This document shows, piece after piece, positions 1 to 30,650 of a stretch of DNA of 30,650 nt (within the stretch, counting starts at the first letter, position 1; each line of letters begins with the position of its first letter). The position numbers were made by a program, and so were the translations under genes. Location of the stretch: positions 1 to 30,650 of IMG/VR virus record IMGVR_UViG_3300021957_000187. One strand, written 5' to 3'. The stretch is from a virus. The notes beneath the pieces were generated by a model, which was not told the DNA's origin, ran no database searches, and saw nothing but the letters and a program-made list of their open reading frames with translations.

Positions 1-4
1 TCAA

Positions 5-1483
5 ATGGCAGCAATTATTACAGAAAAGTTTCGCATCCACAATGCGAGACAGTTTAAGGAAGATTTTGGTGAATCAGCATCATCTACTTTCCTTTTCATA
101 GGAAGACCTCAAGCATGGGACGCTTCTGATACAACCCCAACCCCCGCAAACTCAGTCGGTGAAACAATAGACGCATACAAAGATATGATTGCTATGAAGA
201 AAATCGGTTCTGCTGATGTTTCTCACTGTTTAGTAAGACGAGATTGGGCAACAGGAACAACGTATGACGAATATGCACATGATTATAGTGCAACAAATAC
301 TGCTCCCGCTTCAAGTGCAAACAACTTGTACGATGCAAGATACTTTGTTATCACGGATGAGTATCACGTATATAAGTGTTTGAGAACTGGTAGAGCAAGT
401 AATGGTGATGCCGTTGCTTCTACAGTTAAACCTGCTGGAACAAGTACAAATCCATTCGTAACCGCCGATGCAGCTGCCGCTTCAGGACGAGGTTACATTT
501 GGAAATACATGTACTCAGTTTCTGCTTCAGAAACTATTAAGTTTGTAACAAACGATTTTATCCCTGTAAAGACACTAGGTGCACAAACTGAAGTTGACGG
601 TGACCTAGGTGGATTCGGTTCTGCTGGAACAGATGATGGTTCTGTACAGTATGACGTAGAAGTTGGTGCAATTGACGGTGGTATTCACCATGTACACGTT
701 AGTAATGGTGGTGCTGGATATACAAACGGCACTTACAATAACGTTGCAGTAAAAGGTGACGGAAGTGGTGCAGTAGTATCAGTTATAGTAGCTGGTGGTG
801 CAGTAACACACTGTTACATCAATAACATTGGTTCGGATGAAGGAACTGGATACAGAAAAGCTACAATAAATATCAATGATATTTCAGGTATTGGAACACC
901 TTCAACTAACGCAGTTGTAAAACCAATCATTTCACCAATATACGGACACGGTGCTAACCCAGTTGAAGAACTAGGTGGTATCTATGTTATCGTAAACTCA
1001 AGACTTGAGTTCGCAGAAGGAAGTGGTGACTTCCCAGTGGACAATGATTTTAGAAGAATTGGTCTGATACAAGACCCATTCCAAGATGATACAACGACAG
1101 TTTCTACAGATACTACTTTAAGTGCTCTTCATAAAATGACACTATCTTCAGTATCAGGTCTTGCAAAAGACGATAGTATTATGAGTGCAAACGCTGATGG
1201 TACTGGTGTAGCGAAAAGTCAGATTGTATCAATCGATACCACTAACAAATTTATCTATCATCTCCCACAAGAAAATTCAAAGGGTGAGTATGTAGACTTT
1301 GCAACGAGTGGAACAAACACCGTATTCTTAGGTTCAACAAACATAGGAACGGTAAGTGCAGTTGACGGTAATTACCCCGAAGTGCAACCACATTCGGGTC
1401 AAATCATTTACATTGAGAACAGAGGTGCGGTATCTAGAGCTTCAGACCAAATTGAAGATATCAAACTTATTGTTCAAATGTAA
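5..1483 (+). CDS. gp8: Baseplate wedge subunit gp8-like
   Basis: Homologue of T4 gp8, a baseplate wedge protein of the contractile tail. The N-terminus (ITEKFR, residues 5-10) and the FIGRPQAW stretch (31-38) match T4's TSKFR and FGRSEPW; VRRDW (77-81) matches IPRRDW. GYIWKYMY (163-170) matches GYVWEYLF. FRRIGLIQDP (349-358) matches FRQISIITNP, and the C-terminus HSGQIIYIENR (463-473) plus the following DQIEDI matches T4 closely. At 492 residues it is much longer than T4 gp8 (334). The extra length is a Gly-rich beta insertion at about 230-300 and a second insertion at about 360-455. The ATG lies 5 bases inside the window, so the gene is complete but its ribosome site is not visible. It precedes the large baseplate-type protein, as gene 8 precedes 9/10 in T4. 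Confidence 0.9.
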   Translation: MAAIITEKFRIHNARQFKEDFGESASSTFLFIGRPQAWDASDTTPTPANSVGETIDAYKDMIAMKKIGSADVSHCLVRRDWATGTTYDEYAHDYSATNTAPASSANNLYDARYFVITDEYHVYKCLRTGRASNGDAVASTVKPAGTSTNPFVTADAAAASGRGYIWKYMYSVSASETIKFVTNDFIPVKTLGAQTEVDGDLGGFGSAGTDDGSVQYDVEVGAIDGGIHHVHVSNGGAGYTNGTYNNVAVKGDGSGAVVSVIVAGGAVTHCYINNIGSDEGTGYRKATININDISGIGTPSTNAVVKPIISPIYGHGANPVEELGGIYVIVNSRLEFAEGSGDFPVDNDFRRIGLIQDPFQDDTTTVSTDTTLSALHKMTLSSVSGLAKDDSIMSANADGTGVAKSQIVSIDTTNKFIYHLPQENSKGEYVDFATSGTNTVFLGSTNIGTVSAVDGNYPEVQPHSGQIIYIENRGAVSRASDQIEDIKLIVQM

Positions 1484-1514
1484 TTGATTTATAAAATTTT
1501 AAAGAGATAATAAT

Positions 1515-4500
1515 ATGCCTGAAAAAGTAGACTTAAACGTATCGCCGTATCATGACGATTATGATGAAGATAAAAAGTACCATAAGGTACTGTATCGTCC
1601 CAGTAGACCGATACAGGCTAGAGAGTTAACACAGGCGCAATCTATCCTTCAAAACCAAATTGAAAGATTTGGTGACCACATGTTCAAAGAAGGGAGCATT
1701 GTCACTGGCGGTGAATCTAACTGTGACATGGATGTTAGATACGTTAAAGTATCAAGTACAAACCCAAACAGTTTAGGAACTGTAGGTGTCGAAAATTACA
1801 GAGCTTCTTTTGATACGAAGTACCTTCAGGGTAAAACTTCAGGTGTTGTAGCACAAGTTGTAACATCATATGCTGAAAGCACAGATGACCCTGTAACCTA
1901 TATTGTTAGATATTACATAGCAGGTACAGACTCAGTAAACTCAGGTTCATTTTTGGCAGGTGAAGACTTGCAAGAAGTTACTATTGATGCAAATGGTAAT
2001 GCAGTTTCAGCCGCTAACACACAAGAATTACAAATACTATCGGCTGATAAAACCCCTATCGGACGTTCTTCATTAGCAGAAATTCAAGAAGGTGTTATTT
2101 TCACTAGAGGTTTTTTTGTTAAGGTCAATAAACAACAAATAACACTTGAGAAATATTCAGGTGCACCAAGTTTTAGAATTGGGTTACAGGTTTCCGAAAC
2201 ACTAGTTGGTTCAGCAGTAGACGCTACACTATTCGATAACGCACAAGGTTCCTCTAATGAGAACGCAGCTGGTGCTGACCGTCTTAAGGTTGAATTGACT
2301 TTAGAAAAACAACTTATAGATTCAGTAACAGATTCTAATTTTATTGAATTGATGAGAGTTAATAAAGGTCGAATGGAACTTTCCATTCAGAGACCCGAAT
2401 ACAATGCATTCCAAAGTCTCATGGCAAGAAGAACATTTGACACATCTGGCGATTTTATTGTACGACAATTTCTTCCCAACCTCAAAGAACATCTAGATGA
2501 TGGAACTAACGGTGGTGTATATTCAACACTCAACGGTGGTCAAGAAAACCAATTCGTAGTTAATGTATCTGCTGGTAAAGGTTATGTTAAGGGTTATGAA
2601 GTTGATAAACCTGTGGGTTCAACGATACCTATTAAAAAGGCAAGAAATGTTGCGACTCTTACAGGCGCATCTACTTCAATAAGATTGGGTAACTTTATTA
2701 AGGTTACTAATTCACATGGTATTCCCGAATTCGGTAACGAAGCAGGAACAGACGCACAAGCACCATACAATGTTGTAAAACTATTTGATGGAACAATGAC
2801 TTCTGGCGCAGAAAACTCTACTGGTCACATTGGTTACGCAAGAATTAGAAACTATGATATGGCAACTGCTGGAACTTCAAACAGTTCCGAAGTATGGGAC
2901 GATACTACTAGATTTAATGCATACCTATTTGATATCAAAATGTTTACCAAACTTAAGTACAGTGCTCACAGTGGTACTGCTATTATCGGTGACAAGGTAA
3001 CAGGTTCCGTTTCAGGTGCAACAGGTCTTATTGCATACGATGATAATTCGGGTGCATTATATGTTCATGACGTAATTGGTGTATTTAGCATTTCGGATGC
3101 AATTTCTTCACAGAATGGTTCATTCGCAATGACTATTGCTCAGAACACTGGTGAAAACTTCAGAGGAACCGCTGGTGAAATAAGAACTTATAATATCAAC
3201 AGAGTGCGTGGTATATCTCAAACACCTAAAACCACTGCTAGAGAAGTATTCACTGCAAACGTCTATTTAGATGCAGACTTTACCTTAACTGGTCAATGCT
3301 CTATCTCTACAACTAATTTGACAGGTTTCGCAACCAAGTTTACTGCAGAACTTAAAGAAGGCGATGTTATCATTGATGGTGCTGGTGCAGAAAAAATTAT
3401 TGCATCTATAACATCTGACACCGCAGCTGTATTAACTAATTCTGCTGCTTCAATATCAAATACCAAAGTTACTCGTAGGGTTACAAGAGTATTTGACCAA
3501 GAACAAACTGCAGCTATTTACGCATGGCCAAGAGATTGGGTCAAGACACATACACCCGACCAAGTACAAGTAAGAAGGTCACAAAACGTAACTATTTCAA
3601 ATACTTCGATTACATTGACTATTGGTTCTGCTGAATCATTCTCAACAAGAACTAATGATAACTACAACTTTGCAGTTGTTGAAGCACAAACATCGGGTTC
3701 ACCTACATTAGCAAATGGTGATATGATTGATGTTGTGAACAATTTGAGTGGTGCTCCGTTTACGGACACAATTAACGGAAACAACTTAGAAATTAGTGGT
3801 TTCCAATCTGCTGACAACGGTACAATTCTAAAAGTAACATACACTGTAGATATAAACTCACCCGTTAATAGAGACAAGTCATTAAAACAGGCAAGATGTC
3901 TATCAGTCGTAAATAGTAGAGCGACAGGTGGCTTTTATGGAACATGCTATAACGATAGAGATATTACACTCGGTGTTGCAGACTGTTATAAAGTACGTGC
4001 GGTATATGAAGGTAATGGTTCAACAGCACCTAAACCACCTTCAGCAACGATTACTGAGACAGCAAGTCCCCCAGTTGCCTTCCAAAGTTTTGAAGTTATT
4101 AAAGGTAACACTTCAGACGCACGTGCAATCATTATAAACTATAATGGTTCAAGTAACAAAAGTTATTTCTACTATATTACACAACAAAAATTCACAGAAG
4201 GTGAAGTTATTATTGGACAATCATCTACTGCGGTAGGTGAAGCTACAAATGTAGACGCTGGTGCAACAAACATAACAAATAGATATTACTTTGACAATGG
4301 TCAAAGAGATGGTTTTTACGACCACGGTAAGTTAGTGTTGAAACCAGGCACACCAACACCTAATGCACAAATTATAGTAGTCTTTGATTACTTTACTGCT
4401 ACAGGTAATGGAGACTTCTTTGATGTCAATTCTTATTCAGGTATCGAATATAAAGACATACCAAGATATGTTCCAAGTAAAGTTGACCTTGGCGGTCTAG

Positions 4501-7500
4501 AACCCGATGGTGAATTTGAACTTGCAGACGCTGTTGACTTCAGACCCGTACTAGGACAACTAATTGGAACGACTACATTTAGTTCAAGTGCACCTAATCC
4601 CGATAGTCCTGTTAATATCAGTAACACAAGTTCGGGTATTGTATCATCACCATTTGCCTTTATTAATAAGTCATTTGAAGCATCGGTTTCAGGAATTTCA
4701 TCAACAGGTGCTAGTGCAGTAGACGTACCAGTCCCAGGCAGTAACATGGTTGGTGACATCTCATTCTATGTTGGAAGAATCGATAAAATCTTCCTTCATA
4801 AAGACGGTGGGTTCCAAATTTCGCAAGGGACTCCTTCATTGACTCCTATGAAACCAAAAGGAATTGATGATGCTATTGAACTATTTGAGTTAAGAATACC
4901 CCCCTTTACTTCAGACTTGAAGAAAGTAAGATTAAGAAGTGTAGACCACAGAAGGTTTACCATGAAAGATATCGGTAAGATATCTAATCGTGTTGCTAAC
5001 CTAGAAAGATTGACAACACTATCTCTATTAGAAAGAGATACATCAACAATGCAATTCCAAGATGCAGACGGTTTCGATAGATACAAGTCGGGGTTTGTTG
5101 TGGATTCATTTAAAGGACACAATGTCGGGGACGTTACTCATCTCGATTACAATTGTTCAATCGATACAAAACAAGGCGTACTAAGACCTAAGAACTTCCA
5201 AAACTTCTTTGATATAGAACTAGACACAGTTAACAGTCTAAATTATCAGAAAACTGGAGACTTAATAACATTACCTTACTCAAGTTTAAGTTATGTAAAT
5301 CAGTCTAAAGCATCACGTGCACTTAATGTTAACCCATATCACGTATTTGCTTTTATTGGAACCGTAAAACTAAACCCTGCTACTGATATTTGGCAAGACC
5401 AAACACAGTTACCCGAAGTAAGAATTAACAGAGAAGGTAATTTTGATGCTCTGTTAGCAGAGAGTGGTGATTTAGGAACGGTATGGAATGCATGGCAGAC
5501 TACATGGACAGGTGAACCTACAACTGTATCCACGGAAGTTTTATCAACTTCTAGTGGTTCATGGAGTGGAGACCCCTCTCAAGGTGGTGAATGGATTTCA
5601 GGTACTGAAGTATCAAGAGAAATTACAAATACTATTGAAACACAAAGCAGAACGGGTATTAGAACAACTGTAGTCGAAGATTTTGTAGAAGATAGAAACG
5701 ACAGAGTTGTTAGCATGTCTGTTATCCCGTGGATACGTGCACAGACAATTGAGATAGATGCAACAAACTTGAAGCCAGGTTCATGGCACTTTATATACTT
5801 TGATGGTAAAGATGTTAACAGATACGTAAGACCATTCAATACAAACTATTCTCAAGATGGTGGAACAACAGCATCGTCAGGAATTAAAGCAGATGGTAAT
5901 GGTAGAGTTCGTGCATACTTTGATTTACCCAACAATGGTGTAGAAAGATTTGCTACAGGACAAAGAGATTTAAAGGTTACTTCATCACTTTATAATGAAT
6001 CTAACCCATCTTCTCAAGGTGTTGCACAATTTAGTGCACAAGGTTTATTGCAGTCTAACCAAACAGAAATTATTTCTACAAGAAATGGTAGAACAGTACA
6101 AACATCAACAAGCAGTAATCGTCAGATAACAAGGCGTGGTGAGGCAATGAATGCCCAAAACGTCAACACTGACCCAACACCGTTTCCGTTGCCAGAACCA
6201 CCACCAGCAGCTCCAGTTGTGGTTCCACCAGCGCCACCACAACCACCCGAACCATTACCAGCACCGCCACCGCCTGAACCAACTATTCCTAGTGCGGAAT
6301 GGCCATTTAGGTCTGTAGTAATCGATACAGGTATGGGCATAGGCGGCTTTGAATGGGACTTCATCGGTGAAAGCTTTGCGTGGACTGACCCATTAGCACA
6401 ATCATTCTTAGTAGACAAGCCTGGTGGCATGTTTATGACTGAGGTAGACTTATACTTTAAGACTAAAGATGAGAGTTTACCTGTATCTGTGGAAATCAGA
6501 AACATGGTAAACGGATACCCAGGCCAGATAGTGTTCCCATTCTCAGAGGTTTCTAAGAATCCTGCTGATGTTAACCTATCTCAAGATGGTTCATCTGTAA
6601 CAACCTTTACATTCCCAAGTCCAGTATTCTTGGAAGAAAATGAAGAGTATTGTTTTGTAGTCTTGTCAAACTCTGATAAGTACGAAGCATTCATTTCAAG
6701 AATGGGTGAAACAGACTTAATCACTGGTCAAACAATATCAGGACAACCATACGCTGGTTCATTGTTCTTATCACAGAACGCATCAACATGGACTGCTGAA
6801 CAAACCGATGACCTTAAGTTTAATCTTAAGTATGCTAGTTTTGATACATCTAAAACTCCAGTTGTTAAATTTAACAATAAACCATTGCCTACTTCACCCC
6901 TACAAAGCAATCCAATTGAATCATACACTGGTCAAAATTATGTGAGAGTATACTCTTACGGACATGGTATGTACGATAATAATTCTAACGCTGTAATCTC
7001 AGGTGTGACAGGAGAAATTTCAGGCGGAGTAATTAATATCGAAGCAATCAGTGCAGTAGCTACAACAGGTACATTGGTTGATGGTTCATATGTAGACCAA
7101 GCCACCACAACAGGTGGTTCGGGTACAGGTTGTACCTTAGATATTACTGTATCTTCGGGTGCAATATCTTCACTTAAGATTTCAAATCCTGGCTTTGGAT
7201 ACGCCTCAAGTGATACACTTGTAATGACTAACTTAGGTGGAACAAATCAATTTAGTGTAGATATAGATACCGTAGACCAAACAATTGGTGGTATTCCAGT
7301 ATCATGTATTAATGGAACTTATACTGCTATATCAAACTTTGATATTGACAGTTACACAGTCATACCCGACTTATCGAGCACAGACCTCAAAACAGGTTAT
7401 GTTGCTTTACAAAGTACGCAGAGTGGTGGAACGGAAGTATCTGTTCAGAGAAACTATTACTTTGACACGATTCATACAATGATTCCAAGTGTTCAATTAA

Positions 7501-8210
7501 AGGGAACATTGTTGCATACAAATATCAGAACAACCGCAATGAAATCACCAGGCGGTGTTGGTGGAACTCCATACAGTAAAACAAATACTGCAGAGTTTAT
7601 CACGCTGAATGACAACCACTTCTTAAACCAACCAGCGATTGTTGCTTCAACAATCAACGAAACAAATGAAATGTCATCTGTAAAATCATTCACTTGTACT
7701 CTACAGATGCAATCACCAAGAGCGAACCTTTCGCCAATAGTTGATGTTTCATCAATTGGTGCATTGGGTATCATGAACAGGTTGAACATGATTGATAGTA
7801 ACTCAGACGTACCCACAGGAATCACATTTGTTGATTCTACGGAACCCGATGGTGACAATAATGCATTTGTATACTGTACAAGGAAAGTATCTCTGGCTAC
7901 ACCAGGCACCGCTGTGAAGGTCATGTTAGACGCATTTAGACCTGCTAATACAAATATTAAACTTCTTTACAAGGTTTTAGAGAATGATAATTCAACACCG
8001 TTTGATGACATTGGATGGAACTATTTTAATGGAACTGGGTTGCCAGACATTGCAGTTGGTGAAGACGCTAGAAACTTTAAGGAATATAATTACACGATTG
8101 AGGGTATTGCGGAATTTTCTGCATTTGCAATTAAAATTGTAGGACAATCCAATAACTCAACTGCGGTTCCATTAGTAAGTAACTTAAGGGCGATTGCACT
8201 AGCAACGTAA
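1515..8210 (+). CDS. Giant DUF4815-type baseplate/tail structural protein
   Basis: A 2231-residue virion protein of the DUF4815 type found in T4-like marine phages. The N-terminus has the hallmark PYHDDYDEDKKYHKVLYRP followed by RELTQAQSILQNQIERFGDH. Further family blocks are FTRGFFVKV (about 195), AGKGYVKGYEV (about 353) and ADAVDFRPVLGQL (about 1003). A short predicted coiled coil (KISNRVANLERL) lies near 1155-1170. A proline-rich hinge at about 1554-1590 (nt 6175-6290) separates this half from a second one starting DPLAQSFLVDKPGGMFMTEVDLYF. That half holds a Gly-rich beta module (nt about 7010-7290) like the insertion in gp8. A weak AAAGAGA ribosome site (1500-1506) precedes the ATG. By position it replaces T4 gp9/gp10, between wedge and fibres; the exact structural role is inferred. 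Confidence 0.85.
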   Translation: MPEKVDLNVSPYHDDYDEDKKYHKVLYRPSRPIQARELTQAQSILQNQIERFGDHMFKEGSIVTGGESNCDMDVRYVKVSSTNPNSLGTVGVENYRASFDTKYLQGKTSGVVAQVVTSYAESTDDPVTYIVRYYIAGTDSVNSGSFLAGEDLQEVTIDANGNAVSAANTQELQILSADKTPIGRSSLAEIQEGVIFTRGFFVKVNKQQITLEKYSGAPSFRIGLQVSETLVGSAVDATLFDNAQGSSNENAAGADRLKVELTLEKQLIDSVTDSNFIELMRVNKGRMELSIQRPEYNAFQSLMARRTFDTSGDFIVRQFLPNLKEHLDDGTNGGVYSTLNGGQENQFVVNVSAGKGYVKGYEVDKPVGSTIPIKKARNVATLTGASTSIRLGNFIKVTNSHGIPEFGNEAGTDAQAPYNVVKLFDGTMTSGAENSTGHIGYARIRNYDMATAGTSNSSEVWDDTTRFNAYLFDIKMFTKLKYSAHSGTAIIGDKVTGSVSGATGLIAYDDNSGALYVHDVIGVFSISDAISSQNGSFAMTIAQNTGENFRGTAGEIRTYNINRVRGISQTPKTTAREVFTANVYLDADFTLTGQCSISTTNLTGFATKFTAELKEGDVIIDGAGAEKIIASITSDTAAVLTNSAASISNTKVTRRVTRVFDQEQTAAIYAWPRDWVKTHTPDQVQVRRSQNVTISNTSITLTIGSAESFSTRTNDNYNFAVVEAQTSGSPTLANGDMIDVVNNLSGAPFTDTINGNNLEISGFQSADNGTILKVTYTVDINSPVNRDKSLKQARCLSVVNSRATGGFYGTCYNDRDITLGVADCYKVRAVYEGNGSTAPKPPSATITETASPPVAFQSFEVIKGNTSDARAIIINYNGSSNKSYFYYITQQKFTEGEVIIGQSSTAVGEATNVDAGATNITNRYYFDNGQRDGFYDHGKLVLKPGTPTPNAQIIVVFDYFTATGNGDFFDVNSYSGIEYKDIPRYVPSKVDLGGLEPDGEFELADAVDFRPVLGQLIGTTTFSSSAPNPDSPVNISNTSSGIVSSPFAFINKSFEASVSGISSTGASAVDVPVPGSNMVGDISFYVGRIDKIFLHKDGGFQISQGTPSLTPMKPKGIDDAIELFELRIPPFTSDLKKVRLRSVDHRRFTMKDIGKISNRVANLERLTTLSLLERDTSTMQFQDADGFDRYKSGFVVDSFKGHNVGDVTHLDYNCSIDTKQGVLRPKNFQNFFDIELDTVNSLNYQKTGDLITLPYSSLSYVNQSKASRALNVNPYHVFAFIGTVKLNPATDIWQDQTQLPEVRINREGNFDALLAESGDLGTVWNAWQTTWTGEPTTVSTEVLSTSSGSWSGDPSQGGEWISGTEVSREITNTIETQSRTGIRTTVVEDFVEDRNDRVVSMSVIPWIRAQTIEIDATNLKPGSWHFIYFDGKDVNRYVRPFNTNYSQDGGTTASSGIKADGNGRVRAYFDLPNNGVERFATGQRDLKVTSSLYNESNPSSQGVAQFSAQGLLQSNQTEIISTRNGRTVQTSTSSNRQITRRGEAMNAQNVNTDPTPFPLPEPPPAAPVVVPPAPPQPPEPLPAPPPPEPTIPSAEWPFRSVVIDTGMGIGGFEWDFIGESFAWTDPLAQSFLVDKPGGMFMTEVDLYFKTKDESLPVSVEIRNMVNGYPGQIVFPFSEVSKNPADVNLSQDGSSVTTFTFPSPVFLEENEEYCFVVLSNSDKYEAFISRMGETDLITGQTISGQPYAGSLFLSQNASTWTAEQTDDLKFNLKYASFDTSKTPVVKFNNKPLPTSPLQSNPIESYTGQNYVRVYSYGHGMYDNNSNAVISGVTGEISGGVINIEAISAVATTGTLVDGSYVDQATTTGGSGTGCTLDITVSSGAISSLKISNPGFGYASSDTLVMTNLGGTNQFSVDIDTVDQTIGGIPVSCINGTYTAISNFDIDSYTVIPDLSSTDLKTGYVALQSTQSGGTEVSVQRNYYFDTIHTMIPSVQLKGTLLHTNIRTTAMKSPGGVGGTPYSKTNTAEFITLNDNHFLNQPAIVASTINETNEMSSVKSFTCTLQMQSPRANLSPIVDVSSIGALGIMNRLNMIDSNSDVPTGITFVDSTEPDGDNNAFVYCTRKVSLATPGTAVKVMLDAFRPANTNIKLLYKVLENDNSTPFDDIGWNYFNGTGLPDIAVGEDARNFKEYNYTIEGIAEFSAFAIKIVGQSNNSTAVPLVSNLRAIALAT

Positions 8211-8214
8211 GACT

Positions 8215-8454
8215 ATGTCAAAATTTTCATGGGAAAAAGGACATGCAAGAGTTGAAGGACATACTAACCTAATTAGGGAAGAGAGTTCTAACGCAATTAT
8301 AAACAGGGATGTAGAAGGTTATCGTGCCGCTATAACAAGGAAGAAAAGTTTCCAACTTCAGCGAGATGAGATAAATACGTTAAAGAATGAAATGAGTGAT
8401 ATTAAAAAACTATTAGGTGAAATATTAGAGAGAACAAATGGCAAAAACAGTTGA
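8215..8454 (+). CDS. Small coiled-coil protein, unknown function
   Basis: A 79-residue charged protein starting 4 nt after the large structural gene and overlapping the next fibre gene by 17 nt, so it is translated with them. The N-terminal half is basic and polar. Residues about 50-75 (RDEINTLKNEMSDIKKLLGEI) carry spaced Leu/Ile in a heptad-like pattern and probably form a short coiled coil. There is no signal peptide or membrane segment. Position between baseplate and fibre genes suggests a connector or assembly factor, but I do not recognise the family. Overlap geometry and the absence of another open frame in this gap support it being a real gene. Confidence 0.65.
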   Translation: MSKFSWEKGHARVEGHTNLIREESSNAIINRDVEGYRAAITRKKSFQLQRDEINTLKNEMSDIKKLLGEILERTNGKNS

Positions 8455-10030
8455 CCAATTCAGTACATTAGAAAACTTCAGAACCCGCTACAACGATTTA
8501 GCAATTGACGTTGGGGATATCTCTGGCTTAAGAACTGACGTACAGGGTAATCTTATCGATGCTATTAATAGTATTGAGGATAAAACATTCTTCTATCAGG
8601 AATTTTTATACACTGCTACAAGTTCTCAAACAGCATTCACTGGTAACGATGCATTTTTAAATGACCTATCATTCAAGAAAGATAGAATACAGGTTTACAA
8701 AAATGGTTCATTGTTAAGAGTTGGTGACGATTACACTTTAGCAAATCAACAGTCAGATGGCACATTCAAACAGGTCACATTGACTTCAGGTGCAACAACT
8801 GGAGATAAAATTGCACTTCATGCCTTTACAGGTTCATTCTTAACTGTTCAAGGTGGTGGTGTCGGTGGTAGTTCTTTATTTACAGAAACCGCAAACAATA
8901 CAATCTTTAACCATAATAGTAATGGTATAATCTTAAATGCTGGTAACACACCTTCCGTAACTTCATTAGACGCTGGTGTTAACATTCAGTTAGAAGGTGT
9001 AACTAAGGTTGACGGTAATCTAACCGTTGATACTGGTCATACACTTTCCGCTCCAACAATTACAGACGGAACAGGAACATTTACTGGTGGTGTTGGAAGT
9101 GGTTGGACAACTATAACTTCAACTAACTTTGCTGGTAACCTAACAGGTAATAGTACAGGAACACACACTGGGCCAATTGAAACTAGTTCGGGTAATCTAA
9201 ATGTTACTGCAGCTACGTACATAACAGAATTCAGAGGTGGGGGTTCAACAGAAGGTCAGATTAGACTTAACTGTCATGCCAACTCTCATGGTCAAACAAT
9301 TAAACCCCAACCACACAGTGCTGGTGTAACAAATACACTTACACTTCCTGCTGGTTCAAACCAAGAACTGGTTGGAACAAGTGCAACTCAGACTTTAACA
9401 AATAAAACTATTACAGGTACGTTTACTGGTAACCTCACAGGTAATGTTACAGGGACAGTTTCAGGTATTGCTAACCATGATATAGAGGGTCTTAGTAATG
9501 TCGGTGGAACACCATCGGATGGACAAGTATTAGTTTGGAATGATGGTAATAGTAGATACCAACCAACAGACCAAGCAACTTCTGATACAATTACAGAGGG
9601 TAGCTCTAATCTTTATTTTACAAATGCAAGAGTAGATTCTAGAACAGATACTATTCTACTTCATAACAATCACTCTAATATTTCTGTGTCTTCAGGTTCA
9701 AACGGACAACTACTTTTAAGTGCTGCTTCACAATATGGTGACGAAGATGTCCTAGACTTCTTAGGTACTGGCGGTGGATTAGTCGGTGGAAATGGTATTG
9801 ACTTAACATATGATGATACAGCTAATACACTAACTATTCACAATGATTTAGAAGGTGGTGCGGGTCTTCTTCCAGTGACGGAAGCTACAGGTCTAAACAC
9901 CATAAATATTGGGTCAGGAAAAGGAATCAAAGTAAATACTGATGATGTTGCTCTAGACTACACAGTAACATCCTCTGCACCAGGCGGTACAGGTTCAACC
10001 GCAGACGGTCATCTTTGGTTCGTAATTTAG
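8438..10030 (+). CDS. Tail fibre-like protein A
   Basis: A 530-residue modular fibre. Residues 1-50 are a distinct N-terminal anchor (DQFSTLENFRTRYNDLAIDV). Residues about 52-135 form a beta module with VYKNGSLLRVGDDYTL, also present as VYLNGVLLQDGGVDY in fibre C at 13890. Then come Gly/Thr/Asn-rich shaft repeats with TGN triplets (AGNLTGNSTGTHTG, about 232-245; TGNLTGNVTGTVSG later). Next are the marine fibre motifs IEGLSNVGGTPSDGQVLVW and NLYFTNARVDSR, the second echoed in fibre D as NLYYTDARAR. The C-terminus APGGTGSTADGHLWFV resembles the APTGGAGAVGDLW end of fibre D. A purine-rich AGAGAG stretch precedes the ATG inside the upstream gene. Host receptor binding is likely by location and architecture, but no adhesin fold is identifiable. 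Confidence 0.75.
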   Translation: MAKTVDQFSTLENFRTRYNDLAIDVGDISGLRTDVQGNLIDAINSIEDKTFFYQEFLYTATSSQTAFTGNDAFLNDLSFKKDRIQVYKNGSLLRVGDDYTLANQQSDGTFKQVTLTSGATTGDKIALHAFTGSFLTVQGGGVGGSSLFTETANNTIFNHNSNGIILNAGNTPSVTSLDAGVNIQLEGVTKVDGNLTVDTGHTLSAPTITDGTGTFTGGVGSGWTTITSTNFAGNLTGNSTGTHTGPIETSSGNLNVTAATYITEFRGGGSTEGQIRLNCHANSHGQTIKPQPHSAGVTNTLTLPAGSNQELVGTSATQTLTNKTITGTFTGNLTGNVTGTVSGIANHDIEGLSNVGGTPSDGQVLVWNDGNSRYQPTDQATSDTITEGSSNLYFTNARVDSRTDTILLHNNHSNISVSSGSNGQLLLSAASQYGDEDVLDFLGTGGGLVGGNGIDLTYDDTANTLTIHNDLEGGAGLLPVTEATGLNTINIGSGKGIKVNTDDVALDYTVTSSAPGGTGSTADGHLWFVI

Positions 10031-10047
10031 TGAATGAGTAATGGTTA

Positions 10048-11574
10048 ATGGCAGACGAAATTTATATAAACACCAAGAACGCCCAGCATAGTCAGGAAGG
10101 AAACCTAGGGCCGACAGGAACGTTTCAACAAGCTTATCAAGGACAAAGGCCTGCTACAGGTAGGTTACAGGTTCAACGAGTAGTAAGTGGTCAAACACCA
10201 TTTACGTATCAAAACCCGTATCCTTTTACATACCCTGCTAGTGCTCGTGGAAGATACCCTTTTTCGTATCAAAATCCATACCCGTTTACAACCCCTGCCA
10301 GCGCACAAGGTAGATATCCTTTTTCGTATCAAAACCCGTATCCTTTTACTTACCCTGCCAGCGCACAAGGTAGATATCCGTTTACGTATCAGGCATCATA
10401 TAGAACGCCAGGCACTTATCAGGCAAGATATCCATTTATCTATCAAGCAAATGCTCAGGGTAGATATCCTTTCACGTATCAAGCAAATGCTCGTGGGAGA
10501 ACTCAAGCAACTTATCCGTTTACGTATCCTGCTAACATACAAGGTAGATATCCGTTTACGTATCCCGCTAACGCTTCAGGAAGTTATATAGCAAGATATC
10601 CTTTTACGTATCCTGCTAACGCACAAACTACCGTTGTTGCTCGTGCTCAGGCACCCTATCCCTATATCATAGGGGGAGTAACACAACAACCTTTTGTAGG
10701 CGGTCAGTTTAAGGGGAGTTATTTCCCACCTTTCCGTCTTCCATCGACTGGAACTGCAGCTCAAGGTCGTGCTCAGGCACCAGCTGTTCAAACCCAAACT
10801 GGGGGTAGAATTCCCGAAAATGGGTTCAGACAGATACAGGTGGGTGGCAGGCCAGATGAACCATTTTATCAACCGTATACTTTCCAACAACCAGTTGGTT
10901 CAGGTACACAAACACAGTTTACACAGCAACCGTCTACTTATCAGAACAATGCTCGAGGTACAACACCAGCGTCATATCCTTTCACGTATCAAGCAAATGC
11001 TAGGGGAAGATATCCTTTCACGTATCAAGCAAATGCGACTGGTCGATATCAAGTAAGGTATCCTTTTACATACCCTGCTAACGCTCGTGGAAGATACCCG
11101 TTTACATATTCTGCTAGCGGCCGAGGTAGATATCCTGCTAACTCACAAACTCCAGGCACATATCCTGCCAGCGCACAGGGAAGATATCCTTTCACGTATC
11201 AAAACAATGATACGGGTACATATCCTGCCAGCGCACAAGGTAGATATCCATTTATCTATCAAAACAACATCACAGGTACGTATCCTGCCAGCGCACAAGG
11301 TAGATATCCATATATTTACCAAGCTAATTCAACAGGAACTTACCCTGCTAATGCACAACAAGCGTATCCGTTCCAACAGAACTATCAGAACCCGTATCCG
11401 TTCCAACAGAACTATGCAACAACTAGAAACATTGGTGCAGCTGCTAAAGCAAAAGCGGTATACGTGAATGATGCTGGAACTTTGAGAAAGTTACAAGAAG
11501 TCTATGTAAACAATCAAGGACAGATGGAAAAAATTCACCAAACTGTTCCTGTAGCGCAGTTTAATAAAGGTTAA
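10048..11574 (+). CDS. Tyr/Pro-rich repeat protein 1 (putative virion adhesin)
   Basis: A 508-residue low-complexity protein with two blocks of short repeats such as RYPFTYPANAQG, RYPFTYQANARG and TYPASAQG (nt about 10190-10660 and 10925-11415). In the blocks Tyr/Phe fall on even positions counted from each TY start, Pro on odd positions, and unit lengths are even (8, 12, 16, 18). A non-repetitive segment of about 90 residues between the blocks contains GGQFKGSYFPPFRLP. The N-terminus is MADEIYINTKN. The C-terminus has the paired module VYVNDAGTLRKLQEVYVNNQG, typical of phage tail proteins. It is paralogous to the gene at 17967. There is no signal peptide or membrane helix. Its place among fibre genes suggests an exposed virion component. 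I know no named family for it and do not claim a biochemical function. Confidence 0.7.
   Translation: MADEIYINTKNAQHSQEGNLGPTGTFQQAYQGQRPATGRLQVQRVVSGQTPFTYQNPYPFTYPASARGRYPFSYQNPYPFTTPASAQGRYPFSYQNPYPFTYPASAQGRYPFTYQASYRTPGTYQARYPFIYQANAQGRYPFTYQANARGRTQATYPFTYPANIQGRYPFTYPANASGSYIARYPFTYPANAQTTVVARAQAPYPYIIGGVTQQPFVGGQFKGSYFPPFRLPSTGTAAQGRAQAPAVQTQTGGRIPENGFRQIQVGGRPDEPFYQPYTFQQPVGSGTQTQFTQQPSTYQNNARGTTPASYPFTYQANARGRYPFTYQANATGRYQVRYPFTYPANARGRYPFTYSASGRGRYPANSQTPGTYPASAQGRYPFTYQNNDTGTYPASAQGRYPFIYQNNITGTYPASAQGRYPYIYQANSTGTYPANAQQAYPFQQNYQNPYPFQQNYATTRNIGAAAKAKAVYVNDAGTLRKLQEVYVNNQGQMEKIHQTVPVAQFNKG
10190..10660 (+). repeat. Coding tandem repeat block 1 of Tyr/Pro protein 1
   Basis: Imperfect tandem DNA repeats encoding YPFTY/PANAQ units. 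Recurring blocks are GGTAGATATCC, TTTTACGTATC and CCTGCTAACGC. Unit lengths at DNA level are multiples of 6 nt (mostly 24, 36 or 48), which keeps the two-residue register of the protein. Confidence 0.85.
10925..11415 (+). repeat. Coding tandem repeat block 2 of Tyr/Pro protein 1
   Basis: Second block of the same repeats after a unique centre. CATATCCTGCCAGCGCACA recurs near 11160 and 11220 and closely related copies follow. The end of the block (11377-11415) is identical over 39 nt to part of the paralogous gene (19398-19436). Confidence 0.85.
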
Positions 11575-11578
11575 ATGG

Positions 11579-11586
11579 TATAAATA
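11579..11586 (+). promoter_or_regulatory. T4-type late promoter TATAAATA
   Basis: Exact match to the T4 late consensus TATAAATA. Exactly 5 nt (GTTAA) separate it from the ATG at 11592, so transcription is expected to begin at or next to the start codon. There is no Shine-Dalgarno in between. Confidence 0.7.
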
Positions 11587-11591
11587 GTTAA

Positions 11592-11927
11592 ATGGCACAA
11601 GTAGCAAACATATACATAGACCAAGGTACAGACTTCCAAATTGCTGTTGACGTAACAGACGCAGTTGGTGATGTTTTAGATTTGACTGGATATACTGAAA
11701 GTGCACAACTAAGAAAAACCTACAGTTCATCCACATCAACTGCATCGTTTACCTGTTCAAATAGTGGAAGTGGGGGTGTGGTAACAATGATACTCACCGA
11801 TACGCAGACCTCAGCTATTGAAGCGGGAAGATACGTATACGATTTGGTCATTACTGATGGTTCGGGTTCTAAAAGTAGAGTTGTCGAGGGACAGGCAACT
11901 GTAACGCCAGGTGTAACGAGGTCATAA
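11592..11927 (+). CDS. Small Ig-like virion protein
   Basis: A 111-residue predicted all-beta protein with the pattern IYIDQGTDFQIAVDVTD ... LDLTGYTESAQLRK ... AIEAGRYVYDLVITD ... VVEGQATVTPGVTR. This layout is common among short proteins beside fibre genes in T4-like cyanophages and resembles the N-terminal beta domain of BppU-type baseplate proteins; that link is from memory and remote. It ends 1 nt before the next gene. There is no ribosome site: the ATG sits 5 nt after a late promoter, so expression may be leaderless. A connector or decoration role is inferred from context. Confidence 0.65.
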   Translation: MAQVANIYIDQGTDFQIAVDVTDAVGDVLDLTGYTESAQLRKTYSSSTSTASFTCSNSGSGGVVTMILTDTQTSAIEAGRYVYDLVITDGSGSKSRVVEGQATVTPGVTRS

Positions 11928-11928
11928 C

Positions 11929-12138
11929 ATGTCAAGCATAAAAGGACAAGTCAGAGGAACAAGTAATATCAAAGTTTCAACACTGAAAGTTGGTGCTACC
12001 GATGTTAATCTTTCAACAAAATCAATCAACGAACTATCAGACGTTTCAGCGTCTGAAACAGATAAAGCATACCTTCAGTATAATCAAACTACTGATAAAT
12101 GGGAAGCATCGTCTATTATAGACGGTGGCACTTTCTAA
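11929..12138 (+). CDS. Short fibre-associated protein with DGGTF end
   Basis: A 69-residue protein. It contains the marine fibre motif SINELSDVSASETDKAYLQYNQTT, a small version of the SDV/GQVLVW module in the longer fibres, and ends IIDGGTF. The 532-residue fibre B ends ALDGGTF, so the terminal tag is shared. It begins 1 nt after the preceding stop (TAACATG), which suggests translational coupling. It could be a mini-fibre tip or an accessory connector; function is not known. Confidence 0.65.
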   Translation: MSSIKGQVRGTSNIKVSTLKVGATDVNLSTKSINELSDVSASETDKAYLQYNQTTDKWEASSIIDGGTF

Positions 12139-12141
12139 TCG

Positions 12142-12149
12142 TATAAATA
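12142..12149 (+). promoter_or_regulatory. T4-type late promoter TATAAATA
   Basis: Exact TATAAATA just after the stop of the 69-residue gene. Transcription from it would begin near 12155 and give a leader of about 115 nt before fibre B. Confidence 0.75.
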
Positions 12150-12166
12150 GTATAAGACACATCAAG

Positions 12167-12235
12167 GGAACATCTTTGAGTTCCGACCCACATAGTGAGT
12201 GGATAGGTACATCATGGATATATACCCTATGTGGG
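12167..12235 (+). promoter_or_regulatory. Structured mRNA leader of fibre B (two hairpins)
   Basis: Hairpin 1 is GGAAC (12167-12171) pairing with GTTCC (12180-12184) over an 8-nt loop. Hairpin 2 is a perfect 9-bp stem, CCCACATAG (12187-12195) with CTATGTGGG (12227-12235). Inside it GGTA (12206-12209) can pair with TACC (12223-12226). No U-run follows, so this does not look like a terminator. The ribosome site GAGGA (12256-12260) is outside the stems. Confidence 0.55.
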
Positions 12236-12268
12236 ATTAACTAACAGAATTATACGAGGAAATTATAA

Positions 12269-13867
12269 ATGGCAACAGTAATTCAAATTAAAAGAACGAC
12301 TGGTGTTTCTGCCCCAACAGTATCAGATTTAGCCGAAGCGGAATTGGCGTATGTCCAAGACCGTTCTAATGATGGTGCGTCCTCTAAATTGTTTATTGAG
12401 TCTGTGGACTCAGGTGCAAATCCAGTTGTTCATGAAGTCGGTGGTAAATACTTTACCGATATTATCAAAGGTTCAACACCTACACCTGCCAACTTAATTA
12501 TTGGTAACGGTGCTTCAGCTGGTGCAAGTATTCAATTCAGAGAAGATTCAGATAACGGTACAAACTCCGTAACCTTGAAGTCGCCCGACAACGTAGCTTC
12601 AGATGTAACGTTTACACTGATGGGAACTGATGGTTCAGCTAACCAAGTTGTTGAGACTGATGGTTCAGGAAACCTAAGTTTCAGGACAGTAACATCAACA
12701 ATTGATGGTGCAACAGACACTAGCATAACAAGTGCCGCTGACGGTTCGATGTTATTGTATGACACAGGTACATCCAAGTGGATAGACAATGTCATGTCAG
12801 GTGATGCATCCATGACTGATGGTGGTGTTATAACCATCTCTGCATTATCAGTAGAAACAGGTATGATTGCTAATGATGCAGTCACATTAGCAAAAATTGC
12901 AGATTCCGTAATCATCACAGAATCAGAAGGTATCGCTTCAAACGATAACGATACTGGATTCCCAACAGCAGCTGCTGTTAAGGACTACGTTGATACTAAC
13001 GTAACTGCTCAAGATTTAGACATTGCTGGTGACAGTGGAACAGGTGCAATTGATTTAGATTCACAATCACTTACAGTACAAGGTACTGCAAACGAAATTG
13101 AAACTTCCGTTTCGGGACAAACTATTACAGTTGGTCTACCCAATAACGTATCTACGACTGGTAACTTAACAGTTGGTGGGACTCTAAACTCAGACGATAT
13201 TACTGCAGCTACAATGACTGCAAGTGGTAACGTTGTGGTTTCTGGCAACTTAACTGTTAACGGAACAACTACAACAGTAAACTCTACTACAGTTAATATT
13301 GCAGACCCAGTTTTTGAAATTGGTTCAGATAGTTCAGACGATAACCTAGACCGTGGTATCAAATTTAAATACAACGATGGTTCTGCCAGAGTTGGTTTCT
13401 TTGGTATGGACGACTCAACAGGTAAGTTTGTAGCTTTATCAAGTGCAACAGATTCTTCAAGTACCTTTACTGGTACTGCAATGAATGGTGTGTTTGGAAA
13501 CTTAGAATTAGCAAATGCATCTCTAAGTGGTTCTATAAATAACTATGCTGGTTCAGCACCTACAGATGGACAACTACTAATTGGTGATACATCTTCAGGT
13601 GTATTTGACGCAGCTACACTAACCGCTGGTGAAGGTATTGATATTACTAACGGTGCTGGTGCAATTACAATCATAGGTGAAGATGCGACAACCTCTAATA
13701 AGGGTATTGCAAGTTTTAGTTCTGCTCAAGTAGATATTTCTAGTGGTGCAGTAACAATTAAAGATGCGACTGCCAGTGTTAAAGGATTAGCTTCATTCAA
13801 CAGTAGTGAGTTTACAGTATCAAGTGGCGCAGTTTCAATTACCGCATTAGACGGTGGAACTTTTTAA
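12269..13867 (+). CDS. Tail fibre-like protein B
   Basis: A 532-residue fibre. The N-terminus MATVIQIKRTTGVSAPTVSDL with the AELAYVQD motif is the widespread phage fibre start, shared with MATVI in fibre C. The shaft consists of short beta repeats (GTDGSANQVVETDGSGNLSF, TGNLTVGGTLNSDDI). A recognisable module at about 318-390 (LTVNGTTTTVNSTTVNIADP, then DRGIKFKYNDGSARVGFFG) recurs in fibre D. The C-terminus repeats ASFSSAQVDISSGAVTI and ASFNSSEFTVSSGAVSI and ends ALDGGTF. GAGGA at 12256-12260 lies 8 nt before the ATG, which fixes the start. It follows a late promoter and a structured leader, the longest in the window. Role is host attachment or virion fibre by architecture. Confidence 0.75.
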   Translation: MATVIQIKRTTGVSAPTVSDLAEAELAYVQDRSNDGASSKLFIESVDSGANPVVHEVGGKYFTDIIKGSTPTPANLIIGNGASAGASIQFREDSDNGTNSVTLKSPDNVASDVTFTLMGTDGSANQVVETDGSGNLSFRTVTSTIDGATDTSITSAADGSMLLYDTGTSKWIDNVMSGDASMTDGGVITISALSVETGMIANDAVTLAKIADSVIITESEGIASNDNDTGFPTAAAVKDYVDTNVTAQDLDIAGDSGTGAIDLDSQSLTVQGTANEIETSVSGQTITVGLPNNVSTTGNLTVGGTLNSDDITAATMTASGNVVVSGNLTVNGTTTTVNSTTVNIADPVFEIGSDSSDDNLDRGIKFKYNDGSARVGFFGMDDSTGKFVALSSATDSSSTFTGTAMNGVFGNLELANASLSGSINNYAGSAPTDGQLLIGDTSSGVFDAATLTAGEGIDITNGAGAITIIGEDATTSNKGIASFSSAQVDISSGAVTIKDATASVKGLASFNSSEFTVSSGAVSITALDGGTF

Positions 13868-13889
13868 TTATTAAAAAATAGGGTAATAC

Positions 13890-15029
13890 ATGGCAACAGT
13901 CATAACGTTCAAGAAGTCATCGACTCAGAACGCTGTTCCAACTACATCTGACGTAACAGTCGGGGAGTTGGCAGTAAACACTTACCACGGTAGGTTTTAC
14001 ACTGAGAAAAATGACGGTTCTGCTGCCATCGTAGAAGTTGGGTCTAATCCAGCATCATTCACTATTAATGACGCAATAGAATTCCCCACTTCCGATGGTA
14101 CAACAGACCAAGTTTTAGTCACTGATGGTTCAGGGACTTTAGCGTGGGCAGACCAAAGCGGTGGTGGAAGTTATGGTACAGGTAACACCTTTACATATAC
14201 ACTGACAGGTACAACTACTGTAGTTTCGGGTAATGATGATGACGGGCAGGCATTATCATATGAACTTGGAAAGGAAGCAGTTTATCTTAACGGTGTATTG
14301 TTACAGGATGGGGGTGTTGATTATGCAACAACAAGTTCCTCAGTAATAACTCTTCAAGCAAATGGAGAGAGTGGTGATGTTGTTTGTGTTAAGACACCAA
14401 AGAATCCAGTTGCAGTAGAAACTAGTTCTTCCGCACTGACAACCACTGCATCTAATCAAACTATTCTATCAGTTGGTTCTGCTGGCGCAAAGGGTACTAA
14501 GATATCATTGACCGCAGTTCATTCGTCAGGTTCACATTCATGTGAAATCCTAATGGGTAACGATGGTACGAATGCATATTTTTCACAGTTTGGTGATGTG
14601 ACGACAACAGGTGGGTTCTTGTATGATATTACCACAACAATGTCAAGCGGGAATCAGTTACTTAGGGCAACACCCGCTAATACAAATACAACCTTTTTCT
14701 TAACTTACAGTAGACTTCCAGCATCTAAAGATGGGGAGTTGACAACAACTTCAACTTCTGAACAAACTCTTGATTCTCAATCAGTTGCATACGAAGGATT
14801 GAAATATTCACTTGTAGCTACACATGCAACCGAAGGAACTCATGCTTGTGAAATTGTTGTAGGAACAGACGGCACTAATAGTTTTTATTCACAATACGGT
14901 GATGTTTTAACAGATTCTGTGATGTTTTCACTAAATACATCTGTTAGCGGTGGCAATACTAATTTACTAGTGACTCCTGTTAATGCAAATACTACATTCT
15001 ATTGGGATGTATCGAAAAGGGGTGAATAG
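13890..15029 (+). CDS. Tail fibre-like protein C with duplicated C-terminal domain
   Basis: A 379-residue protein. Residues 1-50 are the fibre N-terminal module (MATVITFKKSS, VGELAVNTYHGRFY). Residues about 95-170 contain the VYLNGVLLQDGGVDYATTSS module shared with fibre A. The rest is two copies of a domain of about 90 residues (about 184-276 and 284-379). Their matching blocks are SCEILMGNDGTNAYFSQFGDV / ACEIVVGTDGTNSFYSQYGDV and RATPANTNTTFF / LVTPVNANTTFY. A third copy is the whole C-terminal part of the next gene, which starts inside this gene's stop codon. The domain is predicted all-beta; I do not know its name. Confidence 0.75.
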   Translation: MATVITFKKSSTQNAVPTTSDVTVGELAVNTYHGRFYTEKNDGSAAIVEVGSNPASFTINDAIEFPTSDGTTDQVLVTDGSGTLAWADQSGGGSYGTGNTFTYTLTGTTTVVSGNDDDGQALSYELGKEAVYLNGVLLQDGGVDYATTSSSVITLQANGESGDVVCVKTPKNPVAVETSSSALTTTASNQTILSVGSAGAKGTKISLTAVHSSGSHSCEILMGNDGTNAYFSQFGDVTTTGGFLYDITTTMSSGNQLLRATPANTNTTFFLTYSRLPASKDGELTTTSTSEQTLDSQSVAYEGLKYSLVATHATEGTHACEIVVGTDGTNSFYSQYGDVLTDSVMFSLNTSVSGGNTNLLVTPVNANTTFYWDVSKRGE

Positions 15030-15442
15030 TGCCAAGGTCATTAGCGTTTAAACTTGCAGAAATTTCTAGACATATCTATTACGATAGTGCCAATGACGAT
15101 ATTGTTGTAAGCAAAGAACTCGTATCATCTAGAAGAAAATCGGGTTCCACAACTACAACTGCAACTACTCAGGTTGCATTAGATTCATTTGCAATAGCAT
15201 CCTATACAACTGCTAGATACATAGTATCTGTTACTTCAGGTAGTAATTATCACTCAGTTGAAATTGTCATATCCCATAACGGGACTACTGCTGATATACT
15301 AGAATATGGTGAATTACTATCAGGTAGTTCATTGACAACATTCAGTGCAGATATCAACAGTGGAAACGCAAGACTACTCATAACTCCTGCTTCATCGACA
15401 TCCACAATATTTAAATTTGATAGACAATTAGTCGAATCTTAA
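15029..15442 (+). CDS. Small protein carrying a third copy of fibre C's domain
   Basis: A 137-residue protein beginning with GTG that overlaps the previous stop by one base (TAGTG), a typical coupled start. No ATG in this frame lies nearby. After an N-terminal segment of about 38 residues (MPRSLAFKLAEISRHIYYDS), residues 39-137 align with the two C-terminal domains of fibre C: SVEIVISHNGTTADILEYGEL, then LLITPASSTSTIF. It looks like a freestanding or split-off domain, probably assembled with fibre C. The reading frame differs from fibre C, so it is not a simple frameshifted tail of it. Confidence 0.7.
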   Translation: MPRSLAFKLAEISRHIYYDSANDDIVVSKELVSSRRKSGSTTTTATTQVALDSFAIASYTTARYIVSVTSGSNYHSVEIVISHNGTTADILEYGELLSGSSLTTFSADINSGNARLLITPASSTSTIFKFDRQLVES

Positions 15443-15465
15443 TCTAATACCAAACTCCGTAAAGT

Positions 15466-15473
15466 TATAAATA
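15466..15473 (+). promoter_or_regulatory. T4-type late promoter TATAAATA
   Basis: Exact consensus in the 94-nt gap before fibre D. The expected start near 15479 gives a leader of about 58 nt. Confidence 0.75.
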
Positions 15474-15523
15474 ACAGTAGACATTTTAAATAATGCTGTG
15501 AACTGGGATAGTGAACAGTAAAC

Positions 15524-15528
15524 GGAGG
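15524..15528 (+). promoter_or_regulatory. Ribosome binding site GGAGG deciding a GTG start
   Basis: GGAGG lies 8 nt before GTG at 15537. It is the strongest Shine-Dalgarno I saw in the window and supports the unusual start codon. CTCCGT at 15455-15460, upstream of the promoter, is exactly complementary to ACGGAG (15522-15527). Confidence 0.75.
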
Positions 15529-15536
15529 CGAACAGC

Positions 15537-17942
15537 GTGGCTGCAAAGAATTTTCATGTAAAAAACGGACTAAGCATTGGTGTAACCGAGGTTATCAATA
15601 GCGCTGGTCTGATTCAAACAGCTGCACTAGGAAGTGATTTTAACGAAAAGGTCGATGACAGAGTCAATGCACTATTGGTTGCTGGTACTGGAATTTCGAC
15701 AACATATGATGATAGTGCAGGCACATTAACAATCAACGGACAAGTCGGTGACGTAACTAGCGTAGTAGCTGGTGACGGTTTATCGGGTGGTGGAACTTCA
15801 GGTGATGTAACAGTATCACTTAACTCTTCAGTTGCTGGAGACGGTCTTGCCCATTCAAGTGGTGTAGTATCTCTAGACCTAAACGAATTAACCGCAGCTG
15901 CGGTTGATGTTGCAAACGATAGTGTTGCAATCATAGACGCAACCGATAATACTTCTAAGAAAGAAACAATTGCTGATATAGTAACTGGTATAGCAGGAAC
16001 AGGTATTTCTGCTACAAACGGTGTCCTTGCTACAAACTCTATATCACACTTTGACACTGGCGATTTATCAGAAAGCGGAAACCTCTATTATACAGATGCA
16101 CGTGCAAGAGCAGCTCTTTCGGTATCGGGTGACCTTGCATACAACAGTTCAACAGGTGTTATCTCATTTACAAACGATGCTGGTGACATAGAGTCAGTAG
16201 TTGCTGGTGCTGGTTTAACAGGTGGTGGAACTTCAGGTGACGTTACTTTAAACTTAGACGCAACAGTCGCTGGTGATGGACTTGCACACTCAAGTGGTGT
16301 TCTTTCCGTAACAGTAGATGACAGTTCAATCGAAACAGATTCAGACACACTAAGAGTCAAAGCGAGTGGTATTACTAATGCCATGTTGGGTGGTTCAATT
16401 GCAAATGATAAACTTGCAAATAGTTCAATCACAGTTAACTCTACTGCAACTGCATTAGGTGGTTCAGTAACATTAGATACAGGTGACATTTCCGAAAATG
16501 GAAACCTTTATCATACAACAGAAAGAGTTCAAGACGTAGTTGGTGCCTTTGTATCGGGTGCGGGTTCAACAACAGTAACTTACGATGACTCCGCTGGAAC
16601 AATGGTAGTTTCTTCAACAGGTAAAACTACAGAAGAGATTCAAGATATTGTTGGTGGAATGGTATCCTCAAATACCGAAAGTGGTATTACAGTCGCATAC
16701 GAAGACGGTGATGGGACAATAGACTTTACAGTCGGAACACTTAACCAAGATACAACTGGTTCCGCAGCTACTTTAACAACTCCAAGAACAATTCATGGTG
16801 TATCATTTGATGGTAGTGCAAATATTGACCTATCAGAAGTAGTTCAAGACACAGTAGGTGCAATGTTCAGTTCAAACACTGAAACAGGAATTAGTGCAAC
16901 TTACGAAGATGGTGATGGAACAATCGACCTAGTCGTTGGAACTCTTAACCAAAGTACAACAGGAAATGCCGCTACAGCGACTGCATTAGAAACCGCAAGA
17001 ACAATCAATGGAGTTTCTTTTGACGGAACAGGTAACATAACAACCTTAACAGCGGGAACAGGTGTTGGAGTTTCGGGAACAGAAGTCTCAATCGGACAGG
17101 CAGTTTCAACTTCAAGTAATGTTCAATTTGGAAACTTAGTTCTTTCAGGCGACTTAACAGTTAATGGTTCAACAGTAACCAACTCTTCAACAAATACAAC
17201 AATCGAAGATGGATTGATTGAATTAGGAACAGGAACAACTGGAACCCCAGCAAACGATACAGGTTTTGTTATCGAAAGGGGTGACCTTGCAAATGCATTT
17301 ATAGGTTTTGACGAAAGTGCAGATAAATTTACAATGGGTACTGGTACATTTACTGGTGCATCAACAGGTAACTTATCAGTCACTACAGGAACTTTAGTTG
17401 CGAATCTTGAAGGAAACGTAACAGGTAATGTTACAGGTAACTTAACTGGTAACAGTGCAGGCGTACATACAGGTAACGTAACAGGTGATGTAACAGGTAA
17501 TGTAACAGGTAACGTAACAGGAAATACTTCGGGTACTTCGGGTTCAACAACTGGTAATGCCGCTACAGCGACTGCATTAGCTACTGCTAGAACCATAGGT
17601 GGTACATCTTTTGATGGTACTGCAAATATAGCAGTAGGATTAGCAGCTACTGCCACAACATTAGCAACCGCAAGAACAATTAATGGAGTTTCTTTTGACG
17701 GTAGTGCAAACGTAACAACCCTTACAGCAGGAACAGGTGTATCCGTATCGGGAACAGCAGTATCTATAGGTCAGGCAGTTTCAACTTCAAGTAACGTAAC
17801 TTTTGGAACTCTGGCAAGTGGTGCACACACAATTACAAACGCAACCAATGCTGGTGGAACTGCGAGGAATGTATATCAATCAACTTCTGCCCCTACGGGT
17901 GGAGCTGGTGCGGTTGGCGATTTATGGATTTTATACTCTTAA
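15537..17942 (+). CDS. Tail fibre-like protein D (long repeat fibre)
   Basis: An 801-residue modular fibre starting with GTG (supported by GGAGG 8 nt upstream). The N-terminus AAKNFHVKNGLSIGVTEVI is a fibre start. Two copies of SVVAG(D/A)GL(S/T)GGGTSGDVT plus SVAGDGLAHSSGV-type blocks lie near residues 72-115 and 221-265. NLYYTDARARAALSVSGDLAY near 183 and two copies of the VSSNTESGITVAYEDGDGTID / FSSNTETGISATYEDGDGTID block follow. A module beginning LTVNGSTVTNSS near 540 is shared with fibre B. Residues about 624-668 are (T-G-N-V/L) repeats. The end APTGGAGAVGDLW resembles fibre A's. The many near-identical copies suggest growth by internal duplication. Likely a long or side fibre shaft; the receptor-binding part is not identifiable. 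Confidence 0.75.
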   Translation: MAAKNFHVKNGLSIGVTEVINSAGLIQTAALGSDFNEKVDDRVNALLVAGTGISTTYDDSAGTLTINGQVGDVTSVVAGDGLSGGGTSGDVTVSLNSSVAGDGLAHSSGVVSLDLNELTAAAVDVANDSVAIIDATDNTSKKETIADIVTGIAGTGISATNGVLATNSISHFDTGDLSESGNLYYTDARARAALSVSGDLAYNSSTGVISFTNDAGDIESVVAGAGLTGGGTSGDVTLNLDATVAGDGLAHSSGVLSVTVDDSSIETDSDTLRVKASGITNAMLGGSIANDKLANSSITVNSTATALGGSVTLDTGDISENGNLYHTTERVQDVVGAFVSGAGSTTVTYDDSAGTMVVSSTGKTTEEIQDIVGGMVSSNTESGITVAYEDGDGTIDFTVGTLNQDTTGSAATLTTPRTIHGVSFDGSANIDLSEVVQDTVGAMFSSNTETGISATYEDGDGTIDLVVGTLNQSTTGNAATATALETARTINGVSFDGTGNITTLTAGTGVGVSGTEVSIGQAVSTSSNVQFGNLVLSGDLTVNGSTVTNSSTNTTIEDGLIELGTGTTGTPANDTGFVIERGDLANAFIGFDESADKFTMGTGTFTGASTGNLSVTTGTLVANLEGNVTGNVTGNLTGNSAGVHTGNVTGDVTGNVTGNVTGNTSGTSGSTTGNAATATALATARTIGGTSFDGTANIAVGLAATATTLATARTINGVSFDGSANVTTLTAGTGVSVSGTAVSIGQAVSTSSNVTFGTLASGAHTITNATNAGGTARNVYQSTSAPTGGAGAVGDLWILYS
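17410..17530 (+). repeat. 12-nt coding repeats (TGNV) in fibre D
   Basis: Tandem copies of GGTAACGTAACA-like 12-mers encode TGNVTGN stretches. The run has several near-exact copies, interrupted once by an AGVH segment. Confidence 0.85.
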
Positions 17943-17966
17943 TTGAGTAAAACAGGATAATATAAT

Positions 17967-19562
17967 ATGGCTTCAGGCTCTCAAAAGGTCAAAACACCTA
18001 CAGGCTGGAATGCAACACAAGGTGCATGGGTAAAAACTCCCGATGGTTGGCGTGCGGTAGAACAAATCTACATTAAGACTCCTACTGGATGGAATAACGC
18101 TAGTGGACAGGAGACTACACAACAACCTTCTAGAAGACCCGCAACAGGAAGACTCCAAGCACAGAGACCAGCTACTGGAACAACCCCTGCCCGAAGACCA
18201 GCAACAGGAAGACTCCAAGCACAGAGACCAGCGACAGGACAAACGCCATATCCTGCTAACGCACAGACGCCAGGCACATATCCTGCCAACGCACAACAAC
18301 CTTATCCTGCTAACGCACAGACGCCAGGCACATATCCTGCCAACGCAAGACAGCCTGGAACTTACCAAACGCCATACAGAACTCCGTCTACGTATCAAGC
18401 AAGATACCCGTTTACATACCCTGCTAATTCGCAATCACCGTTTACGTATCAAGCAAGATACCCGTTTACATACCCTGCTAATTCACAAGCACCGTTTACG
18501 TATCAAGCAAGATATCCTTTTACATATCCAGCTTCTTACAGATACCCAAGTACATATCAAGCAAGATATCCATTTACGTATCAAGCACCAACAACTTATC
18601 GGGCAAGATACCCCGCTAATACAACGTACCCTGCTAACTTCAATGCGCCAGGCACGTATCCTGCTAATACAACGTACCCTGCTAACTTCAATGCGCCAGG
18701 CACGTATCCCGCTAATACAACGTATCCTGCTAATACAACTTACCCTGCTAATGCAAGGCAACCAGCAACGTATACCTATATTGGACAGCTGCCTGTAGCT
18801 TTCCAATTTAAAGGAGCTCCCAGTGTGGGACGAGTTCCTTCGCCTCTAATTGGCAACACACGGAATCCGTTCACGTATCAAGCGCCAACGACCTATCAAG
18901 CGCCAACGACCTATCAGTCAGCATATAGGTTCCCAAGTACGTATCAAGCACCAACGACCTATCAGGCATCATATAGGTTCCCAAGTACGTATCAAGCACC
19001 AACGACCTATCGTGCGAGATATCCAGCTAATACAACGTATCCAGCAAATGCTCGTGGAACATATCCTGCTAACTTTAGAGTACCCGCAGCTTATCAAGCA
19101 AGTGCTCGTGGAAGATACCCTGCTAACGCAAGACAACCTGGCACGTATCAGAACAATGCTAGAGGAAGATATCCAGCGAACGCAAGACAACCTGGCACGT
19201 ATCAGGCAAATGCTAGAGGAAGATATCCTGCTAACGCACAAACTCCTGGCACGTACCCTGCTAGTTATCAGACGCCATTTACGTATCAGGCTAATTACAG
19301 AACTCCGTCTATCTATCAGGCGAGGTCTCCGTTCACTTATCAGAATAACTATAGGACTCCGTCCACGTATCAGGCGCAACAACCTTATCCGTATCAGCAG
19401 AACTATCAGAACCCGTATCCGTTCCAACAGAACTATCAGAACCCGTATCCGTATCAGCAGAACTATCAGAACCCATACCCGTTCCAACAGGCTTATCAAC
19501 ATGCTGTACAAAGATGGGATGGAGTTTTACAACAACAGTGGCCCGCAACTCCTATTTCTTAG
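17967..19562 (+). CDS. Tyr/Pro-rich repeat protein 2 (putative virion adhesin)
   Basis: A 531-residue paralogue of the protein at 10048. The N-terminus carries three Trp modules (VKTPTGWN, VKTPDGWRAVEQIY, IKTPTGWN), a pattern known from phage tail proteins. Then comes an RRPATGRLQAQ repeat (present once in protein 1). Next are Tyr/Pro units such as TYPANAQTPG, TYQARYPF, TYQAPT and TYRARYPANT. Unit lengths are even (6, 8, 10, 12, 18), with aromatics at even and Pro at odd positions. A short unique centre (IGQLPVAFQFKGAPSVG) shares QFKG with protein 1. The C-terminus is Gln/Asn/Tyr-rich (QQNYQNPYPF copies) and ends VLQQQWPATPIS. AGGA at 17954-17957 precedes the ATG. It is the last gene before a terminator and the modification-type enzymes. 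Surface exposure and adhesion are inferred. Confidence 0.7.
   Translation: MASGSQKVKTPTGWNATQGAWVKTPDGWRAVEQIYIKTPTGWNNASGQETTQQPSRRPATGRLQAQRPATGTTPARRPATGRLQAQRPATGQTPYPANAQTPGTYPANAQQPYPANAQTPGTYPANARQPGTYQTPYRTPSTYQARYPFTYPANSQSPFTYQARYPFTYPANSQAPFTYQARYPFTYPASYRYPSTYQARYPFTYQAPTTYRARYPANTTYPANFNAPGTYPANTTYPANFNAPGTYPANTTYPANTTYPANARQPATYTYIGQLPVAFQFKGAPSVGRVPSPLIGNTRNPFTYQAPTTYQAPTTYQSAYRFPSTYQAPTTYQASYRFPSTYQAPTTYRARYPANTTYPANARGTYPANFRVPAAYQASARGRYPANARQPGTYQNNARGRYPANARQPGTYQANARGRYPANAQTPGTYPASYQTPFTYQANYRTPSIYQARSPFTYQNNYRTPSTYQAQQPYPYQQNYQNPYPFQQNYQNPYPYQQNYQNPYPFQQAYQHAVQRWDGVLQQQWPATPIS
18115..18775 (+). repeat. Coding tandem repeat block 1 of Tyr/Pro protein 2
   Basis: Imperfect repeats including two near-identical AATACAACGTACCCTGCTAA units (about 18617-18720) and CAAGCAAGATACCCGTTTAC units. 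Steps are multiples of 6 nt (18, 24, 30). Confidence 0.85.
18860..19500 (+). repeat. Coding tandem repeat block 2 of Tyr/Pro protein 2
   Basis: Repeats built from CAAGCGCCAACGACCTAT, CGCAAGACAACCTGGCACGT and CAGAACTATCAGAACCCGTA. It shares a 39-nt identical stretch (19398-19436) with the first Tyr/Pro gene. Confidence 0.85.
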
Positions 19563-19567
19563 TGACT

Positions 19568-19596
19568 AAATACTAGAACAAATCTAGTATTTTATT
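19568..19596 (+). terminator. Hairpin terminator after the fibre cassette
   Basis: AAATACTAGA (19568-19577) pairs perfectly with TCTAGTATTT (19583-19592) over a 5-nt loop and is followed by TATT. The 10-bp stem is AU-rich and the U-tract is short and broken, so termination may be partial. It lies 6 nt after the stop of repeat protein 2. Confidence 0.65.
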
Positions 19597-19606
19597 ATGG
19601 AGTATT

Positions 19607-21178
19607 ATGGAACATTTGAGTAAACCTCAGCAGGCCCATTCGGCACTGAGACCTAAATCACAACCCGAATATGATAGTATGGGTTTCAACCCTATGCGTC
19701 TTGATTGGACTAGCGAGAGTCCACGTTCACAGATATTTTACAAGGGTGGTCACTACATGGGTGAAATACCTATTTGGGCCGATGGTAGTATCGACACCAC
19801 CTGTAATACATTCAAAAACGCCAAACGTCTTATGGAAGAAGTCTATGTACCCACTTGTAAATTAGTTACTTGGGGTGACTTAAAAAAATCTAAGAAGATA
19901 GATTTGAATAGATTCTCATTAGATTATCAAGCTTCAGGGTACTTGAAATATATACCCGACTTCCACTCTACTGGCGGTTCAATGCAAAGAGAGGAAACTG
20001 TAACAGGTAGAAAGATAGGTGGAAAGGGTGAAGATAGGGACGAGGTTGGGTCAACATTTTATCATGGGTGTAAGGGACATTGGTTACTCCATGATGTAAA
20101 AAAGAATGGTCTAAATCAACCCATTCAAGGCGTCATATTTAAAAGTCATATAGATGATGAGTATAATATTCACATACATCCTGGCTCAGTTAGACAAGGT
20201 GTATTTGGTATGGTGGATGATGATGACAACGAGTTAATCATTTGGGATGCATATAATGCCTTTGATGAGATTGACCCCCTTCCTATAGAAGACTGGATGA
20301 AAATATTTGCTAGACCTCAATTTGATGGTCAAATACCTACGTGTATGAATTTAGTATACAGTTATACTCATCTTGAAATACAAGTTAGTGGTGCGTGGAA
20401 AGATGAAAAGGAAGACATGGATGTCAATTGGAGAGCTAAGGTTACAGAATTTTCCAAGAAAGTATCTAAAAAGTTTAATGGGAAACCATTGAATATTTAC
20501 ATTGGGTATGATTCTAGACATGAGGGTATAGAAGATATACAAATAGAATCTATACAAAAGGCAATGTCTAAAACTATCAAAAAAGAACCCGCTATTAAAT
20601 TTGTTCCCGAATTCAAATTGCTTGACATTTCAAAGATTCCCGAATATACTAGAGAATATGGTAATCAATCTACTGAGTTTACATACAGTAGATTTCTAAT
20701 CCCGTACTTAGAGAATTATGAAGGGTTTAGTATGTTTATAGATAACGATTTTATATGGAAGAGACCTTTGTGGGAAATGTTCTACTTTCTACACCCCGAT
20801 AATGCTGTAGCATGTGTTCAATATGAACATGAACTGGAAAAGATGTCTACAACTAAAATGGGTGGTGAGAAGAATGTAATGTATCCGAAAAAACTATGGT
20901 CTAGTTTCATGGTATTCAATAACAGTCACGAAGACTGTAAAAAACTAACTCCCGATATTATTAATACGGAAAGCGGTGAATACTTACATCAATTTAAATG
21001 GACTGATAAGATTGACCGCATCCCCGATAAATACATTTTAACAGAGGGGATGTCCGATGACGATAAACGTCATCACGCTGTACACTATACAAGAGGTGGC
21101 CCATGGATAGAGGGTATGGATTGCAGTGAAATCAAACACCTAGAGTTGTATAACACTTTTTTAGACAACAATAAATAA
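19607..21178 (+). CDS. GT8-like glycosyltransferase with extra N-terminal domain
   Basis: A 523-residue putative two-domain protein. The C-terminal half (about 294-515) looks like a GT-A fold glycosyltransferase of the GT8 type. It begins LNIYIGYDSRHEG, has FTYSRFLIPYLENYEG, and a DxD metal/sugar-nucleotide motif D379-N380-D381 in FIDNDF. WSSFMVFNN (431-439) and the closing HYTRGGPW (493-500) correspond to the conserved GT8 end. The N-terminal half is different: HGCKGHWLLHDVKKNG (153-168) followed by IHIHPGSVRQGVF (188-200) resembles the ParB/sulfiredoxin-like layout seen in phage proteins. That assignment is weaker. GGAG lies 4 nt before the ATG. It opens the auxiliary enzyme operon. Substrate is unknown; a virion protein, a host glycan or DNA are all possible. 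Confidence 0.7.
   Translation: MEHLSKPQQAHSALRPKSQPEYDSMGFNPMRLDWTSESPRSQIFYKGGHYMGEIPIWADGSIDTTCNTFKNAKRLMEEVYVPTCKLVTWGDLKKSKKIDLNRFSLDYQASGYLKYIPDFHSTGGSMQREETVTGRKIGGKGEDRDEVGSTFYHGCKGHWLLHDVKKNGLNQPIQGVIFKSHIDDEYNIHIHPGSVRQGVFGMVDDDDNELIIWDAYNAFDEIDPLPIEDWMKIFARPQFDGQIPTCMNLVYSYTHLEIQVSGAWKDEKEDMDVNWRAKVTEFSKKVSKKFNGKPLNIYIGYDSRHEGIEDIQIESIQKAMSKTIKKEPAIKFVPEFKLLDISKIPEYTREYGNQSTEFTYSRFLIPYLENYEGFSMFIDNDFIWKRPLWEMFYFLHPDNAVACVQYEHELEKMSTTKMGGEKNVMYPKKLWSSFMVFNNSHEDCKKLTPDIINTESGEYLHQFKWTDKIDRIPDKYILTEGMSDDDKRHHAVHYTRGGPWIEGMDCSEIKHLELYNTFLDNNK
21170..21177 (+). promoter_or_regulatory. Possible late promoter AATAAATA
   Basis: nATAAATA match overlapping the stop of the glycosyltransferase gene. 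The expected start is near 21183, only about 14 nt before ATG 21197, and the GAGAGGA ribosome site (21182-21188) lies at its edge. The sequence also encodes Asn-Lys-stop, so chance is possible. Confidence 0.4.
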
Positions 21179-21196
21179 TTCGAGAGGAAATATATT

Positions 21197-21754
21197 ATGA
21201 ATGCTTTAATTTTTACTGAAGATAACAATCTTCACATCACTCAACAAAATGGGTTGAGATATAACTACGACAACGTTTCTAAACCTAATCTTGGTTTTGA
21301 TTTTGATGTTATCATCTATGATAACAGAGATGAGTATAAGGTTGTTAACTATGATGATTCTAAATCATTTGACCAACAGAATAGGGAACCGCTTACTGAC
21401 ACTGACAGAGATGCCATTGAAAATTTTATAACAAATTCAGAACCACCACAAGGTGTATCTTTAGCAGACCAACATTGTGGAGACCTTCAGAGTTACGTTG
21501 ATGACATGGTTAATGATATGTGTGGTCAGTATCGTTTTAATGATTTGACTCAAGTTGTTTATGCTGGAAGAGAAGGGTCAAACCATCCCTTTAGGTCTGA
21601 TGCAAGACGGGTTATGGAATATGCAGACGCTACATATGGTATATTTTTTCAAGTGGTGAATGAAATCCAATCAACAAGAGAAGACCATATTAAAGATTTT
21701 GAATCTTACTCAAATCAAATACCAACTCCAATAACTAATAACAGTTTGTCTTAA
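21197..21754 (+). CDS. Conserved-looking phage protein, unknown function
   Basis: A 185-residue acidic protein without membrane segments. The first 60 residues look beta-rich (ALIFTEDNNLHITQ, FDVIIYDNRDEYKVV). The C-terminal part is helical, with FRSDARRVMEYADATYG and EIQSTREDHIKDFESY. That helical end faintly recalls tail-fibre assembly or DUF4376-type proteins of phages, but I cannot assign it. GAGAGGA (21182-21188) precedes the ATG. Its stop overlaps the next start by one base (TAATG), tying it to the oxygenase downstream. It could be a chaperone or partner for the enzymes or the fibre proteins. Confidence 0.6.
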   Translation: MNALIFTEDNNLHITQQNGLRYNYDNVSKPNLGFDFDVIIYDNRDEYKVVNYDDSKSFDQQNREPLTDTDRDAIENFITNSEPPQGVSLADQHCGDLQSYVDDMVNDMCGQYRFNDLTQVVYAGREGSNHPFRSDARRVMEYADATYGIFFQVVNEIQSTREDHIKDFESYSNQIPTPITNNSLS

Positions 21755-22533
21755 TGGAAATTGTCTATCATGATTCGCCCTTTAAGTTGTCGAACGACAA
21801 CTATCCATTTGGTAAAGGTAACGAGGCAACGATTCATGTGGTAGATAATTACTTAGAACCGCATCTTTGGCATTGGTGGGATAAAAAGTTAATTGAGTCA
21901 TGTGTTTGGTCAAAAACAAATCAAGTTGGTAGTGATAGTAAAACAGGATTACCCCATCATAGTTTTTGGGGCGGTACATTTTTTAATTCGATGTTTACCG
22001 ATGGCCCAGAACTAAACGTTCCCGAATATACAGAAAATACGTATACATACTTTCCCCGATATTTCGACCAAAGAGTTAGAACAGACTTTGGGTTTGAATG
22101 GGTCAACTATGATTATATGGGATTGAATAGTCAAACACAAGGTCTTGATGGTACAAACCACACAGATTGTGCAGAGGATGCTGATTGGAATTTATCATTT
22201 TTATTTTACTTAAATACGTTTTGGAATCCATCGTGGGGTGGAGATTTAAGAATGTATGACACCAATGAAGGTGGGGGTAGAAATGATTCACAAGACAAGT
22301 ATGAGATAGGAAGGATTGAGTTTAAACCAAACAGACTGTTATTATTTGATGGTAGAACACCTCATGGTGCAGAGGCTCCAACTGCAGCTGCTAAATATGT
22401 AGATAGACGGTCATTGGTTCATCGTGGAACTGAAATAAGATTTGCTGATAAAGAAGATACATATATGCCAAACGTAGAAAAGAAACTAAACTTTAATCGA
22501 TACGCTGTACAAAAGCATTTTGGGGAGTGGTAA
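21754..22533 (+). CDS. 2OG-Fe(II) oxygenase, prolyl 4-hydroxylase-like
   Basis: A 259-residue 2-oxoglutarate/Fe(II)-dependent dioxygenase with a double-stranded beta-helix core. The iron facial triad is visible: H136-x-D138 in TNHTDCAED and H204 in RTPHGAEAP. The 2-oxoglutarate-binding Arg is probably R219 in DRRSLVHR. WNPSWGGDLRMY (157-168) and FKPNRLLLFDG (190-200) match the prolyl 4-hydroxylase-type pattern of gain-of-strand before the distal His. Such enzymes hydroxylate Pro or other residues in proteins; some act on small molecules. It is coupled by TAATG to both neighbours. Candidate substrates are the Pro-rich repeat proteins upstream; this is inference. The active site appears intact. 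Confidence 0.8.
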   Translation: MEIVYHDSPFKLSNDNYPFGKGNEATIHVVDNYLEPHLWHWWDKKLIESCVWSKTNQVGSDSKTGLPHHSFWGGTFFNSMFTDGPELNVPEYTENTYTYFPRYFDQRVRTDFGFEWVNYDYMGLNSQTQGLDGTNHTDCAEDADWNLSFLFYLNTFWNPSWGGDLRMYDTNEGGGRNDSQDKYEIGRIEFKPNRLLLFDGRTPHGAEAPTAAAKYVDRRSLVHRGTEIRFADKEDTYMPNVEKKLNFNRYAVQKHFGEW

Positions 22534-23477
22534 TGCCTACTATTACTTTTAGTTCGTTTGAAACCGAATCCTTTGAAACACTAAGACCTGTACCTTCAAA
22601 TAAAATGCAACCCGACTGGTGGAAGAAATCAAAGGTACATGCAATTCAAAATGGAGTCGCCACTATAACTCTAAGGTCATGTCCTGCCATGCATGATTGG
22701 TTAGCAACAGGTTATTATATTGCAACTAGCACTGACATAGAGTGTATCTACGATGATAATAGAAACGCTTGGCATACACGGACTCCAGCTTCTAAGTCCA
22801 CGATGGAGTTTAAAAACCAAACTTCACCAACCCATGATAAAGCACAATTGATGAAGGACAACTTTTCATTTATTATAAATGATGAGGAGAGTTCAAACAT
22901 GGATGCATTTAAGTTTAGAGTACCTTGGAGAGTGGAAACTCCGCCAGGATATTCATGTCTTTACTTAGACCCCTTTTTGCACCAAAATAAATGGTTTAGG
23001 ACATGGCAAGGTGTGATGGATACGGATATGTTTAATACACAGACTGACAATCAGCAAGTCATAGTTTATCCTCTTGTAAAAAAATCTTTTGTAATTCCTA
23101 AAGATACACCAATTGTACAGATAGTTCCATACAGAAGAGAAGAGTGGGTAGCATCATATATACATAGGGATTTTTCATCAGCAATAACAGAGAATGACCA
23201 TAGAACTTCAGTTTACGGAAAACAACCAATATCAGAACATTGTAGAATAGAAGGAGTAGAGGACTCAGCCGACAATCAAATTCCAGGCGGGTTCTATAGA
23301 AAATATATGTGGGAAAATAAAGTAAAGGATTTCAAAGACGCTCCTAAAGATGAGTGCCCATTTGACCCAAAAACGGGGAAGATGAAAGAAGATTTTAAAG
23401 AAAAACAACAAGACTTGACTGAATTGAACGGAGACGGCAATCGGGATAGGGGGAGATACGGGGAAGATGGCCGTTAG
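22533..23477 (+). CDS. Cupin-like conserved phage protein (DUF6065-like)
   Basis: About 314 residues. I choose ATG 22533, which overlaps the upstream stop as TAATG and has GGGGAG (22522-22527) at good spacing; a GTG two codons upstream (22527) is the longer alternative. Blocks are PDWWKKSKVHAI, TLRSCPAMHDWLATGYYI, FKFRVPWRVETPPGYSCLYL, WQGVMDTDMF and a PIVQIVPYRREEW end. From memory this layout resembles DUF6065, a small beta-barrel-like family of unknown function often near 2OG oxygenases in phages. The C-terminal 60 residues are charged and low in complexity (KTGKMKEDFKEKQQD), probably disordered. It overlaps the next gene by 11 nt. Sitting between two oxygenases, it is probably part of the same pathway. 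Confidence 0.6.
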   Translation: MPTITFSSFETESFETLRPVPSNKMQPDWWKKSKVHAIQNGVATITLRSCPAMHDWLATGYYIATSTDIECIYDDNRNAWHTRTPASKSTMEFKNQTSPTHDKAQLMKDNFSFIINDEESSNMDAFKFRVPWRVETPPGYSCLYLDPFLHQNKWFRTWQGVMDTDMFNTQTDNQQVIVYPLVKKSFVIPKDTPIVQIVPYRREEWVASYIHRDFSSAITENDHRTSVYGKQPISEHCRIEGVEDSADNQIPGGFYRKYMWENKVKDFKDAPKDECPFDPKTGKMKEDFKEKQQDLTELNGDGNRDRGRYGEDGR

Positions 23478-24210
23478 ATTATTGTTTCCAACATATGTAT
23501 TCCATAGGAATTTTCTAGACCCAAATCTAGATGAATCCCAAGGGTACGATTTGGAATATGCAGAGATGTTAGTGAATGAAGTTGACGAAATGCGAAAGCG
23601 TGACCCTATAGGCAGAAACGTATCTAACTCAACAAGTCCTACAGAAAGTTATCAATCGGGTTGGCAGTCAAACGATGGTTGCGAATCCAATGCTATTTTT
23701 CAAAAATGTATGAATCGTATAAGTAGATTTTTTCAAGATGAGGTTCTACCCTTCCATGGAATACATGATAGTAGTGGGATGAAAATGAAAGCAGGAAACT
23801 CATGGGCAAATGTTAACGAAAAGGGGTCTTTCAATAGACCTCACACGCATAACGGTTGCTGGTATTCAGGCGTTTTATACTTAAAAGCAGATGGAGATGA
23901 GGGATGTTTTGTAGCAACTGATACTGACCAAAAGGTGTTATCGATGTTTCCTCACCATCAAAGAGTTAGAGGTGACATGGCACTTCAACCTAAAACAGGA
24001 GATATACATTTATTTCCTAGTGGGTTGTTACACATGGTTGAACCCAACTACACAGATAAATCTAGATATAGCATATCATTTAATATGGACATGGAAAGTG
24101 TATTAAGCAATCAAGGTAAAGGCAACTTTGGTCAAGATTTTTCCGACCCCAATTATGACAATGATGAGTTCGTATTTAATATAGATGAAAGAGGTAACCC
24201 AATACGCTAA
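23467..24210 (+). CDS. 2OG-Fe(II) oxygenase, TIGR02466-like
   Basis: A 247-residue oxygenase of the type annotated in marine phages as putative 2OG-Fe(II) oxygenase (TIGR02466 / 2OG-FeII_Oxy_5). The start VRLLFPTYVFHRNF is typical. The core has NSWANVNEKGSFNRPHTHNG (H126-x-H128) before YSGVLYLKA, then GDIHLFPSGLLHMVEPN (distal H189) and RYSISFNM with R200 as candidate 2-oxoglutarate ligand. The usual D of HxD is not evident in the H-T-H stretch, so metal ligation differs from the first oxygenase. GGGGAAG precedes the ATG inside the upstream gene. Substrate is unknown. Confidence 0.8.
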   Translation: MAVRLLFPTYVFHRNFLDPNLDESQGYDLEYAEMLVNEVDEMRKRDPIGRNVSNSTSPTESYQSGWQSNDGCESNAIFQKCMNRISRFFQDEVLPFHGIHDSSGMKMKAGNSWANVNEKGSFNRPHTHNGCWYSGVLYLKADGDEGCFVATDTDQKVLSMFPHHQRVRGDMALQPKTGDIHLFPSGLLHMVEPNYTDKSRYSISFNMDMESVLSNQGKGNFGQDFSDPNYDNDEFVFNIDERGNPIR

Positions 24211-24213
24211 TTT

Positions 24214-24221
24214 CATAAATA
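24214..24221 (+). promoter_or_regulatory. Late promoter CATAAATA
   Basis: nATAAATA match exactly 5 nt (GATTT) before ATG 24227, the same spacing as at 11579. There is no ribosome site between it and the ATG. Confidence 0.6.
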
Positions 24222-24226
24222 GATTT

Positions 24227-24496
24227 ATGGAATCAGAAATTATCTCAATAGACGCAGGCATGATATGGAACATCGTATTGACCTTTATTTTAGCCCCAAT
24301 GGGATTTTTAGTACGTTCTGTGTTATCAGAACAGAAACGTATTGATATCCTAATAAACAAAACACGTGAAGAAGTCGCTAAAGACTATGTTACACGTGAA
24401 CAACTTGGGAAAGAGTTGGAAAGATTGTCTGATACATTAGACAGAATTGATAATAAGTTGGATAGACTACAATCTAAGACTTACTTCCAAGAATAA
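24227..24496 (+). CDS. Small membrane-anchored coiled-coil protein
   Basis: An 89-residue protein from ATG 24227. An in-frame ATG at 24185 inside the oxygenase gene would add 14 residues but lies upstream of the late promoter at 24214. One hydrophobic segment (MIWNIVLTFILAPMGFLV, about 12-29) is followed by a charged helical region (QKRIDILINKTREEV, LSDTLDRIDNKLDRL) that should form a coiled coil. Comparable short proteins sit beside neck genes in T4-like cyanophages, by recollection; function is unknown. One transmembrane helix plus coiled coil could fit a membrane anchor or lysis accessory, but no lysis gene accompanies it. No ribosome site is present. Confidence 0.7.
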   Translation: MESEIISIDAGMIWNIVLTFILAPMGFLVRSVLSEQKRIDILINKTREEVAKDYVTREQLGKELERLSDTLDRIDNKLDRLQSKTYFQE

Positions 24497-24500
24497 TTCT

Positions 24501-24508
24501 TATAAATA
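24501..24508 (+). promoter_or_regulatory. T4-type late promoter TATAAATA
   Basis: Exact consensus. The expected start near 24514 keeps the AAAGGA ribosome site (24517-24522), 10 nt before ATG 24533. Confidence 0.8.
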
Positions 24509-24532
24509 GTAGTATTAAAGGAAATTACTACT

Positions 24533-25348
24533 ATGGCCGCACCAAATTCTAAAGACACTTTCAAGCAGTATATCAAGCGTGCTCTTGGAGCTCCAGTTAT
24601 AGAAATCAATATTGATGATGACCAACTGGACGATAGAGTAGACGAAGCATTACAATACTTCCGTGAATACCACTATGATGGGAGTATAAAGACTTATCTG
24701 AAACATCAAGTTAGTGCTAATGATATTATTGGTATGAAAACTAATGAGTCATTTACAGAAAGTGCAGCTGGTACACACGCAAAGACAGACCAAGAATATA
24801 AACAACAACAGAACTATATTGTACTGCCAGAGTTTGTTCTTTCAGTCATAAACATCTTCCCATTCGCAGATAAAAGCAATTTAAACATGTTTGATATTAG
24901 ATATCAATTAAGATTGAATGATATCTATGACCTAACAAACACAAGCATTCTTTATTACTCACAGGTACAACAACATATTTCAATGTTAGACCAAATGTTA
25001 GTAGGTCAAACTCCAATTAGATACAACACTCATATGAACAGATTGTATCTTGATATGGATGCAGATAAAATAAATGCTGGCGAATACATCATTGTTGAGT
25101 GTTATAGAAAACTAGACCCGACTGATTTCACAGACATATATAATGACATGTGGTTAAAAAGATATGCAACCGCATTAGTCAAATATCAGTGGGGACAAAA
25201 CCTTTCAAAGTTTGGTGGTATCGCATTGCCAGGCGGAGTGACATTAGAACCCGATAATATTAAGTCAGAAGCACTAGAAGAAAAAACTAGATTAGAAGAA
25301 GAATCAAGATTGAATTATGAGATGCCTGTCTTAGATATGATGGGGTAA
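24533..25348 (+). CDS. gp13: Neck protein gp13
   Basis: A 271-residue homologue of T4 gp13, which with gp14 completes the head and forms the neck to which the tail binds. Family features are the start DTFKQYIKRALGAPVIEINID, RVDEALQYFREYHYDGS, YIVLPEFVLSVINIFPF, and the late TDIYNDMWLKRYATALVKYQWGQNLSKF followed by PGGVTLE. It is slightly shorter than T4 gp13 (309). It begins the neck-packaging operon under its own late promoter and is 6 nt from gp14. Confidence 0.9.
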   Translation: MAAPNSKDTFKQYIKRALGAPVIEINIDDDQLDDRVDEALQYFREYHYDGSIKTYLKHQVSANDIIGMKTNESFTESAAGTHAKTDQEYKQQQNYIVLPEFVLSVINIFPFADKSNLNMFDIRYQLRLNDIYDLTNTSILYYSQVQQHISMLDQMLVGQTPIRYNTHMNRLYLDMDADKINAGEYIIVECYRKLDPTDFTDIYNDMWLKRYATALVKYQWGQNLSKFGGIALPGGVTLEPDNIKSEALEEKTRLEEESRLNYEMPVLDMMG

Positions 25349-25354
25349 AAAATT

Positions 25355-26209
25355 ATGCCTACAAACGTATTTTTTAATCATGCAGTTTCAACTGAACAAC
25401 ACCTTTACGAGGATTTAGTTGTTGAGTCTCTCCGCATGTATGGACAAGATACACTATACTTACCAAGAACAATAGTACAAGAAGATACTATTCTTGGAGA
25501 AGATGTGCAATCCAAATTTGGAGATGCTTATGGTGTTGAGATGTATATTGAAAACCCCGAAGGTTTTGAGGGTGAGGGTGACCTCATGTCAAAATTTGGT
25601 GTGGAAATACGTGACCAAGCAACTTTTGTTATATCAGTTAGAAGTTGGGAAAGGTTCATCTCAGTAGACTCTAACCTTGCAACATCACTAAGACCTAATG
25701 AGGGTGATTTAATTTATCTTCCCCTTTCAGGTTCATTGTTTGAGATAAAATTTGTAGAACATGAAATGCCTTTCTATCAAGTAGGTAAACTATTTGTGTT
25801 TAAACTTCAGGCAGAACTATTTGAATATGCTGGTGAAGATTTTGATACCTTTACGGACGCAGACCTTGTAGAAGAACAACAAGCGTACAGGGTAGATTGT
25901 AGAATGTCGGGAACAGGTCAATATACTGTAGGCGAACAAATTAAATTGAACGATGTGGTCATCGGTGAAGTTGTTAAATATAGCGAAGACGTTTCACCAA
26001 ACCAACTAGAACTTATACATGTAACCCTACCACTGAAAGTGGGTGATACTCTTGTAGGTTCTAAATCATCCGTTTCACGGAACATAGCTAGTATAACAGA
26101 TACCATGACTATGAGTCAAGACGGAAATGCACAGAACTTAGACTTTGAACAGAAGGCAGATAACTATCTAGACTTCTCAGAAACAAACCCATTTGGTGAG
26201 GTTACATAA
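25355..26209 (+). CDS. gp14: Neck protein gp14
   Basis: A 284-residue homologue of T4 gp14 (256). The N-terminus FFNHAVSTEQHLYEDLVVESL and the YLPRTIVQED block are diagnostic, as is the central SWERFISVDSN then RPNEGDLIYLPLSGSLFEIKF and the FKLQAELFEYAGEDFDT stretch. Together with gp13 it seals the packaged head and joins it to the tail. Its stop shares one base with the gp15 start (TAATG). A short beta module near 190-240 (SGTGQYTVGEQIKLNDVVIG) probably explains part of the extra length. Confidence 0.9.
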   Translation: MPTNVFFNHAVSTEQHLYEDLVVESLRMYGQDTLYLPRTIVQEDTILGEDVQSKFGDAYGVEMYIENPEGFEGEGDLMSKFGVEIRDQATFVISVRSWERFISVDSNLATSLRPNEGDLIYLPLSGSLFEIKFVEHEMPFYQVGKLFVFKLQAELFEYAGEDFDTFTDADLVEEQQAYRVDCRMSGTGQYTVGEQIKLNDVVIGEVVKYSEDVSPNQLELIHVTLPLKVGDTLVGSKSSVSRNIASITDTMTMSQDGNAQNLDFEQKADNYLDFSETNPFGEVT

Positions 26210-27252
26210 TGTTTGGAACTTTTTTCTACAATGAAACAATCAAGAGAGCGGTGTCTATCTTTGGAACTCTATTCAATAATATTGATGTCAAGGATATAAA
26301 ATCAGATGGAACTGTACTAAACATACGTAAGGTTCCTATCAGTTATGGGCCGAAAGCAAAGTTTCTTGCAAGATTAAATCAAGAATCAACCTTGAATGAT
26401 GGTAATAGAACTGCTATAACTTTGCCCAGAATTGCATTTGAGTTGGCAGGATTTGAGTACGATGTCTCTAGACAGAACAATAAACTTATCAGGAATACTA
26501 AGACTACTCAAGAAACAGGCGGTCTGAATAGAAAGTTTCAGTACGCACCCGCCCCCTACAACTTAACATTCAATTTAGCAATAATGTCAAAGACAATGAA
26601 TGATGCTCTACAAATAGTAGAACAAATCATACCATACTTTCAGCCAGACTACACGGTCACTATGAAGATGATTGATGAGTTAACTGACTATAGAGATGTA
26701 CCCATCATATTAGAATCTGTAGATTTTGACGATTCATATGAAGGTGGATATGATGAAAGGAGAGTAATTACATACAACCTTTCCTTCAAAATGCAGTTAT
26801 ACTTTTTTGGCCCAGTTTATCAAGGTAAGATTATTAGAGAAGTTATTGAAAGAGATTACATTGGAGATGGAAATACAGCATTCACTACATCGGAAATTAC
26901 TGGTGCTGGTTTGGTTAAGGAAGTTAAATCATATGAACCTGCCTTCTTAGCACTCTCAAATGCGGTATCTAATTCCACAACAGTTACATTCCCCACAGCA
27001 TTAGATTCAGCAATCAGTGTGGGTGATAAGATATTTGGTTCGGGTAATGTAACAAATCCAACCATAAATAGTATTGCAAATGACCGTTTAAGTATGGTTA
27101 TAAATGAAAATATAACAGTAGATGCCAACACTAGATTAAAGATAGTTGGTTCGGTAGATACAAATGATACGTTTGTTGTAGCAGAAACTGTTTCCTTCTA
27201 CGATGATGGAACAAACAAAACCTACACAGACAACTTAACAGATGATGCTTAA
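26209..27252 (+). CDS. gp15: Tail terminator / sheath stabiliser gp15
   Basis: A homologue of T4 gp15, which caps the proximal tail tube and sheath and allows joining to the head. Marks are the start FGTFFYNETIKRAVSIFGTLF, VPISYGPKAKFLAR, LPRIAFELAGFEYD and YNLTFNLAIMSK; YNLSFKMQLYFFGPV (189-203) ends the core. At 347 residues it exceeds T4 gp15 (272). Residues about 245-315 look like an inserted small beta module (VGDKIFGSGNVTNPTINSI) inside the C-terminal part. The gene is coupled to gp14 by one-base overlap and followed after 2 nt by gp16. Confidence 0.9.
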   Translation: MFGTFFYNETIKRAVSIFGTLFNNIDVKDIKSDGTVLNIRKVPISYGPKAKFLARLNQESTLNDGNRTAITLPRIAFELAGFEYDVSRQNNKLIRNTKTTQETGGLNRKFQYAPAPYNLTFNLAIMSKTMNDALQIVEQIIPYFQPDYTVTMKMIDELTDYRDVPIILESVDFDDSYEGGYDERRVITYNLSFKMQLYFFGPVYQGKIIREVIERDYIGDGNTAFTTSEITGAGLVKEVKSYEPAFLALSNAVSNSTTVTFPTALDSAISVGDKIFGSGNVTNPTINSIANDRLSMVINENITVDANTRLKIVGSVDTNDTFVVAETVSFYDDGTNKTYTDNLTDDA

Positions 27253-27254
27253 TT

Positions 27255-27680
27255 ATGCCAAAAGATATAGACAACAAGTTGAATGACTTACTAGACATTA
27301 ATTCGTCTATTAAAAAGGAAACTAAAGCTGTTCCTATGGTTAAGGAGAGACCTGTAACCGATAGGACTGCAAACATTGAGACCGACTATAAGTACGCAAG
27401 AGAACACCTCTACGACCTCATAGAACGAGGCCAGGACGCTATAGATGGTATCCTAGACCTATCCAAAGAGTCTGAACATCCACGTGCCTACGAGGTTGCT
27501 GGACAGCTAATTAAGACCGTAGGTGAGACTGCAGAAAAGTTAATCGACTTGCAACAGAAGATGAAGAAGTTGGAAGACAATGATGAAAAAATTAGAGACC
27601 AACATAATCATTTATATGTTGGGTCTACAAGTGAATTACAAAAGTTTTTGAAGAAGAGTAATGGTTCAAGCAAGGAATGA
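27255..27680 (+). CDS. gp16: Small terminase subunit gp16
   Basis: A 141-residue homologue of T4 gp16 (164), the DNA-recognition and regulatory subunit of the packaging motor. The body is helical: DYKYAREHLYDLIERGQDAI, DGILDLSKESEHPRAYEVAG, then a long coiled-coil helix QLIKTVGETAEKLIDLQQKM. This is the expected central oligomerisation region. The C-terminus is short. Its end overlaps the large terminase start by 20 nt, so both subunits are co-translated. Confidence 0.85.
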   Translation: MPKDIDNKLNDLLDINSSIKKETKAVPMVKERPVTDRTANIETDYKYAREHLYDLIERGQDAIDGILDLSKESEHPRAYEVAGQLIKTVGETAEKLIDLQQKMKKLEDNDEKIRDQHNHLYVGSTSELQKFLKKSNGSSKE

Positions 27681-29265
27681 CGGTTATCTAGGCAACACGC
27701 AGATTAAACGTGTTGGCGTAGAGACCAAATATACAGCAGAGGAAATGGCAGAATACTTAAAGTGTTCTGAAGACCCGTGTCATTTTATTGAAACTTATAC
27801 ACAAATTATTTCACTTGATGAAGGTATGGTTCCATTTAAATTGCGTGGATACCAAGATAAACTCATAGAACATTATAACGCTAATCGCTTTAACGTGGTT
27901 CTTGCAAGTAGACAGAGTGGTAAATCAATCACTTCTTGTGCATACTTGTTATGGTTTCTATTATTTAAACCCGAAGTTACTGTAGCAGTTCTTGCTAACA
28001 AGGGTGCAATCGCAAGAGAGATGATTGCACGTATCGTCACTATGTTGGAGTCTGTTCCGTTTTTCTTACAACCAGGCGTAAAGATTTTAAACAAAGGTAA
28101 CATTGAATTTGGAAATGATAGTAAAGTGGTAGCAGCCGCAACATCTTCTAGTTCTATTCGTGGATTATCTATCAACATGTTGTACCTTGATGAGTTTGCA
28201 TTTGTTGACGATGCCGAAACATTCTATACTGCGACATATCCCGTAGTAACATCGGGTAAAGATTCAAAAGTTATTATTACTTCTACCGCTAATGGTGTGG
28301 GTAATATGTTTCATAAAATATATGAAAGTGCAATACATGGACAATCAGAATACAAAGACTTCACAATCAACTGGTACGATGTGCCAGGCCGAGATGACGC
28401 ATGGAAAGAACAAACAATTGCAAACACCTCAGAAGCACAGTTTGAACAAGAGTACGGAAACTCGTTTTTGGGAACTGGTAATACTCTCATTAACTCCAAT
28501 ACTTTACTTGGGTTAAGAGCGTGGGATGCCGAATGGTCTAAAGATGATTCATTCTTTATGTATGAAAAACCAAATGAAGACCATACTTATGTCATGACAT
28601 GTGATGTCGCTAAGGGTAGGGGAATGGATTACTCTACATTCAGTATCTTTGATATCTCAGCAAAACCATTTAAACAAGTTGCGACATTTAGGAACTCATT
28701 AATTTCGCCACTTCTTTACCCTGACTTAATATCTAAATATGGTAGAGCATACAATGATGCTACTGTCATTATTGAAAATAATAACGAAGGTTCAATTGTT
28801 GCTTCACAATTACATTACGATTTAGAATATCCCAATGTATTTGTGCAAGGGCAGTTAAAAGCCGAAGACATTGGTGTAACAATGTCTCGTAAAATTAAAC
28901 GTATAGGATGTTCTACACTTAAAGAGTTGTTGGAAGAGGATAGGTTATTACTTTTAGACAGGTATACCATCACTGAGCTCATGACTTTTGTAAATAAGGG
29001 TAGAAGTTTTGAAGCCGATAGAGGTTATCATGACGATATGGTAATGACATGTGTACTATTTTCGTGGTTTGTTACTACAGACTACTTCTATCATCTAACA
29101 AATTATCAAGTCAAAGAGCTGTTATATTCGGAACAACAGAAATTGATTGAGGAAGATATGTTGCCAGCTGGGTTTTTTGGGGGGTCAGACCACCAAGAAC
29201 ACTCATTTGTAGACGTTGATGGAGACCGATGGTTCTCCGACCCCTTAGACAATATAAAGTTATAA
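27661..29265 (+). CDS. gp17: Large terminase subunit gp17 (ATPase and nuclease)
   Basis: A 534-residue packaging motor homologous to T4 gp17 (610). It translocates DNA into the prohead and cuts the concatemer. ATPase: Walker A SRQSGKS (83-89), Walker B MLYLDE (173-178, D177 and catalytic E178) and coupling motif STAN (208-211). Nuclease (RNase H-like): D315 in TCDVAKGRGMDYS, E372 in VIIENNNEGS, and D458/D459 in YHDDMVM. The spacing matches T4's D401/E458/D542. All motifs are intact. The start overlaps gp16. The shorter length reflects a reduced N-terminus and C-terminus. Confidence 0.95.
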   Translation: MVQARNDGYLGNTQIKRVGVETKYTAEEMAEYLKCSEDPCHFIETYTQIISLDEGMVPFKLRGYQDKLIEHYNANRFNVVLASRQSGKSITSCAYLLWFLLFKPEVTVAVLANKGAIAREMIARIVTMLESVPFFLQPGVKILNKGNIEFGNDSKVVAAATSSSSIRGLSINMLYLDEFAFVDDAETFYTATYPVVTSGKDSKVIITSTANGVGNMFHKIYESAIHGQSEYKDFTINWYDVPGRDDAWKEQTIANTSEAQFEQEYGNSFLGTGNTLINSNTLLGLRAWDAEWSKDDSFFMYEKPNEDHTYVMTCDVAKGRGMDYSTFSIFDISAKPFKQVATFRNSLISPLLYPDLISKYGRAYNDATVIIENNNEGSIVASQLHYDLEYPNVFVQGQLKAEDIGVTMSRKIKRIGCSTLKELLEEDRLLLLDRYTITELMTFVNKGRSFEADRGYHDDMVMTCVLFSWFVTTDYFYHLTNYQVKELLYSEQQKLIEEDMLPAGFFGGSDHQEHSFVDVDGDRWFSDPLDNIKL

Positions 29266-29268
29266 ATA
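29261..29268 (+). promoter_or_regulatory. T4-type late promoter TATAAATA
   Basis: Exact consensus overlapping the gp17 stop. The expected start near 29274 leaves a leader of about 34 nt with AGGAG (29296-29300), 7 nt before ATG 29308. Confidence 0.8.
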
Positions 29269-29307
29269 AAACAGTAAACAACTTTTGACATTAACAGGAG
29301 AAAAAGT

Positions 29308-30650
29308 ATGGCATTTCAAGTATCACCAGGCGTACAGGTTAAAGAGATTGACCTTACAAATGTTGTGCCTGCGGTATCCAGTACAACTGGAGCAATAGCG
29401 GGTTCATTCCAATGGGGCCCTGTTGATGAGGTAGTAACAATTTCAGACCAAAAAGGGTTAGTTGAGAATTTTCATGAACCAGCTAACAGTGACGGTGGAG
29501 CAGAAGATTATTATTCCGCTGAAGGATTCCTTAGATATGGGTCTTCTTTGAGGGTAGTAAGAATAAACTCAACAGGATTGTATAGTGCTAATTCAGCTGG
29601 TCATGCAACATCATTATTAAAAAATAATGACGAATACGTAGAAACTTACAGAGACGGTTCTCAAGCCGCTACTGTAGGTAATTGGGTATCTCGTCATCCA
29701 GGCATTTTAGGTAACTCTCTAAAAGTTTCACTTTGTTCTACAGCAGATGCTTATTACAAAGACAATGCTGGTACAACAGCAGGAAACAATGCATTTGGAG
29801 CAACTTCAGTAACTACTGTCGCAAACGCATCAACGTTATTTAAAGATAGGGATATTATATCCTTTGACAATCATAACCAAGATTATAGAATTACTAGTAT
29901 ATCGGGTACAACTTTAACAATTGTTGCAATAGGACAACCTACAGGAACAGGATTAACATCCGCTGTTGATGGTTCTACTACACCCGTAAATATTAATAGA
30001 AAGTGGGAATTCCACGGTAACTTTGACAAAGCGCCAGGAACTTCACCAAGTGCAGCTCAGAAAGAGGCATCACTTGATGAATGTCACGTAGTCGTAAGTG
30101 ATGAAGACGGTGTATGGACTGGAACCCCAAATTCGGTTCTAGAAACATATGCATTCGTATCACTTGCAAGTGACGCTAAAGACGCACAGGGTTCTTCCAA
30201 CTACTACAGAGATGTAATTGCCAATAAATCAGAATATGTATATTGGGCAGGTCATTTCAGTGGTGAAGATGGTGTAGTTACAACTACTCCAGCGGTTACT
30301 GCTATTTACAGTACACCAACTACAGCAAGTGGAACATTTACTTTAGAACTTACAGATGGAACTACAACAGTTTCCATTTCTAGTGCGACTTACAGTGATG
30401 TTGGTGGACAGGTTACCGCTATTCAAGGTGGAACAGGTTATTCTTCATTGCTTTATACCGTTAGTAATAGTGGTACAAACCTCATTTTAACTTATAAGGC
30501 TGCTGGTGCGGTTTCACCTAATCCTACATTCACTAAAGGTGGTGCAGCTATAACAGTAACTGCAACCACAGCTGGTGTCAATTCAATAACAACAACTTCC
30601 GCTCCAGCGGGTACACACGATAGTGCGGGTGAACACAGAACTTTTGCACA
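29308..30650 (+). CDS. gp18: Tail sheath protein gp18 (5' part, cut by window end)
   Basis: An open frame of 447 codons running off the window. It starts MAFQVSPGVQVKEIDLTN and continues GAIAGSFQWGPVDEV, YYSAEGFLRYGSSLRVVRI, VSRHPGILGNSLKVSLC, all typical of T4-like contractile sheath (T4 gp18: SPGIELKE, FQWGP, FLQYGNDLRVVRA). The sheath contracts to drive the tail tube into the host. Residues about 155-215 and from about 320 onward contain Thr/Ser/Gly-rich beta insertions, such as GTFTLELTDGTTTVSISSAT, where sheath proteins usually carry outward domains. The start is fixed by AGGAG 7 nt upstream. The C-terminal core needed for sheath assembly lies outside the window. Confidence 0.9.
   Translation, partial: MAFQVSPGVQVKEIDLTNVVPAVSSTTGAIAGSFQWGPVDEVVTISDQKGLVENFHEPANSDGGAEDYYSAEGFLRYGSSLRVVRINSTGLYSANSAGHATSLLKNNDEYVETYRDGSQAATVGNWVSRHPGILGNSLKVSLCSTADAYYKDNAGTTAGNNAFGATSVTTVANASTLFKDRDIISFDNHNQDYRITSISGTTLTIVAIGQPTGTGLTSAVDGSTTPVNINRKWEFHGNFDKAPGTSPSAAQKEASLDECHVVVSDEDGVWTGTPNSVLETYAFVSLASDAKDAQGSSNYYRDVIANKSEYVYWAGHFSGEDGVVTTTPAVTAIYSTPTTASGTFTLELTDGTTTVSISSATYSDVGGQVTAIQGGTGYSSLLYTVSNSGTNLILTYKAAGAVSPNPTFTKGGAAITVTATTAGVNSITTTSAPAGTHDSAGEHRTFA

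Follow-up and report, generated by a model that had tools for sequence, protein, structure and literature searches.

The window, a 30,650-nucleotide stretch of IMG/VR record IMGVR_UViG_3300021957_000187, is part of the genome of an uncultured, T4-like marine phage. It carries at positions 17967-24210 a conserved cassette of protein-modifying-type enzymes tied to a Pro/Tyr repeat protein. We give an even chance to the reading, drawn from sequence, that the phage uses this cassette to modify proteins, chiefly the repeat proteins REP1 and REP2, which would become hydroxylated and glycosylated fibres. Sequence-level support comes from the identity and family membership of the genes, their strict linkage to REP, active sites that are intact, the action of purifying selection and the two-face register of the repeats. 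An earlier note on this DNA had proposed such a modification system; its conserved enzymes and their linkage to the repeats held up, while the X-Pro-Gly context and the glycogenin-type Tyr glucosylation that it invoked were not supported.

The repeat protein, glycosyltransferase, P4H-like enzyme and second oxygenase described in that note are all present (Table 1), but the enzymes do not follow the repeat protein in direct succession. A 185-aa gene lies between the glycosyltransferase (GT) and P4H-like genes and a 316-aa gene between the P4H-like gene and the second oxygenase, both conserved across relatives. The described coupling by overlaps starts only at the 185-aa gene (overlaps of 1, 7 and 11 nt); upstream of it, gaps of 44 nt (REP2-GT) and 18 nt (GT-185-aa gene) are found. 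The second repeat protein, REP1, falls outside the range considered earlier and is followed by a tail-fibre-assembly-like gene (phrog_3304/phrog_1084).

Table 1. Genes of the cassette and associated features, in window positions.
Feature	Position	Strand	Description
REP1	10048..11574	+	Pro/Tyr repeat protein, 508 aa; two-residue register shared with REP2
Tail fibre	15537-17942		Fast-evolving; neighbour of cassette
REP2	17967..19562	+	Pro/Tyr repeat protein, 531 aa
Glycosyltransferase	19607..21178	+	523 aa; C-terminal GT-A, GT8-like domain; N-terminal ~270 aa domain, no assigned family
o185	21197..21754	+	Conserved cassette member, no assigned family
P4H-like 2OG-Fe(II) oxygenase	21754..22533	+	259 aa; H136/D138/H204/R218 invariant
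o316	22527..23477	+	Conserved; phrog_7084
OX2, second 2OG-Fe(II) oxygenase	23467..24210	+	PF13759/TIGR02466/phrog_81
o103	24185..24496	+	Small conserved gene; last of block, ahead of gp13
gp13	24533-25348		Immediately after o103

REP2 contains 77 Pro and 67 Tyr in its 531 aa, and the two repeat proteins together contain 133 Pro and 127 Tyr, in agreement with the dense Tyr remarked on earlier. The ends of REP2 are conserved, with an N-terminal KTPxGW segment and a C-terminal RWDGVLQQQWPATPIS, and no Pfam or PHROG family matched the protein. Pro-Pro spacings in REP2 are even in 98.5% of cases, Tyr-Tyr spacings even in 100% and Pro-Tyr spacings odd in 100%; clade-wide, Pro-Pro is even in 97% and Pro-Tyr odd in 98.5%. 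Shuffling the clade's repeat proteins gave ~46% even for both Pro-Pro and Tyr-Tyr and ~57% odd for Pro-Tyr, and the repeat pattern thus exceeds chance. Gln, Arg, Thr and Asn share the register of Pro, with Tyr, Phe, His, Val and Ala in the opposite register, and this two-residue register is predicted to set Pro and Tyr on opposite faces. A collagen-like protein (Gly-X-Y triplets, period 3) was ruled out by the two-residue register. The X-Pro-Gly sites previously described as many account for 8 of the 77 Pro in REP2, 2 of the 56 in REP1 and ~4% of Pro across the clade's repeat proteins, where they are not conserved; this rarity, together with a register of two residues rather than three, speaks against the proposed collagen-type hydroxylation context. 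The peptides SPFTYQHRSPFTY and TYPANARQPGTY were named as candidate substrates for the P4H-like enzyme.

The REP proteins probably form long, extended fibres or whiskers of the virion, where they may act as adhesins. Their family has no counterpart in Pfam or PHROGs and seems to represent a new type of extended fibre. A tblastn search with REP2 against isolate phages returned no match; since its low-complexity filter masks the repeats, we turned to scans for peptides and DNA patterns specific to them, and matches of the repeat-DNA pattern belong to the cassette-bearing lineage. C48C1 and a few outgroup ORFs flagged by a Pro/Tyr composition filter proved false and were removed by the register test and by reading of the sequences.

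The P4H-like protein matches PF13640 (2OG-FeII_Oxy_3) at 39.7 bits (cut-off 27; E 9.7e-10), and the same Pfam family is matched in 61/61 members. The residues H136, D138 and H204, earlier described as intact, are invariant together with R218 in 63/63 diverse members, and the protein thereby shows the HxD...H triad, 2OG-binding Arg and profile of the 2OG-Fe(II) oxygenase superfamily. The best PDB match of the family profile is 6t8m (3.4e-5), the structure of DdPhyA; this prolyl hydroxylase acts on Skp1, and its product is glycosylated (PMC7864055). HIF PHD/TaPHD, EGLN1 and TPA1 follow with weak E-values of 0.05-1, and bacterial PPHD (4iw3) is also among the weak matches. Nearly all of these are prolyl hydroxylases, consistent with the label given in the earlier note, and with peptidyl-prolyl hydroxylases as its closest known relatives the enzyme would belong to the P4H/PHD subgroup. 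Sequence alone leaves prolyl specificity unproven among 2OG oxygenases, and the P4H-like activity is a predicted one. The second oxygenase, OX2, was likewise recognised correctly, scoring above cut-off against TIGR02466 (75.3 against 62.5 bits) and PF13759 (74.1 against 27 bits), and its H126xH128...H189...R200 residues are invariant across members. Distant relatives of o316 are found in two cyanophages and in haloarchaeal viruses, where they lie close to thymidylate synthase or among auxiliary genes; as these contexts lack the cassette, they do not help in assigning o316.

An AF2 model of the GT built from 62 sequences (pLDDT 86), which superseded a poor model from 10 sequences (pLDDT 48.6), has a GT-A fold, and the enzyme is GT8-like by profile in relatives, as the earlier note had it. 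PF01501 (GT8) matches 38 of the 62 members (best 7.2e-6), the GT of the window itself having no Pfam match. The structure matches listed for the model are glycosyltransferases, including LARGE1, LgtC, LH3, the mimivirus collagen GT R699 and a PBCV-1 capsid GT, as well as GT6 and GT24 enzymes. D379-N-D381 and H493..GGPW500 are invariant. The N-terminal ~270 aa show a ParB/Srx-like motif and helix/strand order by eye only, with a ParB Pfam match in 0 of 62 members. Matches in isolate phages (Mosig, Caulobacter phages) span the GT-A domain only, and that of Mosig lies in a different, non-structural gene context.

Co-occurrence of enzymes and repeats across phage genomes, which the earlier note had put forward as a check, was found throughout: of the P4H loci with at least 4.5 kb of upstream sequence, 110/110 have a repeat protein within 5 kb. 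The lack of co-occurrence that was to count against the proposal was therefore not observed. In a sample picked by gp13 alone, the clade members that have 6 kb or more of upstream sequence all carry the cassette (15/15), with a repeat protein in view in 14, and neither cassette nor repeats occur in the outgroup (0/13 loci). Neither was seen in a separate outgroup comparison. Across ~60 divergent members, the catalytic residues of the enzymes are invariant.

We propose that the P4H-like oxygenase would work in the cytoplasm of the host late in infection, hydroxylating Pro on the exposed, polar side of the repeats. A sugar would then be placed by the GT8-like transferase on the new hydroxyl or on a neighbouring Thr or Ser, and OX2 and the two proteins of no assigned function may perform or aid further steps. 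The decorated fibre could gain in stiffness, protease resistance or binding ability. We infer the repeats as substrate, Pro as the hydroxylated residue and hydroxyproline as the site of the sugar; the 133 Pro and the polar Pro-bearing face count in favour of REP as substrate.

It is possible, though unlikely, that the cassette instead modifies another virion protein, such as the fibre upstream of REP2, or a host surface glycan, the repeats being neighbours in a host-interaction island. Tail-fibre genes flank the cassette on this contig, that fibre and REP2 are similarly variable (75% and 81% identical to their counterparts in the closest relative, compared with 90-100% for neighbours), and in outgroup phages OX2 homologues adjoin gp13 at loci where no repeat protein is present. 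However, REP lies directly upstream of the GT in the relatives examined, and a prolyl-hydroxylase-type enzyme beside a ~14% Pro protein is the simpler pairing.

All co-occurrence lies within one lineage of uncultured marine phages, known from well over a hundred contigs, and part or much of it could therefore reflect nothing more than inheritance. The enzymes would then be unrelated auxiliary genes in a gp13-proximal slot, linked to the repeats by common descent only, which we regard as improbable. The slot in cyanophage-like outgroups does hold other auxiliary genes (in L344, by eye, 2OG oxygenases and tryptophan-halogenase-like and heme-oxygenase-like genes), and partial distance correlations (partial Mantel-type) of 0.46 for REP-GT and 0.49 for REP-o316 are no higher than the 0.47 of the unrelated gp15 control. 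In contrast, gene order and content are kept over deep divergence (GT identity 37-96%), and no member missing half of the block was found where sequence suffices. With dN/dS of 0.10-0.33 for all cassette genes, the enzymes are under purifying selection.

There is only a slim chance that Tyr is the target, through DOPA-like hydroxylation, through Tyr-O-glycosylation of the glycogenin kind or through both, so that a sticky or cross-linked fibre would result. Tyr is very dense, Mefp-1 decapeptides carry hydroxyproline and mussel plaque proteins DOPA (PMC4275877), and GT8 includes glycogenin; known DOPA formation, however, uses tyrosinase rather than 2OG oxygenases (PMC4275877), and the profile neighbours of the P4H-like enzyme are prolyl hydroxylases. 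No specific similarity of the GT to glycogenin was found, and with Tyr on the aromatic/apolar face the glycogenin parallel drawn earlier is a family-level analogy only. Least probable of all is that the P4H-like enzyme targets a host protein such as EF-Tu, on which bacterial PPHD acts, for host takeover. PPHD is among the weak profile matches and EF-Tu hydroxylation is described in bacteria (PMC7864055), but the gene sits in a tight cassette with the GT in the late structural module beside repeat proteins and not among early genes.

The proposed modification of REP resembles Skp1 hydroxyproline glycosylation, which also combines a P4H-type oxygenase with a GT8-type transferase in the cytoplasm; its GTs include the GT8 Gat1 (Toxoplasma), and among solved structures that of its PhyA (6T8M) comes closest to the phage P4H profile. 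Skp1 differs as a non-homologous, globular substrate with one modified Pro and several GTs, whereas in the phage one GT is recognised and the repeat protein offers tens of Pro. Mimivirus (L230 hydroxylase/GT, R699 GT) likewise encodes a hydroxylase and a GT-A transferase that act on a structural repeat protein of the virus itself, and R699 is among the fold matches above, but its hydroxylase acts on lysine, its substrate is Gly-X-Y collagen and it is a eukaryotic giant virus. PBCV-1 vCPH, like the phage enzyme, is a small virus-encoded P4H; we know of no dedicated linked GT/repeat cassette for it. The mussel foot protein Mefp-1 is a secreted animal adhesive with tyrosinase-made DOPA and no homology to REP, and its decapeptide contains Lys. 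Like REP it is a Pro/Tyr-rich repeat, and its Pro is hydroxylated (PMC4275877). Marine phages of the T4-like type commonly carry 2OG oxygenases: Syn9 has three P4H-domain genes, and OX2-like genes lie beside gp13 in some. The cyanophage enzymes differ in being discussed as possible DNA-repair (AlkB-like) enzymes, and no linkage to a repeat protein or GT was found for them.

That the cassette is the first bacteriophage pathway of hydroxylation-dependent glycosylation, with hydroxyproline-linked or hydroxylation-primed sugars on a new virion fibre class with a two-face register, is a tentative suggestion which we hold to be somewhat doubtful. PBCV-1 counts against the proposed modification of REP, as its viral P4H is active yet hydroxyproline was not found in virions (PMC7019647).

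The constant set of REP and enzyme genes suggests that the phage chemically decorates its own fibres, much as structural proteins are modified in animals and plants. Structural repeat proteins that are first hydroxylated and then glycosylated are known in animals, plants, protists and giant viruses; to our knowledge, preprints aside, no phage has so far been shown to decorate its own fibres in this way. If true, this compact phage version in bacteria would mean that tailed phages, too, had arrived at this strategy, and bacteria could be made to produce hydroxylated and glycosylated fibre proteins with a small, expressible set of genes.

The window, a 30,650-base IMG/VR virus fragment, carries T4-type genes with the T4 order kept. 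For its terminase, the nearest isolate-type records were phage C48C1 (54%) and then cyanophages (about 45%), and those isolate-type relatives whose records were opened belong to the Kyanoviridae. Two close relatives of the enzyme block (L351 and L352) are contigs binned into Flavobacteriales metagenome-assembled genomes, a weak hint that marine Flavobacteria may be the hosts. The repeat protein, glycosyltransferase and two oxygenases that the earlier note had listed at 17967-24210 are all present, but the conserved genes o185 and o316 had been overlooked and a second repeat protein, REP1, lies outside that range. REP2, GT, o185 and o316 of the window matched no Pfam family at E 0.1, and REP2 and o185 had no PHROG match either. 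In a sister group, an extra ORF of ~200 aa lies between o316 and OX2 (L006:4567-5160, L010:13698-14336) and bears a conserved ~30-aa C-terminal tail that elsewhere is found at the o316 end (83-93% identity).

Table. Features of the window, in genome order.
Feature	Position	Remarks
Baseplate wedge	5-1483	tail fibres follow
2231-aa protein	1515-8210	phrog_358/877, structural module
REP1	10048-11574	second Pro/Tyr repeat protein, same two-residue register; tail-fibre-assembly-like gene (phrog_3304) follows
REP2	17967-19562	Pro/Tyr repeat protein
GT	19607-21178	GT8-like glycosyltransferase
o185	21197-21754	
P4H	21754-22533	P4H-like 2OG oxygenase
o316	22527-23477	
OX2	23467-24210	second 2OG oxygenase
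o103	24185-24496	gp13 next
gp13-like head-tail adaptor	starts 24533	
gp14, then gp15 sheath stabiliser		between gp13 and terminase in T4-type order
Terminase large subunit	starts 27661	

Relatives were gathered by four queries (P4H, GT, the REP2 N-terminus and the repeats), and overlapping or identical pieces were merged into 214 sequences, which may still include near-identical contigs of separate samples. P4H was present in 143 of these, 110 of them with at least 4.5 kb upstream, and in all 110 a Pro/Tyr-rich repeat ORF lay within 5 kb of P4H; the 16 P4H loci without a repeat ORF each had less than 2.5 kb upstream. As a cassette-independent check, loci were also gathered by gp13 alone. Within the clade (at least 65% identity to the window gp13 and at least 6 kb upstream), the cassette was found in 15/15 loci and the repeat protein in 14, the fifteenth (L473) having four of the five enzymes and just 6.0 kb upstream, versus 0/13 outgroup gp13 loci with equal upstream room carrying at least three of the enzymes or any repeat protein. 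The C48C1-like outgroup had neither the cassette nor a register-conforming repeat. The DNA pattern of the repeat alone recovered 79 new loci, 78 with register-conforming repeat ORFs; cassette enzymes were within the fetched piece in 48 of the 78. No enzyme was seen in the other 30 pieces, but most of them bear other lineage markers, and a good number are short or stop close to the repeat. The co-occurrence across relatives that the earlier note proposed to test is thus found, and the linkage is strict, yet confined to one lineage.

Across 285 repeat proteins, consecutive spacings were even for 96.6% of Pro-Pro and 97.6% of Tyr-Tyr pairs (46% for both when shuffled), and neighbouring Pro-Tyr spacings were odd in 98.5% (shuffled, 57%). 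Autocorrelation agrees with this two-residue register, odd lags reaching 0.05-0.19 of expectation. One face is preferred by Pro, Ile, Asp, Gln, Arg, Asn and Thr, the opposite face by Tyr, Phe, His, Val, Ala and Gly. The collagen-type hydroxylation context that the earlier note read from many X-Pro-Gly sites was rejected, as the register is of two residues rather than three and Pro-Gly accounts for about 4% of Pro. The pattern suggests an extended chain of beta type that is amphipathic, its aromatics packed and its Pro and polar residues exposed, a model which would favour Pro (and Thr/Asn) over Tyr as accessible sites. In comparison with the closest relative, every cassette enzyme shows purifying selection (dN/dS 0.10-0.33), and variation within the region is highest in REP2 (81% identity) and the preceding fibre (75%), with many gaps. 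REP2 is split into two proteins in many relatives, and in a few a Hint/intein splicing domain closes the first half (L176:10001-11305, L182:10001-11488, L105:303-2090, L252:1020-2522; PF14890, up to 1.2e-11). By motif, this domain was seen in 6/117 complete N-type REP ORFs, and self-cleavage or ligation of the fibre through it is possible.

P4H of the window exceeds the Pfam cut-off for 2OG-FeII_Oxy_3; the intact H136/D138/H204 noted earlier proved invariant, together with R218, in 63/63 diverse members. Against solved structures, the best profile match was 6t8m (3.4e-5), Dictyostelium PhyA, which hydroxylates Skp1 and so enables its glycosylation (PMC7864055); HIF prolyl hydroxylase, EGLN1 and TPA1 followed with weak scores. 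The GT model, built from 62 sequences (pLDDT 86), matches the folds of the GT-A enzymes LARGE1, LgtC (GT8), UGGT, LH3, mimivirus R699 and the PBCV-1 capsid GT. The GT8 profile matches 38/62 members (best 7e-6), and D379, D381, H493 and W500 are invariant. By eye only, and with no Pfam confirmation, the N-terminal half of GT (19607-20400) resembles ParB/Srx in its GLxQPI...HPGSVR motif (GLNQPIQ...HPGSVRQ in the window) and strand/helix order.

OX2 of the window scores above the cut-offs of PF13759 and TIGR02466. In cyanophage-like outgroups (L499, L506, L510, L528), a lone OX2 homologue lies directly upstream of gp13 without a repeat protein; OX2 thus predates the cassette and is the least certain member of the putative repeat-modifying system. 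The same gp13-proximal slot in another locus (L344:3529-9282) holds, by eye, several 2OG oxygenases and tryptophan-halogenase-like, heme-oxygenase-like and o316-like proteins.

The sequences establish the enzyme families, their linkage to the repeat proteins and the register of the repeats. The best-supported account is that a phage-encoded cassette modifies REP1 and REP2 in the host cytoplasm. P4H would first hydroxylate their prolines and GT would then glycosylate them, with OX2, o185 and o316 perhaps taking supporting or further steps; the modified repeats, bearing hydroxyproline and a sugar linked to it, would presumably be located in the virion. Caution is warranted because PBCV-1 has an active P4H yet no detectable hydroxyproline matched to it in virions (PMC7019647), and because a co-evolution test of repeats and enzymes gave no decision either way. 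Titles and abstracts of the few papers found in a literature search describe no such hydroxylation/glycosylation system in phage. The phage system would work like the glycosylation of Skp1 hydroxyproline, in which a GT8 enzyme that is a close relative of glycogenin adds the last sugar in Toxoplasma (PMC8724618), and like mimivirus collagen modification (PMC9546862), yet it would be a member of neither, its substrate being new and non-collagen.

Follow-up and report, generated by a model that had tools for sequence, protein, structure and literature searches.

A GT8-type glycosyltransferase fused to a ParB/Srx-like domain in a conserved gene cassette of marine T4-like phages

Two known domains were found in a new fusion, in which a GT8-type glycosyltransferase (GT) is preceded in the same reading frame by a putative divergent ParB/Srx domain. 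The window, that is, the whole stretch of viral DNA analysed here (IMG/VR record IMGVR_UViG_3300021957_000187), is 30,650 bases long. The fusion ORF at 19607-21178 on its plus strand starts with ATG, is open throughout and encodes 523 aa. The fusion family is common in uncultured marine viruses of bacteria, and the carrier phages are T4-like. With a Pro/Tyr-rich repeat protein and two hydroxylase-like genes as neighbours, the fusion gene may belong to a small set of genes for the chemical decoration of a viral fibre. In the open-licence literature searched, we found neither a ParB-glycosyltransferase phage fusion nor a description of this cassette. The features of the fusion protein are as follows.

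19607..21178, plus strand: ParB/Srx-like and GT8-like fusion protein, 523 aa (single ORF, relatives, AlphaFold2 model)
19688..20425, plus strand: N-terminal domain (N-domain) modelled alone, residues 28-273 (model pLDDT 82.5; Foldseek, VIA-align, BFVD)
19853..20248, plus strand: putative ParB/Srx core, about residues 83-214 (strand/helix order in models; hhalign to ParB)
20048..20128, plus strand: Box I-like (C motif) helix and loop, residues 148-174, including YHGCKGHWLLHDVKKNGLNQPI (aligned to ParB LxxSIxxxGxxQPI)
20177..20194, plus strand: Box II-like (P motif) GxxR in HPGSVR, residues 191-196
20480..21175, plus strand: GT8-type glycosyltransferase domain by predicted fold, residues 292-523 (LgtC fold match; phrog_28018, E 5.2e-44)
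20741..20749, plus strand: DxD metal/nucleotide-sugar motif, D379-N-D381
21083..21106, plus strand: GT8-like terminal motif HYTRGGPW, residues 493-500

Relatives were gathered from viral contigs with profiles of the whole protein and of the N-domain, with up to 264 relatives per scan, of which the best 80 were covered. ORFs were taken from stop to stop for the motif, fusion and cassette counts, and "distinct" refers to ORF translations and not to contigs, as the same contigs recur across scans. Across 569 loci, the N-domain was carried by 144 distinct ORFs, and 143 of these had a GT profile match in that frame as well. Among the distinct complete relatives, 137 of 138 were fused in one frame, so the joining of both halves noticed in the sequence-only reading held for the family as well as for the single ORF of the window. 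The sole unfused N-domain ORF, L449, has a split frame with the GT part directly after it, and L165 is a shortened ORF with a split frame and the remaining GT adjoining. In these two loci (L165, 252-1857; L449, 619-2200), the fusion ORF is interrupted by a change of frame that lies either between the domains or within one.

The sequence blocks singled out in that reading were all located in the translation: HGxxGHW as HGCKGHW at residues 153-159, IHIHPGSVRQG at residues 188-198, DxD as D379-N-D381 and HYTRGGPW at residues 493-500. YHxxKxHW and HPGSxR were each present in all 138 distinct complete members. FxD[DN]D and H[YWF]TRGGPW were each present in 136, the misses being the frame-split L165 and L449. 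The narrower pattern HPGS[VI]R was matched in 104/107, and the 3 misses read HPGSMR. Such retention of motifs across 138 distinct complete relatives indicates that the fusion ORF is not a chance one. In five pairs, dN/dS (NG86) ranged from 0.12 to 0.42 in the N-domain and from 0.05 to 0.26 in the GT domain, all below 0.5, which indicates purifying selection on both halves. The AlphaFold2 model of the whole fusion protein had a pLDDT of 82.7 and a pTM of 0.85. Alignment A4 was made without L145, which has an X in its translation, and without near-duplicates; L068 was omitted because its match contains a stop. PDB sequence searches with P0001, A1 and A2 gave nothing meaningful.

The model of the GT domain matched the fold of LgtC (1ss9) with a Z of 14.4 and an rmsd of 3.2 over 205 aligned residues. 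Pfam GT8 (Glyco_transf_8) was matched by 21/38 members at E<=1 (best 5.1e-6) and not by the window protein. Both Asp residues of the DxD motif were invariant in 38/38 aligned sequences. The fold match and the Pfam matches support the GT8-like C-terminus proposed earlier; the predicted structure identifies this half as a GT8-type glycosyltransferase of the LgtC-type GT-A fold. It resembles the GT8 enzymes LgtC, glycogenin and GlyE in fold, in the DxD motif and in a C-terminal block of the H..GGPW type, but differs from them in an identity to LgtC of 12% over the structural alignment, in the weak or absent Pfam GT8 score of individual members and in the presence of the N-domain. When stand-alone versions of each half were sought, the GT was found without the N-domain in 50 distinct complete ORFs, mostly of 220-230 aa. 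The stand-alone GTs of the phrog_28018 type in Stenotrophomonas phage DLP6 and Pelagibacter phage Mosig have a homologous catalytic domain (34-36% identity), but they are about 220-230 aa long, lack the N-domain and lie in another gene context.

The N-terminal half had been guessed to be ParB/Srx-like. When the model of residues 28-273 was searched against the PDB with Foldseek, ranks 1-31 were all ParB/Srx chains, including PadC, ParB, Noc, KorB, Srx and 1vk1, which we take to be a SerK relative; the E values were 0.054-0.67, none of them <=0.001. A BFVD search with the same model returned many ParB/Srx proteins. In VIA-align, Srx and ParB scored Z 2.0-2.8, below the unrelated argininosuccinate synthase at Z 3.6. 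With Foldseek E values of at least 0.054 and a VIA-align Z below 3, the structural comparisons do not settle the fold by themselves. The family profile was compared by hhalign with 31 ParB proteins taken from the L187 and L188 genomes and from genomes of the phylum of L188. The Box I helix and loop were aligned with P 3.4e-4 and a probability of 38%, and the score of 31.1 exceeded both the maximum of 24.9 in 300 column shuffles and the 11.9 of the reversed profile. The Box I-like G[LM]xxP[IV] was present in 127/138 distinct complete members. HPGSxR follows at the position of ParB GERR in a by-eye register with a two-residue insertion, the hhalign alignment ending just before it. In the ParB-CTPase fold the P motif is GxxR, and orphan ParBs often have a divergent Box III or none (PMC12704722).

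Ten residues of the N-domain (Y152, H153, K156, H158, W159, H191, P192, G193, S194 and R196) were invariant in 38/38 aligned sequences. Pfam ParB_N (PF02195) gave no match in the window and none among 38 members at E<=1. The Foldseek ranks, the BFVD matches and the Box I alignment scoring above shuffles favour the ParB/Srx guess, and the N-terminal half was not found to belong to a single known transferase family. Its extent has to be corrected: a ParB/Srx core is recognisable at about residues 83-214 and not over the whole of the first 230-235 residues, and the models show an additional linker region of strands and helices at about residues 220-290. These results make a moderately strong case, from sequence comparison and models, for a divergent ParB/Srx ("ParB-CTPase") domain as the best reading of the N-terminal half. 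It is like ParB, Noc, KorB, PadC, Srx and SerK in its Box I-like helix-loop, Box II GxxR and strand/helix order, and unlike ParB/Srx proteins in having no Pfam ParB match, long inserts, no ParABS setting and a fused GT.

The N-domain was found only in fused form (143/144 distinct ORFs), and no stand-alone version was found among the 80 best-ranked relatives (of up to 264) covered by each of four scans of viral contigs. The genome contigs likewise held no stand-alone N-domain; the 2 relatives there were both within the same cassette. In tblastn searches with the N-domain against phage records, a collection that may omit records near the window, three queries had no match and L131 had one match at chance level (E 0.7), so that none of its records was seen to contain the domain.

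The cassette has the order PFTY-repeat protein, fusion, 185-aa protein, 2OG-Fe(II) oxygenase, 316-aa protein, second oxygenase and neck gene. A second repeat protein is encoded elsewhere in the window. The features other than the fusion are listed below.

10048..11574, plus strand: second Pro/Tyr-rich repeat protein, 508 aa (translation)
17967..19562, plus strand: Pro/Tyr-rich repeat protein, 531 aa, candidate acceptor, with the C-terminal tail RWDGVLQQQWPATPIS (translation, repeat statistics)
21197..21754, plus strand: conserved 185-aa cassette protein (296 relatives found)
21754..22533, plus strand: 2OG-Fe(II) oxygenase A (Pfam PF13640, E 9.7e-10)
22527..23477, plus strand: conserved 316-aa cassette protein (phrog_7084)
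23467..24210, plus strand: 2OG-Fe(II) oxygenase B (Pfam PF13759, E 1.3e-20)
24533..25348, plus strand: neck/head-tail adaptor gene after the cassette (phrog_211, E 1.5e-46)

The 185-aa protein, for which 15 members gave no convincing PHROG or Pfam family, was also used as a query for cassette loci. Among the best 80 of its 296 relatives, both oxygenases and the 316-aa protein were present in 80/80 loci. In those of the best 80 with more than 1.6 kb upstream, the fusion was present in 67/68 and the repeat protein in 66/68. L192-L194 were included in these counts by direct reading, and each shows the full cassette. The gene order persisted even at 21% N-domain identity to that of the window. Because the carrier phages are related, these matches are not independent events, and they represent conserved synteny and not repeated independent gain. 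In one locus, L206 (195-3512), the 185-aa/oxygenase block is present but both the fusion and the repeat protein are missing, and their place directly upstream is taken by two other ORFs, baseplate-like by appearance; this may reflect loss, rearrangement or misassembly.

The HxD...H...R pattern of oxygenase A was kept in the consensus of 106 distinct relatives. Oxygenase A is labelled "DNA endonuclease V" by PHROG (phrog_274) and 2OG-Fe(II) oxygenase by Pfam, and a cyanophage annotation shares the former label. Haloarchaeal tailed viruses encode relatives of the 316-aa protein, the one in HRTV-2 lying close to a gene for thymidylate synthase, and two adjacent copies were labelled in several loci of the L110-L118 clade. 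The neighbours in the genome comprise a baseplate wedge, a 2231-aa protein, fibre-like proteins, the fusion, the two 2OG-Fe(II) oxygenases, neck, terminase and sheath, which locates the fusion among the late genes of a T4-like phage. For the terminase, the closest isolate among the matches listed was phage C48C1, with 54% identity.

The repeat protein is encoded directly upstream of the fusion gene. All 113 distinct complete fusions for which 1.5 kb or more of upstream sequence was available had a repeat ORF there. Compared with other labelled ORFs, 95 distinct repeat ORFs were enriched in P (2.7x), Q (2.8x) and Y (1.9x), with K at 0.21x, and PFTY occurred 911 times and in 95/95 of them. A search of viral contigs with the tail only found the fusion, including its N-domain, downstream in 80/80 (best 80 of 207 relatives). 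The tail pattern RWDGxxxQQWPxxPI was matched by 56 of the 137 ORFs labelled as repeat protein, fragments included. In the window (19512-19559) and in relatives, this RWDG...QQWP..PI tail sits on low-complexity repeat proteins, and it is possibly a capping or attachment peptide. The search of the phage-record collection with the repeat protein (P0004) gave no match, a result in which the low-complexity filter may hide matches. The repeat protein is presumed to be a fibre, or at least a virion protein. Segments with CFAAG..., presumably a Hint-like motif, were seen in repeat or fibre proteins of the related phages L155 (2815-4119), L288 (2-505), L292 (3-608) and L296 (2-553); in L155 the segment lies within a PFTY-repeat protein itself. 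These segments hint at self-splicing or self-cleaving fibre proteins.

We propose that the fusion is a nucleotide-dependent glycosyltransferase that would decorate the upstream repeat fibre together with the two hydroxylases, a proposal including acceptor and nucleotide use that we judge about evenly balanced. From its fold and motifs, the GT8-type domain would transfer a sugar from a nucleotide sugar. The N-domain, with its putative ParB/Srx fold and Box I- and GxxR-like sites, would probably bind an NTP, and this binding may gate or assist the transferase. The conserved gene order points to the PFTY-repeat protein encoded immediately upstream as the most likely acceptor, and the two neighbouring oxygenases may hydroxylate residues of the same protein. 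A fibre or virion appendage carrying both added hydroxyl groups and sugars would result. A more elaborate version, a novel type of phage system for decorating proteins in which the N-domain of the fusion is an NTPase or kinase, the PFTY fibre is hydroxylated, glycosylated and possibly phosphorylated, and a ParB-type nucleotide switch or phosphotransfer controls how processively the repeats are modified, seems improbable to us.

The N-domain may instead have lost nucleotide binding and serve the GT only in recognising the acceptor or as a scaffold. PadC uses the ParB fold as a scaffold, and 17 of the 28 purified ParB-fold proteins tested in the PNAS 2025 survey bound no NTP (PMC12704722), so that NTP binding by the N-domain cannot be assumed. 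However, the ten invariant residues, together with HPGSxR and YHxxKxHW kept in every distinct complete member, amount to more conservation than a scaffold role would seem to require. We consider loss of nucleotide binding somewhat unlikely; it concerns the N-domain only and can be compatible with the repeat protein as acceptor.

Two further explanations concern the acceptor. The GT could modify host surface glycans (LPS/O-antigen) and thereby exclude superinfection, the repeat protein being linked to it only through a shared host-recognition gene cluster. The nearest fold to the GT domain is that of LgtC, an LPS galactosyltransferase. Pelagimyophage GT8 genes in this genome region have also been read as host-surface (LPS) modifiers in PMC7029224, where the host-recognition cluster is described as hypervariable. 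The fusion, the repeat protein and the oxygenases nevertheless stay together, and two 2OG oxygenases beside a repeat protein are not called for by surface modification. We regard surface modification as rather unlikely. The cassette could also hypermodify phage DNA, with the oxygenases oxidising a base, the GT glycosylating it and the ParB/Srx half acting as a DNA-associated NTPase. ParB-fold proteins and glycosyltransferases reportedly occur in DNA-modification systems, as Iyer is said to have described in 2013. However, the oxygenases match PF13640 and PF13759 and not the TET/JBP family, which is known for oxidising bases. Also in favour of the DNA reading, phage ParB-fold fusions often carry methyltransferases, according to PMC12704722. 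In the loci that reach far enough, the cassette nonetheless lies between fibre-like and neck genes and not among replication genes, and modification of DNA is in our view highly unlikely.

Decoration of the repeat fibre has a partial parallel in mimivirus, which reportedly has collagen hydroxylase and glycosyltransferase enzymes (PMC9546862). The likeness, drawn as an analogy, would be the hydroxylation and glycosylation of a repeat protein; the phage cassette differs in its separate genes, in a GT8 carrying a ParB-fold domain and in a candidate acceptor that is poor in lysine. The PNAS 2025 survey, which was HMM-based, describes ParB-fold domains joined to enzyme domains, phages included, and in this the present fusion is similar (PMC12704722). 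Unlike those HMM-found fusions, the family described here scores with no Pfam ParB HMM. The main text of the survey contains no glycosyltransferase fusion, and "glycosyl" occurs in it once, in a reference title (PMC12704722). If the proposed reading is true, a glycosyltransferase would have been placed under a ParB/Srx fold, and a widespread group of marine phages would own a hydroxylation-glycosylation kit for a repeat protein.
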